Shown one piece after another: positions 1 to 64,000 of a stretch of DNA of 64,000 bases. Location of the stretch: assembly GCF_900188335.1 (NCBI RefSeq), contig NZ_FZOY01000008.1, positions 1-64,000 of the forward strand, written 5' to 3'. The position numbers and the translations under genes are program-made. Within the stretch, counting starts at the first letter, position 1. Every line of letters starts with the position of its first letter. The DNA is from Tropicimonas sediminicola. GTDB lineage: Bacteria; Pseudomonadota; Alphaproteobacteria; Rhodobacterales; Rhodobacteraceae. The notes beneath the pieces were generated by a model that made no database searches, had not been told where the DNA came from, and saw nothing but the letters and a program-made list of their open reading frames with translations.

Positions 1-226
1 TCAAATCAAGAAGGGCAAAGGTGGACGACTTTTACGCCGCCCGCAGCAGGGTCATCCCGCCGCTACCGTGGCCGACTTTCTCACCGCCGTTCTCACGCCT
101 GGCGGATTGCAACTGATGGCGCAATCGCCGCGCTGTGCCCCGCCCGTCTTGCGGAACGTTGCCGGCTGGCCTTTTCCGACGCCCTGGCGCTGCAATCTAC
201 TAAAATGACCGATCCGGCGGATCGAT

Positions 227-2017
227 CTAATCTGACTCCGCAACAAGATGACCGTCGCCGAGGTCGCGCAGGTTGACCCTCTGCGGAACCACTCCGATCG
301 GATAGATCGGTGACGGGATCTCGCCGACCGGACGGGCATAAGGTGGCCGCTTGCGGGCAGGGTCGGGTATCGGAACCGCGTCCAGTAGGCGCCTTGTATA
401 GGGATGGCGCGGATTGCCAAAGACCGCATCCCTGGTGCCCATCTCGACGATCTGGCCGAGGTACATCACCGCAAGCCGGTCAACGACGTTCTCCACAACC
501 GCCATGTCGTGGCTGATGAAGAGGTAGGATACGTGGGTTTCCTCCTGCAGTTCCTTGAGAAGCTCGAGCACCCTGGCCTGTACCGAGACGTCGAGTGCCG
601 AAACGCTCTCGTCACAGATGATGAGTTTCGGTCGCAGGGCGAGGGCGCGCGCCACGCAGATGCGTTGACGCTGCCCGCCAGAGAATTCGTGCGGGTAGCG
701 GCTCATCTGCTCCGAAGTCAGCCCGACGCGATGGAACAGTTCTTCCGCGCGCGCACGGCGCTCGGAGACGCTGCCGATGCCATGAATTTGAAGAGGCTCG
801 ATCACCGCATCTCCGACCGTCATCCTCGGATCGAGGGCAGCCATTGGATCCTGAAAGATCATCTGCACATCGCGACAGATGTCCTTGCGGCCCTGTGCCG
901 CAAGCGTCGCCAATGGCTTTCCCGCAACCTCGACGTGGCCCTCGTGCGAGACCAGCCCGGCCAACGCCTTGGCGATTGTGGACTTGCCACAGCCGCTTTC
1001 GCCGACAAGGCCAAAGGTCTCGCCGGGGCGGATATCGAAGCTCACGCCCTCGACCGCATGCACACGGTGAGTGTGTCGTCCGAAGAAGTTAGTACCGATG
1101 TCGAAATGCACCGACGCCTCGACCAGCCGGGCGACCGGAACGGGAGCCGCGGGGGGCAATGGTGCATTGCGTTCGGCCCCGGCGCCAAGCCGCGGCACGG
1201 CCGCAAGCAGGTCGCGGGTGTAGGGCTCGCGCGGGGCCGTGAAGAGGGTGCTAACCGGGCCGGCCTCGATCATGCGCCCAGCCTTCATCACCACGGCGTG
1301 GTCGGCACATTCGGCCACGACACCCATGTCGTGAGTAATCAGGATGATGGCGGTTCCCGTGCTTTCCTGCAGGTCGCGCAGAAGGTCCAGCACTTCGCGC
1401 TGCACCGTCACGTCGAGCGCAGTGGTCGGCTCGTCGGCAATCAGCAGCGACGGGTGCATGGCCAGCGCCATCGCGATCATCACGCGCTGACGCATGCCGC
1501 CCGAGAGCTCGTGCGGGTATTGCGCCATCCGACGCTCCGGCTCGGAAATCCGCACTTGGCGCAAGGCTTCGACAGCCGCGGCGCGGGCCTCGCGCAGCGC
1601 CAGGGCTTCATGGGCGCGGATTGCCTCGACCAACTGGTTGCCGATCGAATGGACCGGGTTGAGCGAGGTCATCGGCTCCTGAAAGATCATCGCCACCTTC
1701 GCGCCCCGGTAGGCGCGCATCTGCCGCTCGGAGAGCGACAGCAGGTCCGTCCCGTCGAGCAGTGCCTGCCCCCGGGAAACCGACACGTTGTTCGGCAAAA
1801 GACCCATCAGTGCCAGCGACGTGATCGACTTGCCCGACCCGCTCTCACCGGCGATGGCCAGTGTCTCGCCAGCGCGCAGATCGAAGCTCAATCCCGAGAC
1901 GAGGGGGCGCACGACGCCTCGGTCCCGCACCGTGACGGTCAGGTCTCGCACCGCGAGCAGTGTATCGTTGGCCGCCCCCTTGTCGGGGGCGACCATGGTC
2001 TTGGCGGCTGCCGTCAT
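227..2017 (-). CDS. Peptide/amide ABC transporter, fused DppD-DppF ATPase
   Basis: This 596-residue protein carries two complete ABC ATPase domains in tandem, as in DppDF/OppDF/GsiA-type fusions. It should power the importer encoded just upstream from the cytoplasmic face. The first domain has Walker A GESGSGKS at about residues 57-64 and signature LSGGMRQR; the second has Walker A GESGCGKS and signature FSGGQRQR. Each ends in the oligopeptide-transporter C-terminal extension (PYTRDLL and PYTRRLL). The start ATG overlaps the acetamidase stop codon by 4 bp (ATGA), so it is the last gene of a translationally coupled operon that begins with amiC. The family is very secure. The substrate is inferred from the neighbours to be an amide or short peptide. 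Confidence 0.93.
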   Translation of the reverse strand: MTAAAKTMVAPDKGAANDTLLAVRDLTVTVRDRGVVRPLVSGLSFDLRAGETLAIAGESGSGKSITSLALMGLLPNNVSVSRGQALLDGTDLLSLSERQMRAYRGAKVAMIFQEPMTSLNPVHSIGNQLVEAIRAHEALALREARAAAVEALRQVRISEPERRMAQYPHELSGGMRQRVMIAMALAMHPSLLIADEPTTALDVTVQREVLDLLRDLQESTGTAIILITHDMGVVAECADHAVVMKAGRMIEAGPVSTLFTAPREPYTRDLLAAVPRLGAGAERNAPLPPAAPVPVARLVEASVHFDIGTNFFGRHTHRVHAVEGVSFDIRPGETFGLVGESGCGKSTIAKALAGLVSHEGHVEVAGKPLATLAAQGRKDICRDVQMIFQDPMAALDPRMTVGDAVIEPLQIHGIGSVSERRARAEELFHRVGLTSEQMSRYPHEFSGGQRQRICVARALALRPKLIICDESVSALDVSVQARVLELLKELQEETHVSYLFISHDMAVVENVVDRLAVMYLGQIVEMGTRDAVFGNPRHPYTRRLLDAVPIPDPARKRPPYARPVGEIPSPIYPIGVVPQRVNLRDLGDGHLVAESD

Positions 2018-2973
2018 TCTAGCACCACGCGTGGGAAATAGAACGACACAACCCAGTTGGGCATGTCGACGATCTCGGAAATCCGAAGATCGCCGCAGGT
2101 CGACACCAGCATGTAAGCATCGACTGGCGACATGGCGTAGCGGGCGGAGAGAAGGTCAATCATTCCGGAAACGGCTTCTCGGGCCCCGGCCATCAGGTCG
2201 GGGCCGACCCCGGTGGTCACCTCGTAGCCCTTGGTGTCGAGATGCCGTGTCACCGGCCCCGGAGTGGTGAAACGCGGCATCCTGAGGTTCGCCCCCTTCA
2301 CCAGGTCGAGAGTGAGCGTCACGTCCATCGGACTTTCAATGGCCGTTCCGCAGACCTCTCCGTCACCCTGCGCGGCATGGGTATCCCCGACCGAGAAGAG
2401 CGCCCCCGGCACCTCGACCGGCAGATAGAGCTCGGTGCCGGTGGCGATGTCGCGAATGTCGAGGTTGCCGCCGGTGCGCCGCGGCGGCACGATCGAGTGC
2501 AGCCCCGGCTCGGCCTGGGCCACGCCGATCGTTCCGGTGAACGGTTTGAGCGGTACACGCCCGTGATCGGCCCAGAGCGCCGGCTCCAAGGTCTCGGCAT
2601 CGTATTTCCAAATCGTTAAAGCCGGTTCCGTGAACTGGTCTGCCAGCAGGCCGAAGCCCGGGATGTTGGCGGTCCAGCCCCAGGCCGTGCCTGCGTCCTT
2701 GCGGGGCGCGAACCCCTCGATGGTGATCTTTAGCGCATCTCCAGGCTCGGCGCCGTCAATGTAGATCGGCCCCGAAACCGGGTTGATCTTGCCGAAATCC
2801 AGCGCCTTCACATCGGCGATGGTGCTCGACGGGCCAAGCTGGCCCGCCGAAGAATCCATGCAGTTGAACAGGATCGTGGCTCCCGGAGCGACCGTCTCGG
2901 CCGGGGCAATGGAATTGTCCCAGCCGAAATGGTGCTGCGCCCCGTGAATCGTGTAGTCGCAGTTCTTGCACAT
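2014..2973 (-). CDS. fmdA: Acetamidase/formamidase family amidohydrolase (FmdA/AmdA)
   Basis: The 319-residue product matches the FmdA_AmdA family, which hydrolyses short aliphatic amides such as formamide or acetamide to ammonia and the carboxylate in the cytoplasm. The family-typical N-terminus (HHFGWDNSIAPA), the central GDTHAAQGDGEVCGTAIE segment and the terminal VSTCGDLRISEIVDMP segment are all readable. It starts four bases after the binding-protein stop and overlaps the ATPase start. Sitting inside an AmiC/AmiR-controlled transporter operon, it is the likely catabolic output of the system: amide imported, then hydrolysed. This differs from the nitrilase-type AmiE of Pseudomonas, so the pairing with AmiC/AmiR is notable. 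Exact substrate is unknown. Confidence 0.92.
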   Translation of the reverse strand: MCKNCDYTIHGAQHHFGWDNSIAPAETVAPGATILFNCMDSSAGQLGPSSTIADVKALDFGKINPVSGPIYIDGAEPGDALKITIEGFAPRKDAGTAWGWTANIPGFGLLADQFTEPALTIWKYDAETLEPALWADHGRVPLKPFTGTIGVAQAEPGLHSIVPPRRTGGNLDIRDIATGTELYLPVEVPGALFSVGDTHAAQGDGEVCGTAIESPMDVTLTLDLVKGANLRMPRFTTPGPVTRHLDTKGYEVTTGVGPDLMAGAREAVSGMIDLLSARYAMSPVDAYMLVSTCGDLRISEIVDMPNWVVSFYFPRVVLE

Positions 2974-2977
2974 GGCC

Positions 2978-4597
2978 TTACTCGGTCACGAAGACGTAGT
3001 CGTAGTTCACCGGGATGGAGACCGGATCGACATAAAGCGCGTCATCGCCACCCATCCTCTCGGACTTCATGGTGTAGCGCTGCTCGTTGAAGACCGGCAC
3101 CCAGGGCGCCTGCTCCATCACCTTCATGTAGACGTCGGACCACATCTTGAGCCGCTCGGACGCCGACGGATCGGTGAAGCTGTCGGCTTCGGTCGCCATA
3201 GCGTCGATGCTCTCGTCGCAGAACTTGGACCAGTTCCAACCGCCCTCGCCGGCGCCAGCGCAACCGAGGATCGGGCCGTAGAAGTTGGAGGGATCGGGGA
3301 AGTCCGCGATCCAGGCCATGCCGCCGGACCAGATCATCGGCGCCTCGCCCGCGCCACCGGCCTCGATCACGTTGGCCTGCGCAAGGGAGCGGATCTCGAC
3401 GTCCACGCCGATTGCCTTGAGATCCTGCTGGATCGCCTGAGCGATGCGCGGGTTGGGATCGGTGTTCATGACGTAGAGTTCGGTCGAGAAGCCGTCGGCA
3501 AGACCCGCCTCGGCCAGTTTCGCCTTGGCCGCCTCGACGTCGAAGGCGAAGCCCGCATAGCCCTCGGTATAGCCCGGCATCGACGGCGGCAACGGCTGAG
3601 TGGCGGGCACGGCGCGTCCGTTGATGATCTGGGTGATGCGCTCCTTGTTGATGGCCATGTTGATGGCCTCACGCACTTCGAGCTTGTCCAGCGGTTCGAT
3701 GCCCACGTTCAGAGTGATGTAGCCGGTATGAAGCTGGCCACCTTCGACCACGCGGGCGGCCTGCGCCGGATCGCCCATGACTTCCTGGAACTTCGCGGGT
3801 GGGATGCCATCGCCGGGCACGTCGACTTCGCCCTGCTGAAGACGCAGCAACGCGACGATCGGTTCCTGGCCGACCTCGAAGGTCACGCCGTCCAGGTAGG
3901 GCACGCCCTCACGCCAGTAATCCGCGTTTTTTTCGAAAACCAGACGCTGGCCGATCGTCCACTCGCCGAGCTTGAACGCGCCGGTGCCGACCGGGTTCTT
4001 GCCGAAGTCGGTGCCGAATTCGTCGACGGCTTCCTTAGGTACGATCGAGGCGAAGTTCAGCGCCATGACGTGCAGGAAGGTGGCGTCGGGCCGCGACAGG
4101 GTGATCCTGACGGTCTTCGGATCGACCACCTCGACACCGGATAGGGTGTCGGCCTCGCCCGAGGAAATCGCGTCGAAACCGGCGATCGAAGCGAAGAAGC
4201 CCGCGCCCGGCGATTGCGTTTCCGGCGTGGTCACGCGGTCGAGCGAATACTTCACGTCCTCCGCAGTCATCTCGCGGCCGTTGTGGAATGTGACGCCCTC
4301 GCGCAGCGTGAAGGTGAAGACGGTGCCGTCCTCGCTCACCTCGTAGCTTTCCGCCAGGCCCGGGCGCAGTTCGGTGGTTCCGGGGACGTAGTCCATCAGC
4401 CCGTCGAACAGCGACTTGATCATCGACCAGTTCTGCCAGTCGTAGCCGATCGCCGGGTCGAGCGTGGCGACGTCATCCTTGTATGTGATCGTGATCATGC
4501 CGCCCGGGGTGGCGTTCGGATCGGGCGTGTATTCCTGTGCGAGACCGGGGATCGCCGAAGCGACCAGAATTGCGGTCGATGTGAGAAGTGCCTTCAT
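2978..4597 (-). CDS. Periplasmic substrate-binding protein, DppA/OppA family (SBP_bac_5)
   Basis: This 539-residue protein begins with a clear Sec signal peptide (hydrophobic core ALLTSTAILVASAIPG, probable cleavage after GLA near residue 20). It then reads as a family-5 extracytoplasmic solute-binding protein with FTLREGVTFHNG and DVKYSLDRV motifs near the N-terminal third. The frame stays open upstream, but the chosen ATG has a good GGGAG Shine-Dalgarno about 8 bp before it and gives the signal peptide directly. It delivers substrate to the DppBC permeases encoded immediately upstream. A GC-rich hairpin lies between dppB and this gene, a common arrangement for raising binding-protein mRNA stability. 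Substrate class (amide, urea-like or short peptide) is inferred only from amiC, amiR and fmdA. Confidence 0.92.
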   Translation of the reverse strand: MKALLTSTAILVASAIPGLAQEYTPDPNATPGGMITITYKDDVATLDPAIGYDWQNWSMIKSLFDGLMDYVPGTTELRPGLAESYEVSEDGTVFTFTLREGVTFHNGREMTAEDVKYSLDRVTTPETQSPGAGFFASIAGFDAISSGEADTLSGVEVVDPKTVRITLSRPDATFLHVMALNFASIVPKEAVDEFGTDFGKNPVGTGAFKLGEWTIGQRLVFEKNADYWREGVPYLDGVTFEVGQEPIVALLRLQQGEVDVPGDGIPPAKFQEVMGDPAQAARVVEGGQLHTGYITLNVGIEPLDKLEVREAINMAINKERITQIINGRAVPATQPLPPSMPGYTEGYAGFAFDVEAAKAKLAEAGLADGFSTELYVMNTDPNPRIAQAIQQDLKAIGVDVEIRSLAQANVIEAGGAGEAPMIWSGGMAWIADFPDPSNFYGPILGCAGAGEGGWNWSKFCDESIDAMATEADSFTDPSASERLKMWSDVYMKVMEQAPWVPVFNEQRYTMKSERMGGDDALYVDPVSIPVNYDYVFVTE

Positions 4598-4629
4598 TTC
4601 ATTCTCCCTGTTGGTGGGGGTGGAAATTG

Positions 4630-4650
4630 CCCCCGACTTGCTCGCGGGGG
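4630..4650 (-). promoter_or_regulatory. Intergenic hairpin between dppB and binding-protein gene
   Basis: CCCCCG and CGGGGG arms are separated by 9 nt in the 68-bp gap between dppB and the binding-protein gene. There is no T tract, so an mRNA stabiliser or processing stop that raises binding-protein expression is more likely than a full terminator. Function is inferred. Confidence 0.45.
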
Positions 4651-4665
4651 TGGTGGTAATAAGGG

Positions 4666-5586
4666 TCAGCGCAACTTGATGCGTGGATCGATCATAGGGG
4701 TGATAAGGTCGGCCAGCAGATTGCCGAGCACGATGGCCGTGGCCGAGACCATCGTGACGCCCATGATCACGGGAATGTCGACGCGTTGGATCGCCTGCCA
4801 CGCGAGCTGGCCGATGCCGGGCCAGCCGAAGACACTCTCGACCACGACGATCCCGCCCATGAAGATCCCGATGTCGATTCCGATCATCGCGATGATGGGA
4901 AGAATGGCGTTGGGCAGCGCGTGGCGCAGCAGGATGCGGCGCCGGGTCAGGCCCTTGGCGCGGGCAGTGCGAATGTAATCCTGACGCAGCACATCGACCA
5001 TCGACGAGCGCATCATCCGGCTGTACCAGCCCGACCCCATGATCCCCAGCGTGATCGCCGGCAGGACGAGATGGGCGAAAGTCCCGTAGCCCCCGATCGG
5101 GAACCACCCAAGCTGCACCGCGAACAGGTAGAGAAGCAGGAGTCCCACCACGAACTGGGGAGCGGAAACCGCAACGAAGCTTGTGACCATCAACCCCTGA
5201 TCGAGCGGACGGCCGCGGAACACCGCGGCGACGACGCCTAGGGTAAGCCCGATCAGCAATTCGCAAACGATGCCACCCAGCATAAGAAGAAGTGTCGCCG
5301 GCAGGCGCGAAGCGATCAGCGTGGCAACCTCCGTCTTTTGCAGATAGCTGCGTCCCATGTCGCCTTGGACCAGACCGGACAGGTAGCGCCAGTACTGCAC
5401 CAGCAAGGGCTGATCGAGGCCGAGCTGATGGCGGATGTTCTCGACCGTCTGCGCCGTGGCCGAACGCCCCGCAATCTGCCGCACCGGATCGGCGGGGAGC
5501 ACGTAGAGCAGCAAAAAGGTGATGAAACTGACGCCGAGCAGGATCAGCGCGGACTGGACCAGCCGACGGGTTAGGTATCCCAGCAT
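4666..5586 (-). CDS. ABC transporter permease, DppB family
   Basis: The 306-residue integral membrane protein is a DppB/OppB-type permease (BPD_transp_1). It has the typical N-terminal helix MLGYLTRRLVQSALILLGVSF, a periplasmic segment, and five further hydrophobic helices. The cytoplasmic coupling loop TARAKGLTRRRILLRHALPNA is the EAA-type motif that contacts the ATPase. Start was set at the ATG that overlaps the dppC stop codon by one base (TGATG), rather than the longer open frame. It forms a heterodimer channel with DppC and works with the fused ATPase at the end of the operon. Confidence 0.93.
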   Translation of the reverse strand: MLGYLTRRLVQSALILLGVSFITFLLLYVLPADPVRQIAGRSATAQTVENIRHQLGLDQPLLVQYWRYLSGLVQGDMGRSYLQKTEVATLIASRLPATLLLMLGGIVCELLIGLTLGVVAAVFRGRPLDQGLMVTSFVAVSAPQFVVGLLLLYLFAVQLGWFPIGGYGTFAHLVLPAITLGIMGSGWYSRMMRSSMVDVLRQDYIRTARAKGLTRRRILLRHALPNAILPIIAMIGIDIGIFMGGIVVVESVFGWPGIGQLAWQAIQRVDIPVIMGVTMVSATAIVLGNLLADLITPMIDPRIKLR

Positions 5587-6476
5587 CAGTCGTTGCCCCT
5601 CTGCGTTGGGTCCAGAACGTCGCGCAGCGCGTCCCCGACGAGATTGAAAGCGAGCGCCAGAAGCAGGATCGCGGCGCCGGGAATGAAGACCAGCCACGGC
5701 GCGGCCTGGAAGTAGGTCTGGTTCTCGAAGATGATGTTGCCCCACGATGGCGTCGGCGGCTGCACACCGACCCCGAGGAAGCTCAGCGTCGCCTCAAGCA
5801 GGACCGTCACCGAGATGCCGAGCGTCCCCCACACGATCAGCGTCGGGACGAGGTGCGGAAGGATATGACGGAACAGGATGCGCGCGCTCGAGGCGCCGAG
5901 CGTCTTCTCTGCGGCGATGAACTCGCGCTCCGAAAGGCTGGTTGTCTCGGTGTAGACCACCCGTGCGGTCTGGACCCAGTTTACCAGCGCGATCACCATC
6001 GCGACTATCCAGAGTGAAGGCTGGAATACCGCGGCGAGGCAGATAGCCAGCAGCAGCGCCGGGAATGCCATCATCAGATCGGTGAAGCGCATGAGCACGG
6101 CCCCGACCCATCCCCGCAAGAAACCGGCCAGCACCCCGACCAACGTGCCAATAACAAGCGCCACGCCATTGGCCACGACCCCGATAACGAGCGAGGTCCG
6201 GGCGCCGTAGAGCATCCGTGTGAACAGGTCGCGCCCGAGCAGATCGGTCCCCATGAGGAAGGCGCCTCCCGGCGGCATCGGCTCGCCGTAGAGGGTCAAC
6301 CCATCGAATAGCTGTTCGTCCGGTTCGAACGGCGCAATCCACGGTGCAAGAACCGCTCCGCCGACCACGATGACGATGATTGCGAGGCCTAGAAGCGCCA
6401 GCTTGCGCCGCATCAGGCGGCGGAGCGCACCCGCGGTGGCAGCCCGAGGTGAGGAGAGGTCCGCGACGTCAGCCAT
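5586..6476 (-). CDS. ABC transporter permease, DppC family
   Basis: The 296-residue protein is a DppC/OppC-type permease. It has an N-terminal cytoplasmic segment and first helix (KLALLGLAIIVIVVGGAVLA), the family hallmark HLMGTDxLGRD in the form FLMGTDLLGRDLFTR, and an EAA loop (AAEKTLGASSARILFRHILP) near residue 190. It is the partner of DppB in the membrane pore. Its start overlaps the end of the ANTAR regulator gene by 8 bp, and its stop overlaps the dppB start, so regulator and transporter are translated as one coupled unit. Confidence 0.93.
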   Translation of the reverse strand: MADVADLSSPRAATAGALRRLMRRKLALLGLAIIVIVVGGAVLAPWIAPFEPDEQLFDGLTLYGEPMPPGGAFLMGTDLLGRDLFTRMLYGARTSLVIGVVANGVALVIGTLVGVLAGFLRGWVGAVLMRFTDLMMAFPALLLAICLAAVFQPSLWIVAMVIALVNWVQTARVVYTETTSLSEREFIAAEKTLGASSARILFRHILPHLVPTLIVWGTLGISVTVLLEATLSFLGVGVQPPTPSWGNIIFENQTYFQAAPWLVFIPGAAILLLALAFNLVGDALRDVLDPTQRGND

Positions 6477-7071
6477 GGTCGCTCTCGCTCTTCTGCAAGG
6501 GCTTGCCGGAGTTCACGATCCGACTGGCGGCCTCCTCGAAACTCACGCGCCAAGCCATCGCCATTCCGCGCAGCTGCTCGTAGGCCTCGTCTTCGGACTT
6601 CCCGCGCTCGGCGAGAATGGCCACAGCCTGAACGACGGTCTGACGCTGGCCGAGCCGTCTGCGCAGGCTGTCGATCTCGCCAGCCAGATCCACGCGGGCA
6701 TCGAAGGTCGCGCGGGCGATCAGAAGCGCCGAGTACACGCCGCTGTCGCCAACCGGTTTGAGAATCTGGGCGTCGGCCCCGAAATTCATCAACCACTCGA
6801 TCCGCCCGGGAGCCTCCGAACCCACGAGCGCAATTGTCGGGATCGGCGCCTCGCCCGGCTCCCAGGGGAACTGGTCGTCGAAGGCCGTGTCGACATCGAT
6901 GAAGAGATAGTCCGCGGCCCGGGCCGAGGCCGGAAGGTCCGGCCAGTGGCAATCGACCTCGAGACCGATCGCCAGGAGTTGGCGCTCCAGCGCGGTGACC
7001 GTTTCATGGGGGCGATGCAGGATCGCCGCCCGCGCGCCACCCAGGTTCGGGATTCGCAGCCGGCGTCTCAT
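6469..7071 (-). CDS. amiR: AmiR/NasT-type ANTAR-domain transcription antiterminator
   Basis: This 200-residue protein resembles AmiR: a receiver-like N-terminal half without an obvious phosphorylation site, a helical linker, and a C-terminal ANTAR domain at about residues 130-190 (VDLAGEIDSLRRRLGQRQTV, AVAILAERGKSEDEAYEQLR, AASRIV). ANTAR domains bind paired hexaloop hairpins in leader RNA and prevent termination. In Pseudomonas, AmiC holds AmiR silent until an amide binds. Here amiR overlaps the amiC stop by 4 bp (ATGA) and dppC by 8 bp, so the same sensor-antiterminator logic probably controls this transporter operon. The RNA target should lie upstream of amiC. Confidence 0.9.
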   Translation of the reverse strand: MRRRLRIPNLGGARAAILHRPHETVTALERQLLAIGLEVDCHWPDLPASARAADYLFIDVDTAFDDQFPWEPGEAPIPTIALVGSEAPGRIEWLMNFGADAQILKPVGDSGVYSALLIARATFDARVDLAGEIDSLRRRLGQRQTVVQAVAILAERGKSEDEAYEQLRGMAMAWRVSFEEAASRIVNSGKPLQKSESDHG

Positions 7072-8168
7072 TTCACCACCCTGAGTGACACGGCTGCCGG
7101 CTCCCGCTCACGGGTCAGGTAGGGGTCGCCTTCCACGGGCTGCTCGGTCCAGAGGGGCACGAAGGCGCCCTCGCGCACCTGTGCGATGGCGACCGGCAGG
7201 CTCACATGGTGGGTGCGCGCGCTGATCCCGATCCGCGCCGCCCGCGGCTGCGCAAGCAACTGTTGCAGCGAGAGGTACTCGGCGCCGGGATTGCTTGACA
7301 ACAGCCCGGCCAACATCATTACCGAGGCGTGTGCCGCGGCTTCGAGAGAGGAGCCGAAGTCCTCCCGCTCCCCGTTGCCTGGCAGCGCCGGATGCAGGCC
7401 GCGGAACCAGGGGCCGGCCGAGATGACCTCTTCCGCGCTCGGCCCGATGGTTGGCAATTCGCATTCCGTCAGGTTGCACGACAGAACCGGGCAGTGACCG
7501 GCCCGGAAGAACGGGTCGAGCTGACGAAGCTTTGCAATGGCGGCGAGGAACGCGTATTGCGAAGGCCCGATCAACTGGTTCAGCACAAAATCCGGCCTCA
7601 GATCGGCGATTTCCTCGACGATGCGCTCGATCTCGGTGGAGCCGAGCGGAAGGTAGCGCTCGCCCAGCACCTCGCCGCCGTTGCGTGCGCCGATTTCCCG
7701 CGCCAGCCGGTTCATCTCCCAGCCCCAGATGTAGTTAGAGCCGGTCAGGTAACTGCGCCGGCCAAACTGGGAGAAGGCGTAGTCGAGCAGCGGAAGGAGG
7801 TGCTGGTTCGGGCATGCATGGGAATAGACGATGCGGTCTGAGGCCTCGAATCCCTCGTACGGGGTCGGATACCAGAGCACGCCATCCATGCGCTCCAGCG
7901 CCGGGATGACCTCCTTGCGGCTCCAAGAGGTGGTGCAGCCGATGACATGGCGCGCGCTGCTGTCACGAAGGATCTCCTCGCATAGCGGCGCGTAGGCATC
8001 GATATTGCCTGCCGGATCGCGTTCGATCGGATTGAAGCGCACATCGAGCGAGTCGTCCGCGTTCACCTGCTCGACCGCCTTCAGTGCCCCCGTCCTGCTC
8101 GCTTCGCTGAGCAGGCGGTAGGTCCCGGAGCGGGAGAACAGTATACCGAGGTCGATTTCGCGCGTCAC
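7068..8168 (-). CDS. amiC: AmiC-like amide-sensing regulator (periplasmic-binding-protein fold)
   Basis: The 366-residue product matches AmiC/UrtA-type Peripla_BP_5 proteins and lacks a signal peptide, as expected for the cytoplasmic amide sensor AmiC. Diagnostic segments are LGILFSRSGTYRLLSEASRTGA near the N-terminus, CTTSWSRKEVIPALER, VLWYPTPYEGFE, and GSNYIWGWEMNRLAREI in the middle. The frame continues upstream, but the GTG at this position has GGAGAG just before it and gives the family-typical N-terminus VTREIDLGILFS. It is first in the operon and overlaps amiR by 4 bp. It probably binds AmiR and releases it when an amide is present. A urea or short-chain amide sensor are both possible. 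Confidence 0.88.
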   Translation of the reverse strand: MTREIDLGILFSRSGTYRLLSEASRTGALKAVEQVNADDSLDVRFNPIERDPAGNIDAYAPLCEEILRDSSARHVIGCTTSWSRKEVIPALERMDGVLWYPTPYEGFEASDRIVYSHACPNQHLLPLLDYAFSQFGRRSYLTGSNYIWGWEMNRLAREIGARNGGEVLGERYLPLGSTEIERIVEEIADLRPDFVLNQLIGPSQYAFLAAIAKLRQLDPFFRAGHCPVLSCNLTECELPTIGPSAEEVISAGPWFRGLHPALPGNGEREDFGSSLEAAAHASVMMLAGLLSSNPGAEYLSLQQLLAQPRAARIGISARTHHVSLPVAIAQVREGAFVPLWTEQPVEGDPYLTREREPAAVSLRVVK

Positions 8169-8300
8169 GGCACTCTCCAAACAAAAAAGGCCCCACAGAT
8201 CCCTTCTTACCGTTCTACGGAACACAGGATCGCGAGGCGCTTTTGCCGACTATTTCCACCTCAGTGTCGGCACTGCGACCCCACCCTGTCAACAAGTCGG
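8169..8300 (-). promoter_or_regulatory. Putative amiC operon leader/promoter with antitermination features
   Basis: Read toward amiC, this stretch contains a TTGACA hexamer, a GATCC...GGATC stem enclosing a smaller GTTC-CGTA-GAAC hairpin, then GGGGCC followed by six T residues shortly before the amiC start. This resembles a leader in which an ANTAR protein could act, but I do not see a clean pair of hexaloop stems, so the assignment is tentative. Confidence 0.3.
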
Positions 8301-8722
8301 GCAACACTCACCGCCCTCTTGGCGCACTTGAAACCGCCATACGCTCAGAATTTGAGCAGAAATCGCGGCTCTCGCAGCCATGATGGCGCCTGCCGCGTCG
8401 CGATGGGTGCGCGCCGGCTCAATGTCGAGCGGCAATGAGATGCGAATCCTGTGCAAATGGTTCCCATGATGCCACCGGCCCATGGGGTGGACCCGTAGGA
8501 CCGGACACGATCCGGCGCCGATCAGGCCGGTGGCATCCGAAGCGAATCGGGGTGCTTGCTCTCGTTCCTCAGCCCAATGACCGTGGCGGGAGGCAACGGG
8601 GCGCGTTTTTTCGAGGGGACGGGAACGGAAATACCATCTGGCTCAGAGTTTTTGGCTCCCGAACCAATGTCCGCAATCCGGGCCCGGGGTGGCATTGCCC
8701 CGGCCGCCACCTGTCCCGGCTC

Positions 8723-8950
8723 TCAACAGGCCGCTGCCACGATAATCTCGACCTTCAGGTCAGGCCGGGCAAGCCGCGCATCCGTCCGGAGATAGTCGAC
8801 TGAGCTCCTCGGCGGCCTTGATCGCGGCACTGTGGCCGGCGAATTCGGGAACCTTGGCACCGCCGATCCCCGCGCTGTCGCCGGCGACCTCCACGACGAT
8901 CGCATGGAAAAAATCGGCCAGGCGCACTTGTGCATGTTGAGCTACTAGGC
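8723..8950 (-). pseudogene. Possible frameshifted gene remnant
   Basis: On the minus strand one frame reads a protein-like segment (VRLADFFHAIVVEVAGDSAG, then AKVPEFAGHSAAIKAAEELS) that soon stops. A neighbouring frame continues in similar style (DARLARPDLKVEIIVAAAC) to a TGA. Joining them needs one frameshift near 8780-8800. I do not recognise the family and the upstream part is missing. It may be coincidental coding-like sequence. Confidence 0.25.
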
Positions 8951-8991
8951 CCCGCTCGCGGCGGCCGAGCAGGACATCAAGGCCGCGCCTC

Positions 8992-9062
8992 CAGCCGACC
9001 AACACGTCAGCGTGGGCGCTTGTCGTGACAAACCCGGCAGCTTTGCCGACCTCGCGGACATC
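8992..9062 (+). repeat. Dispersed 60-bp repeat, copy A
   Basis: This is the first of three ungapped copies of a roughly 60-bp sequence beginning CAGCCGACCAACACGTCAG and ending GGCAGCTTTGCCGACC. By direct comparison copy A matches copies B (12901) and C (15640) at 53 of 60 positions each. All three lie in non-coding gaps, in the same orientation. The frame reading TNTSxWAL...NPAALPT is preserved but has no start signal. Function unknown. Confidence 0.8.
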
Positions 9063-9343
9063 CGGCGGTAAAGCTCGGATGCACGAGACGAGGCCCCAAA
9101 TGGCCATTCGCATCGCTTGCGTATTAGCGTCTTGGCGATCGTTGATGTGCCATTCCACTTGGCCGCGGTTCCATTGGTTCGGTCGCGTTTGTGGATGGCG
9201 TGGCCACCGGACGATGCACAGCTTCGCTGAATCTTTTCGACGTCGCGCAGGGCAACCATCTCTATGCAGGTGCCCGACGCGACGTGTTGCAGGCCGCGTC
9301 GGGACAAACACATTCGTGGCCCTATCTGACGACGGGGAAGGAC

Positions 9344-12055
9344 CTACGCATAGCTGAAGTCATCTGTCGTCAGACCGACAACGTTCACCAGGACCACCTC
9401 GTCGACGTCCGCGGCGGTGCCGTCAAAATCGATCGTGGTGTTGGTCCCGTCATCGCTGATGTCGAGGCCGGCAAAGTTGGTGATCCCATAGCCCGAGACA
9501 TCCATCTGGTCTTTGCCAAGTTCGAAATCGTTGATGGTGTCGAGCCCGCTGCCCGGCCCCATCACGAAGGTATCGGCGCCGGTGACGATGCTGGCGTTGC
9601 CGCCACCGAAGACCGCGGCAGATGCGAAATCGCCCCACATCTCGTCGTTGCCAGTCCCTCCGGTGATCGTGTCATTGCCGGCGATCACTTCGGCACTGTT
9701 GGTCGTCAGGTACGACCGGGCCGTGGTGCCGATGAAATCGCCGTAGATAAAGTCGTTGCCCGCGTCGCCAAACAGGTCATCGTCGCCGCCGGTCACGCGG
9801 AAGGTGCCATTGGACTCGTAGTCGACATCGCAGACTGCAGTCCGGAAGTCGCCAACGATGGTGTCGCCGTCATTGCCGCCGCTGATGGTGTCGTCCCCAC
9901 CGTCGATGACGTTCGTTTCGGAACCCCCGCTGGAGTTGTAGTTGTAGTCATAGGCTTGGCCCAGATACCCGTCGCCATAGAGCGTGTCCGTACCATCGCC
10001 GCCGGCGATGTCGTCGTTTCCCGCGACCACGGTATTCGTGCTGCTGGAACTGGTGTTGTAGTAGCCATAGCTCCAAGCGATGAGGCTGTAACCATCGCCA
10101 TAGACGGTGTCGTTGCCGCCGTCGCCGGAGATAATGTCCGCGCCGGCAAGCACGGTAGAGGTTTGTGCCGTCCCGCTGGTGGTATTGTATTGATCGGAAG
10201 ATGCCTCGACGGAAAAGCCCTCGCCGTAGATCGTATCGCTGTCTTCGCCACCGCTGAGGTTATCGCTGCCCCCAATAATAAGGGCGTCGCTGCCGCTCTG
10301 ACTGCCAAAATGGTAATTGAATGAACGGAGATAATACGCCTCGCCGTAGATCGTATCGACCCCGCTGTCCCCAGTGACAGTGTCGTCCCCGGCAACGATC
10401 GTGGAGTCGTATCCATACTGTGCGATGGCATAAGCGTAGTAGCCCTCACCGTAGAGAGTATCGTTTTCAGTCGAGCCATCGATGATATCATCGCCGGTCT
10501 CCACCGAATGGTCGGAGTTGAAAGAAGAGAGGTACAGGCCATACGCGTCGCCCGCCGCTTGATCGTGGCCGGGCCCGGCGTTGATCACGTCGTCCCCGAA
10601 GGCGGGTGTGAAGGTGGATTCGGGCTCCAGGGCGTAGTAGCTACCAATGCCGTCGGTTCGGGTGGCCTGGTTGTCGACAAACCACGCCCCTTCATAGGAC
10701 GACCCATTCCAGACGGTGGTGTAATCGCTCCGGAGTTGGTAGTAATCCCCGACCAGGAAGTCATTGCCGCCCAGCCCGTCGATCCCTGTATTTTCTTCGT
10801 AGCCAAGGAACTGGTCATTGAAGTCGGTTCCGACGAAGGTGTTGTCGATTTCCGGTCCGTCGTCCGAGCCAGTCACGGTGATGGTCACCGTCTCGGTATC
10901 GGAAGCGCCGAACTCGTCCATCACCCGGACAGTGAAGGTCTCGGTCTTGCTGTCGGCCTGGGTCAGCGACTGCACTGGCAGGCTGTCGTTGAAGAGCGTG
11001 TAGGTCCACTTGCCGGTTCCGTCGATCGTCAGCTTGCCATAGAGCCCGTGTCCGGTGCCGTCGACCTGCCAGCTACGTGTCGCCCCGTCGTCGACGTCCG
11101 AGGCCTGCATCTGGCCGTCGACCACCGTGGGGGCGTCCTCCCCGTCCTCGTCGACCCTGCCGCTGAGGACACTGCCGGCGCCGATCACGGGCGCATCGTT
11201 CACGCCCCCGACGATGATCGTGAACTGCGCGGTGTCGCGGCCGCCGTTGTTGTCAAAGATTCCGTAGTCGACGGTGATGGTGTCACTCGCGCCCTGGGCG
11301 AGGTGGTTGAAGTCCGTCGTCGGGTCAAAGGCGATTTTCCCGTCGTCGTAGACGGTGAGTTGCGTCGATACCCCGCCCGCGGACTCGACAGTGATCGGTG
11401 TTCCGACGTTCGTCGCTAACCCCTCGACGGTTTCGACCTCATAGACATCGTCGGGATCGACCCAGTTGAGCATGTCATTGGTGAGCAGGTTCGGGTAGTC
11501 GGTCCCCGCACCACCCGGAGTGAGCACGCTGTCTTCGTCGACGTTGATCGTGTCGTCCAGGGCATCGGGAGCGGCCGTTGCGGTAATCCCCGCCTTGAGG
11601 GAGTCGCTTCTCGGTCCGCCGGCCTTGCCGACACTCGTCATGCGCACCGCGAAGTTCTGCCAGTTGATCTCGTCGATCGTCAGGTCTTCCGTGGCATGAT
11701 CGATGATGAAGGTGGTGGTCTGGATATCGTCATTCGACATCCCCATCGTGCCGATCTCGACGCCGATATCGTATCTTCCGTAGGAGTTCGAGACTTCGCC
11801 CTTGACGTTCGCGTCTTGACCGACGCTGTCGACCGCATCGACCTTGACCTTCCTATCCGTGACGTCGTCGCCGGTGATGGTAATGCCCTCGAGAAGCGAG
11901 TCGTCGTAGAGATCCAGGAAGACCGCGCGGATGTCGCCGATGTCGCCATCGGTGTCGTCGACTGAAACCGTCACACGAAGGGAGCCATCACCAACCTCTT
12001 CCACAAGAAAGATCGTGTTGACCAGACCGGGGACCGTGAATTCAAGTGACCGCAT
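9344..12055 (-). CDS. Secreted RTX/VCBS-repeat calcium-binding protein
   Basis: The 903-residue acidic protein has no cleavable signal peptide and reads as a type I-secreted RTX protein. Residues 1-160 form an unknown beta-rich domain. About 165-405 hold cadherin/VCBS-like domains (DTINVDEDSVLTPGG; VDEDGEDAPTVVDGQM; YGKLTIDGTGKWTYTL). From about 430 to 840 there are repeated Ca-binding nonapeptide doublets of the form GDDxIxGxxxxDTxYG. The C-terminus (ADTFVMGPGSGLDTINDFE) is the usual RTX end domain preceding a T1SS signal. Each doublet is followed by a 25-30 residue Tyr/Ser/Asn-rich insert, which is unusual. Start ATG has GGGAG 8 bp upstream. No T1SS genes are in this window. An adhesin or surface-layer role is likely but not shown. 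Confidence 0.85.
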   Translation of the reverse strand: MRSLEFTVPGLVNTIFLVEEVGDGSLRVTVSVDDTDGDIGDIRAVFLDLYDDSLLEGITITGDDVTDRKVKVDAVDSVGQDANVKGEVSNSYGRYDIGVEIGTMGMSNDDIQTTTFIIDHATEDLTIDEINWQNFAVRMTSVGKAGGPRSDSLKAGITATAAPDALDDTINVDEDSVLTPGGAGTDYPNLLTNDMLNWVDPDDVYEVETVEGLATNVGTPITVESAGGVSTQLTVYDDGKIAFDPTTDFNHLAQGASDTITVDYGIFDNNGGRDTAQFTIIVGGVNDAPVIGAGSVLSGRVDEDGEDAPTVVDGQMQASDVDDGATRSWQVDGTGHGLYGKLTIDGTGKWTYTLFNDSLPVQSLTQADSKTETFTVRVMDEFGASDTETVTITVTGSDDGPEIDNTFVGTDFNDQFLGYEENTGIDGLGGNDFLVGDYYQLRSDYTTVWNGSSYEGAWFVDNQATRTDGIGSYYALEPESTFTPAFGDDVINAGPGHDQAAGDAYGLYLSSFNSDHSVETGDDIIDGSTENDTLYGEGYYAYAIAQYGYDSTIVAGDDTVTGDSGVDTIYGEAYYLRSFNYHFGSQSGSDALIIGGSDNLSGGEDSDTIYGEGFSVEASSDQYNTTSGTAQTSTVLAGADIISGDGGNDTVYGDGYSLIAWSYGYYNTSSSSTNTVVAGNDDIAGGDGTDTLYGDGYLGQAYDYNYNSSGGSETNVIDGGDDTISGGNDGDTIVGDFRTAVCDVDYESNGTFRVTGGDDDLFGDAGNDFIYGDFIGTTARSYLTTNSAEVIAGNDTITGGTGNDEMWGDFASAAVFGGGNASIVTGADTFVMGPGSGLDTINDFELGKDQMDVSGYGITNFAGLDISDDGTNTTIDFDGTAADVDEVVLVNVVGLTTDDFSYA

Positions 12056-13336
12056 TTCTTTTCTCCCTCGTTGCTACAAGTTTGGCCGAACTGCGCCGGC
12101 ACTTTGGATACTCAGTTGTGAAAACCCTCGATGCGCCGTCGCCCTGTTCGCGAAGCGAAAGGGGCTCTTTTGGGATGCGACGCAAACCCAAGACCCGCGT
12201 TGATTGATTCCAGACGTCTGCGCCCGAGCCGGTATTCCGGCATGTGAAAGGAAATGTGCACGCCATAAGGAGGCCTGTCGTCCGGCTGTGGCTGTGGTCG
12301 TGCACCAACCACATGCAGGTCAATCCCCGCCACCAGGGCCGGAGCCAGCGTCGCCATCAGAGCGTTCCGCCGTAGACCGCAGGCCGTCGGATCGAGGGCC
12401 ACGCACCCAGCGGGACGTCGGCTTTCAGATTCTGACTCTGTTGCATAGCGAAAGACCGGATAAGTCTTTTCTGGCTGCAATCTTGCAGTCTTTGGTCCGC
12501 GCATTGTCACTGGTCCCCCCCGGGAAAAGTGACTGCGGCCCTCCCAAAAAAATCTCTAAAAAATCGACCGATTTCACAGATTCCCTGTCTCCCAGCGTCT
12601 CAAACGAAGCTGCATCCTGTCAAGTTTTTGTGATTTTCGGGTCTGGGTAGCGCCTATCCGACCAAGAATTGTGCAGAATTCGCTTCCCACGCGGGCGACG
12701 AATCGCGAAACCCCATGTCTGCGGCGGAGTGTCGTTCTCCATTGCAGGCGGCTCCCGGAATTACTCCTCCGTCGAGCGCACCCGGTCAACATTCACAGAC
12801 GCGCCAAAGGACCTGGACGGCTCAGGCCGCCAATCAACTAAAGCCTGTTTTCCCATTCCGGGCATTGGGCAGAAACCGGAGAACTGCTGGTTTGCGCAGT
12901 CAGCCGACCAACACGTCAGTGTGGGCGCTCGCTGGGGCCAACCCGGCAGCTTTGCCGACCTTGCCGGCATTCGCCGCATCGGCAACAGTTCCGCGACACG
13001 CTCCCGCGGAACCCGGCGTCGGCTATCAGACCGGACTTTCGCGGCGCCCCGGATGCGGGTCATCAAAGCGGACGAAGCGGACGGTACAACCCCAACGGTC
13101 AGTGGCAGCTTTCGATGTACAGCAGCTGCCGTGAAATGCGCCAAGGTTGAATAAAGAAAGTCTGCTGCTCTGTGCTCCACGGCCCTTTTTCGGACGGCTA
13201 TTGCGTTTGGCACAGATGAAGCTTCGTTTGAGAGAGCATCAGGCACCGAAATTTGCTAGGAAGCATCGTCACGTTCGTATCTAAGATGCAAGACTGATAC
13301 TGCGGTCAATCGAAGGCAGATCCGGGAGCGAAATAA
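12056..13336. other. Long gap without a convincing gene
   Basis: Nearly 1.3 kb between the RTX gene and the CadC-like regulator. It must contain both divergent promoters. It carries repeat copy B (12891-12970), a short A-rich tract near 12545-12560, and several open frames lacking ribosome binding sites or known domains. I find nothing else I can support. Confidence 0.6.
12891..12970 (+). repeat. Dispersed 60-bp repeat, copy B
   Basis: Second copy of the repeat; core begins at 12901. It matches copy A at 53/60 and copy C at 52/60 without gaps. Similarity to copy C extends about 9 bp further upstream (TTGCGCAGT), so B and C share a longer unit than A. The ending GGCAGCTTTGCC could form a small stem-loop. 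Confidence 0.8.
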
Positions 13337-14977
13337 TTGTCATCCTTCCGCTTCGGCGATTTCCTCTTGGCGACGGGAGAGCGCAAGCTCACGCGCCACG
13401 GTATCGAATTGCCTCTCGGCGCCAGGGCTTTCGACATGCTGAGCTTCATGGTCGCAAACCGTCACCGCGTCCTGACCAAGGCAGAGATACTCGACGCCAT
13501 CTGGCCGGACGTCTCGGTAGAGGAAAGTAACTTGACCGTCCATGTCTCGGCCCTACGAAAGGTGCTCGGCTCCAAGGCGCTTGCGACGATACCTGGCCGG
13601 GGCTACCAGTTCGTGCTCCCTGTAGAGGAGCACACGCTTGTCCCTGCCCCAGAAGGAGACAGGCGCCAAACCGCTTCACCCAAAGTCCTTGTACTCCCTT
13701 TCACCAACACCTCGAACGATCCCGATCAAGACTATTTCTCCGACGGGATCACCGAGGATGTCATTACCGATCTCTCCAAGGTAGCGGCCCTGTCTGTCGT
13801 CGCCCGAAGCACGGCCTTCACCTTCAAGGATCGCGCCGTCGATGTTGCGCAAACAGCGCGGGACATGAGCTTGACCCATGTTGTGGAGGGCAGTGTTCGA
13901 AAATCCGGCAGTCGAATTCGCATCAACGCCCAGCTTGTCGACGGCGCGACCGGGCATCCGATCTGGGCGGAGCGCTTCGACCGCGACCTGACCGACATCT
14001 TCGATCTTCAGGATCAGATTACCGAGGCCATCGTTGCCGCGCTCAAAGTCAGGCTTGTCCCGGCCGAGCGCGTGGCAATCCAATCGCGCCCAACCGACAA
14101 CCCCGAAGCCTATGAACTCTATCTCCAGGCGCGCTACCACCACACACGTCTGGACAGGCGCAACTTCGAGATTGCCGCCCGCCTCGCTCAACAGGCGCTC
14201 GATATCGACCCCGATTTTGGCCTGGCATGGGCGCTTCTGGCCATCAGTCGGACGGGGCTTTTTGGTCTTTCGGGCTCGACCGAACATGGCCTGCAGGCAG
14301 CCGAGCGCGCACTCGCTCTGAATCCCGACCTTGCAGAGGCGCTTGCGGCAAAGGCCTTCGTCCTGGCCGGCCTTGGTCGCTTCGACGAGGCTTTCGAGCT
14401 TCACGAACGCTCGCTTCAACTCGACCCGAATTCCTACGATGTTCGCTTTCTATACGGGCGAACGTGTTTCCAGACCGGTCGGCACGAGGAAGCCATTTTG
14501 CACTGGGAACGCGCAACCGAACTTTCAGAAGCGGATTTGGCGGCCACCTCGCACGTCGCCATGTGCTACAGGGCAACAGGCCAGCATGAGAAGGTGCTGG
14601 ACACAGCCCGCCGCACGCTTATTCGGGCGGAACGCGTGCTTTCAGAGAACGCGTCGGATTCCTACGCATTGATCAGCGGTGTGAATGCCCTTGCGAAACT
14701 GGGCGAAACCGAACGCACCAAGCAATGGGCCGTGCGGGTCAAGGCCGTTGATCCCGGTGATCCAAGCATCGACTACAACATCGCTTGCGCAATGGCATTG
14801 CTCGGCGAAACAGAGGCCGCACTGGATACGCTCGAAGCCTGCCTGCCGCGGGTCGACCCAGTCACTTTTTTTGTTTGGGTTGGACGGGACAACGACCTCG
14901 ACACCCTGCGCGATCTCCCTCGCTTTCAGCGCCTCGTTCGCGATCTTGATGCGCGCGCGGCTGCCGCAAGGGCGTAG
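13337..14977 (+). CDS. CadC-like regulator: winged helix + TolB-like + TPR domains
   Basis: The 546-residue protein starts with an OmpR/CadC-type winged-helix DNA-binding domain (residues 1-100; RVLTKAEILDAIWPDVSVEE, LRKVLGSKALATIPGRGYQF). A TolB-like domain follows at about 115-240 (VLVLPFTNTSNDPDQDYFSD, GHPIWAERFDRDLTDIFDLQ), and then TPR repeats to the end. It is a common alphaproteobacterial architecture, often misnamed adenylate cyclase. There is no transmembrane helix between the domains, so unlike CadC it looks cytoplasmic. Start is TTG with GGGAGCGA a few bases upstream, and the winged helix begins right at the start. It stands alone, and its target is unknown; the neighbouring small gene with phased operator is a candidate. 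Confidence 0.85.
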   Translation: MSSFRFGDFLLATGERKLTRHGIELPLGARAFDMLSFMVANRHRVLTKAEILDAIWPDVSVEESNLTVHVSALRKVLGSKALATIPGRGYQFVLPVEEHTLVPAPEGDRRQTASPKVLVLPFTNTSNDPDQDYFSDGITEDVITDLSKVAALSVVARSTAFTFKDRAVDVAQTARDMSLTHVVEGSVRKSGSRIRINAQLVDGATGHPIWAERFDRDLTDIFDLQDQITEAIVAALKVRLVPAERVAIQSRPTDNPEAYELYLQARYHHTRLDRRNFEIAARLAQQALDIDPDFGLAWALLAISRTGLFGLSGSTEHGLQAAERALALNPDLAEALAAKAFVLAGLGRFDEAFELHERSLQLDPNSYDVRFLYGRTCFQTGRHEEAILHWERATELSEADLAATSHVAMCYRATGQHEKVLDTARRTLIRAERVLSENASDSYALISGVNALAKLGETERTKQWAVRVKAVDPGDPSIDYNIACAMALLGETEAALDTLEACLPRVDPVTFFVWVGRDNDLDTLRDLPRFQRLVRDLDARAAAARA

Positions 14978-15063
14978 CCACGCGAACTAGCCTTGTGGGC
15001 TCGGGCCATCGCCGTATCTGGTTGCCATCAACTCCTGGGCGTCATCAGGCAATCTGTCGGCCT

Positions 15064-15090
15064 TTCGGAACGTTTCCGAAGTTTTCGGAA
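15064..15090. promoter_or_regulatory. Three phased TTCGGAA half-sites upstream of DUF1127 gene
   Basis: TTCGGAA (15064-15070), TTCCGAA (15074-15080) and TTCGGAA (15084-15090) alternate in orientation at exact 10-bp spacing, so all lie on one face of the helix. They are about 95 bp upstream of the small gene at 15185. The pattern is operator-like, but the binding protein is unknown. Confidence 0.5.
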
Positions 15091-15184
15091 AGGTTAGGGC
15101 TGTTTCAGGACATCCAACCTTCTGGCTGCCAACCTGGCTTCATAAACCGGCCATTCCGGCGGGTTCTTTAGAAGGATACCAGAC

Positions 15185-15358
15185 ATGACCGATCTTTCGG
15201 CACCGCTACAGACCCAAGCGCCGACCTCGCCACTCGCACGCGCCCTGCGCCTTCCGTTGACACTCGTGAAGTCTCTCTTCTGGCCACGCCCCAACTCCCG
15301 TGTCGACCTTCGCTACGCCAATGAGCATTTCCTCAGAGACATTGGCTTGCGCCGCTGA
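15185..15358 (+). CDS. Small DUF1127-like protein
   Basis: A 57-codon gene encoding MTDLSAPLQTQAPTSPLARA at its N-terminus and ending YANEHFLRDIGLRR. The C-terminal LRDIGL(x)R signature after a basic, Trp-containing linker is that of DUF1127 proteins. It has AAGGA 9 bp before the ATG. In Rhodobacter sphaeroides a DUF1127 protein (CcaF1) is a stress-induced RNA-binding protein co-transcribed with CcsR sRNAs, so a stress RNA-regulatory role is plausible. I saw no CCUCCUCCC motifs downstream. The N-terminal half does not match other members clearly. The phased repeat array upstream is its likely control site. Confidence 0.72.
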   Translation: MTDLSAPLQTQAPTSPLARALRLPLTLVKSLFWPRPNSRVDLRYANEHFLRDIGLRR

Positions 15359-15630
15359 AATGACGCCGCGGCCATTTCTGCGATCGAAATGCCATTGCAA
15401 TCGATGCAGCGAGGCGATCGCCAATTGCCCTGCTGTTTCAAAAGCGCTGTAGGGCTGAAATTTCGGACGCTATTTGGTCAGTTGCTCGAAACCAGGCATT
15501 CGCTATGAGACTGAAAATCGCCAAGAACGGGCTCTTCAACGCCAATCGCTACGCTGACTTCAAACGGCGGCTTCCGGTTCACGGGACGATGCTGCACCTG
15601 CGAAGCACTCACCCAACATCAACGGCAAGA

Positions 15631-15711
15631 TTGCGCAGTCAGCCGCCCAACACGTCAGTTTGGGCGCTCATTGTGACAAACCCAGCAGCTTTGCCGACCT
15701 TGTGGACATCT
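15631..15711 (+). repeat. Dispersed 60-bp repeat, copy C
   Basis: Third copy; core starts at 15640 and matches A at 53/60 and B at 52/60 with no gaps. It shares the upstream TTGCGCAGT extension with copy B. It sits in the gap after the DUF1127 gene. Confidence 0.8.
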
Positions 15712-15935
15712 TCTGACAACACTCAGATGGCGGCTTCGGGCTCGAACCTGCGGCTGATGCTGTTTGCGGCATTCATCAAGAGGGAAGGGAGTTTGAATTC
15801 GCCGCAGACGCAAAACGCCCGCTGGTCGGCCTGAGAAGCCGACCTTCGTGAATGGCCTTTGCGGTCACCAGAATTGGCTCCGTTGGCAGCATTCCATAGA
15901 GGAGATCGACGTTTAGGAAGGGCGCGGCCACAAGC

Positions 15936-15965
15936 TAGGGCGGCGCCACGAGGGTAGCACCGCCC
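15936..15965 (-). terminator. Terminator-like hairpin after DUF3604 gene
   Basis: AGGGCGG and CCGCCCT arms lie about 50 bp past the stop of the minus-strand DUF3604 gene. No strong T run follows, so it may terminate imperfectly or protect the 3' end. Confidence 0.4.
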
Positions 15966-16016
15966 TTGTCACGGCAATCGAGCATTTTTCTCGATCGAGC
16001 GGGACGAAGTGATCTG

Positions 16017-17906
16017 TCAGCCCGGGGTGTACCAGATCGGCGACGTGTAAGCGCGCTCCTGCTGGCTCGCGTCCACGGATTCTGGCAGGTTGATCCCGAA
16101 GAAGACGCTGTCATAGGTCGTCCAACGCGGGGTCGGGATCTCCAGCACGCGCACGTAGTAGAATGCACGCTGCACGGGGTCGAACTCCGGGTCCTCCCAG
16201 AAGGCGTCGAGATAGGGGTCGCCGATCGCGTTGGTGTAGGTGGCCGTCTGCGGGTCGACAGTATTGCCCACCGCGGGAAGCTTTCCGTCGGCGTCGGGCT
16301 GGCGGTCGTCCGACCAGGCCACGTCGTAGACCCGCTCCTGTGGCCCCTCGGATGTAGTCCATCCCTTGACCACCTGGATCCGGTCGAGGTTGGCCCCGTC
16401 GGGGTCGCGCAGCGCGCGGATGAGGAGCTTAGGCGCAGCGCCTTCGGGAGCAGCGCCCAGATCAGCGCCCATCGGCACGCCGGCCTCGTAACCATGGGCG
16501 GCGAAGTCTGAGCGGGTCATGTCCGCTTCCTCGAAATCCCAGCCGGCGAAGACACGGACCCGCAGGCGCGTTCCCGTCGTCGCGTAGACTTCCTTCCGCT
16601 CCATCGCGTCCCAGAGCGCCTCGCGCGTGTTCTCCCGCGCCCAAATCGCGGCGATCCCCGAGGCGATCGCATCCGCATGGGTCAGGTCGTCGACTGGATC
16701 GGGTGTCGCGCGTCCGGTGATCGTTTCCTCGTAGCGGATCGGATTGCCCGTCGGTTCGACGAGCGCGACCTTGCCGAAGAAATTGTTCTCCGCCGCCGTC
16801 GACAGCCCCGTGTGCGCGTCCGTCGAGCCGACGACGCCGAACTTGAAGGGGTTGGTGCCCAGTTCGGCTTCGTACTGTAGGCCACGCTTCAGGGCGGAGC
16901 GGGCATATTCCCTCGGCAGCATGTCGGGCGTCTTCGGCTCGGGGCCGAAACTGCCCTTGTCCCAGGTGCCGTAGTCCGCGAACTCGTCGTCGGGCGAGAG
17001 CATCGGATGAGCTTCGCCATCGCCTTTCATCTGCGTGATCTCGTAGAGCGGTTCGTACTGCATGCGGCGCTCCGCGTAGTCCGCCGTCAACGGCTCACCG
17101 GACAGGCTGATGTCATCGAACATCAGGCCGTTGGAGAGGTTGCCGCCATGAGGGATCGCGAACATCCGGCCGCCCGTTGTTTCCTCGTAGTCGGCCATCC
17201 AGTTCCAGAGCGCCTCAGGATCGTCAGTGTCATAGGAACTGATTGGTACTTTCTGATCGGCGAGATCCTTGCCATCCCGGTAGATGATGTTCCGGTGCAT
17301 GTTCGAGCCGTTGGGTTGCGAGGTCCATTCGAAGCCGATGAAGGCGGTAAAGGCGCCCGGGTCGTTGTGGCGTTCGGCGGCCTCGGTCGCCTTCTCCCAC
17401 ATGGTCTGGCCGAAGGGAGTCCCGGCCAGAGGGTCCTCGCCCTTGAAGGTCGCCTGCATCCAGAACTCGTAGGAGGCGACCATAGATTCCTCCGTGCCCG
17501 GCGCGGCGATCTGGGCGAGCTGTGCGCCCCACTCGGTGCCGGTCAGGACAGGGTCTTCGGCCGCGAGGGCGGCGGGAATGCCGAGGTTCTCCGCATGATC
17601 CGTCACCACGAGCCAGTCAAGCGGTCGTTGAAGACGCGCCGGGATGCCATTGGAGGAGATCACTTCCTCGCCCTTCGCGAAAAGGAACGCGTCGTCTGGC
17701 GTCGTCGTTGCACCGACCAACCCGGCATCGGCCGAGAACGATGTGTGCAAGTGTGTGTCACCGAAGAAGACCTGGTTCGGAAAGTCCTCCTGCAGGTAGG
17801 GCGAATACTCGATATCCGTGCCGGGCCTCAGCCCCGGAAGTTCCTGAGCCGTTGCTGCGAAGAGAGGTGCGCAGCCCAAGGTAGCTGCAAGTACAACAGA
17901 ACGCAT
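16017..17906 (-). CDS. DUF3604 family exported protein
   Basis: The 629-residue protein has a signal peptide (MRSVVLAATLGCAPLFAATA, cleavage probably after TAQ) and matches DUF3604, a PHP-like metallohydrolase family of unknown reaction. Readable motifs are VFFGDTHLHTSFSADAG, LDWLVVTDHAENLG, FIGFEWTS, MFAIPHGGNLSNG, GVVGSTDAHTG and RKEVYATTGTR, a set of His/Asp residues consistent with a multinuclear metal site. Start was set at the ATG preceded by GGGGGGAT, which gives the signal peptide; the upstream in-frame sequence has no such features. It diverges from a Crp-family gene, which may regulate it. Phosphatase or phosphoesterase activity in the periplasm is a guess. Confidence 0.85.
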   Translation of the reverse strand: MRSVVLAATLGCAPLFAATAQELPGLRPGTDIEYSPYLQEDFPNQVFFGDTHLHTSFSADAGLVGATTTPDDAFLFAKGEEVISSNGIPARLQRPLDWLVVTDHAENLGIPAALAAEDPVLTGTEWGAQLAQIAAPGTEESMVASYEFWMQATFKGEDPLAGTPFGQTMWEKATEAAERHNDPGAFTAFIGFEWTSQPNGSNMHRNIIYRDGKDLADQKVPISSYDTDDPEALWNWMADYEETTGGRMFAIPHGGNLSNGLMFDDISLSGEPLTADYAERRMQYEPLYEITQMKGDGEAHPMLSPDDEFADYGTWDKGSFGPEPKTPDMLPREYARSALKRGLQYEAELGTNPFKFGVVGSTDAHTGLSTAAENNFFGKVALVEPTGNPIRYEETITGRATPDPVDDLTHADAIASGIAAIWARENTREALWDAMERKEVYATTGTRLRVRVFAGWDFEEADMTRSDFAAHGYEAGVPMGADLGAAPEGAAPKLLIRALRDPDGANLDRIQVVKGWTTSEGPQERVYDVAWSDDRQPDADGKLPAVGNTVDPQTATYTNAIGDPYLDAFWEDPEFDPVQRAFYYVRVLEIPTPRWTTYDSVFFGINLPESVDASQQERAYTSPIWYTPG

Positions 17907-17963
17907 GAATATCCCCCCATGGAGAGACGAAGGCACATGTATGCCGACACCCCATACGAAAAA

Positions 17964-18040
17964 TGACCGGTCAGATCTGGACACCTGCCGCAACGGCAAA
18001 GTAGCACGCATAGGCATCAAGGAATGCCGGTTTCAGGCAT
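17964..18040. promoter_or_regulatory. Palindrome cluster between divergent DUF3604 and Crp-family genes
   Basis: The 156-bp divergent gap contains TGACCGGTCA (17964-17973), TGCCG-CAA-CGGCA (17986-17998), and three alternating arms GGCAT (18013), ATGCC (18024) and GGCAT (18036). ATGCC-N7-GGCAT has the size expected of a Crp-type operator. These are candidate sites for the adjacent regulator. Confidence 0.4.
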
Positions 18041-18062
18041 TTGACGCGGGGAGATTGATCAC

Positions 18063-18788
18063 ATGCATTCGCCACCTGATGGCGCCGAATCGCTTCTTTC
18101 ACGCGCTGACTGGTTGTCCGTCCTGCCCGGGGATCTGGCGCAACGTGTCCGCGATGCCGCTGTGCGCCACAAATGTCGTTCCCGTACAGTGTTCTGGACC
18201 TATGGCGATAAGCCCGACGGCCTCTACGGACTGATCTCCGGCAGCGTGCGGATGGATACGATCTGGTCTCATCACGGACCATCGATGTTAAGTACATTTC
18301 ACGCCGGTTCATGGCTTGGGGAGGCAGAGTTTCTCGCGGACTCGCCACGGATCACCTCGATGTCCGCGTTGCGCCCGTGCGAGTACCTGTTCATCGGAGC
18401 CAAGACCATCGAAACAATTGTACGAGAAAGGCCGGAACTCTGGCGCGGGATCGGGCTGCTCGCCTTTGAGCACCTGAGCCTGGCGGTCGCGGCGCTCGAC
18501 GATGCGATGATCCGTTCGTCCTCAGCGCGTCTCGCTGCAGTGCTGGTCCGCCTCTGCGGAGCGCGTCTCGGAACCGCAGAAGAATCTGTCTCGTTGGAAA
18601 TCGATGTCACACAATCCGACCTCGCTCAGATGGCAAACCTCTCCCGTTCGGTCGTCGGAGGTCACCTGGAGGAAATGGAACGCAACGGCATCATCCGGCG
18701 CAGTTACGGCCGGATGAGCGTGGCCAACATCGATGACCTGCGCGCAGCGGCTGGAGTCGACAAGTCTCCCCAAAAGGATGGAGACTGA
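18063..18788 (+). CDS. Crp/Fnr family transcriptional regulator
   Basis: The 241-residue protein has an N-terminal cNMP-binding-type beta roll (about residues 20-130; YGDKPDGLYGLISGSVRMDT, FHAGSWLGEAEFLADSPRIT) and a C-terminal Crp helix-turn-helix (TQSDLAQMANLSRSVVGGHL). It lacks N-terminal cysteine clusters, so it is not an oxygen-sensing Fnr. The beta roll does not show the standard cAMP-contact arginine-serine pair, so the ligand is uncertain. It is divergent from the DUF3604 gene, and several palindromes fill the shared gap, suggesting autoregulation and control of that gene. Start at the ATG lacks a strong Shine-Dalgarno (GGGGAGATTGATC is close). Confidence 0.85.
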   Translation: MHSPPDGAESLLSRADWLSVLPGDLAQRVRDAAVRHKCRSRTVFWTYGDKPDGLYGLISGSVRMDTIWSHHGPSMLSTFHAGSWLGEAEFLADSPRITSMSALRPCEYLFIGAKTIETIVRERPELWRGIGLLAFEHLSLAVAALDDAMIRSSSARLAAVLVRLCGARLGTAEESVSLEIDVTQSDLAQMANLSRSVVGGHLEEMERNGIIRRSYGRMSVANIDDLRAAAGVDKSPQKDGD

Positions 18789-19022
18789 CGGGCGTCGAAC
18801 ACCGCTGGTAACCATTTCAGCTTCGCATCGGATGCGGCGCAATCAACAAAGGGCTCGTTTGGTGCTGCCGAGGAGCAGCACAAGCGCATGCTTTGAACGG
18901 CGGCACGGGGCCGGTCGCGCCCCGCGTCGATGTCCCCGTCGGATCTTGGCCCTGCCGCAGTGCCGCAAGGCCGCTTCGAGTCCAATTTCCCGAATCCTGC
19001 ACCCTTCACGAATGTCCGTTTC

Positions 19023-19598
19023 CTATCCCTTTTTGCTGCTGGCGCGTAAGCGGCTCATTGTGACAGGCGATATACCCAAATACGAAGCAATCAACGAATG
19101 GACAAAGATGTCCTCGTAGCCCGGAAATGCTTCCCGAAACCAGCTTAGCCGTTCTGCTCCGCCGAGAGCCGCGAGGCACCATTCTCGATCCGCTTTGTCG
19201 CTGAGCGCATCTCGCAGAATACCATTGGCCCAATTTCGGACCGGCTCAGATGAAATCATTAGATTTGAAAGTCGTTCACAGTCGATCCGAACAAGCGAAG
19301 CATCGGTTGTTGTGGTCATGGACACGAGAGACAGACCGTCCCGCGTGCGGGCGATACTCGGTGTGACAACGCAGGGCCCTGCATAGAACCCGACGCAGAC
19401 CTCCTTGCCTTCATGGTCGCAGATCGTACTCACGAGGCACCCTTCCAAAACGATGAACTCATCAGTATCGGCCTGTTCTTGCTGGGCAAGCCACGCACCT
19501 TTGCTCAGGCGCATCGGTGTCCAGGCGGACGCGAATGCAGCCAGACACGACATGTCTGGCCAGTCAGCCGATTGCGCCAGAAACGTCCGCAGATCCAT
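19023..19598 (-). CDS. Crp/Fnr-like transcriptional regulator (small)
   Basis: The 191-residue product has a cyclic-nucleotide-binding-like domain (WLAQQEQADTDEFIVLEGCL, GFYAGPCVVTPSIART) and a short C-terminal helix-turn-helix, IASYLGISPVTMSRLR, of the type found in compact Crp-like regulators. Start was set at the ATG with AAGG 9 bp upstream; a TTG 18 bp earlier is the alternative. It is transcribed away from a membrane-protein gene 80 bp upstream, so that gene is the obvious candidate target. It is unrelated in detail to the Crp-family protein at 18063. Ligand unknown. Confidence 0.8.
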   Translation of the reverse strand: MDLRTFLAQSADWPDMSCLAAFASAWTPMRLSKGAWLAQQEQADTDEFIVLEGCLVSTICDHEGKEVCVGFYAGPCVVTPSIARTRDGLSLVSMTTTTDASLVRIDCERLSNLMISSEPVRNWANGILRDALSDKADREWCLAALGGAERLSWFREAFPGYEDIFVHSLIASYLGISPVTMSRLRASSKKG

Positions 19599-19678
19599 GT
19601 TCGGATGCCTTATCAAATGATAATGCGCGAGGTTTTGTCAGAGGGCATGTCTGGCACAGTTCAGGGAGTTTGAAAACG

Positions 19679-20224
19679 ATGCATGGAATCTCGTTCAGAT
19701 ATGCCAGAGTGATCGCGATTGGCTCAGGCTTGATAGCTACGGCGATCTACTTGGTGATGATCAATGTCACGCTCGCTCATATCGAAGCGGTCTCGGGACA
19801 GGTACCGTTTGACATGCGTCCGTTCGGATACGGGCCCGCCGACGCCGTAGCACTGCTTGACGCGTTGGGCGTGGAGGGACGCCACTACTATCTTGGCCAC
19901 CAGATCCCGTTGGATACCTTCTATCCGGCAATGCTTGCATTGACCTTGATCGCCTCTATGAGCTTGTTTGGACGGCGTATGCCAGACAGCAGGCTTGTTC
20001 GCCTTGGCATCATCTTTTCGGTCGGCACCGCTCTGTTCGACTATGGCGAAAACCTTGGAATCGTCGCCATGATCGGGACCTGGCCCGACCCACCAGCGCA
20101 TCTGATCCATGCAGCCAGCGCAGCCTCAGTCGTGAAATCCGTTCTCACGACCTTGGCTGTGTTCATGGTGTTTCTCATTGGATTTATCTGGTCACGTCTG
20201 CCCAAAGCAGAGCTTCGCCTATAA
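19679..20224 (+). CDS. Small multi-pass membrane protein of unknown function
   Basis: The 181-residue protein has four hydrophobic segments (RVIAIGSGLIATAIYLVMIN; TFYPAMLALTLIASMSLFG; LVRLGIIFSVGTALFDYGEN; VVKSVLTTLAVFMVFLIGFI) with a polar loop of about 55 residues after the first. The ATG is preceded by GGGAG at 9 bp. The conserved-looking segment LFDYGENLGI inside helix three suggests a family-specific functional site. I do not recognise the family beyond that. It is divergent from a compact Crp-like regulator, and the 80-bp gap should hold their shared control site. Confidence 0.7.
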   Translation: MHGISFRYARVIAIGSGLIATAIYLVMINVTLAHIEAVSGQVPFDMRPFGYGPADAVALLDALGVEGRHYYLGHQIPLDTFYPAMLALTLIASMSLFGRRMPDSRLVRLGIIFSVGTALFDYGENLGIVAMIGTWPDPPAHLIHAASAASVVKSVLTTLAVFMVFLIGFIWSRLPKAELRL

Positions 20225-20579
20225 GCGATGAATGGCAGATATGTGCGCACTGCGGGTATCGACTCGCGCCGGACGATGCCGCACAGAGCAATGAACATCG
20301 GCTTCGACGAAGTCGCGCCGCTGCGATGATCATCTTGGCGAATGTCTGTTCAGGGCCGAAAGCGACGGTTGAACGACTTTTGGCAAGGGTCCGCGCTGGT
20401 CGCCACACCGGACCTTGCCCTTGCAGCACCGATGTCCGCAAAGCGCAGGAAGCTGAACCGTCGCCCAGCCGACGCATTCTGTCCTGCTATGGGTTCAAAT
20501 AGTTTAACGGGATTGCCGGCTTTCGAGCGATTTAGCCGGTTGAAGTCATTCACGCCTGCCTACCGGCGCTAGCGCAAGG
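20225..20579. other. Gap at left flank of satellite-like element
   Basis: 355 bp without a supported gene. Both strands have short open frames with no ribosome binding site. It may contain the left boundary of the adjacent mobile element; I could not find a matching direct repeat at the right side by eye. Confidence 0.5.
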
Positions 20580-20768
20580 CTACTTCAGGATGCCGCTCGC
20601 GGCAGTGCCGATGCCTTTGACCGCGCCATGAGAGGACTTGGCATAGCCGCCGATGCCTGCACCGCCAGTTCCGAAGCCACTGCCAGAATGCCGCATCACC
20701 CCTCCGGAACTGCCAATGAAGTAGAACGCTGCAGCCGCAATCAGCGCGCCGATCAGGAGTTTGCTCAT
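20580..20768 (-). CDS. Small Gly-rich protein with N-terminal membrane segment
   Basis: A 62-residue protein: one hydrophobic N-terminal segment (LLIGALIAAAAFYFIG) followed by a glycine/serine-rich tail. Its ATG overlaps the stop codon of the preceding 73-codon frame by 4 bp (ATGA), which argues for real translational coupling, although its own Shine-Dalgarno is weak. It is probably an inner-membrane microprotein. No family recognised. Confidence 0.45.
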   Translation of the reverse strand: MSKLLIGALIAAAAFYFIGSSGGVMRHSGSGFGTGGAGIGGYAKSSHGAVKGIGTAASGILK

Positions 20769-20986
20769 CTGTTGAACCCGGTCTGATTGGTGTGGGCAGC
20801 GTAGTCAGCGATTGTGGTCATTTGGCGGCAGATGGGAAAGCACCTTTGCGCTCGCTTCCTCACAAGGGGATTGCCCATCGCACAATGCGCGCCGGCCTCG
20901 TTGGAAAGGTACCAAGACGCCGCCAAAATCTGTTCGTCGGTGACACCACCTGCGAGGCGCGAATGCCGGAATTCGGCTCGAGCCAC
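20765..20986 (-). CDS. Hypothetical 73-residue protein
   Basis: The frame starts at a GTG three bases after the recombinase stop and ends overlapping the next ATG, giving an unbroken chain recombinase-this gene-small membrane protein. The product (with segment LAGGVTDEQILAASWYLSNE) shows no recognisable domain. Support comes only from coupling at both ends; the GTG has no clear Shine-Dalgarno. Confidence 0.38.
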   Translation of the reverse strand: MARAEFRHSRLAGGVTDEQILAASWYLSNEAGAHCAMGNPLVRKRAQRCFPICRQMTTIADYAAHTNQTGFNR

Positions 20987-20989
20987 AAA

Positions 20990-21544
20990 TCAGCACGGAG
21001 CCTGAGTAGCTATCCGGTACACTGACCGCTCGGAGATGCCCAGTTCTGCAGCAATGGCCCTCTTGGTCCTACCGGCTTCCAGCAAGGCCTTTACTTCGCC
21101 AGCCTTGGCGCGTGCTGTTGGCTTGCGCCCCTTGTAGCGGCCTGCCTCCTTTGCCTTCTGGATACCTTCCCGCTGCCGCTCCAGCATGATTTGCCGCTCA
21201 AACTGCGCCACCGATCCAAGGACATTCAACATGAGCTGTCCCGTCGGAGTCGAGGTGTCGAGATTGAGGTCCATGATGCGAAGGTTGGCCTTCCGAGCCT
21301 CCATCAACTCAACGATCTCCCCCAGGTGGCGGACGGACCGTGCCAACCTGTCCAGCTTCGTCACGACGAGTGTGTCGCCCTCTCGAACGAATTCCAGTGC
21401 GTCCGTGAGAGCCTTCCTGATTGCGACCGAGGAGACCTGTTCCGACCACACTCGTTCGCAGCCATGGTCTTTCAGGGTTTCAACCTGTGCTGCAAGCGAG
21501 TGCTTCTGTTCGAGCGTTGAGGTCCGGGCGTATCCTATAAGCAT
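20990..21544 (-). CDS. Serine recombinase (resolvase/invertase, TnpR/Hin family)
   Basis: The 184-residue protein is a small serine recombinase. It has N-terminal YARTSTLEQ with the catalytic Ser near residue 9, VVTKLDRLARS with the active-site arginines, and VLGSVAQFERQIMLERQREG leading into the long E helix. A C-terminal helix-turn-helix follows (KRAIAAELGISERSVYRI). Length fits resolvases and invertases, not large phage integrases. Start ATG has GGAGG 8 bp upstream; an ATG 15 bp earlier is the alternative. It probably resolves dimers or inverts DNA for the element around it. A CCGCCAAA/TTTGGCGG dyad lies just upstream and could be its site. Confidence 0.92.
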   Translation of the reverse strand: MLIGYARTSTLEQKHSLAAQVETLKDHGCERVWSEQVSSVAIRKALTDALEFVREGDTLVVTKLDRLARSVRHLGEIVELMEARKANLRIMDLNLDTSTPTGQLMLNVLGSVAQFERQIMLERQREGIQKAKEAGRYKGRKPTARAKAGEVKALLEAGRTKRAIAAELGISERSVYRIATQAPC

Positions 21545-21594
21545 CTTCGTTGCCTCCATCGGCCAATCAAATCTGAGACTTTGTGTCAGTGGGT

Positions 21595-21626
21595 CCGCCA
21601 AATGCGAAAAGCGACCCTTTTGGCGG
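21595..21626. promoter_or_regulatory. Dyad upstream of the serine recombinase
   Basis: CCGCCAAA (21595-21602) and TTTGGCGG (21619-21626) form an 8-bp inverted repeat with a 16-nt spacer, 50-80 bp upstream of the recombinase. It may be a recombination site, an operator, or the terminator of the gene that ends at 21740. GTGTCAG direct repeats occur nearby (about 21583 and 21670). Confidence 0.35.
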
Positions 21627-21739
21627 GTCAGAGTTGCAAGTCCGGGGCCTGCCAATAGACCTTGCTCCAGTGTCAGCCTCCAATTCCCGTGACCGGACAC
21701 GATTAAGGCACTGCCTGGCGCTCAAGAAACGCGGCCCAT

Positions 21740-22021
21740 TCACTGTTCCTGCTCCAGCTCTACCATCGCGTCGATCTCACGCATCTCTCGCGCCAAATCG
21801 TTGATGTATTTCCGGGTCTCGATCCACTGTCGGGACCGCATCCCGTGCTTCCAGGACGGATGTGTCGGCCCGGCCTTATGACCACCACCGGCCCCATGCA
21901 TCCTGCACACGGTCCAGCCGGCAACTGCTGGCGACTTGCATCGCTCTCCTGTTCGCTTCGAGTGCGCCGTGCATCTTGGAGACGCATTGGCCGCGCGCAT
22001 GGGGTTGTCGTCACCTTTCAT
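21740..22021 (-). CDS. Phage-associated HGGxGA-type small protein
   Basis: The 93-residue protein has a Cys/His-containing N-terminal half (PRCTAHSKRTGERCKSPAVA, then CRMHGAGGGHKAGPTHPSW) and a charged helix after it (YINDLAREMREIDAMVELEQ). The RTGxxCKxPAxxGxxxCRMHGG pattern is typical of small zinc-finger-like proteins found in prophages near terminases and of unknown function. Start ATG has GGAGG 9 bp upstream and lies inside the end of the preceding gene (11-bp overlap). It supports phage ancestry of this block. Confidence 0.75.
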   Translation of the reverse strand: MKGDDNPMRAANASPRCTAHSKRTGERCKSPAVAGWTVCRMHGAGGGHKAGPTHPSWKHGMRSRQWIETRKYINDLAREMREIDAMVELEQEQ

Positions 22022-22577
22022 TGCCACCCCTCCCCCCGGTATCGACATTGCCGACAATTGCCTGTCCGCCGTCACTGACGTTGACGTGCTGAACCGTGAC
22101 CGTCTGCTTGCCGCCGCTGCGATGCTTCCGCAGGGCCTCCATCTGTGCGGTGTATGTCCTGGCCAGCTTGTTGAAAGCCCGCTCGTGGGCTTCGAACTGC
22201 GGAAGCTGTTCGGCATTCGCCATTCGGCCGCCCTGACGGATCAAGGCGACATGGGTTGCCGCCATCTGCACCGCCAACATGCGCTCTATCCCGTCGCGGG
22301 GTTCAATGTCGCGAACGATTGCCGGGAAAAACCCTCTCACGTCGTTTGCGCCTGGTTCAACCTCTTTGGGATTGAGAGTCATATACCCCTGGTTGAAGAG
22401 ACCGTCGTTCACGGCCGGGCTCTTGCTACCGTAGATCCGCTCCAGGGCGTCTTTCCCGTGCTGGGTTACGGCGACGGTATTGCCATCGTTGGTGAAGCTG
22501 AACAGGTCATATCGCGGCTGGTCGGGCTTCTTCGGTTTCGTCTTGGCCTTCACGTTCTCAGGGACCTTATCGTTCAT
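22011..22577 (-). CDS. Phage-type hypothetical protein (188 aa)
   Basis: A hydrophilic 188-residue protein with segments AVQMAATHVALIRQGGRM, EAHERAFNKLARTYTAQMEA and VTVQHVNVSDGGQAIVGNV, a pattern I associate with small proteins encoded beside HGG-type proteins in alphaproteobacterial prophages. No enzymatic motif is seen. It has GGAGCTGAGCC before the ATG, and its start overlaps the stop of a 55-codon gene by 4 bp (ATGA), while its end overlaps the next gene by 11 bp. A virion or DNA-packaging accessory role is possible but unproven. Confidence 0.7.
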   Translation of the reverse strand: MNDKVPENVKAKTKPKKPDQPRYDLFSFTNDGNTVAVTQHGKDALERIYGSKSPAVNDGLFNQGYMTLNPKEVEPGANDVRGFFPAIVRDIEPRDGIERMLAVQMAATHVALIRQGGRMANAEQLPQFEAHERAFNKLARTYTAQMEALRKHRSGGKQTVTVQHVNVSDGGQAIVGNVDTGGRGGNER

Positions 22578-22741
22578 GGCTCAGCTCCAATTCTGATGGA
22601 ATGACGGACCTGCACTTCGGGGTGTCTGTCCACCTGCCCACTCCAGACAGAGACCGCTGGCCCGCGAACCGGGGGGCCATACATACCGCAAAGGGCGACG
22701 GACTGTTCTAGTTCCGTGATGAAAGTACCGGTGTAGTGCAT
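22574..22741 (-). CDS. Hypothetical 55-residue protein
   Basis: A 55-codon frame (N-terminus MHYTGTFITELEQSVALCGM, ending RIGAEP) fits exactly between its neighbours. Its ATG is one base after the TAA of the 68-codon gene, and its TGA overlaps the ATG of the 188-codon gene (ATGA). This packing is the reason for calling it. No domain recognised, and no strong Shine-Dalgarno of its own, so it would depend on coupling. Confidence 0.5.
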   Translation of the reverse strand: MHYTGTFITELEQSVALCGMYGPPVRGPAVSVWSGQVDRHPEVQVRHSIRIGAEP

Positions 22742-22742
22742 G

Positions 22743-22949
22743 TTAGAAATCCATGTTGCGGTCGGCGGACTGACGACAGCTCCGCGGGTGGATGGCGATT
22801 GCAGTTGCGAAGCCGGAGCCGTTCGGCCGCTGCCAGTGCAGAACCACCGCGCCGCGGGCGCTCGGCAGAACCGAACAACGCTCGATGCGGGTCAGCGTGG
22901 CGCCTTCGCGCTCGGTGCCGAGGCGGGGGATGCATTCAAACTTGGTCAT
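22743..22949 (-). CDS. Hypothetical 68-residue protein
   Basis: The frame starts at an ATG with GAGG 6 bp upstream (N-terminus MTKFECIPRLGTEREGATLT) and ends one base before the next ATG. It is the first gene downstream of the iteron-like region. It has no recognised domain. A regulator or replication accessory is possible from position only. Confidence 0.5.
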   Translation of the reverse strand: MTKFECIPRLGTEREGATLTRIERCSVLPSARGAVVLHWQRPNGSGFATAIAIHPRSCRQSADRNMDF

Positions 22950-23061
22950 GGGGTGCCTCAATGGCTGGGGGAGAGATGGGAAATGTCGGGTGGGCGGTTC
23001 CGGCCGTGCCAGGAAGGCGGGGCATTGGGACCAAACTGGGCGTCGCGCGCGCGGTGCTGCG

Positions 23062-23267
23062 GTGAACGGGTGAATAGGGTTTCCATAAAGTTCTGAAAAC
23101 AGGCTTCCTATTCACCACACCTGCCAAGCACCCTATACAGGTCAGTGACTTAGGTGTTTTTTTGAGTTTCGTGGGAATACTATTCACCTGTTCACTCAGG
23201 CGCATCCGAGGGTGAACAGAGGCGCGCGCGGCGACGCCATTCACCCTGCTATTCACTCGCTGTTCAC
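23062..23267. repeat. Iteron-like array, candidate replication origin
   Basis: Within 206 bp there are nine copies of a GGTGAA(T/C)AG-like unit in both orientations: GTGAAC 23062, GTGAATAG 23070, CTATTCAC 23108, CTATTCAC 23180, TGTTCAC 23189, GTGAACA 23212, CATTCAC 23238, CTATTCAC 23249 and TGTTCAC 23261. The stretch holds no gene and directly follows the prim-pol/VapE gene. A T7 run is at about 23157-23163. From memory, phage P4 alpha primase-helicase binds GGTGAACA-type iterons, which these resemble closely. An origin is the best reading. Confidence 0.65.
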
Positions 23268-23282
23268 CGGCGGCACACCACA

Positions 23283-25301
23283 TCACGATGCCCTCCGCCG
23301 GTAATTCCAATGGCCCTTGAGATCGCCGGCGGTAAGCCGCGCATCGCGCTCGAATCCGAGCGTCTGGAGGATGCCGACCACCCGGTTACTGTCCTGGCGG
23401 GTGCAGTTGGCCGCGTCCTTGGACAGCCCCCACACCAGCACTTCGCGCGGCGTCACGGCATCCTTGTCCGCAATGTATGCCGCCACGTCTTCCTGCCAGG
23501 GGTCAGTGTCGAGGCGCGCGGCCTGCGCTTCCTTCGCAAGCGTCTCGACCTCGGGCGGCAACCACCACTTGGTGCCCTTCCGGTAGAGCGCGACCGCCTC
23601 AGCCCAGAGTTGCGACCGGTCTTGCTTGATGCGCTCGACGTCCATCCGGTCGATCCGCACCGGCCAGAAGCGCCGGTTGCCGGTCTCGTCGCGCAAATAG
23701 TGGTCGTCATTGGTCGTGCCGATGAAGACGCATTGCCGGGGGCGCCTGTCCACTTCCCTGTCATAGGACCAGCGGAATTCGTCGGTCTGCCGAGTGATGA
23801 AAGCTTTGACCGCGTCGATATCGCGCCGCGCCGCCACCAGTTCGGCAACCTCGATGATCCATTTTCCGGCGACATATTCTTGGGCGTCCTTCCGTCCCAT
23901 GTCGGGCAGGTTGTCACCGAACCAGTCGTCACCGCCGGCAAGCGCCCGGATGCCCGAAGACTTCCCGGCGCCCTGGTCGCCTTCCAGTACCAGCATGTGA
24001 TCGACCTTCACGCCCGGATGAAACGCCCGTGCAACTGCCGAGATCATCCAGCGAGCGCCCGCCTCACGGTTGAACCGCGTGTCCTCGGCGCCGCAGTAGT
24101 CGATCAGCCAACGGCCAATCCGTTTCCCGCCATCCCATTGCAGCCCTTCGAGATAGTCGGTCAGCGGATTGAAGGTGTTGCTCCTGCAAGCCCGCCGCAG
24201 AGCGGGGACCACGATAGACGCGCCCGCCTTTGGAAACCCGTTGCAGTTAAACCACCCGGTTGCCGCGGTGTAGTCGTCGTCGTTCAGATCCCGCTCGCCC
24301 TCGGTCGTGCCAGGGATCGGAGCGAGGATCATCCGCCGGCCGGTGAAGGCATTGAAGCCTAACACCCCCTGCCATTGCGGGTGCTGCGTCAGAAGCGTCT
24401 CGGCATTGTGGATGTTCCAGATCGGCCGGTCCTTGTCGTCGCGGACGAGCTGCAAGCCCTCGTGCCGGAAGGTCGGCGCGGAAAACTTCGCATATGCGCT
24501 TTCGATGCTATTTTGCAGGTTGCGATCCCAGACCGGGCAAATCGCCTGGATCAGCCCGGTTGCGAAACGTTCGCTGACGCCCTGCCCGCGCAGAGACGCC
24601 GCAATGTCCCGAGTTGCTGCGTGCTTCTGTCCGTCGGTGCTCGCCGCCAACACGAGCTGGCGATAATCCTCGGCGCCCCGCCAGACGCCGCCCATGTTGA
24701 ACTTGGACGGGCCGGCGTTGGCATTGCCTTTCTGCTCTTTCCGGCGAGGCAGCAGATCTAGAACCCATTGCGGCGCCTCGGCCACCTCGAACATCCCCGG
24801 CGGGTTTTTCCACCGGTACGGTTTGCTGGCGCCGGCCTTCACGCTCGGGGGCGCGATGACCATTCCGCCATGTGCGCGGATATCCACGCCCGGCGCCACT
24901 TCGCCCTGGCACGTTTTCGGGTCGAAGTCTTCGGGATATCTAAAGTAGACGTGCCAGGAACCGCTTGGGCTCTGCGCCTCGATTGTGTCAGGCCAATTGT
25001 CGTGTTCCTGGATCTGCTCGGCCAGCCAAGACACGCCATCCACGCCACCCTTGATGTCGCAGTCGATAACGAAGATCTCGCTTTCTTGGGTTGCGATACC
25101 GAGATTGGCGCGGGGGTGCCTGGCGAAAAGCGCCATGACTGTCTCGGGGTCGTCGGACGCTCCCCACCGCCGGCCGTCGTTATTTGCCGCGTTCTCGTAG
25201 GATAGCTTTCCGCTCGGCGGCGCGGGAAACACGTGCCAGCCGCGCTTGGCATACTCGATGGCCGCTCTGCCGATCTCGGTGAAAATTGCTTCGCTCTGCA
25301 T
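23283..25301 (-). CDS. Bifunctional prim-pol/VapE-type replication protein
   Basis: The 672-residue protein joins an N-terminal primase-polymerase domain to a C-terminal VapE-type superfamily 3 helicase/ATPase. The N-terminal domain (about residues 10-190) has the DxD pair in FVIDCDIKGG, the SxH motif in SPSGSWHVYF, and a later Asp in GVDIRAHGGMVIAPPS. The C-terminal part (about 360-600) has Walker A EGDQGAGKSS, an acidic GKWIIEVAEL segment, and FIGTTNDDHYLRDETGNRRF. It should initiate replication of the element. The start ATG overlaps the stop of an upstream short frame by one base; a GTG one codon earlier is possible. The iteron-like array lies just past its stop codon. Confidence 0.9.
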   Translation of the reverse strand: MQSEAIFTEIGRAAIEYAKRGWHVFPAPPSGKLSYENAANNDGRRWGASDDPETVMALFARHPRANLGIATQESEIFVIDCDIKGGVDGVSWLAEQIQEHDNWPDTIEAQSPSGSWHVYFRYPEDFDPKTCQGEVAPGVDIRAHGGMVIAPPSVKAGASKPYRWKNPPGMFEVAEAPQWVLDLLPRRKEQKGNANAGPSKFNMGGVWRGAEDYRQLVLAASTDGQKHAATRDIAASLRGQGVSERFATGLIQAICPVWDRNLQNSIESAYAKFSAPTFRHEGLQLVRDDKDRPIWNIHNAETLLTQHPQWQGVLGFNAFTGRRMILAPIPGTTEGERDLNDDDYTAATGWFNCNGFPKAGASIVVPALRRACRSNTFNPLTDYLEGLQWDGGKRIGRWLIDYCGAEDTRFNREAGARWMISAVARAFHPGVKVDHMLVLEGDQGAGKSSGIRALAGGDDWFGDNLPDMGRKDAQEYVAGKWIIEVAELVAARRDIDAVKAFITRQTDEFRWSYDREVDRRPRQCVFIGTTNDDHYLRDETGNRRFWPVRIDRMDVERIKQDRSQLWAEAVALYRKGTKWWLPPEVETLAKEAQAARLDTDPWQEDVAAYIADKDAVTPREVLVWGLSKDAANCTRQDSNRVVGILQTLGFERDARLTAGDLKGHWNYRRRAS

Positions 25302-25435
25302 CACACCAACCCCCGCTTATAGGCGGTGCTGGCGTGCAGCCGGCGTGCGAATTGCGAGGGCGAAACCTTTGCGGATTCAGCCCAGATCGTGCTATGTTCG
25401 CTTAGACGTTTCTCCGCGTCCTGTAAGCAATCCAC
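25301..25435 (-). CDS. Possible 44-residue protein upstream of prim-pol
   Basis: A GTG-started frame (VDCLQDAEKRLSEHSTIWAE at the N-terminus, ending AYKRGLV) terminates at a TGA that overlaps the prim-pol ATG by one base. A GGGAG sequence is 10 bp before the GTG. The frame is open much further upstream, so a longer protein or a truncated gene tail is equally possible. Small basic end suggests a regulatory peptide, but nothing is recognised. Confidence 0.3.
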   Translation of the reverse strand: MDCLQDAEKRLSEHSTIWAESAKVSPSQFARRLHASTAYKRGLV

Positions 25436-25674
25436 GCCGTTGCGGCTCCCAACCGCAGCGGCGTTTTCGTTGAACGGATCAGGAACAGCCGAGCCGCGGC
25501 CTGTGTCAGATTTGTGCCAATCGGTGGCACGGGTTTCCGATCCGTTCCGCAGAAGTTCGCACTCGTGTTCCAGACGGAGCGAAACGGATCTTGTTATTTT
25601 GTTGGGCTTTCCGTAGAGGCGTCCGTGGGACACCCCTCCCCAATGAGGGGCATATATCTGTAAGGATACCAGCA

Positions 25675-26829
25675 ATGGCGACTCAATCCCCGGCTGCGCG
25701 GCCGGCGAACCCTCGTTTTTCCTCTGGCCCCTGCGCCAAACCCCCCTCATTCACGCTCGACGCCCTGAAGGACGCCGCCCTCGGCCGGTCGCACCGCGCC
25801 GCAATCGGCAAGGCGAAGCTTTCCGACGCGATCGAGATCACCCGAGACGTGCTCGGTGTGCCCGCCGACTACCGCATCGGCATCGTGCCCGCCTCCGACA
25901 CCGGCGCGGTCGAGATGGCCATGTGGTCGCTGCTGGGGCAGCGCCCGGTCGAAATGCTGGCGTGGGAAAGCTTCGGCGCCGGCTGGGTGACCGACGTGGT
26001 CAAGCAGCTCAAGCTCGATGCCACCGTCCGGACCGCCGAATACGGCGAGATCGTCGATTTCACGCAGGTCGACTTCGACAAGGACGTCGTCTTCACCTGG
26101 AACGGCACCACCTCCGGCGTGCGCCTGCCCAACGGCAACGCGATCCCCGCCGACCGTAACGGGCTGACCATCTGCGACGCGACCTCCGCGGCCTTCGCGG
26201 TGGACCTGCCCTGGGACAAGCTCGACGTCACCACCTTCTCCTGGCAGAAGGTGCTGGGCGGCGAGGCCGCACACGGCATCCTGATCCTCAGCCCCCGCGC
26301 GGTGGCACGGCTCGAGAGCTACACCCCCGCCTGGCCGCTGCCCAAGATCTTCCGCCTGACGAAGGGCGGCAAGCTGATCGAGGGCATCTTCAAGGGCGAG
26401 ACGATCAACACGCCGTCGATGCTGGCGGTCGAGGACTACCTCTTCGCGCTCGACTGGGCGAAGTCGGTGGGCGGGCTCAAGGGCCTCATCGCCCGCGCAG
26501 ACGCCAACACCGCCGTGATCGCGCGTTTCGTCGCCGAGAACGACTGGATCGACTTCCTCGCCGCCGACCCGGCGATCCGCTCCAACACCAGCGTCTGCCT
26601 GAAGTTCACCGACGCGCGGATCAAGGACGGCGCGGCCTTTGCCAAGGCGGTGGCCAAGCGGCTCGACGCCGAGGGCGTGGCCTATGACATCGGCGCCTAC
26701 CGCGACGCCCCCGCGGGGCTGCGCATCTGGTGCGGCGCGACGGTCGAGACCTCGGATCTCGAGGCTCTGGTTCCTTGGCTGGTCTGGGCCTTCGAGGCCG
26801 AGATCCAGGCGCAGTCCGAACTCGCCTGA
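25675..26829 (+). CDS. serC: Phosphoserine aminotransferase
   Basis: The 384-residue PLP enzyme converts 3-phosphohydroxypyruvate and glutamate to phosphoserine, the second step of serine synthesis; it also serves PLP synthesis. It has the alphaproteobacterial-type SerC N-terminus ([13 protein letters not shown]), [29 protein letters not shown], and the PLP-lysine segment [15 protein letters not shown]. The ATG has AAGGA 9 bp upstream; the longer open frame upstream runs into a short GC-rich CCCCTCCCCAATGAGGGG stem and is not used. serA follows 74 bp later, the usual Rhodobacteraceae order. Confidence 0.95.
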
Positions 26830-26832
26830 CCG

Positions 26833-26872
26833 CGAATTTTCGTACGAAAATTCGGGGGCCCGCCGGCCCCCG
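26833..26872. repeat. Perfect 22-bp palindrome plus GC hairpin between serC and serA
   Basis: 26833-26854 is a perfect 22-bp palindrome, each half being CGAATTTTCGT. It runs directly into a second hairpin with CGGGGGCC and GGCCCCCG arms and loop CGCC (26853-26872). The two share two bases. This double structure lies between co-oriented serC and serA and could be a terminator/attenuator or an intergenic repeat element. Confidence 0.6.
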
Positions 26873-26903
26873 TACTCCCCCTATTCAGACAGGAGTGCCT
26901 CTC

Positions 26904-28499
26904 ATGGCCCCCAAGGTTCTCGTTTCCGACAAGCTCAGCGAAACCGCTGTCCAGATCTTCCGTGACAATGGCATCGAGGTGGATTTCCTGCCGACCCTCG
27001 GCAAGGAACCCGAGAAGCTGCTGGAATTGATCCACAACTACGACGGCCTCGCGATCCGCTCGGCCACCAAGGTGACCCCGGCCATCCTCGAGCGCGCCAC
27101 CAATCTCAAGGTGATCGGCCGCGCCGGGATCGGCGTCGACAACGTCGACATCCCGGCCGCGTCCAAGAAGGGCGTGATCGTGATGAACACGCCTTACGGC
27201 AACATGATCACCACCGCCGAGCACGCCATCGCGATGATGTTCGCCGTTGCGCGCCAGATTCCTGAGGCCAGCGCCTCCACCCATGCCGGCAAGTGGGAGA
27301 AGTCCAAGTTCATGGGCGTCGAGCTGACCGGCAAGACGCTGGGCGTGATCGGCGCGGGCAACATCGGCGGCATCGTCTGCGACCGCGCGGTCGGCCTGAA
27401 GATGAAGGTCGTGGCCTACGACCCGTTCCTCAGCGACGAGCGCGCCGCCAAGCTCGGCGTGACCAAGGTGGAACTCGACGAGCTGCTCAAGCGCGCCGAT
27501 TTCATCACGCTGCACGTGCCGCTGACTGACAAGACCCGCAACGTCCTGAGCCGCGAGAACCTCGCGAAGACCAAGAAGGGCGTCCGGATCATCAACTGCG
27601 CCCGTGGCGGCCTGGTGGACGAGGAAGCGCTGGCGGACATGCTCAAGGAAGGCCATGTCGCCGGCGCCGCCTTCGACGTCTTCGCCAAGGAACCGGCAAC
27701 CGAGAACCCGCTCTTCGGCCTGCCGAACGTGGTCTGCACGCCGCATCTCGGCGCCTCCACGACCGAGGCGCAGGAGAACGTCGCGCTGCAGGTGGCGCAG
27801 CAGATGTCGGCCTACCTGAACACCGGTGCCGTCGAGAACGCGCTCAACATGCCGTCGGTCACCGCCGAGGAAGCCAAGGTCATGGGGCCGTGGCTGAAGC
27901 TCTCCGAACATCTCGGCGCCTTCATCGGCCAGATGACGGACGAGCCGATCAAGGCGATCAACATCCTCTATGACGGCAAGGTTGCGGAGATGAACCTCGA
28001 CGCGCTCGGCTGCTCTGCCATCGCGGGCGTCATGAAGGCCTCCAACCCCGACGTGAACCTCGTCTCCGCCCCGATCCAGGCCGCCGAGCGTGGCGTTCAG
28101 GTGTCGCGCACGACGCAGGCCAAGTCGGGCGTCTTCGACGCTTTCGTCAAGCTGACTGTCGTCACCGACACCCGCGAGCGTTCCATCGCCGGGACCGTGT
28201 TCTCGGACGGCAAGCCGCGCTTCATCCAGATCAAGGGCATCAACATCGATGCCGAGATCGGGCAGCACATGCTCTACACGACCAACAAGGACGTACCGGG
28301 CATCATCGGCACGCTGGGCCGGACCATGGGCGAGAACGGCGTGAACATCGCCAACTTCACCCTCGGTCGGACCGAGCCGGGCAAGGATGCGATCGCCCTG
28401 CTCTATGTCGACGAGCCGGTGAACGACGTGGTGATCGGCAAGCTCAAGGACACGGGCCTGTTCCAGAACGTCAGCCCGCTGGAGTTCGCCGTCGCCTGA
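26904..28499 (+). CDS. serA: D-3-phosphoglycerate dehydrogenase (type I)
   Basis: The 531-residue enzyme oxidises 3-phosphoglycerate to 3-phosphohydroxypyruvate, the first step of serine synthesis. It has the substrate/NAD domains with [10 protein letters not shown] (about residue 150), catalytic Arg in [10 protein letters not shown], the Glu region, and catalytic His in [11 protein letters not shown]. An intervening ASB domain (about 320-450) and a C-terminal ACT domain ([20 protein letters not shown]) follow, the long type I layout, so serine feedback is possible. The ATG has AGGAG 8 bp upstream. Together with serC it forms the serine pathway pair. Confidence 0.96.
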
Positions 28500-28523
28500 G
28501 CGGCCATGATGGACTAGAGACAT

Positions 28524-28554
28524 CTGCGGGCGTCCCGGCACGGGGCGCCCGCAG
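28524..28554 (+). terminator. Hairpin after serA
   Basis: A strong stem CTGCGGGCGTCCCG / CGGGGCGCCCGCAG (one mismatch or bulge) with a 3-nt loop lies 25 bp past serA and just before the phosphatase gene. No T run follows, so it may be a partial terminator or 3'-end protector. Confidence 0.55.
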
Positions 28555-28575
28555 GCATCTGGAGAGAACGGGATC

Positions 28576-29316
28576 ATGCGTACCTATGCGATCGGCGACA
28601 TTCATGGGCAGCTCGAAAAGCTGAGGCGCGCCCATGCGCTGATCGAGGCCGACAAGGCCACCGTGGGGGATCCGGGTGCAACCGTCGTCCATCTCGGCGA
28701 CCTGCCGGATCGCGGCCCGGACACGAAGGGCGTGATCGACCACCTGATCCAATGCCGGGACACTGGCGCGCCGCATGTGGTATTGCTGGGCAATCACGAC
28801 CGGATGATGCGGCGCTTCCTGCATCCGGAGAAACTCAAGGACAACCTGCGGCATGACCTCGACTGGCTGTGGGAGCCACTCGGCGGACGGGCCACGCTCG
28901 CCTCCTACGGAGTCGATGTCTCGGCCGGCCGGGACGATCTGGACATCCACGCCGACGCGCTGGACGCCGTCCCCGCCAGCCACCTCGCCTTTCTCGACGA
29001 CCTGACGACGCCCTATGCGGAGGGCGCGTGCCTGTTCGTCCATGCGGGAATTCGGCCGGGCGTGCCGCTCGAACGGCAAACCCTCGACGACCTCGTCTGG
29101 ATCCGCGAACCCTTCCTGTCCGACACCCGTGATCATGGCCCGCTGATCGTGCACGGCCACACACCGGTGGACGAGGTGATGCATTGCGGCAACCGGCTGA
29201 ACCTCGACACCGGGGCGGGCTATGGCGAGGCGTTGTCGACCGTGGTCATCGAGGGGCGCGAGGTCTGGCTGCTCTCGGAGGACGGGCGGCAGCCGGTGCT
29301 GCCCTGCGGCGTCTGA
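28576..29316 (+). CDS. Calcineurin-like metallophosphatase (PrpA/ApaH-type)
   Basis: The 246-residue protein is a serine/threonine phosphatase-type metallophosphoesterase. All metal and catalytic motifs are present: GDIHG (residue 7), GDLPDRG, LLGNHD, LFVHAGIRPG and VHGHTPV. Such bacterial proteins dephosphorylate phosphoproteins or cleave diadenosine tetraphosphate; sequence alone cannot decide. GGAGAG lies 8 bp before the ATG. It follows serA after a hairpin and precedes the kinase-like cassette by about 840 bp, so a functional link with the kinase at 30155 is conceivable but not demonstrated. Confidence 0.9.
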   Translation: MRTYAIGDIHGQLEKLRRAHALIEADKATVGDPGATVVHLGDLPDRGPDTKGVIDHLIQCRDTGAPHVVLLGNHDRMMRRFLHPEKLKDNLRHDLDWLWEPLGGRATLASYGVDVSAGRDDLDIHADALDAVPASHLAFLDDLTTPYAEGACLFVHAGIRPGVPLERQTLDDLVWIREPFLSDTRDHGPLIVHGHTPVDEVMHCGNRLNLDTGAGYGEALSTVVIEGREVWLLSEDGRQPVLPCGV

Positions 29317-29722
29317 ACGGCGATCCGGACCGGACAAAACACTCGGGCAGGGTCTTTCGCAACGCTCCCCTTTTCCTCCATGGCGACTGATTCCGGGCTC
29401 TTTTCAATACGCCTCCATTCCCCCACGGAAAGCGCACAGGAAGAAAATCTGGGCGAAAAAAAGGCAAACTTCGCACCAATTGGTGGATATACTCCGAACT
29501 GTCGCCATTCGTGAACAACCGACACAGCCCGTAACAACTTGCTACTATTGTTTATCTAACTGATAAAATTAATGAATTTTTAACCCGACCGCCCCTCACC
29601 CGAGGGCACCCCCCGATCCCACTTGACCGGACGCCGGCAAAAATCAGAATGGGATATCATCGTTCCGCGATTACACGTGCGGGCGTGATTCGCGATTGAT
29701 TTAATACGAGTAGGGGGAAGTC
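29317..29722 (+). promoter_or_regulatory. AT-rich upstream region of the peptide-kinase cassette
   Basis: No gene is visible in these 406 bp. The section 29531-29583 is strikingly AT-rich for this genome (TTGTTTATCTAACTGATAAA, then TTAATGAATTTTT) and probably contains the cassette promoter; a silencer or regulator target is possible. The ATG of the small gene is preceded by GGGGGAAG. Confidence 0.4.
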
Positions 29723-30031
29723 ATGGAAGATCATAGCATCGAAAAGAATGAAGCTCTGGTTTCGCCGGCACGGCGACGCCTTCTTGCAAAAGCCGGCACC
29801 TACGCGGTGGTCACGCCGCCGGCGGTGTCCTTCATGCTGTCGACGGCTCTGGCCGGCGATAGTGTCGCCAAATCCGGCGGCGGGGACCAGCCCTGGAAGC
29901 AGCGCTGGCAAGAGCGCAAGGCGCAGCAGAAGCTGGCCAGAAAGGCCGCGAACAAGGAGGCCCGGCGCGCAGCCAAGAAGGCTGCAAACAAGGCGGCCCG
30001 CAAGGCCGCTCGCAAGGCCGCCAAGAACTGA
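29723..30031 (+). CDS. Small protein with Tat-like leader and Ala/Lys/Arg-rich tail
   Basis: The 102-residue protein opens with a polar stretch, then ARRRLLAKAGTYAVVTPPAV and a hydrophobic part ending SFMLSTALAGDSVA, resembling a twin-arginine leader. A SKSGGG-like linker follows (KSGGGDQPW). The tail from about residue 60 is an almost pure run of Lys, Arg, Ala and Asn in a period-4 to -7 pattern, as in histone-H1-like tails. Shine-Dalgarno GGGGGAAG is 5 bp before the ATG. I recall similar RRxxLAKAGxYxVVTPPxV proteins next to HprK-like kinases in alphaproteobacteria, so it is the likely substrate or precursor of the two genes downstream. Function is inferred only. Confidence 0.7.
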   Translation: MEDHSIEKNEALVSPARRRLLAKAGTYAVVTPPAVSFMLSTALAGDSVAKSGGGDQPWKQRWQERKAQQKLARKAANKEARRAAKKAANKAARKAARKAAKN

Positions 30032-30084
30032 GTCTGGGGTGACGGTGTCCCGACGCCGTCTGATGCCTGGAAAATTCTGACCAA

Positions 30085-30118
30085 GCGTGCTTCAGGACGA
30101 CGAAGCCCTGAAGCACGC
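30085..30118 (+). terminator. Strong hairpin between small gene and kinase gene
   Basis: GCGTGCTTCAGG and CCTGAAGCACGC form a perfect 12-bp stem with a 10-nt loop, midway between the small protein and the kinase. There is no T tract. A partial terminator or RNA stabiliser that keeps the small protein in excess over the enzymes would fit. Confidence 0.6.
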
Positions 30119-30154
30119 CAGAGACATGTTGGTAACGATTCCAGGCAGAACCCC

Positions 30155-31291
30155 GTGATACACACTGCGCAACAATCGCTTGAGACGTGTCCTGCCGATT
30201 TCCTGGCAGTCGCATGCACGGGCGTTCGTATCTCGCGCGTCAAGGATTCCCGGTTTCTCTTCGTCCCTGAACGGCAGGAGTTGTTCGGGGTCAGCCCGAC
30301 GACGGAACAGCTCTGGCCGTTGCTGCAGTCGGGCATCGAGACGGCGGATTTCGCCGCCAGGGCCGCAGAGCTGGGCGACGACGGGTTCGCGGTGATCGAC
30401 CAACTCGTCGCGATCGGAGCGGTACAGTACATCGCCACGGACGAGCAGCCCCTCGACGTTCACGAACGGGTCACGATCTCGGTCGGGCACACGGCGATCG
30501 GTCTCAGCTTCTCCGGACCGATCGCCCTCGCGAGGCTGCGGTGCGTGTTCCGGCATCTCGAGACTCCTGCCCTGCCGGACGCCGAGGTCGTGATCGTCGA
30601 ACGTGAAGACGGAGTCGGTATCGCGTTCTCGGGTGACGCGCCCGAATCCTACGCATGGCACGAAGCCGGACCTGCGCTGAAACTGCTGATCACCGAGCTC
30701 GCGCTGGACGCTGCCATGGGCATGACGCTCCATCTCGGCACCCTTCAGAGAGACAACGAGGCGCTGCTGCTTGTCGGCGAGCCCGGCGCCGGGAAGTCGA
30801 CGCTGTCGGTCGCCCTGGGAAGCGGTGATTTCGAGCTGTGGGGGGACGATCTGGCGGAACTGCGGCCCGATGGCCGGGTTCAGGCCCTTCCCCTGCCGGC
30901 AACGCTCAAGGATGGCGCCTGGCCCATGCTCGCGCACCTGCACCCGGAGCTGGAGGGGGGCGAAGCCTTCGTGCGGCCCGACGACAAGACCGTCAAGTAC
31001 CTGCCCCTGCCGCCTGCGACCAAGGCCCCGGTGCTTCGGGCGCGCTGCGCGCTTTCGCTCCGCAGGGACGACGCGGCGCCGCCGGGTCTTGAGCCGCTGG
31101 ACGCGAAGGACTTCATCGCCGCGATGATCGCGGGCGGATGGTCCGGCGATCACCGGCTGACGCCGGACGATTTCGACGGCCTCGCCGCCTGCGCCGACGG
31201 CATTGCGTTTTTCCGGGCGACCTATCCCGACCTCCCGACCGCGCTGTCGCTGGTCGAGGAGGCATGGCGGATCTCGGGGACGGCGCGATGA
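30155..31291 (+). CDS. PqqD-like (RRE) domain fused to HPr-kinase-like P-loop domain
   Basis: The 378-residue protein has two parts. Residues about 25-85 read as a PqqD-like fold (FLFVPERQELFGVSPTTEQL, FAARAAELGDDGFAVIDQLV, GAVQYIA), the type used as a RiPP recognition element. From about 100 onward it is an HprK-related kinase, with Walker A LVGEPGAGKSTLSVAL at about residues 205-220 and ELWGDDLAELRPDG after it. Start is GTG with a weak Shine-Dalgarno. The stop overlaps the nucleotidyltransferase start (ATGA). HprK-like kinases paired with PF14907 nucleotidyltransferases modify lasso peptides such as paeninodin. Here no lasso cyclase or protease is present, so the substrate may be the adjacent small protein. 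Confidence 0.8.
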   Translation: MIHTAQQSLETCPADFLAVACTGVRISRVKDSRFLFVPERQELFGVSPTTEQLWPLLQSGIETADFAARAAELGDDGFAVIDQLVAIGAVQYIATDEQPLDVHERVTISVGHTAIGLSFSGPIALARLRCVFRHLETPALPDAEVVIVEREDGVGIAFSGDAPESYAWHEAGPALKLLITELALDAAMGMTLHLGTLQRDNEALLLVGEPGAGKSTLSVALGSGDFELWGDDLAELRPDGRVQALPLPATLKDGAWPMLAHLHPELEGGEAFVRPDDKTVKYLPLPPATKAPVLRARCALSLRRDDAAPPGLEPLDAKDFIAAMIAGGWSGDHRLTPDDFDGLAACADGIAFFRATYPDLPTALSLVEEAWRISGTAR

Positions 31292-32325
31292 GCCCTCTGC
31301 GCCTCCCCCGGTTCCCGCCGGACCCCTCGCCCCTACGCCAGCTTGCCGCCTGCCTGCGTGGCGAAGTGAGTGCGAGCACCGATTGGCACACCTGCCTGGA
31401 GGCGGCCAACCTGCACTATGTCGCCCCGGCGCTCGGCAAGTCGCTTGAGCTGAGGCTGGCCTCCGAGGAGCTCGATCCGGAGGCGCTGCAATACCTGGAA
31501 GATCTGCGGACGCTCAACGGAGAGCGCAACCGCCGCCTTGCAGACCAGCTCGCCGAGCTTGCCCGCGCCCTCAACGAGGTCGGCGTCACGCCGATCGTCA
31601 TCAAGGGTGCGGCGATCCTCGCCGGCGCGCCGCGCCCCGAGCACTGCACCCGGATGCTGGTTGACCTCGACATTCTGGTAGAGCCCTCGGACGTCACCGC
31701 TGCCGACAAAGCGCTGCGTGGGATCGGCTACAAGATTTTCGAGGACAGCGAGGACGAGCATTCCTCCGGCAGCTACTACCGCAATCGCGATGTCGGCGCA
31801 GTGGATCTTCATTTCTGCCTCGCGGACCGTATTGCAGAGGTGATCACGCCGGAAGACCTCGCGACGCGCACCCGGGACGTTCCCTTCGGCAACGCCCGCA
31901 TCCGGATCCCGGATGCAAGCCTGCTCTTCGTGATGAACATCGCCCACGAGATGCTGCATGACGAGGTGCTGTCGAAGGGGCGGGTCAGCCTGCGCTACCT
32001 GCTGGACCTCGTCGACCTGTCCACCGACGAGACGGCCCCCCTCGACCGCGCCTGGATCGAGGCCAAGTGCGCGCACTGGAAGTTCGACCTGGCGCTCGAA
32101 CTGCAGTCCCGCATGGCCGACGAGTTGCTCGGCCTCCCGCTCGCCCCCGGCAGGAAACGCACCCGGCTCGGCGCCCTGCTGCATCGCCGGCGACTGCTGA
32201 AAGCACACAGCCCGACGCTCGACGAGCTGGAATGGACGCTCATCTGGCGCTTCAAGAACCTGCTTCGGGCGGCCCGCCTCGATCCCACGCCGCTGATTGC
32301 CCGCCGCCACCACGGCGAGCAGTAG
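31288..32325 (+). CDS. PF14907-type putative nucleotidyltransferase
   Basis: The 345-residue protein matches the uncharacterised nucleotidyltransferase family found beside HprK-related kinases. The nucleotidyltransferase core is at about residues 95-200: VTPIVIKGAAILAGAPRPEH, RMLVDLDILVEPSDV with the DxD pair, and VDLHFCL with a third acidic residue. A helical C-terminal part includes FVMNIAHEMLHDEVLSKGRV. Start ATG overlaps the kinase stop by 4 bp; an ATG 24 bp earlier is less likely. In the paeninodin cluster the homologous enzyme extends the phosphate added by the kinase. A similar two-step phosphorylation then nucleotidyl transfer is the inferred role here. Confidence 0.8.
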   Translation: MSPLRLPRFPPDPSPLRQLAACLRGEVSASTDWHTCLEAANLHYVAPALGKSLELRLASEELDPEALQYLEDLRTLNGERNRRLADQLAELARALNEVGVTPIVIKGAAILAGAPRPEHCTRMLVDLDILVEPSDVTAADKALRGIGYKIFEDSEDEHSSGSYYRNRDVGAVDLHFCLADRIAEVITPEDLATRTRDVPFGNARIRIPDASLLFVMNIAHEMLHDEVLSKGRVSLRYLLDLVDLSTDETAPLDRAWIEAKCAHWKFDLALELQSRMADELLGLPLAPGRKRTRLGALLHRRRLLKAHSPTLDELEWTLIWRFKNLLRAARLDPTPLIARRHHGEQ

Positions 32326-32382
32326 GCCGTGGCCAGCCGTCTCGATCCGCAGTGGCGATGACGCTGCAAAGCACGCGGCCGC

Positions 32383-33420
32383 TCAGCTCCAGTCGAGCAC
32401 GACCTTGCCGGAAGAACCGCCGCGCATTGTCTCGAACCCTTCGCGGAAGTCGTCCACGCCGAAGCGGTGGGTGATGACGTTGCGGATGTCGAGCCCGTTC
32501 TCCAGCATGGCGATCATCTTGTACCACGTCTCGAAGATCTCGCGGCCATAGACGCCCTTGATTGTGATCGCCTTGAAGACGATCCGCGACCAGTCCACCG
32601 GCGACTTGCCCGGCGGGATGCCGAGCAGCGCGATCCGCCCGCCCATGGTGAGGGATTCGACCATCTGGTCGAGCGCCGCCTGGTTGCCGGACATCTCCAG
32701 ACCGACGTCGAAACCCTGCTTCATGCCGAGTTCGTGGACCACGTCGGCCAGATCCTCCTCCAGCACGTTCACCGGGCGCACGTCGGCCACCTGCACGGCC
32801 AGGGCGAGGCGGTCGGGGTTCACGTCGGTGATGACCACGTGGCGCGCGCCGACGTGGCGGGCGACGGCGGCGGCCATGATACCGATCGGGCCGGCGCCGG
32901 TGATCAGCACGTCCTCGCCCACCAGGTCGAAGGAGAGCGCCGTGTGCACGGCATTGCCGAGCGGATCGAGGATCGCCCCGATCTCGTCGTCGATCCCGTC
33001 GGGCAGCGGCACGACGTTGAAGGCCGGCAGGCAGAGGTATTCGGCGAAGGCCCCCGGCACGTTGACGCCGACACCCTTTGTCTCCGGGTCGAGGTGGAAC
33101 TTGCCGGCACGGACCTGTCGCGAATGGTGGCCGATCAGGTGGCCCTCGCCCGAGCAGCGCTGACCGATGCGAAGTTCTTCCACGTCGCGGCCGATCTCGA
33201 CGATCTCGCCGGCGAATTCGTGGCCGGTCACCATCGGCACCGGCACGGTGCGCTGCGCCCACTCGTCCCAGTTCCAGATATGGATGTCGGTGCCGCAGAT
33301 CCCGGTCTTGCGGATGCGGATCAGCACGTCGTCCGGGCCGATCTCGGGCACCGGCACCTGCTCCATCCACAACCCGACCTCGGGCTTCGCCTTGACCAGC
33401 GCCTTCATCTTTTTGCTCAT
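32383..33420 (-). CDS. tdh: L-threonine 3-dehydrogenase (MDR family)
   Basis: The 345-residue zinc alcohol-dehydrogenase-family enzyme oxidises threonine to 2-amino-3-ketobutyrate, which Kbl cleaves. Catalytic zinc ligands Cys42 (GICGTD), His67 and Glu68 (GHEFAG) are intact, and the NAD site [15 protein letters not shown] is present. The four structural-zinc cysteines of E. coli Tdh are replaced: aligned positions 97, 100, 103 and 111 are Gly, Ser, Val and Asp ([17 protein letters not shown]). The start overlaps the methyltransferase stop by 4 bp, so it is third in a kbl-methyltransferase-tdh operon. Confidence 0.94.
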
Positions 33421-34025
33421 GACCCTGGGCCCTTCTTCTGCAATGCAAGCCAGGTCCAGGTGATCCCGGCGGCAATGTTTTCCTGCTGGAGCGAGGGCGC
33501 GGCCGCCTCCCGAGCGAGCGACAGACCTGCGGCCTCCGCCATTTCGATCTCCTCGGTCGGATCGAGGGTGTAGACCGGCTGGCCGCCGTGGATGGCCCCG
33601 TGCCGGAGCGACAGGACCAGAACCCCGTTCGGTTCCAACAGCGCGGCGACGCGACCATAGGCGGCGCGGCGAGCCTCCGGCGGCAGGTGGTGCCAGACCG
33701 CGACCGCGAGCACGATGTCGAACGTCCCCGCGACTCCCGCCAGCTCGGGGAGCTGCGCGGCGAGACAGACCGCATCGGGCACCCGTGCCGAGATGGCGTC
33801 CCGGAAGGCCACGACCGGCTCCGCCGCCGTCACCGGGTGGCCGCGCGCCGCGAACCAGGCGAGGTCACGGCCACTGCCTGCCCCGATATCGAGAACTGTC
33901 GCCGGGGGCGGCGGCAGAAGGTCGGCCACGGGCGCAAAGAGGTCGTCCGCCGAGACGGCGTCGTATCGATGGCGCAACGCCTCCGAATGGGCTTCGTAGA
34001 TCCCGATGGCCGCGTGATCGCTCAC
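33417..34025 (-). CDS. SAM-dependent class I methyltransferase
   Basis: The 202-residue protein is a Rossmann-type methyltransferase. Motif I is [20 protein letters not shown] near residue 47, followed by an acidic motif II (TAAEPVVAF), [20 protein letters not shown] and [12 protein letters not shown]. The GTG start overlaps the kbl stop (GTGA), and the stop overlaps the tdh start (ATGA); the kbl-tdh pair is therefore interrupted by this gene. Substrate is unknown. A link to threonine/glycine metabolism is suggested only by co-translation. Confidence 0.85.
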
Positions 34026-35215
34026 TGGACCACGCCCGTTTCCCGCCCGGCCTTGCCGAAAGCGTCGAGTGCCCGGTCGAGGTCCGCGCGGGTCAGGGCG
34101 GCGTTCATCTGCGTCCGGATCCGCGCCGTGCCGCGCGGCACGACCGGGAAGAAGAATCCGGCCACGTAGACGCCGTGCTCGTAGAGCCGCGCCGCCATGT
34201 CCTGGCTGAGCTTCGCATCGCCCAGCATCACCGGCACGATCGGGTGCTCGCCGGGCAACAGCTCGAAGCCGAGGGACTCGAGCCCCGCCCGCCAGTAGGC
34301 GGCATTGTCGAACAGTTGCGCCCGCAGGGCGTCTCCTTCCTCCACGATCCTCAGAGCCTCCAGCCCGGCCGCCACCACGGACGGCGGCAGCGAATTGGAG
34401 AAGAGATAGGGGCGCGCCCGCTGGCGGAGAAGGTCCACCACCGCCTGCGGCCCCGCGATATATCCGCCGATCGCCCCGCCAAGCGCCTTCCCGAGCGTGC
34501 CGGTCAGGATGTCGACCTTGTCGGCGACCCCGTGGTGATGCGGCGTGCCCCGGCCCTGCGGCCCCATGAACCCGGTGGCATGGCAATCGTCCACCATCAC
34601 CAGCGCCTCGTAGCGTTCGGCGAGCGCGGTGATCTCGGGCAGCTTCGCGAGGTAGCCGTCCATCGAGAACACGCCGTCGGTGGCGATCATGATGTGCCGC
34701 GCGCCGCTGTCACGCGCCGCCCTGAGCTGCGCCTCCAGCTCGTCCATGTCGGAATTGGCGTAGCGATAGCGGCGCGCCTTGCAGAGCCGGATGCCGTCGA
34801 TGATCGAGGCGTGGTTCAGCGCGTCGGAGACAATCGCGTCCTCCTCGCCCAGAAGCGGCTCGAACAGCCCGCCGTTCGCGTCGAAACAGGCGGCGAAGAG
34901 GATCGCGTCGTCCTTGCCGAGAAACCGCGCGAGCGCCTGTTCGAGCTCCCGGTGCAGCGGCTTGGTGCCGCAGATGAAGCGCACCGAGGCCATGCCGAAA
35001 CCGTCCCGGTCCAGCGACGTCTTGGCGGCGGCGACGAGCCGCGGATCGTCTGCGAGGCCGAGATAGTTGTTGGCGCAGAGGTTCAGCATGTCGCGCCCGG
35101 CGACGTCGATATGCCCACCCTGCGGCGAGTCGATGGGACGTTCGCGCTTCAGCAGGCCCTGGGCCTCGATATCCTGAAGCGTCCGGGAAAGGTGGCTGGC
35201 GAAGTCGGGCGTCAT
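34022..35215 (-). CDS. kbl: 2-amino-3-ketobutyrate CoA ligase (glycine C-acetyltransferase)
   Basis: The 397-residue PLP enzyme cleaves 2-amino-3-ketobutyrate with CoA to glycine and acetyl-CoA, completing threonine degradation with Tdh. It has [69 protein letters not shown], and the PLP lysine in [16 protein letters not shown]. The ATG has AGGAGG 6 bp upstream. It heads the operon and is divergent from a marR-type gene 124 bp away, which is the likely regulator. Confidence 0.96.
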
Positions 35216-35339
35216 GAGGCCTCCTGCGGGTTGGCGGCAGTCTGGCGCATCGTGTCCGGTTTCGCACCGGAAGGCGAGCCCGCTTGACCATTTCGCCCGC
35301 TTGACGCAGCTAGGGCGCGACAGACGAAAGGCACACGGC

Positions 35340-35768
35340 ATGAGCGACTTCGACCTCGACAGCTTCCTGCCCTACCGGCTGGCGGTCCTTGCCGGACAGG
35401 TCAGCCGCGAGTTCTCCCGCCGCTACAACGAGCGCTTCGGCATCTCGCGCCCGGAATGGCGGGTGGTTGCGCACCTGGCGCAGTCGGGGCCGGCCAGTGT
35501 CGGCGAGATCCACCAGCGCGTCGACATGGACAAGTCGCGCGTCTCCCGCGCCGCGACGCGGCTGGAGCAGGCGGGCTATATCCGCAAGGACGCGCACCCG
35601 ACCGACGGCCGCCTGGTGACCCTTCGGCTGACCCAGGCGGGGCGGGCGATGATGCAGGAACTGAGCGAGATGGCCCGCGCCTACCAGGCCGAGCTGACCG
35701 AACGCCTCGGCCCGCAGGCCGAGCAGCTCGACCTCGCCATGCAGAAACTTTACGTCAGCGAGGACTGA
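35340..35768 (+). CDS. MarR family transcriptional regulator
   Basis: The 142-residue protein has the MarR winged helix: [40 protein letters not shown], then the wing [19 protein letters not shown]. Start was set at the ATG giving [20 protein letters not shown], the usual helix-1 entry. Its divergent position to kbl suggests control of the threonine operon; the thiolase downstream in the same direction (69 bp) may be in the same transcript. Ligand unknown. Confidence 0.9.
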
Positions 35769-35837
35769 GGGGCGGCGAGAGCCCTCCCACCATCGGCGCG
35801 CGCGGGCTATGCTGGCGGCTGGATGAGGGAGGATTCC

Positions 35838-37013
<1,176 letters not shown>

Positions 37014-37016
37014 GGC

Positions 37017-39053
37017 TCAGCGCAGCAAAACGGAGGCGCGCGCGGCCATGCCATGCGCGTCTATCACCGAGAGGGTGACGAAGCCCTTGCCCGGGCTCTC
37101 GACGAAACTCTCCCGACTGCGCGCCTGCAGCACCAGCGGCGCGCCGTTGACCAGCCATGTGAACGGCGGCGTGCCGTCCCGCACCTTGAGCACCAGACCG
37201 TCCGGCGCCTCGATCTCGGCGCCATCGGGCGGAAAGGCGAGCTTGGGCGCTTCCGGCGGCGGCTGGAAGGCGGCGGAACGGGAGCGGAAGCGCTGCAGCG
37301 GCTGCGGCAGGCTGGCCGTCGGCAGCAGCAGGACCCCGTCCGGTGGCGGCGGCAGGGGCTCGGCGCGCGGCGCGATGGTGTCGAAGACCCGGAAGAGCAG
37401 CGGCGCGGCCAGCCCGCCGCCGAAGGCGCCGGGAACGGAGGTTCCGTCCGGCCTCCCGAGCCAGACGCCGACGACATGCCGCCCGTCGAACCCGATCGCC
37501 CAGGCGTCCCGGTGGCCATAGCTCGTGCCCGTCTTGTAGGCGAGCTTGACCCGCGCGGCGTGCGGCGGGGGGGCGATGCCAGCAAGGATATGGCCGACCT
37601 CCCAGGCCGCTTCCTCGGAGAGCACCTGCTTCACGGGTGCGGACGGCACGTCCGAGGCATAGCGAAGCGCCATCGCCTCCCCACCGCGGGCCAGCGCCCC
37701 GTAGAGCCGCACCAGATCCTCCAGTGTCACGCCCACGCCCCCGAGCGCGACCGCGAGGCCCGGCGCGCCCTCCGGCAGCACCGGCGTCACCCCAGCCCGC
37801 CGCAGCCGCGCCATCAGCCGCGCCGGGCCTATGGCCTCGGTCAGCGCCACGGCGGGAATGTTGAGCGACAGCTCCAGCGCCTGCCGGACCCGGATCGTGC
37901 CGCGATAAAGGCCGTCGAAATTCACCGGGGCGTAGCCGCCGAACGCGGTCGGGCGATCCTCGATTAGGGTTTCCGGATGGGCGAGGCCGAGGTCGAAGGC
38001 GAGCCCGTAAATCAGCGGCTTCAGGGTCGAGCCGGGCGAGCGCAGGGCGCGGGTCATGTCGAGCCAGCCGCCGCGCCGCTCGTCGAGGTAGCCGGCCGAC
38101 CCGACACTGGCCAGCACCTCGCCGCTCCGATGATCCGCCACGAGGATCGCCGCCGAAAGCTGCTCGCCGGCCGTCCCGGCGGTCTCGGCGGCCAGCCGTT
38201 CCAGCGCCGCCTGCAGGTTGCGGTCGAGCGTGGTATCGTGGCTTCCCCGCAGCGGTTGGTCTGCGCGCAGCCTTTCGGCCAGATGCGGCGCGAAGGCCGG
38301 GAAGCTGCGCCGGATCGCCGGAACCGGCGTGGTCCGTGCCGCCGCCGCGGCCTCTGTCGCGAGCACGCCGGCGCCTTCCATCCGCGACAGAACCCGGTCG
38401 CGGGCGATCGTCGCCGAGCCCGTGTCGCGGTCCGGACGGCGGCTCGCCGGCGCCTGCGGGATCGCCACCAGCAGCGCCGCTTCGGCGGGGGTGAGGCGCC
38501 TCGGCTCCTTTCCGAAATAGGCCAGCGTCGCGGCGCGCACGCCCTCGAGGTTACCGCCGAAGGGTGCCCGGTCGAGATAAAGCGACAGGATCCGTTCCTT
38601 GGAAAGGCGCCGTTCCAGCGCAAGCGCCACCCGCATCTGCCGCAGTTTGCCCTTCATCTGGCCGGTGGTGCCGTCCTCCAGCAGCCGCGCCACCTGCATC
38701 GTCAGGGTCGAACCGCCGGAGACGACCTCGCCGTTCCGGACCGCCTGTCCGGCGGCACGCATCATCGCGATCCAGTCCACCCCGCCGTGCCGGTAGAAAC
38801 GCTTGTCCTCGAACGCGACCAGCATCTCCAGGTAGAGCGGGTCCACGCCGCCCGGCCGGCTGGCCAGGCGCCAGCGGCCATCACCGACGGTGAAGGCGCG
38901 GAGCAGCCGGCCCTCCCGGTCGAGCACCTCCACCGAGGTCTCGCTGACCAGCGCCGGCAGGTCGGTGGCGTCGACCCAGGCGTCGAAGCCATCGCGCGCC
39001 GCCGCACCCAGAAACAGCAGCAGCGCCAGCAGAAGCAGGCCACGCCGCTTCAC
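37017..39053 (-). CDS. pbpC: Penicillin-binding protein 1C
   Basis: The 678-residue bifunctional peptidoglycan synthase has a short N-terminal membrane anchor (LLLLALLLFLGAAA). A GT51 transglycosylase domain follows (FEDKRFYRHGGVDWIAMMRA, GGSTLTMQVARLL, LDRAPFGGNLEGV), then a transpeptidase domain with SPGSTLKP (SxxK), SLN and KTGTSYG. A PBP1C C-terminal beta domain ends the protein. The GTG start overlaps the alpha-2-macroglobulin stop by 4 bp. The pairing is a known bacterial theme: the macroglobulin traps proteases that enter through damaged envelope while PBP1C repairs the wall. Confidence 0.95.
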   Translation of the reverse strand: MKRRGLLLLALLLFLGAAARDGFDAWVDATDLPALVSETSVEVLDREGRLLRAFTVGDGRWRLASRPGGVDPLYLEMLVAFEDKRFYRHGGVDWIAMMRAAGQAVRNGEVVSGGSTLTMQVARLLEDGTTGQMKGKLRQMRVALALERRLSKERILSLYLDRAPFGGNLEGVRAATLAYFGKEPRRLTPAEAALLVAIPQAPASRRPDRDTGSATIARDRVLSRMEGAGVLATEAAAAARTTPVPAIRRSFPAFAPHLAERLRADQPLRGSHDTTLDRNLQAALERLAAETAGTAGEQLSAAILVADHRSGEVLASVGSAGYLDERRGGWLDMTRALRSPGSTLKPLIYGLAFDLGLAHPETLIEDRPTAFGGYAPVNFDGLYRGTIRVRQALELSLNIPAVALTEAIGPARLMARLRRAGVTPVLPEGAPGLAVALGGVGVTLEDLVRLYGALARGGEAMALRYASDVPSAPVKQVLSEEAAWEVGHILAGIAPPPHAARVKLAYKTGTSYGHRDAWAIGFDGRHVVGVWLGRPDGTSVPGAFGGGLAAPLLFRVFDTIAPRAEPLPPPPDGVLLLPTASLPQPLQRFRSRSAAFQPPPEAPKLAFPPDGAEIEAPDGLVLKVRDGTPPFTWLVNGAPLVLQARSRESFVESPGKGFVTLSVIDAHGMAARASVLLR

Positions 39054-42000
39054 GGCGTCACCGTCACCCGGCCGGCCTCGGTGCTTGCGCGGAACTGCGG
39101 TCGGTACATGTCCTCGACGCTCGCCGCCGGGTGATGGTAGCTGCCGGGCGAGACCGCCCGCACCACATAGGCGAGGCGGAACGGATCGTCGGAGCGCCAG
39201 TCGACGGCGGCGAGGAAGCGCTCCTGCCGGAATTCCGCGGTGCGGGTCTCGGCCGTCTCGAGCCAGGGAAGCGCACGGATGTCGCCGCCCTGCACGAGGC
39301 TCGGATTGTCGATCTCGAACCCGGCGGGCAGCGGGTCGTCGACCATCAGCCGCGCCCCCCCCTGATCGAAGGGCGTGACCGTCAGCACCGCGACCAGCCG
39401 CGTACCCTGCGTCACCTGCGCGGGATCGGCCGGCGCGCCCTCGGTGGTGAAATACTCCCGGGTCAGCGCATAGCCGTTGCTGCGGCGCGTTGCGGGATCG
39501 GAGGGCACGCCAAAGGTGGTCAACGTGAGTTCCGTGTCGCGGCCGGAGGTGTTGGCGACCACGACGGGCTCGGCCCTCGCGTCATCCTGCAGAACCCGGA
39601 CGAGCGGCCCCGTGGCCGGCTGGCCGTCGATCATGAAGCCCTCGCCGGCGCTGTCCACCAGCGCATGGGCGGCGAGCAGCGACCAGGCGGATTCCTGGGT
39701 GGAGCGGGCGCGCAACGCGGAGGCGACCCGCTGGCTCAGCGCCTCCCGGTCCACCGCCATGCTGCCGGCCTCTGCAGCAAGCGCCAGAACGCCGGCGCTG
39801 TCGCGCAGGTTGGTGCCGTAATCGGCGCGCCAGAGCTGCTCCGTCTCGTCCTGCAGACGCGGCAGCAGTTGCGCCGCGGCGCGGGCGAACATGGTGTCGG
39901 CCCGCTTCTGATCGCCGTAGAGCGCAAGCGCGGCGCCGATCTGCGCCGTGGCGAGCGGCGTGGCAAAGGCCGCGCCCTTGACGTCGGCATAGTAGCGCAG
40001 GTCGCCGATCGGGGCCGCGCCCTCGCGCGCGAGCACCAGCAGCGCATAGGCCAGATCCTCGCCGCCCTCGTCGAAGTCGGGCGCGTAGTTGAGCTTGTTG
40101 CGCAGGTTGTCCAGCGCCTGGGTGAAGGCGCGCTCCGGCACCTCGTGCCCCTGCGCCCGCGCCCGGCTGAGGAAGTCGGAGACATAGGCGTCGAGCCAGA
40201 AATCGTCGTCCCCCGGCCGCCAGAGGCCGAAGCCGCCGGTGCCGGACTGCCGCGACAGAACCCGGTCGACCGCCTCCCCGATCCGGGCGTCCACCGCCTC
40301 GCGGTCGCCGAGGCCGAGCGCCTGCGCCATCTCGTCGAAATAGAGCAGCGGAAGCGCCTGGCTCGTGACCTGTTCGGTGCAGCCATAGGGATAGCGGTCG
40401 AGCGCGTTTAACAACCCCGGCGCGTCGAACCGCGCCACCGGGCCGAGCGCCAGCGTGGCGGTACCGGTGCCGGGCCGAAGCCCCGCGAAGACATCGCGCG
40501 AGAGCGTGAAGCTGTCGCCCGCGGCGAGCGGGAAGCGATGGGTCGTGGCGACCTCCGGATCGTTGACCTGCACCGGAAGCGCGAGCGTCTTGTCGAGCAC
40601 CTCGCCGCCCGGCGTGGTCAGGGCGATCTCGACAGTGGCAAGGCCCGGCGCATCCGCCCGGATCGGCACCTCGAAACTCCGCCGCCCCTGTTCGGAAAGC
40701 TCGATCTCGGCGGGTACGGCCGCGCCGTCCAGTGTCAGCCCTTCAGCCGTGATGGCGAGGCCGGCCTGACCAACGGGCCCCTCGGCGTGAACCAGTTCCA
40801 GCAGCAACCGGCTCTCGTCGCCCGGCGCGAGGAACCGCGGCAGCGACGCGGTGAGCACCACCGGGTCGCGCACCAAAACGTCGGAAGCGGCCTTGCCGAC
40901 CCCGCTGTCGGACCAGACCACCGCCATCAGCTTCACCTGCCCGTTGAAGGCAGGCAGGTCGAAACGCGCGCGGGCGTAGCCGTCCTCCCCGACCTCCACA
41001 GGGCCGGAGAAATAGGCGACCAGCTCCTCGGTCGGCGGAGGGCTTTCCATGCGCATCTCGGCCAGCGCGTCACCGCCGGACCGGATCAGCCCGCGTGCGC
41101 CGGTCTGGCCGTCGATCAGCCTGCCATAGATGTCCCGCAGCCCCATGCCGAGCTTGCGCTGACCGAAGTAATAGCCCGGCGCGTCCGGCGGCTGGTGGCC
41201 AGTGAGGTTCAGGATGCCCTGATCCACCGCCGCGATGGTGGCATAGGCGCGCTGGCCCACCGCCAGCCCGTCGACCTTGAGCGCAACGTCCAATGGCGCG
41301 CGCGGTCGTGCGGTCTCCGGCACGTCGAAAGCGGCTGCGAGCCGGGCATCGCCCGGGTCCACCGCGGCATGTGCCAACCCGAGGGCCCGGGTCGGCCCGC
41401 GCCCCTCGGCGCCCTCCATCGGCCGGATCAGGGTGGCTGTGACATAGGCGCCGGCGCCCCAGTCATCGGTCACCGGCAGCTCCACGACGCTCTCGCCCTC
41501 GGGCAGGTCCAGTGTCTTCATGGCGATCAGCCGGTTTGAGACGACCGTGACCAACGCCTTGCCGGCCTCGCGCGGCACCACCCGCAGGCGGGCGGTTTCG
41601 CCCGGAAGGTAAGCGGACTTGTCGAGCGAGACCTCCAGAACGTCCGGCGTCGCGCTGGCATCGGCCGGCGCATACCAACCGGCGTTGAAATCGGTCGAAC
41701 TGGCCGCGTAGGGCCCGTCGATCCGCTCCACCACCAGCTCGTACTGGCCCCAGTCGACCGGTGCGGCGACGCGGGCCGGCTCTGCGCCGAGGGCCACGTC
41801 GCCCGAAGCCACGCGGCTGCGGCGGGTGATCGGCTCCCAGTCCCAGCTGCCGTACTGGGAATACCACTGGTACCGGGTCTCGATCCGGTTGAGCACCCAT
41901 TTCACCCGCATCGGCATGGCCGCGCCATCCGGACCGACCCCCAACAGGTCAAAGGCCGCCTCGGTGCCTTCCGCGACAACGCCGTCAAAGGCCGGGCGGA

Positions 42001-44488
42001 TGCCGATCATCGGCAGAGACGGGGTGAGCGCGCGGGTAAGGCGGCGCTCCACCGGGCGACCGGAGCCTTCGGAGACGCGCAAGGTGACCCGGGCTTCCAA
42101 AGGCCGCGCCGGGTCGGCAATCTCGGGGAAGGCGAGCGGAAGCACAGCCATACCTGCCGTATCCGTCCGCGCGGTCTCCAGCACCTCCATCCGCGGTTCG
42201 AACGGGGCATCGTGGAGGCCGAAGCGGTAGCCGGGCAGCCCCGCAAGCCCCTCGGCCGCGCGCAGCTGCACCTCGCCCTCGACCGGCAGGTCGGCCCCCG
42301 GCGCACCGAAGAGATAGCGCGCCTCCACCCGAAGCGGCGGCGTGTCCTCCAGCCGGATTTCGCCCTCGGGCAGGTGCATCTCCACGTCGATCCGCTCGGG
42401 CAGGAAATCCTCGACCAGCACCGTCTGGCTGGCCAGCGCCGGCGCCTCCGGGTCGGCGTGGAGCGCGAGCGTCCAGGTGCCGCGCGGCGCCGTCCCACCC
42501 ACCGGCATGGCAAAGACATGGCCACCCGCGATGCCGCCATCGCTGACGAGGCGGCTGTATTCGACGCCATCGGGCCGGGTCAGGATCGCGGTCAGCGGCA
42601 GCCCGTCGATGGCCTTCGCCTCGCCATCGCGGGCGAGTGCCGTGACGTGGATCGTCTCTCCCGCCCGGTATGCGCCGCGGTCCGTGGCGAGGAACACGTC
42701 GATCGGTCCGGCGGCCGGCCGGCCCTCTACGCCGCGGTCCGACAGGTCGAACTCCGGATCGGTCAGCGGCAGGAAGCCGAGATCCTCTTCGCCCAGCTTC
42801 GCCAGCACCAGCGCCGGTGCGGCACCGCCGCGTCCCAGCGTCAGGCCGGGCGCGAACCGGGCATAGCCCTCGGCATCGGCCTTCACGGTGGCCAGCACCC
42901 GGTTGGAACGGGACAGCAAAGAGAGCTCGACGCCGTCCAACGGCTCGGCGCTGGCTAGGCTTCGCGCGAACATATGCAGTCCGTCGGCCCCGCTCATGCT
43001 CGCCAGGCCGATGTCGGAAATCACGAACCACTGGGTCGCGGGCGGCGCGTCGTAGGGGTCGGCACCCGGAATGCCCGCCTTGAGCGCATAGAGCCCCGGC
43101 GCCAGCCCGGCGATGGCCTCGCCCATCGGAAGGAGGGTCGTGACATCCCGGTTCAACTCCGAGACGACCTCGCCCATGCCGCTCCAGACCTCTTCCGCCA
43201 GCGTGCCGTCGAGCCGGCGATCCTCCCATTCGGAGACCGGCTGGCCGAACATGTTCTCCTGGATCATCTGCAGGATATTGCGGTCGCTCACCCGCCGCAG
43301 GGCCAGCTCCACCTCGGGCAGGTTCACGGTCACAATCGGCAGCGCGGCGTCCCCGGTGCGGGGCAGCACGAAGGCGCGGCCGGGAAAGCGGACCGACGGC
43401 GCACGGTCGCGTACGTAGATGTCGAGCGGCATGTCGCGGATCAGTCCCTCGCCGGACGCCGCCGGCAGGCCGGCCCGGAAGGTCACGCGGTAGCGCGAGC
43501 CATGCTCCACGCCCTCGATGCAGAGTTGCCGGTCGTCGGGCTCCACCGCGAGGCTGACCGCCGGAAGCTGCACATATGGCTCGAACTCGACGCCCTTCGC
43601 CAGCGGCTCGCTGAAGGTCACGCAGAGGTTCGGCACGGCAAGGTCGCTGTTGACCTGGTGATCGACGATGCGGAATCCGTATTTCCCGATGGCGGCATCG
43701 AGCGCCCCGGCCACGCGCGGGCCGGGCGCAAGCCGCTCGGCCAGCCGCAGGGCGGGCAGCATGTCGCCCCCGCGCCGGGCTGCCTCCAGCGCCTCCGACA
43801 GGGTGATGAGCGCATCGGCCTGCGCCGCTGGTGTGGCGGAGCGGAGATAGGCGTTTACCGCGGCCGGCAGGGCGCGGCCCCGGTAGGTTTCGGTCTCCTG
43901 CCGGGAGTTCCCCTCGGCGGCCAGAGCCTCGCTGGCATAGGCACGCCAGTGGTCTGCGCCGTCGGTGACGACCAGTGCCAGACCGACCCAGCGCATCCGC
44001 TCAGTGGCAGAGCCCGCGCCGCGAATGGCGGCCTCGATCTCGTCCAGATTGACACCCCCGGCCAGATGGCGGCGCGGCAACGCCTCCGCCTCCCGAAGTG
44101 CAGCGTCGAGGTCCTCGGTCCGCAGGAAATCGAGCTCCGCCGCCCGCTGCCGCGCGGCCTCCAGCATCGACGGCGGCGTTTCCAGCACCACCGCGGACAT
44201 CGCCCCCTGATACGGCTCCCGCCGGGTCATGCCCCGCTTGGGAAAGCAGCTCCCCGAGCGCGCGTTGAAGGTAAAGGCCCCGCATTCGGCATCTGTCAGG
44301 CAGGCGGTGCGGCAGGCCTCGTAGCTGGTGTCGAACAGCGCCCGCAGGTCCGCGCCGTAGTAATCCATGTCGCGCTCGACGATCACGCGGCGCGCGGGCA
44401 CCGGATCGGACACGGGCTGCGCCAGCGCCGGGCCGGGACGTTCGAGAAACAGAACGAGAGCGAGGAAAAGCAGAACAAGCTGTCGCAT
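39050..44488 (-). CDS. Bacterial alpha-2-macroglobulin family protein with PAN domain
   Basis: The 1812-residue periplasmic protein has a Sec signal peptide (LVLLFLALVLFLERPGPALA) and a PAN/Apple-like module (DYYGADLRALFDTSYEACRT, then AFTFNARSGSCF). Multiple macroglobulin beta domains (MG/A2M_N) follow, then a thioester-type helical domain with GCTEQ at about residues 1369-1373. The CxEQ motif means it should form an internal thioester and trap attacking proteases covalently. No lipobox cysteine is seen, unlike E. coli YfhM, so it would be soluble or held otherwise. Start chosen at the ATG beginning the signal peptide. It precedes pbpC with a 4-bp overlap. Confidence 0.93.
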   Translation of the reverse strand: MRQLVLLFLALVLFLERPGPALAQPVSDPVPARRVIVERDMDYYGADLRALFDTSYEACRTACLTDAECGAFTFNARSGSCFPKRGMTRREPYQGAMSAVVLETPPSMLEAARQRAAELDFLRTEDLDAALREAEALPRRHLAGGVNLDEIEAAIRGAGSATERMRWVGLALVVTDGADHWRAYASEALAAEGNSRQETETYRGRALPAAVNAYLRSATPAAQADALITLSEALEAARRGGDMLPALRLAERLAPGPRVAGALDAAIGKYGFRIVDHQVNSDLAVPNLCVTFSEPLAKGVEFEPYVQLPAVSLAVEPDDRQLCIEGVEHGSRYRVTFRAGLPAASGEGLIRDMPLDIYVRDRAPSVRFPGRAFVLPRTGDAALPIVTVNLPEVELALRRVSDRNILQMIQENMFGQPVSEWEDRRLDGTLAEEVWSGMGEVVSELNRDVTTLLPMGEAIAGLAPGLYALKAGIPGADPYDAPPATQWFVISDIGLASMSGADGLHMFARSLASAEPLDGVELSLLSRSNRVLATVKADAEGYARFAPGLTLGRGGAAPALVLAKLGEEDLGFLPLTDPEFDLSDRGVEGRPAAGPIDVFLATDRGAYRAGETIHVTALARDGEAKAIDGLPLTAILTRPDGVEYSRLVSDGGIAGGHVFAMPVGGTAPRGTWTLALHADPEAPALASQTVLVEDFLPERIDVEMHLPEGEIRLEDTPPLRVEARYLFGAPGADLPVEGEVQLRAAEGLAGLPGYRFGLHDAPFEPRMEVLETARTDTAGMAVLPLAFPEIADPARPLEARVTLRVSEGSGRPVERRLTRALTPSLPMIGIRPAFDGVVAEGTEAAFDLLGVGPDGAAMPMRVKWVLNRIETRYQWYSQYGSWDWEPITRRSRVASGDVALGAEPARVAAPVDWGQYELVVERIDGPYAASSTDFNAGWYAPADASATPDVLEVSLDKSAYLPGETARLRVVPREAGKALVTVVSNRLIAMKTLDLPEGESVVELPVTDDWGAGAYVTATLIRPMEGAEGRGPTRALGLAHAAVDPGDARLAAAFDVPETARPRAPLDVALKVDGLAVGQRAYATIAAVDQGILNLTGHQPPDAPGYYFGQRKLGMGLRDIYGRLIDGQTGARGLIRSGGDALAEMRMESPPPTEELVAYFSGPVEVGEDGYARARFDLPAFNGQVKLMAVVWSDSGVGKAASDVLVRDPVVLTASLPRFLAPGDESRLLLELVHAEGPVGQAGLAITAEGLTLDGAAVPAEIELSEQGRRSFEVPIRADAPGLATVEIALTTPGGEVLDKTLALPVQVNDPEVATTHRFPLAAGDSFTLSRDVFAGLRPGTGTATLALGPVARFDAPGLLNALDRYPYGCTEQVTSQALPLLYFDEMAQALGLGDREAVDARIGEAVDRVLSRQSGTGGFGLWRPGDDDFWLDAYVSDFLSRARAQGHEVPERAFTQALDNLRNKLNYAPDFDEGGEDLAYALLVLAREGAAPIGDLRYYADVKGAAFATPLATAQIGAALALYGDQKRADTMFARAAAQLLPRLQDETEQLWRADYGTNLRDSAGVLALAAEAGSMAVDREALSQRVASALRARSTQESAWSLLAAHALVDSAGEGFMIDGQPATGPLVRVLQDDARAEPVVVANTSGRDTELTLTTFGVPSDPATRRSNGYALTREYFTTEGAPADPAQVTQGTRLVAVLTVTPFDQGGARLMVDDPLPAGFEIDNPSLVQGGDIRALPWLETAETRTAEFRQERFLAAVDWRSDDPFRLAYVVRAVSPGSYHHPAASVEDMYRPQFRASTEAGRVTVTP

Positions 44489-44669
44489 CGGAACGCGGCT
44501 CCGTGAATGATCGGGCGCCCCGAGCGTGACACAGCGTGCTTTCGCTTGGCAACGATTCCCCCGCCGCATCGTCAACGCCTGTGCCGGGCTGCGGTTAAAG
44601 CTCCCTTCACCATCAGGCGGCAGGATGCTCGCCAGATCCCGTCGGCTCATTTCCAGGGAGCGTGCACCG

Positions 44670-46922
44670 ATGAACATCACCGAGCGACTGGCCGCCGAAC
44701 GCCGCGGACGCCTTGCCGCGGAACGTCTCCTCGAGCTCAAGAGCCGGGAGCTGTTCGAGGCCAACCGCAAGCTCTCGCAACACGCGCTCGAACTTTCCGG
44801 GCAGATCGTGGAGCAGCGCGAAGAGGCCGCAGAGCTGAAGGACAGGAACGTGCGTGCCGAGGCCGACCTCAGGCGCGCCGAGGCGCAGGTGGGTATCGTG
44901 GAGCGGCGCCTGTGGGACTCGGTCGAGACCATCGCCGACGGCTTCGCTGTTTTCGACGCGCAGGACCGGCTGATCGCCGCCAACCGCGCCTGGCTCTCGC
45001 TCTTCGACCATGCGGGCCTGATCCAGCCGGGACTCTCCTACCTCGAGCTCCTGCGCTTCGCCACCGAACAGGGGATCGTCGACATCGGCGATGCCGCGCC
45101 CAGCGAATGGATCGGCGCCATGCTGGACCGCTGGGACGCCGCCCCGGTTTCGGAAGTCACGGTCAAGCTTTGGAACGGTCGGCACTACCGGTTGCTCGAC
45201 CGCCGCTCGCGCGATGGCGACATGGTCTGCCTTGCGCTCGATGTCACCGCGACCATCGCCCGGGAGGCGGAGCTGCGCGATGCGCGGGCGCGCGCCGAGG
45301 CGGCCAGCCGGGCCAAGTCCGCCTTTCTCGCCAACATGAGCCACGAGCTTCGCACACCGATGAACGGCGTGGTGGCGATGACGGACCTGCTGCTGGAGGG
45401 CGACCTGGACGAGGAACAGCGGCTCTATCTGCGCACCATCCGCAGCTCCGGCGACGCGCTGCTCGCGATCATCAACGACGTGCTGGATTTCTCCCGTATC
45501 GAGGCCGACCAGATGGCGTTCCGCCCCGAGCCCTTCGACATGGAGCGGATGCTGCACGAGGTGCTGACCCTCGTGGCCCCGCTAGCGCGGGAAAAGGGTC
45601 TCGACCTCCACGTGGATTACGACCTGTTCCTGCCCACGCGGCTGGTCGGCGACCCCGGGCGCATCCGGCAGGTGCTCACCAACCTGATCGGAAATGCCGT
45701 GAAGTTCACGGACGCGGGGCACGTCCTGATCCGCGTCGTCGGCATGGAGGCCGCCGACAACGCCTGGCAGATCCACGTCACGGTCGAAGATACCGGAATC
45801 GGCATCGATCCCGACATGCAGGAGCAGATCTTCGCCTCCTTCGCCCAGGTCGAGCAGGACAGGAACCGCAGTTTCGAAGGCACCGGGCTCGGGCTGGCGA
45901 TCAGCCGGGAAATCGTCGCGCGCATGGGCGGGCAGATCTGGGTCGAGTCGGAGAAGGCCAAGGGCGCGTGTTTCGGTTTCCGCGTCACCCTGCCCGGGGC
46001 CGAGCAACGTCACCCCGCGCCGCGGGGCCTCAAGCCCGGAGAAGTTCGCGCGATGATGGTGGGCAGCGGCGAAGATCTCGACCAGGTGATCCTGTCCCGG
46101 CAGTTGCGGCAGCTCGGACTGGAGGTGCGACAGGTGGACACCGGCGCCAAGGCGATGCAAGCGCTCCGGTCCGAGGCGCTCCCGCAGATCGTCCTGATCG
46201 ACGAGCGCCTGCCGGACCTGCTCGGGCTGGACCTCGCCGCCGCGATGCGCGAGGCCGGCCTGCATTCCGCGACCGTGCTGCTCTGCGCCGATCCGCATCA
46301 CGCCGCAGCGACCGCCGGGCAGGAGAGCGTCGACGCCACGCTGGTCCGCCCCATCCTGAGAAGTGCGCTCTTCGACACCCTTACGAGGCTGGCCGCGCGG
46401 CAGGAGCCGAGCCCCGGGGTCATTGGATCGAACGCCCAACGCGATGCGCTCACGCAATACGCCTCACATGCCGACCCGGCGGCCACGCCGCTCCCCCCGG
46501 TTCATCCGCCCCGGATGCGGGTGCTCGCAGCGGAGGACAATCGCACCAACCAGTTCGTCTTCCGCAAGATCGTCAAGGAACTCGACATCGACCTCGCCTT
46601 TGCCGGCACCGGGCGCGAAGCGGTGGACCTGTTCCGGTCCTTCGCACCGGATCTCGTGTTCATGGACATCTCGATGCCGGAGATGGACGGCAAGGAGGCC
46701 ACGCGGCGCATCCGGGCGCAGGAGGCGGCCGGCACGCGTATCCCGATCATCGCGCTCACCGCCCACGCGCTCGCCGGGGATCGGGAGGAAATCCTCGCCG
46801 CCGGGCTGGATTCCTACCTCACCAAACCCCTGAGGAAGTCCGAGATCGTCGAGGCGATCCTCGCCGGCTGCCCGGAAAGCTGCCGCCCCCCGTTGGAGGC
46901 CCTTCCCGCCGCGGCCGAGTAG
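44670..46922 (+). CDS. Hybrid sensor histidine kinase with two receiver domains
   Basis: The 750-residue protein has an N-terminal coiled coil (residues 1-85, Glu/Arg/Leu-rich) and a PAS-like domain (about 90-190, RLWDSVETIADGFAVFDAQD). A histidine kinase core follows, with H-box MSHELRTPMNG (His near residue 227), N box LTNLIGNAVKF and G boxes VEDTGIGID and GTGLGLAISREIV. A first receiver at about 460-570 (IDERLPDLLG) and a second at about 615-735 (AAEDNRTNQ, phosphorylatable FMDISMPEMDG) complete it. No membrane segment, so it is cytoplasmic. It is divergent from the macroglobulin gene across a 181-bp gap. Output partner is not encoded nearby. Confidence 0.93.
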   Translation: MNITERLAAERRGRLAAERLLELKSRELFEANRKLSQHALELSGQIVEQREEAAELKDRNVRAEADLRRAEAQVGIVERRLWDSVETIADGFAVFDAQDRLIAANRAWLSLFDHAGLIQPGLSYLELLRFATEQGIVDIGDAAPSEWIGAMLDRWDAAPVSEVTVKLWNGRHYRLLDRRSRDGDMVCLALDVTATIAREAELRDARARAEAASRAKSAFLANMSHELRTPMNGVVAMTDLLLEGDLDEEQRLYLRTIRSSGDALLAIINDVLDFSRIEADQMAFRPEPFDMERMLHEVLTLVAPLAREKGLDLHVDYDLFLPTRLVGDPGRIRQVLTNLIGNAVKFTDAGHVLIRVVGMEAADNAWQIHVTVEDTGIGIDPDMQEQIFASFAQVEQDRNRSFEGTGLGLAISREIVARMGGQIWVESEKAKGACFGFRVTLPGAEQRHPAPRGLKPGEVRAMMVGSGEDLDQVILSRQLRQLGLEVRQVDTGAKAMQALRSEALPQIVLIDERLPDLLGLDLAAAMREAGLHSATVLLCADPHHAAATAGQESVDATLVRPILRSALFDTLTRLAARQEPSPGVIGSNAQRDALTQYASHADPAATPLPPVHPPRMRVLAAEDNRTNQFVFRKIVKELDIDLAFAGTGREAVDLFRSFAPDLVFMDISMPEMDGKEATRRIRAQEAAGTRIPIIALTAHALAGDREEILAAGLDSYLTKPLRKSEIVEAILAGCPESCRPPLEALPAAAE

Positions 46923-46961
46923 GATACCCTGCACCGAAGGTGCCACGCCCAACCGCCAGCG

Positions 46962-46978
46962 CCCCGCCTCTGGCGGGG
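46962..46978. terminator. Bidirectional hairpin between histidine kinase and yaaA
   Basis: CCCCGCC-TCT-GGCGGGG forms a 7-bp stem, extended by partly complementary flanks GCCCAACCGCCAG and CTGGTGGGC. It lies in the gap between convergent genes and likely ends both transcripts. Confidence 0.55.
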
Positions 46979-47024
46979 TACTGGTGGGCGGGAGCCTTTC
47001 CCATTTGGCGCCCGCGACCCTACG

Positions 47025-47810
47025 TCAGGCGGCGCTCTGCTTCGCCTCCGCCCGGAGGAACACCGGCCGGTCCGGATCCGAAAGTTCGGGCCGGTAGGCA
47101 TAGCCGCCAAGGTCGAACCCGGCCAGGCCCTCGGGGTCGGTCAGCCTGCGCTGCACGATGAAGCGGGCCATCGCGCCCCGCGCCTTCTTGGCAAAGAAGC
47201 TCACGATCTTCGGCCCGCCCGGCTTGTCCTCGAGAAAGACCGGCGTCACCACGCGCAGCCCGAGGGCCTCCGGCTTCACCGCGCCGAAATATTCCTGGCT
47301 CGCGCAGTTCACCAGCACGCCGGTCCCGGCGGCCTCGGCGGCCTCGCGCAGGGCATGGGACAGCGTATCCCCCCAGTAGTCGTAGAGGCTGGCGCCCCGG
47401 CGGGTCTTGAGACGGCTGCCCATCTCGAGCCGGTAGGGCTGGATCCCGTCCAGCGGGCGCAGCACACCGTAGAGCCCCGAGAGGATCCGCAAATGTTCCT
47501 GCGCCCAGGCCAGCTCCTCCGCGTCGAGCGACTTCGCTTCCAGTCCGGCATATGTGTCGCCGGCAAAGGCGCGAACGGCGGGGCGCAGATCCTCCGTCCC
47601 GGGCGCGTCGGAAAAGGCCGCGAACCGCTCCCGGTTCAGCTTGGCGAGATCCGCGCTGATCCCCATCAGCGTCTGCAGCTTCGGCCCGGACAACTTGCGC
47701 GCCACGGCGGCAAGGGCGTTCGCATCGTCGCGGAGCGCCGGTTCGGTCATGTCGATGCCGTCGGTTTCGGACCAGTCGAGCCGTTTGGCGGGCGAGATGA
47801 CGACGAGCAT
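47025..47810 (-). CDS. yaaA: YaaA family peroxide stress protein
   Basis: The 261-residue protein is a full-length YaaA/DUF328 member: N-terminus MLVVISPAKRLDW, then GLEAKSLDAEELAWAQEHLR, LSGLYGVLRPLDGIQPYRLE, YDYWGDTL and NCASQEYFGAV. In E. coli YaaA lowers free iron during peroxide stress, and the fold binds DNA. Start ATG has AGGGGAT upstream; the longer open frame overlaps recQ and was rejected. Transcribed after recQ on the same strand. Confidence 0.95.
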   Translation of the reverse strand: MLVVISPAKRLDWSETDGIDMTEPALRDDANALAAVARKLSGPKLQTLMGISADLAKLNRERFAAFSDAPGTEDLRPAVRAFAGDTYAGLEAKSLDAEELAWAQEHLRILSGLYGVLRPLDGIQPYRLEMGSRLKTRRGASLYDYWGDTLSHALREAAEAAGTGVLVNCASQEYFGAVKPEALGLRVVTPVFLEDKPGGPKIVSFFAKKARGAMARFIVQRRLTDPEGLAGFDLGGYAYRPELSDPDRPVFLRAEAKQSAA

Positions 47811-47874
47811 GAGGATCCCCTTGTGGTTTGCAGCAGCGCGGATCATAGCGCCCGTGACGGCGGGTTCCAGCGCT

Positions 47875-49932
47875 TCAGGACGCCTCGGCCAGGACTTCGA
47901 GGAACGCCGGGCCGAAACGCTCGACCTTCTGCGTGCCCATTCCCGGGATCCGGGCGAGGTCGTCGAGCGACCCCGGACGGCGTTCGGCGATCTGGCGCAG
48001 CGTGGACTGGGTGCAGCTGAGATACTTGTCGACCCCGTCGGGCCCGCGCGCCAGGTCGCTCTGCACCTCCTGGAGCCGGTCGAACACGCCACCGGCCGCG
48101 CGCCCGGCCAGCCGCCGCCGGGCGGGATGCATCGGCGCCTCGCCAGCGCCGGTGATCACCTCGAGGAACAGGGCGCCATAGCGCTCGAGCTTGCTCGCCC
48201 CTACGCCGCCGATCCGCGCCATCTCGTCGAGCGTTCCGGGGCGGGTCTCCGCCATCTCGATCAGCGTCCGGTCGTTGAAAACGACATAGGCCGGCACCCC
48301 CGCGGCCTCGGCCAGCGCCCGCCGCTTCGCCTTCAGCGCCGAGAGCAGCGGCGCATCCTCCTCGCGCACCAGCGCCTTGACCACGGGCCGGTCCTTGGCG
48401 CGCTGCACGCTGTCCTTGCGCAGGGTGATCGAGGCCTCGCCGCGCAGGATCGGGCGGGCCGGATCTGTCATCCGCAGGGCGCCATGACGCTCGGGATCGG
48501 GGCGCACCAGATCATGGCCCATCATCTGCCGGAACACCGCCTGCCACTGGCGCTTGTCGTATTCCGTGCCGACCCCGAAGGTCGGCAGGCCGTCGTGGCC
48601 GCGCTCCCGGACTTTCTCGGTCGCGTTGCCGAGCAGGATGTCGATCAGATGACCGCTGCCGAAATATTCCCCGGTCCGCAGGATGGCCGAGAGCGCCTTG
48701 CGCACCGCGGTTGTGCCGTCGAACAGCTCTGGCGGCCGGTCGCAGAGGTCGCAATGCCCGCAGGGGTCCGCGCGCTCCTCCCCGAAATAGGCCAGCAGCG
48801 CCTGACGCCGGCAACCAAGCGCCTCGGCAAGCCCCAGCAGCGCGTTGAGCCGCCCGTGATCGGCCGCCTTGCGCTCCTGTGGCGCCAGCCCCTCGTCGAT
48901 CTGGGCGCGGCGCAGGCGGATGTCATCCGGGCCGAAGAGCGTCAGCGTCTCCGCCGGCGCGCCGTCGCGGCCGGCACGGCCGATCTCCTGGTAATAGGCC
49001 TCGATGCTCTTGGGCAGGTCCGCATGGGCGACCCAGCGGATATCGGGCTTGTCGACGCCCATGCCGAAGGCGACCGTCGCCACCACGATCAGCCCGTCCT
49101 CGGTCTGGAAACGGTGCTCCACTGCGCGCCGCGCGTCCGGCTCCATGCCGCCGTGGTAGTGGCAGGCCAGGTGCCCGGCCTCCGCCAACGCGCGGGCGAG
49201 GCTTTCGGTCTTGGCGCGGGTGCCGCAGTAGACGATCCCAGAGCGCCCCTTCCGGGCGGCCGCGAAGTTCAGGATCTGATTGCGGGGCGAATTCTTGGCC
49301 TCGAAGGCCAGGTGGATGTTGGGCCGGTCGAAACCATGGAGGAACACCCGTGCCACCTGGCCGTCGAACAGCCGGGTGACGATCTCGCCCCGCGTCTCCT
49401 CGTCGGCGGTGGCGGTGAAGGCGGCCAGCGGCACGTCGAGCGCCCGCCGCAGCTCCCCGATCCGCAGGTAATCCGGCCGGAAATCGTGGCCCCACTGGCT
49501 GACGCAATGCGCCTCGTCCACCGCGATCATCGAAACGCCGGCCCGCCGCAGCATGTTCGCCGCCGCCCCCGAGGCCAGCCGCTCGGGCGCCATGTAGAGC
49601 AGCTTCAGCTCGCCACGGTCGAGCGCCTCGAAAACCGCGTCCGTCTCTTCCGGCGTGTTGCCCGAGGTGAGCGCACCGGCGGCGACGCCGGCCTCCCGCA
49701 GCCCCCGAACCTGGTCGCGCATCAGGGCGATCAGCGGCGAAATGACGATGGTCACCCCCTCGCGGCAGAGCGCCGGGAGCTGGAAGCAGAGCGACTTGCC
49801 GCCGCCCGTGGGCATTATCGCGAGCGTGTTCTCGCCCGACGTCACGGCCTCGACGATCTCCGCCTGTCCGGGGCGGAACGCGCCGAATCCGAAGACCGAC
49901 GACAGGAGGTCAGATGGGGAGGGCGCGGCCAT
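47875..49932 (-). CDS. recQ: ATP-dependent DNA helicase RecQ
   Basis: The 685-residue helicase has Walker A MPTGGGKS (Gly-Lys at residues 43-47), the DEAH box AVDEAHCVSQWGHDFRPDY, motif IV-VI segments (YCGTRAKTE, YYQEIGRAGRDG) and the RQC zinc site CGHCDLC. Two HRDC domains follow at about residues 520-600 and 610-685 (RRALAEAAGVPAYVVFND; QEVQSDLARG, then LARIPGMGTQKVERFG). Two HRDC copies are a variant of the usual single-HRDC layout. It repairs and restarts replication forks. Downstream yaaA may be co-transcribed. Confidence 0.95.
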   Translation of the reverse strand: MAAPSPSDLLSSVFGFGAFRPGQAEIVEAVTSGENTLAIMPTGGGKSLCFQLPALCREGVTIVISPLIALMRDQVRGLREAGVAAGALTSGNTPEETDAVFEALDRGELKLLYMAPERLASGAAANMLRRAGVSMIAVDEAHCVSQWGHDFRPDYLRIGELRRALDVPLAAFTATADEETRGEIVTRLFDGQVARVFLHGFDRPNIHLAFEAKNSPRNQILNFAAARKGRSGIVYCGTRAKTESLARALAEAGHLACHYHGGMEPDARRAVEHRFQTEDGLIVVATVAFGMGVDKPDIRWVAHADLPKSIEAYYQEIGRAGRDGAPAETLTLFGPDDIRLRRAQIDEGLAPQERKAADHGRLNALLGLAEALGCRRQALLAYFGEERADPCGHCDLCDRPPELFDGTTAVRKALSAILRTGEYFGSGHLIDILLGNATEKVRERGHDGLPTFGVGTEYDKRQWQAVFRQMMGHDLVRPDPERHGALRMTDPARPILRGEASITLRKDSVQRAKDRPVVKALVREEDAPLLSALKAKRRALAEAAGVPAYVVFNDRTLIEMAETRPGTLDEMARIGGVGASKLERYGALFLEVITGAGEAPMHPARRRLAGRAAGGVFDRLQEVQSDLARGPDGVDKYLSCTQSTLRQIAERRPGSLDDLARIPGMGTQKVERFGPAFLEVLAEAS

Positions 49933-50018
49933 GGCCGATCCTGCGGATTGTGTTCAGCTGCTCGTTATGGCCTGGAACATCCCACACCGGGAATCGGTGC
50001 ACAAGGCCCCGGGGGACC

Positions 50019-50309
50019 TCAGTAGACCGAGCGGGCGAGGGCCGGCAGGAATATGTCGCGCGCCGCGATGATCAACACGAAGACCGCGAGCGGCGCCAGG
50101 TCCAGCGGACGGGTGTCCGGCAGGATGCGCCGGATCGGGCCATAGATCGGCTCCAGCAGCTTGTTCAGCCCGTCCCAGATCCCGCGCACCAGCGGCTGGT
50201 TGTAGTTCAGCACGTTGAAGTTCAGCAGCCAGCTCATGATGATGTGCACGATCATGATGAAGAAGGCCACGCTGAGCAGCAGGTCGATGAACTGGATGAT
50301 CGCGATCAT
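50019..50309 (-). CDS. YggT family membrane protein
   Basis: The 96-residue protein has two hydrophobic helices (LLSVAFFIMIVHIIMSWLLN; LAPLAVFVLIIAARDIFLP) flanking the family segment EPIYGPIRRILPDTRPLD. YggT proteins are small inner-membrane proteins often near pyrroline reductase or wall genes, with roles in osmotic tolerance in some species. Start is the ATG giving MIAIIQFIDLL. It is divergent from the thioesterase gene. Confidence 0.88.
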   Translation of the reverse strand: MIAIIQFIDLLLSVAFFIMIVHIIMSWLLNFNVLNYNQPLVRGIWDGLNKLLEPIYGPIRRILPDTRPLDLAPLAVFVLIIAARDIFLPALARSVY

Positions 50310-50442
50310 GGGGTCGGGCTCCGGGTTATCCGCGCGCAGGATGTAAGGCCCGACGGCCGCGCGCGCAACCGTCCTGCCCCCATGTAATAGTTGACGTTCG
50401 CGTAAAGATTGGATTGACACGGGGCGGAGAAAGGAGCCGCGC

Positions 50443-51003
50443 ATGTATCCCGTCATCCGCCTCGTCAAGGAAGTGATCCGCCACCGCAACGCGCCCCGGC
50501 TGCCGCTGACCGGCACGCATGTGGCCCAACATATCTGCTGGCCGTGGGACATCGATCCGTGGATGGAGCTGAACAACGGCCGCACGCTGACGCTCTATGA
50601 TCTCGGGCGGGTGGTCCTGTTCGAGCGGATCGGGATCGTGCCCCTGATGCGGGAGAACCGCTGGGGCGGGACGATCGCCGGCTCCTCGTTCCGCTATCGC
50701 AAGCGGGTGCGCGCCTTCGACCGCTACGAGCTGCGCACGCGGATGGTCGGATGGGACGACAAGTTCTTCTATGCCGAGCAGGCGATGTGGCGGAATGGCG
50801 AGTGCTGCTCGCACGGGCTCCTGCGCATGGCGATCACCGACCGCAACGGGCTGGTCCGGACCGCCCAGGTCGCCGCCGCGCTCGACGCCGCGCCCGAGAG
50901 CCCGCCGCTGCCGGACTGGATCCGGGCCTGGATCGCGGCCGAGGCGGAGCGGCCCTGGCCGCCCATGCAGGCCGAACCCGCCGCCCGCGAGATTGCAGCC
51001 TGA
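50443..51003 (+). CDS. THEM6-type acyl-CoA thioesterase-like hotdog protein
   Basis: The 186-residue protein has hotdog-fold segments: CWPWDIDPWMELNNGRTLTL near residue 32-52, AGSSFRYRKRVRAFDRYEL and FFYAEQAMWRNGECC. The DxxxHxNN-like active-site region reads DIDPWMELNN, matching the THEM6 branch in which the usual His is absent. It probably hydrolyses acyl-CoA, but catalytic competence is uncertain. AAAGGAG lies 8 bp before the ATG. dapE follows 45 bp later on the same strand. Confidence 0.82.
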   Translation: MYPVIRLVKEVIRHRNAPRLPLTGTHVAQHICWPWDIDPWMELNNGRTLTLYDLGRVVLFERIGIVPLMRENRWGGTIAGSSFRYRKRVRAFDRYELRTRMVGWDDKFFYAEQAMWRNGECCSHGLLRMAITDRNGLVRTAQVAAALDAAPESPPLPDWIRAWIAAEAERPWPPMQAEPAAREIAA

Positions 51004-51048
51004 GGTCAAAGCGGCTAGGCCAGCGAGGCACTGCCCCGAGGACCTTCC

Positions 51049-52188
51049 ATGACCGACCCCGTTGATCTCACCGCCGCTCTCGTCCGCTGCCCCTCGGTGA
51101 CCCCCGAGGAAGGCGGCGCGCTGGTCCTGCTCGAAGAGCTGCTGCGCGAGGCCGGGTTCGACTGCACCCGCGTCGACCGCAACGGCACCCCCAACCTCTT
51201 CGCCCGCTGGGGTGCAAAGGGCCACGCCCGAAGCTTCGGCTTCAACGGCCATACTGACGTGGTCCCGGTCGGCGATGCCGGCGCCTGGAGCGCCGATCCC
51301 TTCGGCGCCGAGATCAAGGATGGCGTGCTCTGGGGGCGCGGCGCGGTCGACATGAAATCCGGTGTGGCGGCCTTCGTCGCCGCGGCGGTCGACCTCGTCC
51401 GCGATGCGCCGCCGGACGGGGCAATCCTGCTGACGATCACCGGCGACGAGGAGGGCGACGCCCGGGACGGCACCACGGCCCTGCTCGACTGGATGGCCGA
51501 GACCGGCGAGGCCATGTCTGTCTGCCTGGTCGGCGAACCCACCTGCCCCGAAGAGATGGGCGAGATGATGAAGATCGGCCGCCGCGGCTCGCTCACCGCG
51601 CGGTTCACCGCGCGCGGCGTGCAGGGGCACGTCGCCTACCCGCACCGGGCAAGGAACCCGGTCACCGCCATCGCCATGCTGGCCGCCCGCCTCTCGGTGT
51701 ATGGGCTGGACGAGGGGACGCCGCATTTCGATCCCTCGACGCTTGCCCTGACCACGATCGACACCGGGAACCCGGCCACCAACGTGATCCCGGCCACGTG
51801 CCGCGCCACCGTCAACATCCGCTACAACGACCTTCATGACGCCGCGAGCCTCACCGGCTGGCTGCAATCGGAAGCGGATCGTGTCGCCGAGGAAACCGGT
51901 GTCGAGATCGACATGGAAGCGCAGAGCTCCGGCGACGCCTTCGTGACACCGCCCGGCGCGCTCTCCGAGATCGTGGCCGAAGCGGTGGAAGCCGGAACCG
52001 GCCGCCGCCCCGCCCTCTCGACCTCCGGCGGCACGTCGGATGCCCGCTTCATGAAGAACCACTGCCCGGTCGTCGAATTCGGCCTCGTCGGAAAGACCAT
52101 GCATGCCGTGGACGAGCGGGTGCCCGTGGAGCAGATCCGGCAGCTCAAGGCGATCTACACCGGTATCCTCGAGCGCTATTTCGCCTGA
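51049..52188 (+). CDS. dapE: Succinyl-diaminopimelate desuccinylase
   Basis: The 379-residue M20-family dizinc hydrolase removes succinate from N-succinyl-LL-DAP in lysine and peptidoglycan-precursor synthesis. It has the metal His in [12 protein letters not shown], bridging Asp in [11 protein letters not shown], the general base in ITGDEEGDA, a dimerisation segment [27 protein letters not shown], and the last ligand in [14 protein letters not shown]. dapD of the same pathway is 3.8 kb downstream but in a separate unit. Confidence 0.96.
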
Positions 52189-52282
52189 GACCGCACCCGG
52201 CCCGACGCGGCTGCCGGACACGCCGGCTCAGAGCCGATGCAAGGGCCGGAGCGCCTGCGCGGACAGTGCAGCGGGGATGCGG

Positions 52283-52338
52283 GGTATTTGTTGCCAGAAA
52301 GAAGGCGCAGGCTTTCAGATCTTCTTGGCAGAAATACC
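52283..52338. repeat. Imperfect inverted repeat between dapE and rlmN
   Basis: GGTATTTGTTGCCAGAAAGAAG on the left is an imperfect complement of the right arm CTTCTTGGCAGAAATACC, flanked by GCGGG and CCCGC. It forms a long hairpin about 95 bp after dapE. It may be the dapE terminator or a copy of an intergenic repeat. Confidence 0.5.
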
Positions 52339-52451
52339 AAGACCCGCCGGATCGGGAAGGACTGCCGTGCGAAAGCCGGGCGCGGCCTGCCTCTTGGAAT
52401 GGATCGCCGGATTATGTATATGCGAGGCTTCAACCCCGAAGGATCTGCCCC

Positions 52452-53639
52452 ATGCCCGCCAGCGCCCCCATCACGCAGGACGTTGTGACCATTGCCCGCA
52501 AGCTGCCCGAGACCGACCGGATCAACCTGGTCGGGCTGACCCGTCCGCAGTTGCGAGAGGCACTGATCGCGGGCGGGACGCCCGAGAACAAGGCGAAGAT
52601 GCGGGTCGACCAGATCTGGCAGTGGATCTACCAGAAGGGCGTGCGCGAGTTCGACGCCATGACCAACCTCGGCAAGACCTACCGGGCCGAGCTGGCGGAG
52701 CGGTTCACCATCGAGATCCCCGAAGTGGTGTCGCGGCAGGTATCGGCGGACGGCACGCGCAAGTACCTTGTCCGTATCGCTGGCGGCCACGAGGTTGAGA
52801 CAGTCTACATTCCGGAGGCCGATCGCGGCACGCTCTGCATCTCCTCCCAGGTCGGCTGCACGCTGACCTGTTCGTTCTGCCACACCGGCACGCAGAAGCT
52901 GGTGCGCAACCTGACCGCCGGCGAGATCGTCGGCCAGGTCATGCTGGCGCGGGACGACCTGGGCGAATGGCCGGAGCCGGGGCGCAACCCGAAGGACGAG
53001 ACGCGGCTCATCTCGAATGTCGTGCTGATGGGCATGGGCGAGCCGCTCTACAATTTCGAATCGGTCCGGGACGCGATGCGCATCGTGATGGATGGCGAGG
53101 GCATTTCGCTGTCGCGCCGCCGGATCACGCTGTCGACCTCGGGCATCGTGCCGGAGATCGCGCGCACCGCCGAGGAGATCGGCTGCATGCTGGCGGTCAG
53201 CTTCCACGCCACCACCGACGAGGTGCGCGACAAGCTGGTGCCGATCAACCGCAAGTACAAGATCGCCGAGCTGCTGGACGCGCTGCGCGCCTATCCGAAG
53301 CTGTCCAATTCCGAGCGGATCACCTTCGAGTATGTGATGCTCAAGGACGTGAACGATACGGACGCGGACGCCCGCCGCCTGGTGAAGCTGATCCAGGGCA
53401 TCCCGGCCAAGATCAACCTGATCCCGTTCAACGAATGGCCCGGCGCGCCCTACGAACGCTCGGACTGGGAGCGGATCGAGAGCTTTGCCGACATCATCTA
53501 CAAGGCCGGCTACGCCAGCCCGATCCGCACCCCGCGCGGCGAGGACATCATGGCCGCCTGCGGCCAGCTGAAATCCGCCACCGACCGGGCACGCAAGACG
53601 CGCGCCGAGATCGCGGCGGAGGCCGGGCTGAACACCTGA
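52452..53639 (+). CDS. rlmN: 23S rRNA (A2503-C2)/tRNA methyltransferase RlmN
   Basis: The 395-residue radical-SAM enzyme methylates C2 of A2503 in 23S rRNA and A37 of some tRNAs. The 4Fe-4S site is CTLTCSFC, and the two catalytic cysteines are in SSQVGC-type and AACGQL segments (Cys near the C-terminus). [27 protein letters not shown], and LMLAVSFHA-like [16 protein letters not shown] support SAM binding. Start ATG has AAGGA 8 bp upstream; the longer upstream frame covers the intergenic hairpin and is excluded. Confidence 0.96.
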
Positions 53640-53643
53640 GCCA

Positions 53644-53659
53644 CGGGCCCGAGGGCCCG
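53644..53659. terminator. Hairpin between convergent rlmN and HdeD-like gene
   Basis: CGGGCC-CGAG-GGCCCG lies directly after the rlmN stop in the 37-bp gap to the convergent gene. Short, with no T run, so termination is plausible but weakly supported. Confidence 0.4.
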
Positions 53660-53676
53660 CGACGCGGGCTGGAAGA

Positions 53677-54201
53677 TCAGCTCTCGGCTTCCTGGCCGTC
53701 GCTGCTCAACGCCATGGCGAGCGACCAGACACCGTCCGACAGCAGTTCGACGCCCAGAAGGATGCCGAGCACCACCGCGGCGGATTGCGGGAAGTTGGTG
53801 AAGACCATCACCGCGAGGATCACCGACACGACACCGGACAGCAGGATCGCCCAGAAGAATCGCCGGTCCTCGAGCGAGAAGGCGAGGATGATCTTGGTGA
53901 TACCCCCGGCCAGGAACAGGATGCCGACCATCACGGTCAACGTCACCATCCCCCGCAGCGGATGCCCCAGGATCGTGATGCCGAGGTAGATCGCGAGCGC
54001 GCCCATCAGCAACGTCCAGATCTTGGCCCCGGCGCCGGGCACGCGGAACCCGGCAATCACCTGCAGCACGCCGAAGATCAGGAACATCCAGGCAGCGATC
54101 GTCGTCGCTGCAAGGCTCGCGGCAAACGGATTCATCAGTGCGAAGATACCGCCGGCGATGGCCAGCAGCGCCATGATGATCCACAGGATTCGATTGGTCA
54201 T
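53677..54201 (-). CDS. HdeD-like multi-pass membrane protein (DUF308)
   Basis: The 174-residue protein has six short hydrophobic helices in three pairs, the HdeD/DUF308 pattern (WIIMALLAIAGGIFALMNPF; WMFLIFGVLQVIAGF; LLMGALAIYLGITILGHPLR; GILFLAGGITKIILAF; ILLSGVVSVILAVMVF; VLGILLGVELLSDG). HdeD aids acid resistance in E. coli; the role of such proteins here is unknown. Convergent with rlmN; separate from the methyltransferase upstream by 76 bp. Confidence 0.9.
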   Translation of the reverse strand: MTNRILWIIMALLAIAGGIFALMNPFAASLAATTIAAWMFLIFGVLQVIAGFRVPGAGAKIWTLLMGALAIYLGITILGHPLRGMVTLTVMVGILFLAGGITKIILAFSLEDRRFFWAILLSGVVSVILAVMVFTNFPQSAAVVLGILLGVELLSDGVWSLAMALSSDGQEAES

Positions 54202-54277
54202 CTATTCCCTCCCCAATCTGGAAACCTGTCAAAGTCGTGCGCCGAAACGCCCAAAAAATCAACAATTCCCGTTGGAT

Positions 54278-54925
54278 TCAGGAAATCCGCCCACCGTCGT
54301 GGTGTCGGAGCACGGTGATCCGGTAGGGCTGCTCCACCCCCGAGGGCGTAAGGTGCACGTGGCGCCGGCCCTCGATCAGGGCAAACCGATCGGGGGCGAT
54401 CCGGTGCAATTCGGCGGCCAGACCCTCCGACGACCATCGCCGAACCGCGAGGCCGGCGCAGCGTTCCGGACCATCCTCGGCGAAGGTCGCCATGATCGCG
54501 AGCCCTCCGGGCGTCAGGGCGGCACGCATGGCGTTGACGTAGAGCGCGCGATCCGCGGGCTCTGTCAGAAAGTGGAACACGGCCCGATCGTGCCATATGG
54601 ACCAGTGGCGGTCGGGCGTCGGCTGCCATTCGGTGATGTCGGCCTCGATCCACTCGACCTCCGAGGCGCGCGCGCCCAGCCGCGTCCGGCTGCCCTCCAG
54701 AGCCGTCGCCGAGAGGTCGAGCACCGTGACCGGGCCAAGGCCACGGGAGAGCAGGCCGTCCACCAGCCGCGACCGGCCGCCGCCGGCATCGATGATCGCC
54801 TCGCCCGGCTGCGCATGTGCCGCGATCAGCTCCAGCGAAAGCGCAGCCTCCGCCTCGTACCAGCCCAGGTCGTCTTCGGCCCTGGACCGGTAGATCTCCT
54901 CCCAATGTCCGCGCCTGCCGGCCAC
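54278..54925 (-). CDS. SAM-dependent methyltransferase
   Basis: The 215-residue protein begins VAGRRGHWEEIYRSRAEDDL and has motif I AIIDAGGGRSRLVDGLLSRG, motif II VTVLDLSATAL, WIEADITEW, IWHDRAVFHFLTEPADRA and LTPGGLAIMATFAEDGPERC. This resembles the small class I methyltransferases related to thiopurine/halide-tellurite methyltransferases. Start is a GTG with GGAGG 5 bp upstream, two bases after the LOG-family stop, so the two genes are co-transcribed. Substrate unknown. Confidence 0.88.
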   Translation of the reverse strand: MAGRRGHWEEIYRSRAEDDLGWYEAEAALSLELIAAHAQPGEAIIDAGGGRSRLVDGLLSRGLGPVTVLDLSATALEGSRTRLGARASEVEWIEADITEWQPTPDRHWSIWHDRAVFHFLTEPADRALYVNAMRAALTPGGLAIMATFAEDGPERCAGLAVRRWSSEGLAAELHRIAPDRFALIEGRRHVHLTPSGVEQPYRITVLRHHDGGRIS

Positions 54926-54927
54926 TC

Positions 54928-55779
54928 CTACCTCCCCGGAACGACATCCCTCTTGAGCCCGGCGCCATTCCAGCTGTCGATCGCCGCCACCGCCTCCTCC
55001 GCGGTTTCGACGATCCGGAACAGGTCGAGATCCTCGGGACTGATCGTCCCGACCTCGGCCAGCGCCTCGAAATCGATGACCCGCTCCCAGAATTCCCGCC
55101 CGAAGAGCAGGAACGGAACCTGCCGCATCCGGCCGGTCTGGATCAGGGTGAGCGCCTCGAAGAGCTCGTCCATGGTGCCGAAACCGCCGGGAAAGATGGC
55201 GATGGCGCGGGCGCGCATCAGGAAGTGCATCTTGCGGATGCCGAAATAGTGGAAGTTGAAGCAGAGCTCCGGCGTGACCCACTCGTTCGGCGCCTGCTCG
55301 TGCGGCAGAACGATGTTGAGCCCGATGGATTTGCCGCCCGCATCGGCCGCGCCGCGGTTGCCCGCCTCCATCACGCCGGGGCCACCGCCGGTGACGATGA
55401 TGTCCTCCCGGCCGCCGGAGTTCGCCAGGCTGCGCTCGGTCATGATCCGCGCGAAGTTGCGCGCGACGTCGTAGAAATGGCTCATCGCGGCCATCTGGGG
55501 CGTGGGGGCGCTGTCGGCCTCCTCCGGCGGGCGAATGCGGGCGCCGCCGAACAACACGATGGTCGACTGGACGTTCTGCTCGGCCATCATGATCTCGGGT
55601 TTCAGCAGCTCCAGCTGCAGGCGCACCGGGCGCAGCTCGTCGCGCAGGATGAAATCCAGATCGTCATAGGCGAGGCGATAGGCGGGGGAGAGGGTCTGCT
55701 CGGTATCCGGCTGCCCGAAGGTGGAGCGCATGTCCTCCTGAGCATCGCGGAAGGATCGTTTGGACTGGTCGTCTTTCAT
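54928..55779 (-). CDS. LOG-family nucleotide 5'-monophosphate phosphoribohydrolase
   Basis: The 283-residue protein contains the lysine-decarboxylase-like LOG fold: IVLFGGARI, IIVTGGGPGVMEAGNRGAAD, LNIVLPHEQAPNEWV, and the diagnostic PGGFGTMDELFE with the catalytic Arg just upstream (MRARA). Such proteins hydrolyse cytokinin- or purine-nucleotide N-glycosidic bonds. An N-terminal extension of about 70 residues is longer than in the shortest LOG proteins. Divergent from dapD, about 165 bp apart. Confidence 0.9.
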   Translation of the reverse strand: MKDDQSKRSFRDAQEDMRSTFGQPDTEQTLSPAYRLAYDDLDFILRDELRPVRLQLELLKPEIMMAEQNVQSTIVLFGGARIRPPEEADSAPTPQMAAMSHFYDVARNFARIMTERSLANSGGREDIIVTGGGPGVMEAGNRGAADAGGKSIGLNIVLPHEQAPNEWVTPELCFNFHYFGIRKMHFLMRARAIAIFPGGFGTMDELFEALTLIQTGRMRQVPFLLFGREFWERVIDFEALAEVGTISPEDLDLFRIVETAEEAVAAIDSWNGAGLKRDVVPGR

Positions 55780-55945
55780 TGCGCCTTTTCCTGTATGAAC
55801 GGGCCAAGGCTAGCCCGCGGGCGCGGGAGTGGAAAGTCAAATGCCCGGGCGGTCCGGGGCGGGGTGTCCGCGGCGATTGCCTCAAGGCGCTTCGCCACGT
55901 ATAGGCTCGGCCCGACATACGAGATCAACGCGAAAGGGGCCGCCG

Positions 55946-56785
55946 ATGTCGACCGCTCAGACCAACGCACAGCTCGAAGCTGCCATCGAAGCTGCCTGGG
56001 AGATCCGGGACACGATCAATCCGCACACTGGCGGCGAGACGCTGGAAGCGATCGAGGACACGCTCGCCGCGCTCGACAGCGGCACGCTGCGGGTGGCCGA
56101 GAAGCTCGAGAGCGGCGACTGGCACGTCAACCAGTGGGCCAAAAAGGCGGTTCTGCTGGGCTTCCGCGTCAAGGACATGGAGCAGCAGGACGGCGGCCCG
56201 CAGGGCGGTCACTGGTGGGACAAGGTCGACAGCAAGTTCAAGGGCTGGGGCGACAACGAGTGGAAGGCAAGCGGCTTCCGCGCGGTGCCCAACTGCATCG
56301 TCCGCAAGTCGGCCTATATCGCGCCCGGCGTTGTGCTGATGCCCTCCTTCGTGAACCTCGGAGCCTATGTCGACGCGGGCACGATGGTCGATACCTGGGC
56401 CACCGTCGGCTCCTGCGCCCAGATCGGCAAGAACGTGCACCTGTCGGGCGGCGTCGGCATCGGCGGCGTGCTGGAGCCGATGCAGGCAGGCCCCACGATC
56501 ATCGAGGACAACTGCTTCATCGGCGCCCGCTCCGAGGTCGTCGAGGGCTGCATCGTCCGCGAGGGCTCGGTGCTCGGCATGGGTGTCTTCATCGGCAAGT
56601 CCACCAAGATCGTCGACCGTGAGACCGGCGACGTGATGTACGGCGAAGTGCCGCCCTATTCCGTCGTCGTCGCCGGTTCCATGCCGTCGAAGAACGGCGT
56701 GAACCTCTACTGCGCGGTGATCGTGAAGCGCGTGGACGCCCAGACCCGCTCCAAGACCGGCATCAACGAGCTGCTGCGGGACTGA
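55946..56785 (+). CDS. dapD: Tetrahydrodipicolinate N-succinyltransferase
   Basis: The 279-residue left-handed beta-helix enzyme succinylates tetrahydrodipicolinate in the DAP pathway. Hexapeptide repeats run from about residue 115 to 245 ([60 protein letters not shown]). The ends show [19 protein letters not shown] and [10 protein letters not shown]. Start ATG with AAAGGGG 8 bp upstream. Followed by a strong terminator. Works with DapE encoded 3.8 kb away. Confidence 0.96.
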
Positions 56786-56799
56786 CCCCGGATATTGCG

Positions 56800-56827
56800 G
56801 CGGGCCAGCCGACCACGACTGGCCCGC
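56800..56827 (+). terminator. Rho-independent-like terminator of dapD
   Basis: GCGGGCCAG and CTGGCCCGC form a 9-bp stem with a 10-nt loop 15 bp past dapD, followed by TGTTTCTTGTGTTT. Confidence 0.7.
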
Positions 56828-56990
56828 TGTTTCTTGTGTTTACACAATGGGCCGCTTTTCGACATTTTGTGCGGCATGCGGCGAGATTGTCGCGCGATCA
56901 CGTTCAATCCGGGGCGCTTCCCGAAAATGACCTTTATTCCAAGATAATCCGCCATCTTTCCGGCGAATTTGCCTTGCATTCGAGACAATC

Positions 56991-57989
56991 ATGCAGGCAC
57001 CCAACCCACCCCTTCTCGGCTTCCGTGCGCTCCAGGCGATCATGGACCTGAGAGCGGCTGCCGGACGTCAGCCGCAAGCGGCGATCCGCGGGATCGTCGC
57101 GCATTTGCCGCCGAGCGACAGCGAACGCGGTGCCGACGCGCGTGCCCTGAGCCGGGTGATCCTGCGACAGGGGTGCCGGCTGGAAACCGCGGACGACCTG
57201 CCCCTGCGCGACGCCCTGCTGCTGACCGCGACGCAGCCGGAGCGCGACCTCCGGGCGTTTGCCTGCGCGACCGCCGTGCTGCTGGCCGACCGCTTGCAGG
57301 ACGGGCTCGGCCATGACGACCTGGGCTCCTACTGGGACGCCTTTCGGACCGTCTACTTCGCGATGGAGCCGGCCGACCGGGCGGCCATCGTGCAGGGTTT
57401 CCTGGCCGGCAGTGCCATCGGCCGGGTGCGCTGCGCCGATCTCCCGCCGCCCGAGATGCGGGTGACCCTGGGGCTGGACGCCTTGCGCCGCGACCTGATC
57501 GGGCTGTCCCGCACCGAGGCCACGGCATTGGCGGAGGCGGTCGAACGGACCTTGCCGGGCAATGGGGCGGAACCGGCGCTTCGACACCTGCACGCCCTGC
57601 TCGCCGGCATCTCCGTCGAGCCGCTCACGGGCGACAGCCCGCTCTTTCCGCCGCTGCTGGCGCTCGCGAGCTACTCCGAAACGCCGCTCCTGGCTGCCGC
57701 TACGGCGCTCCTTCTCTCCGAGGCCCTGATGACCGGCGACGACGAAGGCTGGTTCGGCATCACGCTCTGGTCCGAGATGGCCCCTGTCTGGCTCGCCCTT
57801 CCCGAGACCGAAGGGCGCGCGATCCTCGGTGGACTCCGGCACCTCTACGAGACCGATCCGCACTGGGTGCCGATGCCTCAGATCCACGCCAGTCCCGAGA
57901 ACGCCGGCCGCCTGCCTCTTCTGCCGGTGCTCGACGCCTCCTACCAGCCGCGCCGCCCCGATGGTGCGGGCCGGCGACCCCGGCTCTAG
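56991..57989 (+). CDS. Hypothetical protein (332 aa)
   Basis: The protein is alpha-helical and rich in Ala/Leu/Arg, with no signal peptide or membrane helix. I do not recognise a family. The layout, with paired helices such as FACATAVLLADRLQDGLGHD and TPLLAAATALLLSEALMTGD, suggests a HEAT-like or other helical-repeat scaffold. ATG lacks a strong Shine-Dalgarno. Codon use is like its neighbours, and no counterpart gene is adjacent except the small 58032 gene 42 bp downstream on the same strand, which may be co-transcribed. Confidence 0.7.
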   Translation: MQAPNPPLLGFRALQAIMDLRAAAGRQPQAAIRGIVAHLPPSDSERGADARALSRVILRQGCRLETADDLPLRDALLLTATQPERDLRAFACATAVLLADRLQDGLGHDDLGSYWDAFRTVYFAMEPADRAAIVQGFLAGSAIGRVRCADLPPPEMRVTLGLDALRRDLIGLSRTEATALAEAVERTLPGNGAEPALRHLHALLAGISVEPLTGDSPLFPPLLALASYSETPLLAAATALLLSEALMTGDDEGWFGITLWSEMAPVWLALPETEGRAILGGLRHLYETDPHWVPMPQIHASPENAGRLPLLPVLDASYQPRRPDGAGRRPRL

Positions 57990-58031
57990 CGGGGCTTGGC
58001 AACCGCCGCCAAAGCGCCTAAGCCGCGCAAC

Positions 58032-58379
58032 ATGAGCGACACGAGCCCCGATACACCGAAGAAGAAGAAACGCCCGCAGGAGGTGTACACGCTGCTGGTC
58101 GAGGTCGGCCGGCACGACGGCGACGGCCTGCCCGAGGGCGCGAGCGGCGCGGCGCTGATGTGCTACGCCTCGGGCGTCGACGAGGCGGAAGCGGTGCGCG
58201 AGACCGTTGCGATCCTGAAACAGGCCGACCTGGCGCCGCTCGACGTCACCGGCTACGGGACGCTGGAAGAGCGGCTGGCCGACGGCCACGAGGTGCCGGA
58301 CGAGGAACGCGAGCTCATGGCCCGGGCGCTGGCCGAGAACTCGGTCATCGTGGCCCAGATGACCCCGTTCTTCGACTGA
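58032..58379 (+). CDS. Conserved-looking hypothetical protein (115 aa)
   Basis: Starts with a lysine-rich tail (SDTSPDTPKKKKRPQEVYTL) and continues VEVGRHDGDGLPEGASGAAL, GVDEAEAVRETVAILKQADL, ENSVIVAQMTPFF, giving a compact alpha/beta pattern. I have no reliable family name. The C-terminal VIVAQMTPFFD is probably conserved. Start at the ATG giving MSDTSP was preferred over the longer frame. Follows the 332-residue gene. Confidence 0.7.
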   Translation: MSDTSPDTPKKKKRPQEVYTLLVEVGRHDGDGLPEGASGAALMCYASGVDEAEAVRETVAILKQADLAPLDVTGYGTLEERLADGHEVPDEERELMARALAENSVIVAQMTPFFD

Positions 58380-58535
58380 TCCGGCGGTTTTTCGCCCAGG
58401 TTTCAGGGCCGGTAAGCGGCTTTTAACCCGAATGGCAACAGTATGGCGCCGTGACCGCATTGGTTCGGCTTGGTGCCCCATTGCTGCCCAAAGCGCGTGT
58501 CACGCTTGACGGGAACCGAAACCTCGGAGCTCAAG

Positions 58536-59099
58536 ATGCGCCCATTCAATCTCGCATATGCCCTTCTCGGCGGCGGCGTCGTGACCACGGGACTTCTCGG
58601 ACTGACCCTGTTCCTGTTCCCCGTCGCCATCACGGATCCCGCCGACATCGATCTGGCCCACTACTATCCTTCCAACGCGTCGGAGCCCGATCCCGTCATG
58701 GATGCCCCGGCCAGATCGGAGGCCAACCCTGCGAACGGACCGGCCGAACTGGCGCTTGCCAGCTCCGCCACCGGCCAAGTCCCGACGCAGGCGGCGCCGG
58801 TCGATGTGCGCGCATCCGCGTCGGACCATCGCGCGCTCCGCGCCCGCCCGTCGCTTCCGGAGGCGGACATTGCCCCGACAGTTCCCCAGCGGGTGCTCCT
58901 GCGTTCCAAAACCGTGGAACGCAAGGTTGCCGTCGCCACGCCCCCGGAACCCGCACGGCAACCCCGCATCCTCCGCGTGGCAGATGTCACCACACCGGAA
59001 ATCGCCAGCGTGTTTCCCGAGCAATCCGATGCGGACCCGCACCAGGCAACCTTCGGTACGCCGGTTGCCGAACGCAAGGTGCTCCGCATCACGCGCTGA
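58536..59099 (+). CDS. Membrane-anchored hypothetical protein (187 aa)
   Basis: One N-terminal transmembrane helix (NLAYALLGGGVVTTGLLGLT) followed by a low-complexity Ala/Pro/Arg-rich periplasmic or cytoplasmic stretch with no domain I recognise (ends FGTPVAERKVLRITR). CGGAG is 6 bp before the ATG. It stands alone between the 115-residue gene and the MFS gene. The disordered tail suggests a tether or interaction protein. Confidence 0.6.
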   Translation: MRPFNLAYALLGGGVVTTGLLGLTLFLFPVAITDPADIDLAHYYPSNASEPDPVMDAPARSEANPANGPAELALASSATGQVPTQAAPVDVRASASDHRALRARPSLPEADIAPTVPQRVLLRSKTVERKVAVATPPEPARQPRILRVADVTTPEIASVFPEQSDADPHQATFGTPVAERKVLRITR

Positions 59100-59195
59100 T
59101 AGCGGTCCGACGGGCGGCGGACGCGGGCCAGCTTGCCGGTGATCGCCGGTTGTTCTAAGCCGAAGGCTGGCGCCAGCGGCAGGGCAGGACAGCGA

Positions 59196-60569
59196 ATGGT
59201 CACCACCTCCCATCGGAAACGCATCTGGGGATGGTTCTTTTTCGATTGGGCCAGCCAGCCCTACAACACGCTGCTCCTCACCTTTATTTTCGCGCCCTAC
59301 GTCAAGGAACTGCTGGACGACGGCGCCGCCGCGCAGGCCGCGTGGGGCTATACCATCGGCCTTGGCGGCGCCCTGATCGCGTTGCTCGCGCCCTTTCTCG
59401 GCGCCATGGCCGACAAGGGCGGGCACCGGCTGGCCTGGGTCGCGGCCTTCTCGGTTCTCTATGTCCTCGGCGCCAGCGGCATCTGGCTGGCGGAACCCGG
59501 CACCACCAACCTGACGTTGGTCCTCCTCCTGTTCGGCCTCGGGCTGGTCGGGATGGAATTCGCGACGATCTTCACCAACGCGATGCTGCCGGACCTTGGA
59601 GAGCACGACGAGATCGGGCGGATCTCCGGCAGCGGATGGGCCTTCGGCTATGTCGGCGGGCTGCTTTCGCTGGTGATCATGCTGCTATTCTTCGCCGAGA
59701 GCGCCGCCGGAACGACGCTTCTGGGATGGGCGCCCGCGTTCGGGCTGGACGCCGCGGCCCGCGAGGGCACGCGCTTCGTGGGCCCGTTCACGGCGCTCTG
59801 GTACGTCGTCTTCATGGTCCCGTTCTTCCTCTGGGTGCGCGAACTGCCGGGACACGCCCGCGAACCGCTTCGCCAGGCCGCGCGCGATGCCTGGCCGGAG
59901 CTTCGCTCGACCCTCCGGCAATTGCCATCGGCGCCCTCGCTCTTCGCCTTCCTCGGCTCCTCCATGTTCTACCGCGACGCGCTCAACGGCCTCTACGTCT
60001 TTGGCGGCCTCTACGCGGCGGGCGTGCTGGGCTGGAGCGTCGTCGACACCGGCGTCTTCGGGATCCTCGCTGTCATCAGCGCCGCGGTCTTTGCCTGGAT
60101 CGGCGGCCGCGCCGACAGCCGCTTCGGGCCGAAACCGGTCATCACGATCTGCGTCCTTCTGCTGACCGCGATCTGCGTGTCGATGGTCTTCGTCTCGCGG
60201 GAGGAGCTGTTCGGTGTTCCCCTGGCACCGGACTCGCGCCTTCCGGACGTCGCCTTCTACGCCCTCGGCGCGGCCATCGGGGCGGCGGGCGGCGCGCTCC
60301 AGTCGGCCAGCCGGACCATGATGTGTCGGCAGGGCGACCCGGAACGCATGACGCAGGCCTTCGGGCTCTACGCACTGGCGGGCAAGGCGACCTCGTTCCT
60401 CGCCCCCCTCTCCATCGGCCTCGTCACCGACGTCAGCGGCTCCCAACAAATGGGAATCAGCCCGCTGATAGTCCTTTTTTTGTTGGGGCTGATCCTGCTA
60501 CACTGGGTAAAACCAGATGGGGAGAGAGCAGCATGTCCACCATCCGCACAATCCTCGCCGGCGCCCTGA
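59196..60569 (+). CDS. UMF1/Atg22-type MFS transporter
   Basis: The 457-residue protein has about 12 hydrophobic helices and the UMF1-family start RIWGWFFFDWASQPYNTLLL. Family segments FLGAMADKGGHR, DLGEHDEIGRISGSGWAFGY and FLGSSMFYRDALNG are readable. It is probably an efflux or metabolite permease of the inner membrane. Start at the ATG preceding the first helix. Its end overlaps the mepA start by 37 bp, suggesting co-translation. Confidence 0.9.
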   Translation: MVTTSHRKRIWGWFFFDWASQPYNTLLLTFIFAPYVKELLDDGAAAQAAWGYTIGLGGALIALLAPFLGAMADKGGHRLAWVAAFSVLYVLGASGIWLAEPGTTNLTLVLLLFGLGLVGMEFATIFTNAMLPDLGEHDEIGRISGSGWAFGYVGGLLSLVIMLLFFAESAAGTTLLGWAPAFGLDAAAREGTRFVGPFTALWYVVFMVPFFLWVRELPGHAREPLRQAARDAWPELRSTLRQLPSAPSLFAFLGSSMFYRDALNGLYVFGGLYAAGVLGWSVVDTGVFGILAVISAAVFAWIGGRADSRFGPKPVITICVLLLTAICVSMVFVSREELFGVPLAPDSRLPDVAFYALGAAIGAAGGALQSASRTMMCRQGDPERMTQAFGLYALAGKATSFLAPLSIGLVTDVSGSQQMGISPLIVLFLLGLILLHWVKPDGERAACPPSAQSSPAP

Positions 60570-61426
60570 TCGGGCTTCTGGCGTTGCCTGCGGCCGCAGA
60601 ACCCAAGGCCAATCAGTTGTTTGGCGCAAAGCCGACCGCTTCGCAGCAGAAGTCGCAACCGATCGGCTTCTATTCCAAGGGCTGCGCCGCCGGAAACGTC
60701 GAGCTGCCCGAGACCGGCCCGACCTGGCAGGCGATGCGGCTGTCGCGCAACCGCAACTGGGGCCAGCCGGTGATGATCGAATTCCTCCAGGACCTCTCTG
60801 CCTTTGCGACGAAGGTTGGCTGGCAGGGGCTCTATATCGGCGATATCTCGCAACCGCGCGGCGGGCCGATGACCTCCGGGCATTCCTCGCACCAGATCGG
60901 GCTCGACGCCGATATCTGGATGAAGCCGGCCACCAACCTGCGCCTCAGCCGCCGTGACCGGGAGAACATCTCTTCCATCGATGTGCGCTCCTCCGACCAG
61001 CGCAGCGTCAACGGCAACTGGACGCCCGCCCATGCCGCCATCCTGAAGCGCGCTGCAATGGACCCGCGCGTCGACCGGATTTTCGTCACGCCGCCGGTGA
61101 AGATCGAGTTCTGCAAGACGGCGAAGCGCAGCGACGCGAAATGGCTGCAGAAGATCCGGCCGATCTATGGCCACAACTACCATTTCCACGTGCGTCTGAA
61201 GTGCCCGAAAGGGGCGCGCGGCTGCGTCACCCAGAGCCCCTCGGTCAACGAGCTCTCCAAGGGCGGGACCGGGTGCGATGCCTCGCTCCAGTGGTGGGTG
61301 ACCGACTACCTGAACCCGCCGAAATCCACCAAGCCCGCAGCGCCCGCACCGAAGAAACGCGGCGCGCGTGACTTCACGATGGCCGATCTGCCCAACCAAT
61401 GCGGCGCCGTCCTCGCCTCGCGCTGA
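60533..61426 (+). CDS. mepA: Penicillin-insensitive murein endopeptidase
   Basis: The 297-residue LAS-type metallopeptidase cleaves D-Ala-mDAP cross-links in periplasmic peptidoglycan. It has a signal peptide (TILAGALIGLLALPAAAEPK), the zinc site SGHSSHQIGLDADIW (HxxxxxxxD), and the third His in YGHNYHFHVRLKCP. Cysteine pairs near CKTAKRS and CPKGARGC may be disulphides. GGGGAGAG lies 7 bp before the ATG, inside the end of the MFS gene. Its stop is inside the next gene (28-bp overlap). Confidence 0.95.
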   Translation: MSTIRTILAGALIGLLALPAAAEPKANQLFGAKPTASQQKSQPIGFYSKGCAAGNVELPETGPTWQAMRLSRNRNWGQPVMIEFLQDLSAFATKVGWQGLYIGDISQPRGGPMTSGHSSHQIGLDADIWMKPATNLRLSRRDRENISSIDVRSSDQRSVNGNWTPAHAAILKRAAMDPRVDRIFVTPPVKIEFCKTAKRSDAKWLQKIRPIYGHNYHFHVRLKCPKGARGCVTQSPSVNELSKGGTGCDASLQWWVTDYLNPPKSTKPAAPAPKKRGARDFTMADLPNQCGAVLASR

Positions 61427-62289
61427 CGCTGCTCGTCGCGCTGGCCGGTGTCGCAGGCGTCGCGGCGCGCAGCCACGCGCCCGCGACGGTGACCCGCGTG
61501 GATTGGCATGGCGATGCGGAGCTCTTCGGCGGCTGGTCCGGGATCGACGTGTCCGACGACGGGGCAACCTTCTGGGCGGTGAGCGACGCGGGCCTGATCA
61601 CCCGCGGCCGGCTGCTCCGACAGAACGGTCAGCTCGTTGGTATCGAGGCCGAGGCACCCTGGACGATCGCCGGCGAGCGGACGCCGGAGAACCTGTTTCT
61701 CGGTTCGGATTCCGAGGGGATCTCGATCGCGTCCGACGGCTCGCTCGCGATATCCTACGAGGGGATGAACCGGGTCTGGCTCTACGACGATCCCCATGCA
61801 CGGGCGACGCGGCTGGACCAGGCGGGTGCGTTTCTCGAGCTCGAGAACAACAAGGGGTTGGAGGCCGTCGCCACCGCCCCGGACGGCGCGCTTCTGGCGA
61901 TCCCCGAGAACCTGCCGGAAGGTTGGGAGGATTACCCGGTCTTCCGCCATGCCGGAGACCGCTGGGACCAGCCGTTCGCGCTGGAGCAGGAGGGGCTCTG
62001 GCGCTCGGTGGGGGCGGATTTCGGGCCGGACGGCCGGCTCTACCTCCTCGAACGGAAGTTCGTCGCCATCGGCTTCGCGAGCCGGATCCGCCGTTTCGAC
62101 CTCTCCGACCCGGCGGAGGTGAAGCCGGGCGAGACGATCTTCTCCTCGCCGGTCGGGCGGCATGACAACCTCGAAGGCATCGGCATCTGGCGTGATCCCG
62201 ACGGCCGGCTGCGGGCGGTCATGGTCTCCGACGACAATTTCCTGCCCTTCCTGCGCAGCGAGATCGTCGAAGCCATCCTGCCCGATTGA
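61399..62289 (+). CDS. Esterase-like activity of phytase family protein
   Basis: The 296-residue exported protein has a short signal peptide (ALTLLVALAGVAGVAARS) and beta-propeller-like repeats: DAELFGGWSGIDVSDDGATF, LGSDSEGISIASDGSLAIS, LENNKGLEAVATAPDGALL, SVGADFGPDGRLYLLERKF and NLEGIGIWRDPDGRLRAVMV. This fits the esterase-like phytase domain family (PF13449). Its frame overlaps mepA by 28 bp. Enzymatic activity is unverified; role in phosphate or ester metabolism is inferred. Confidence 0.85.
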   Translation: MRRRPRLALTLLVALAGVAGVAARSHAPATVTRVDWHGDAELFGGWSGIDVSDDGATFWAVSDAGLITRGRLLRQNGQLVGIEAEAPWTIAGERTPENLFLGSDSEGISIASDGSLAISYEGMNRVWLYDDPHARATRLDQAGAFLELENNKGLEAVATAPDGALLAIPENLPEGWEDYPVFRHAGDRWDQPFALEQEGLWRSVGADFGPDGRLYLLERKFVAIGFASRIRRFDLSDPAEVKPGETIFSSPVGRHDNLEGIGIWRDPDGRLRAVMVSDDNFLPFLRSEIVEAILPD

Positions 62290-62379
62290 TCTTGCCGAAC
62301 AGGCGCCGGACCGCTAAGAGGCGGTCTTTCCCCACCGGGGACAAGTCGCCGCAACCTTGTCAAAACGGGCATCCGATTC

Positions 62380-63012
62380 ATGACGCGCAAACATCTTCCC
62401 GGCATTCTTGCCATGGCCGCCATCGTGGTGGCCTCCAACATCCTCGTGCAGCACCTCCTCGGCCAGTGGCTGACCTGGGGGGCGCTCACCTATCCGTTCG
62501 CCTTCCTCGTGACCGACTTGATGAACCGGCTCTACGGCCCCTCCGCGGCGCGCCGGGTCGTCCTCGCGGGCTTCGTGGTGGGCGTGGTCTGCTCGCTGAT
62601 CGGCAGCCAGATCCACGGCGAATTCGGTCCGCTGGTGACGCTGCGGGTGGCGATCGCCTCCGGCACAGCCTTCCTCGCCGCGCAGATGATGGACGTGGCG
62701 ATCTTCGACCGCATGCGCGAAGGGCGCTGGTGGCGTGCGCCGCTGGCCTCCACGCTCGTCGGCTCCACGCTGGACACCGCCCTGTTCTTCAGCATCGCCT
62801 TTTCCGCCGCCCTGAACGGCATGGAGCCCGCCAACCCGCCGCTCTGGGCCCAGGAAACGCTGCCGCTGCTGGGCGCCGGACCGGTTGCACCGCTCTGGGC
62901 TTCGCTCGCCATCGCCGACTGGTCTGTCAAGCTTGCCCTCGCATTGATCGCCCTGATCCCGTTTCGCCTCATCGTTCAGCGCTTGTCGCCTGCCCGCGCG
63001 GAAATTCATTGA
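62380..63012 (+). CDS. Queuosine precursor transporter (VUT/YhhQ family)
   Basis: The 210-residue protein has about six hydrophobic helices and the VUT-family pattern: TWGALTYPFAFLVTDLMNRL, LAGFVVGVVCSLIGSQIHGE, GTAFLAAQMMDVAIFDRMRE, ASTLVGSTLDTALFFSIAFS, AIADWSVKLALALIALIPFR. It imports preQ0/preQ1 for tRNA queuosine. No preQ1 riboswitch is visible in the 90 bp upstream. The last gene before the short transcription unit at 63057. Confidence 0.9.
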   Translation: MTRKHLPGILAMAAIVVASNILVQHLLGQWLTWGALTYPFAFLVTDLMNRLYGPSAARRVVLAGFVVGVVCSLIGSQIHGEFGPLVTLRVAIASGTAFLAAQMMDVAIFDRMREGRWWRAPLASTLVGSTLDTALFFSIAFSAALNGMEPANPPLWAQETLPLLGAGPVAPLWASLAIADWSVKLALALIALIPFRLIVQRLSPARAEIH

Positions 63013-63071
63013 CAGGTAAGCGTTCTGTGTCACGCTGAAGGGGACAGAAACAACTGAAAGGAGGTGATCCA

Positions 63072-63128
63072 GTGTCGAGAGTAATGCTGGAGAGTGGTGT
63101 CGTGAAATTCGGAAGGACGCGCCACTGA
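63072..63128 (+). CDS. Micro-ORF with extended Shine-Dalgarno
   Basis: An 18-codon frame, GTG-started (VSRVMLESGVVKFGRTRH), directly follows the AAAGGAGGTGATCC element at 1 bp spacing from its end. The near-ideal ribosome binding site argues for real translation, but the product is very small and may only serve to gate the structure. An internal ATG (63084) could also start. No homology judged. Confidence 0.4.
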   Translation: MSRVMLESGVVKFGRTRH

Positions 63129-63197
63129 GGCAGCCTTCGAGGTAGTCTTCCGACGGGCTTATGCGCCCATGACACCTCACCTCCAAGATAGCTCGGA

Positions 63198-63230
63198 GAG
63201 CCGTTTCCCGACCGGGAGACGGCTCTTTTC
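63198..63230 (+). terminator. Rho-independent terminator of the short unit
   Basis: GAGCCGTTTCCC and GGGAGACGGCTC pair with one mismatch around a 4-nt loop (GACC), followed by TTTTC. A clear intrinsic terminator. Confidence 0.8.
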
Positions 63231-63359
63231 GTGTCCGGGCAACGCCTGCCGGACGTCGCGGACCTGGCGCGTTTGCCCCCGCGCCAACGGAGGCCCCTTT
63301 TCCGAGACTGGCGCGTCATCGGCATTCTGGCCTAAGGAAGCACTGGAAAGGACGGTGCC

Positions 63360-63782
63360 ATGCTCAGGGTCACGGACGACATCGCAATCGAGGATTGGGA
63401 GCTGACGGAGCAGTTCGTCCGGTCGTCGGGCCCCGGCGGACAGAACGTTAACAAGGTCTCGACCGCCGTCGAGCTGCGGTTCGAGGCCGCGCGCAGCCCG
63501 AACCTGCCGGATCCGGTGAAGACCCGGCTGCGCAAGCTCGCCGGCCGGCGGTGGACAGCCGATGGCGCGCTGATCCTGCGGGTGGAGGATACGCGCAGCC
63601 AGGCCCGCAACCGGGAGATCGCCCGCGAACGGCTGGCAGAGCTCATCCTGAAGGCGACGCAACGGCCGAAACGCCGCATCGCGACCCGGCCGACGCTGGC
63701 ATCGAAACGCCGGCGGGTCGACGCCAAGACCCGGCGCGGCTCGGTCAAGGCATTGCGCGGCAAGGTGTCGGACGAGGAATGA
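63360..63782 (+). CDS. arfB: Ribosome-rescue peptidyl-tRNA hydrolase ArfB (YaeJ)
   Basis: The 140-residue protein has the GGQ catalytic loop SSGPGGQNVNKVSTAVELRF near residue 23-42 and a long basic C-terminal tail (QRPKRRIATRPTLASKRRRV) that inserts into the empty mRNA channel. It releases peptides from stalled ribosomes without a stop codon. Length fits ArfB, not a full release factor. Start ATG with AAGGACGG upstream. Its stop overlaps the next gene's ATG by 4 bp. Confidence 0.95.
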   Translation: MLRVTDDIAIEDWELTEQFVRSSGPGGQNVNKVSTAVELRFEAARSPNLPDPVKTRLRKLAGRRWTADGALILRVEDTRSQARNREIARERLAELILKATQRPKRRIATRPTLASKRRRVDAKTRRGSVKALRGKVSDEE

Positions 63783-64000
63783 CGCAGATGGAGAGCCTTG
63801 CCGAGCGCCGCCTTCGGCTGATGGGGCCGAACGTGCCGACGTTTTACCGCGACCCGGTGCACATCGTGCGCGGCGAGGGCGTTTGGCTCTGGGATGCCGA
63901 CGGCCGGCGCTATCTCGACTGCTACAACAACGTGCCGCATGTCGGGCATTGCCACCCGCGCGTGGTGGAGGCGATCAGCCGTCAGGCCGGCATTCTGAAC
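63779..64000 (+). CDS. Class III aminotransferase, 5' part (runs off window)
   Basis: The first 74 codons of a PLP aminotransferase: MTQMESLAERRLRLMGPNVP, then GVWLWDADGRRYLDCYNN, NVPHVGHCHPRVVEAI. This is the class III N-terminal dimerisation/substrate region; the PLP lysine lies beyond the window. The ATG overlaps the arfB stop by 4 bp (ATGA). Substrate cannot be judged from this part. Confidence 0.85.
   Translation, partial: MTQMESLAERRLRLMGPNVPTFYRDPVHIVRGEGVWLWDADGRRYLDCYNNVPHVGHCHPRVVEAISRQAGILN

Follow-up and report, generated by a model that had tools for sequence, protein, structure and literature searches.

A twin-arginine leader protein beside a fused RRE-like/HprK-like kinase and a PF14907 nucleotidyltransferase: a candidate peptide-modifying cassette in Tropicimonas sediminicola and other proteobacteria

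What do an HprK-like kinase and a nucleotidyltransferase act on when they are encoded next to a small, strongly basic protein with a twin-arginine-like leader? The locus lies in the window, the 64,000-nucleotide stretch of Tropicimonas sediminicola DNA that was analyzed. An earlier note on this DNA had reported three genes here, and all were located on the forward strand: a 102-aa protein with an RR leader and a Lys/Arg-rich tail (29723..30031), a 378-aa kinase with a GTG start (30155..31291), and a 345-aa PF14907 nucleotidyltransferase (31288..32325) whose start overlaps the kinase end as ATGA. As read from the sequence, AGGGGGAA 5' of the 102-aa gene is a plausible ribosome site. The note was wrong to call the cassette an orphan, since the same genome carries three such cassettes. 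A family scan (E ≤ 1e-8) of the ten window neighbors (23283-39053, one ORF having no family) returned no macrolactam cyclase, B2 protease, SpI-like peptidase, MsbA-like transporter, polysaccharide gene or radical SAM enzyme.

Judged by profile, homologous leaders recur beside homologous kinases more than chance would allow. We defined close kinases as those matching the window kinase's own profile at E < 1e-45, which gave 30 loci (29 without one duplicate record, L162 = L058). The earlier note had let its reading depend on the small protein and the kinase co-occurring elsewhere, and a homologous RR-leader protein was found within 1.3 kb of the kinase in 28/30 close-kinase loci, with a matching nucleotidyltransferase in 29/30. 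The leader was present in 18 of the 20 close-kinase loci outside the set that built the leader profile. Counts were made by profile because searching for the RR pattern alone produced false matches. The fused kinases L122 and L170, which are more distant, had no leader match. Neither did any of 18 other PF14907 loci taken as a control (best kinase-profile E of 6e-17 or weaker, or none; the fragment L054 excluded), with 0/18 matching either the window family's leader profile or a second profile built from loci with discrete PqqD proteins; these loci were already known to be without the first leader family and are a fresh control for the second profile only.

Across 289 Alphaproteobacteria genomes, a full-length kinase (E ≤ 1e-39) was found in five, all within the seven that had a leader (E ≤ 2e-6). 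In the order of genome G242, 4 genomes were searched for leaders and two had them, each adjoining a kinase; within the genus 2/9 genomes, that of the window included, had the kinase. Leaders also occurred without linked enzymes, in G269 (no PF14907), in G234 (unlinked) and in plasmid copies of Sinorhizobium and Bradyrhizobium. A search of genome contigs with the window kinase alone found no related locus, and the same contigs searched with the kinase alignment gave two distant gammaproteobacterial loci. At the distant gammaproteobacterial locus L136, genes for an RR protein, a PqqD, an HprK-like and an NTase-like protein lie in a row. The trio, with its conserved leader and varying tails, thus recurs in many proteobacteria.

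The 102-aa protein has R17-R18-R19 near its N-terminus and was divided into a leader (residues 1-49) and a predicted mature part (50-102) using the homologous leaders and the contrast between leader and tail. From R17-R18 to A49 (29771..29869) the consensus is RRxFLxxxGkfAxxTPPAVxxLLSTxxxxxAxA. Among 37 homologues, with columns counted from the RR (the anchor of the layout, so that its presence in 37/37 is no independent result), G at +8 was found in 36, A at +11 in 35 and P at +15 in 33; most also had A-x-A ahead of a conserved Ser (A +30 in 31/37, A +32 in 30/37). Mean identity over 253 pairs was 43.6% for the leader and 25.4% for the tail, the latter equal to shuffled tails (25.4%). Homologous leaders bear basic, acidic, Gly-rich or Cys-rich tails: the window tail is 36% Lys/Arg, those of L032 and L047 are Gly/His-rich, and that of L119, which is unlinked to the enzymes, is Cys-rich. 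L039 encodes two precursors in one locus, 82% alike in the leader, with one acidic and one basic tail. By these comparisons, the conserved leader and variable tail are the pattern of a RiPP precursor. The leader also has the features of a Tat substrate, with an RRxFL-type n-region, an h-region and S-V-A in place of A-x-A, and TatC is encoded in the genome. It is likely a Tat-type signal, through which the protein would be exported.

Just past the likely signal-peptidase site, all 37 strong leaders had a hydroxyl residue (Ser in 34, Tyr in 3). Counted from the first R of the RR, this was Ser +34 in 31, Ser +36 in three, Tyr +34 in two (both from L039) and Tyr +36 in one. Eight weaker complete leaders had Ser +34 in five cases, Tyr +36 in one, and no hydroxyl at either position in two (L121 and one of L119); the divergent L005 kept Ser +34. 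In most of the other tails there are additional Ser/Thr/Tyr residues, so this conservation does not pinpoint the site for each member. In the window protein, S51 (29873..29875) is the sole Ser/Thr/Tyr after A49, which makes it a single testable prediction for the phosphorylation site.

The PqqD-like N-terminus claimed for the kinase stood at the level of the family and not in a Pfam scan of the window kinase alone, which gave no PF05402 match. PF05402 exceeded its cut-off in 3/6 fused kinases scanned (L057, 2.9e-8; L039, 3.2e-9; L004, 1.8e-6), with L005 under the cut-off and L055 and L056 without a match. The kinase alignment profile matched the lasso RREs TbiB1 (5v1u; 2.8e-5) and TfuB1 (9.3e-5) in the PDB, and an hhalign comparison with six discrete PqqD proteins gave P 1.3e-7 at 94% probability. 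By family profile, therefore, about residues 22-100 (30218..30454) are RRE-like. An AlphaFold model of the kinase from three sequences was good in the C-terminal part and had pLDDT <50 over residues 1-178; the N-terminal domain alone, in single-sequence mode, had a mean pLDDT of 56.6, and Foldseek returned nothing under 1e-3 (TbiB1 at E 9.9). These models of the N-terminus form no part of the RRE claim, and a separate alignment of PqqD domains was poor and was kept out of the results. The HprK-like assignment held in the TIGR04352 match (E 1.2e-12) and in the C-terminal model, which matched HprK/PEPCK folds, whereas the 47.5-bit score was far under the 200-bit cut-off. The P-loop GEPGAGKST (30776..30802) contains K214, present in 12/12 aligned kinases and part of a His-Lys-Asp-Asp set (H193, K214, D231, D232) that is also described for lasso kinases (PMC9266682). 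In P-loop, catalytic His/Asp and HprK fold, the enzyme is HPr kinase-like.

The nucleotidyltransferase matched PF14907 (NTP_transf_5) with 119.8 bits against a curated cut-off of 31.2 bits (E 1.9e-34), and R122, D126 and D128 (R-x3-D-x-D) were invariant in 11/11 aligned relatives. A related nucleotidyltransferase is needed for hexoses on the phospho-Ser of pseudomycoidin (PMC8498205, PMC9266682), and deletion of the NTP transferase of the linear polyphosphorylated peptide (LPP) system produced no visible change (PMC13381572). Between the precursor and kinase genes, 30032..30154 on the same strand folds with an MFE of -59.6 kcal/mol (z -6.4; 0/200 shuffles as stable). This stem-loop has no second copy in the genome, and Rfam had no match in 29300-31300; it is possibly an attenuator setting precursor output above that of the enzymes.

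From these computed features we favor, with reasonable though far from full confidence, a cassette that makes a modified, exported peptide, LPP-like but with a Tat leader and a housekeeping peptidase. The RRE-like N-terminus of the kinase would recognize the leader of the 102-aa precursor, and the HprK-like domain would phosphorylate, perhaps several times, the Ser by the cleavage site, with S51 the most likely acceptor. The PF14907 enzyme would then elaborate the phosphate with a nucleotidyl or sugar-phosphate group. After export by the Tat system, signal peptidase would cut after about A49; the resulting peptide of 53 residues would be strongly basic and carry the modified Ser as its second residue. 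The earlier suggestion that the two enzymes target the small protein by way of a leader-reading RRE thus gains strong, sequence-based support from the co-location and the conserved-leader/variable-tail pattern.

A different substrate is conceivable. The enzymes might act on a glycan, a lipid or an HPr-like protein, the RR protein being a secreted structural or regulatory partner in the operon, and the cassette of L041 is flanked by a GDP-mannose-type gene on one side and a Wzz/tyrosine-kinase gene on the other, while L055 adjoins a polysaccharide export gene and L058 is near an LPS gene. We set a polysaccharide role aside because such neighbors are found at a few loci and the ten neighbors scanned in the window include none. 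Ten neighbors scanned from nine loci share no recurring family except methyltransferases of two kinds, and a kinase-fused RRE-like domain, together with a leader that is conserved throughout, suits peptide recognition, so we regard another substrate as unlikely. Somewhat less probable still is a leader that stays uncleaved as a membrane anchor, with the modified tail as a charge-variable surface on the cytoplasmic or periplasmic face. The hydrophobic stretch with Pro-Pro would fit such an anchor, and cleavage is a prediction, but most homologues have A-x-A ahead of the conserved Ser, which speaks for processing. The composition of the window tail had also raised the idea of a histone H1-like DNA binder, with the adjoining enzymes regulating it or unrelated. 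Speaking against it are the Gly/His-rich or acidic tails borne by homologous leaders at equivalent loci (and, unlinked, a Cys-rich one), and the Tat-type leader argues for export; we consider the idea very improbable.

Should the modified-peptide reading hold, this would be a RiPP route that relies on Tat to export its product and on signal peptidase to cleave it, and a number of proteins now called 'hypothetical', some of them in the tractable symbiont Sinorhizobium meliloti, could be read as modified peptides. We are more hesitant, and lean slightly against, when extending it to a large unreported RiPP class in Pseudomonadota, in which RREs would read twin-arginine leaders, HprK-like kinases and PF14907 enzymes would phosphorylate and then nucleotidylate or glycosylate the Ser by the cleavage site in the cytoplasm, Tat and the housekeeping signal peptidase would replace exporter and leader protease, and basic, acidic, glycine- or cysteine-rich tails would evolve freely behind a conserved head.

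Several known systems share parts of this cassette. The SynChlorMet names ScmC and ScmD appear among NCBIfam families; the SynChlorMet cassette combines PqqD-like and HprK-like proteins with a peptide and radical SAM enzymes, and the window shares the first two proteins but not the last among its neighbors. NCBIfam also names an HPr-rel-A system, with the kinase TIGR04352 and the 'PqqD family peptide chaperone' TIGR04353. Its enzyme types are those of the window, but its PqqD is discrete where the window RRE is fused, the window kinase does not reach the TIGR04352 cut-off, and TIGR04353 had no match at E ≤ 1e-5 in the T. sediminicola genome. By profile, an RR-leader protein occurred in the ~3.2-kb stretch around PqqD in 27/30 TIGR04353 loci, 13 of these 27 having been chosen to build the second leader profile. 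These discrete systems thus carry a second RR-leader family, mostly on longer proteins, and the two profiles hardly cross-match (1/39 loci one way, 0/15 the other). The RR proteins are a concrete candidate substrate for enzymes that NCBI names only as HPr-rel-A.

In paeninodin/pseudomycoidin-type lasso systems (PMC8498205, PMC9266682), an HprK-like kinase phosphorylates a precursor Ser before a nucleotidyltransferase homologue acts, but that Ser is C-terminal and lasso peptides need the cyclase and B2 protease that the window cassette is without. Term searches of open-licence literature found nothing on PF14907, HprK-related kinase or HPr-rel-A, which is weak evidence as the LPP paper was also missed. 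Equally weak as evidence, they found no report of HprK with PqqD and nucleotidyltransferase (the lasso papers being nearest) and nothing relevant joining a Tat/twin-arginine leader with a RiPP kinase or RRE. The main texts of the RRE papers PMC7470986 and PMC12710340 mention neither kinase nor HprK.

The earlier expectation of a different system finds no support in its strong sense, given the named HPr-rel-A system and the same enzyme set in LPP, described as Bacillota-restricted (Popov et al. 2026, PMC13381572). There, an RRE, an HprK kinase and an NTP transferase, with no cyclase of their own, lead to polyphosphorylation of core Ser3, and LppK did not phosphorylate S3T/S3Y variants of LppA, a point against the reading proposed here in view of the two leaders with Tyr +34. 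LPP precursors likewise have a conserved N-terminus and a highly variable C-terminus, their signal-peptidase-type cleavage resembles that predicted here, and the border Ser/Tyr of the window family is comparable to Ser3 of LppA. LPP differs in that its RRE is discrete, it has an SpI-like peptidase and an MsbA-like exporter of its own, and its leaders carry a [Y/W]xxP motif, which we found in 1/37 leaders of the window family (L116), there outside the conserved part. The window system is instead from Pseudomonadota, with a kinase-fused RRE, a Tat-type RR leader and, among the scanned neighbors, neither a dedicated peptidase nor a dedicated exporter, roles for which the Tat leader and a housekeeping peptidase may stand in. 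By gene content and leader pattern, LPP is the closest described system and the window cassette a Pseudomonadota variant of the LPP-like kind, extending the LPP idea beyond Bacillota.

The precursor gene (29723-30031, 102 aa), the PqqD-HprK kinase gene (30155-31291, 378 aa) and the PF14907 nucleotidyltransferase (NTase) gene (31288-32325, 345 aa) were as the earlier note had described them, including the ATGA overlap of the latter two. The 345-aa protein scores above the PF14907 cut-off, and the kinase's match to TIGR04352 ('HprK-related kinase A') falls well short of that family's cut-off. The earlier note's view of the cassette as an orphan did not hold, since the same genome carries two further PF14907 loci, both with an RR-leader protein and PqqD-HprK. 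In one (L004) a 79-aa RR-leader protein and PqqD-HprK lie ahead of a Wzz/tyrosine-kinase-like gene (by eye); in the other (L005) a 94-aa RR-leader protein adjoins a single NTase-PqqD-HprK fusion.

The ten flanking genes scanned comprised a Prim-Pol/VapE protein, one ORF without a family, 3-phosphoglycerate dehydrogenase, a metallophosphatase, a zinc dehydrogenase, a methyltransferase, an aminotransferase-fold enzyme, MarR, a thiolase and a penicillin-binding protein. The Prim-Pol/VapE-like primase-helicase (23283-25304, minus strand), a type typical of mobile elements, is close to the phosphoglycerate dehydrogenase gene. Because the same metallophosphatase and dehydrogenase, plus a methyltransferase, flank the cassette of L032 from the same genus (by eye), both cassettes occupy one shared site. 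Only 2/9 genomes of the genus, its own included, had a kinase match at E ≤ 1e-10.

Profiles of the leader (10 rows), kinase (12) and NTase (11) were run on loci fetched through kinase, PF14907 or leader searches. The kinase profile matched 30 loci at E < 1e-45 (L162 duplicates L058), and the check proposed earlier, for co-occurrence of the small protein and the kinase, found a leader protein in 28 of the 30, at ≤1.3 kb. NTase matches were present in 29/30, L121 being the exception. Among the 20 close-kinase loci whose leaders did not enter the leader profile, 18 had a leader; the profile missed L005, where an RR protein is visible by eye, and L118, a short contig from a genome (G234) with leaders elsewhere. 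None of the 11 loci with kinase E between 1e-45 and 1e-20 (nine discrete HPr-rel-A loci, L122 and L170) matched the window-type leader profile.

Across 289 class-wide genomes the leader profile matched 17 at E ≤ 1e-3 and seven at E ≤ 2e-6; in nine of the other ten, matches fell inside open frames of at least 315 codons. At least five genomes, with up to six candidates scored per genome, had a kinase at E ≤ 1e-39, all among those seven. With G000 excluded, which has rows in both the leader and kinase profiles, 4/4 kinase genomes fell among the 6/288 leader genomes (chance ~5e-8, computed by hand and uncorrected for kinship). There were exceptions on the leader side: one leader genome (G269) yielded no PF14907 match, and in another (G277) the kinase and NTase are on a different contig from the leader, cut off by the contig end. 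A further leader search of four genomes found leaders in two, each adjoining a kinase. The precursor is almost certainly associated with the enzymes. Further exceptions are the stand-alone leader-family copies on Sinorhizobium and Bradyrhizobium plasmids (L153-L157), including pSymB of S. meliloti 1021, where the 12-kb stretches read contain neither a kinase nor an NTase.

HPr-rel-A, the NCBIfam system with a TIGR04352 kinase and a discrete TIGR04353 PqqD, has leaders of its own. TIGR04353 matched 55/299 phylum-wide genomes at E ≤ 1e-5, and 30 of 60 listed places were examined. A second leader profile (11 sequences from 13 of these loci) matched 13/13 building loci, 14/17 other TIGR04353 loci, 8/9 further discrete-PqqD loci (L137, the miss, is cut by a contig end) and 0/18 control PF14907 loci. 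Its three TIGR04353 misses were L174 (RR protein by eye), L197 (none by eye) and L200, where by eye the neighbour of the TIGR04353 match is probably a radical SAM gene and not an RR protein, resembling another peptide cassette. Since the profiles barely cross-match (first profile, 1/39 discrete-type loci; second, 0/15 window-type loci), the two leader families are either separate branches or convergent.

The 37 distinct leaders at profile E < 1e-8, weaker ones excluded, align gap-free from the RR, used as the anchor, to the Ser-Gly region (RRxFLxxxGkfAxxTPPAVxxLLSTxxxxxAxAxSG, the Ser two places later in three). Among 23 members non-redundant by tail (253 pairs), mean identity was 43.6% for leaders vs 25.4% for tails, and shuffled tails equalled real ones. 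Tails reached 72% Lys/Arg (L055, Leisingera plasmid), 66% Asp/Glu (L039) and 61% Gly (L032), or held six Cys (L119). Since ordinary signal peptides need not conserve their h-region letters, such conserved leaders suggest that something reads them specifically, which would be the RRE, the PqqD-like domain.

Some loci carry more than one RR-leader protein. L039 has two adjacent precursors with leaders 82% shared, one tail basic (RGRRGRR) and the other Asp/Glu-rich (3129-3374 and 3594-3815), possibly a charge-complementary pair. At L119 three RR-leader proteins, their tails rich in Cys, are encoded in tandem (4427-5338, minus strand), the same genome's kinase being on another contig (L118). L149 has three differing precursors in tandem (2207-3058, minus strand) ahead of one kinase/NTase pair, with Ser at +34 in 3/3. 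In contrast to the otherwise free tail variation, a motif like GNNGxGNGxxDGxPGxSG recurs by eye in several genomes (L116, L117, L123, L124, L156, L161, L165-L169).

Counted from the first Arg, all 37 strong leaders have Ser or Tyr at +34 or +36 (Ser +34, 31; Tyr +34, two; Ser +36, three; Tyr +36, one). Eight weaker complete leaders had Ser +34 (five), Tyr +36 (one) or neither (two), and the divergent L005 leader reads A-S-A, then Ser at +34. In the window protein and L047 this border Ser is the sole Ser/Thr/Tyr of the predicted mature part. We predict that the precursor is probably phosphorylated, that Tat export is fairly likely, and that S51 is somewhat more likely than not the phosphorylation site.

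The PqqD-like kinase N-terminus proposed in the earlier note was not recovered from P0002, the window kinase, alone, but was supported through its relatives. PqqD matched above cut-off in the aligned stretch of 3/6 fused homologues, the kinase-family profile found the lasso RREs TbiB1 (E 2.8e-5), TfuB1 (9.3e-5) and 9x90 (0.0097) in the PDB, and hhalign paired it with six discrete PqqD proteins (P 1.3e-7). The N-terminus is very likely an RRE. Across 12 aligned kinases H193 and K214 are invariant, D231 is kept in ten (Glu in two) and D232 in 11 (Glu in one); we take these four to correspond to the His-Lys-Asp-Asp residues that lasso kinases are reported to require (PMC9266682). R-x3-D-x-D is kept in 11/11 NTases.

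The precursor-kinase gap (30032-30154) has a strong predicted fold (-59.6 kcal/mol, z -6.4), with no second copy in the genome and no Rfam match. The short gaps of four other loci scored less strongly (z -2.3, -2.4, -1.2 and -2.1), and two control stretches of the window scored -0.7 and -1.7. The gap could plausibly be a partial terminator or processing site favouring the precursor.

Popov et al. 2026 (PMC13381572) describe linear polyphosphorylated peptides (LPPs), called restricted to Bacillota, with an RRE, HprK kinase, NTP transferase, SpI-like peptidase and MsbA-like exporter. Their precursors have conserved N-termini and highly variable C-termini; core Ser3 is polyphosphorylated, S3T and S3Y variants are not phosphorylated, deletion of the NTP transferase made no visible change, and the authors' guess at a role is biofilm. 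In pseudomycoidin the NTP transferase was required for hexoses on phospho-Ser. That the window NTase acts on the phosphate is a prediction we hold evenly balanced, and our guess is that the peptide has a role at the surface or outside the cell. Term searches of open-licence literature, which also missed the LPP paper, found no description of a window-type system. Set against the LPPs as there described, the window system has the logic and enzyme set in common, whereas no such peptidase or exporter was found among the ten flanking genes scanned and YxxP is absent from the conserved leader, so it 'works like' an LPP system and is not a member. Our verdict is that the cassette is a variant of an LPP-like modified-peptide system, one that belongs to Pseudomonadota and has a Tat leader and an RRE fused to the kinase.
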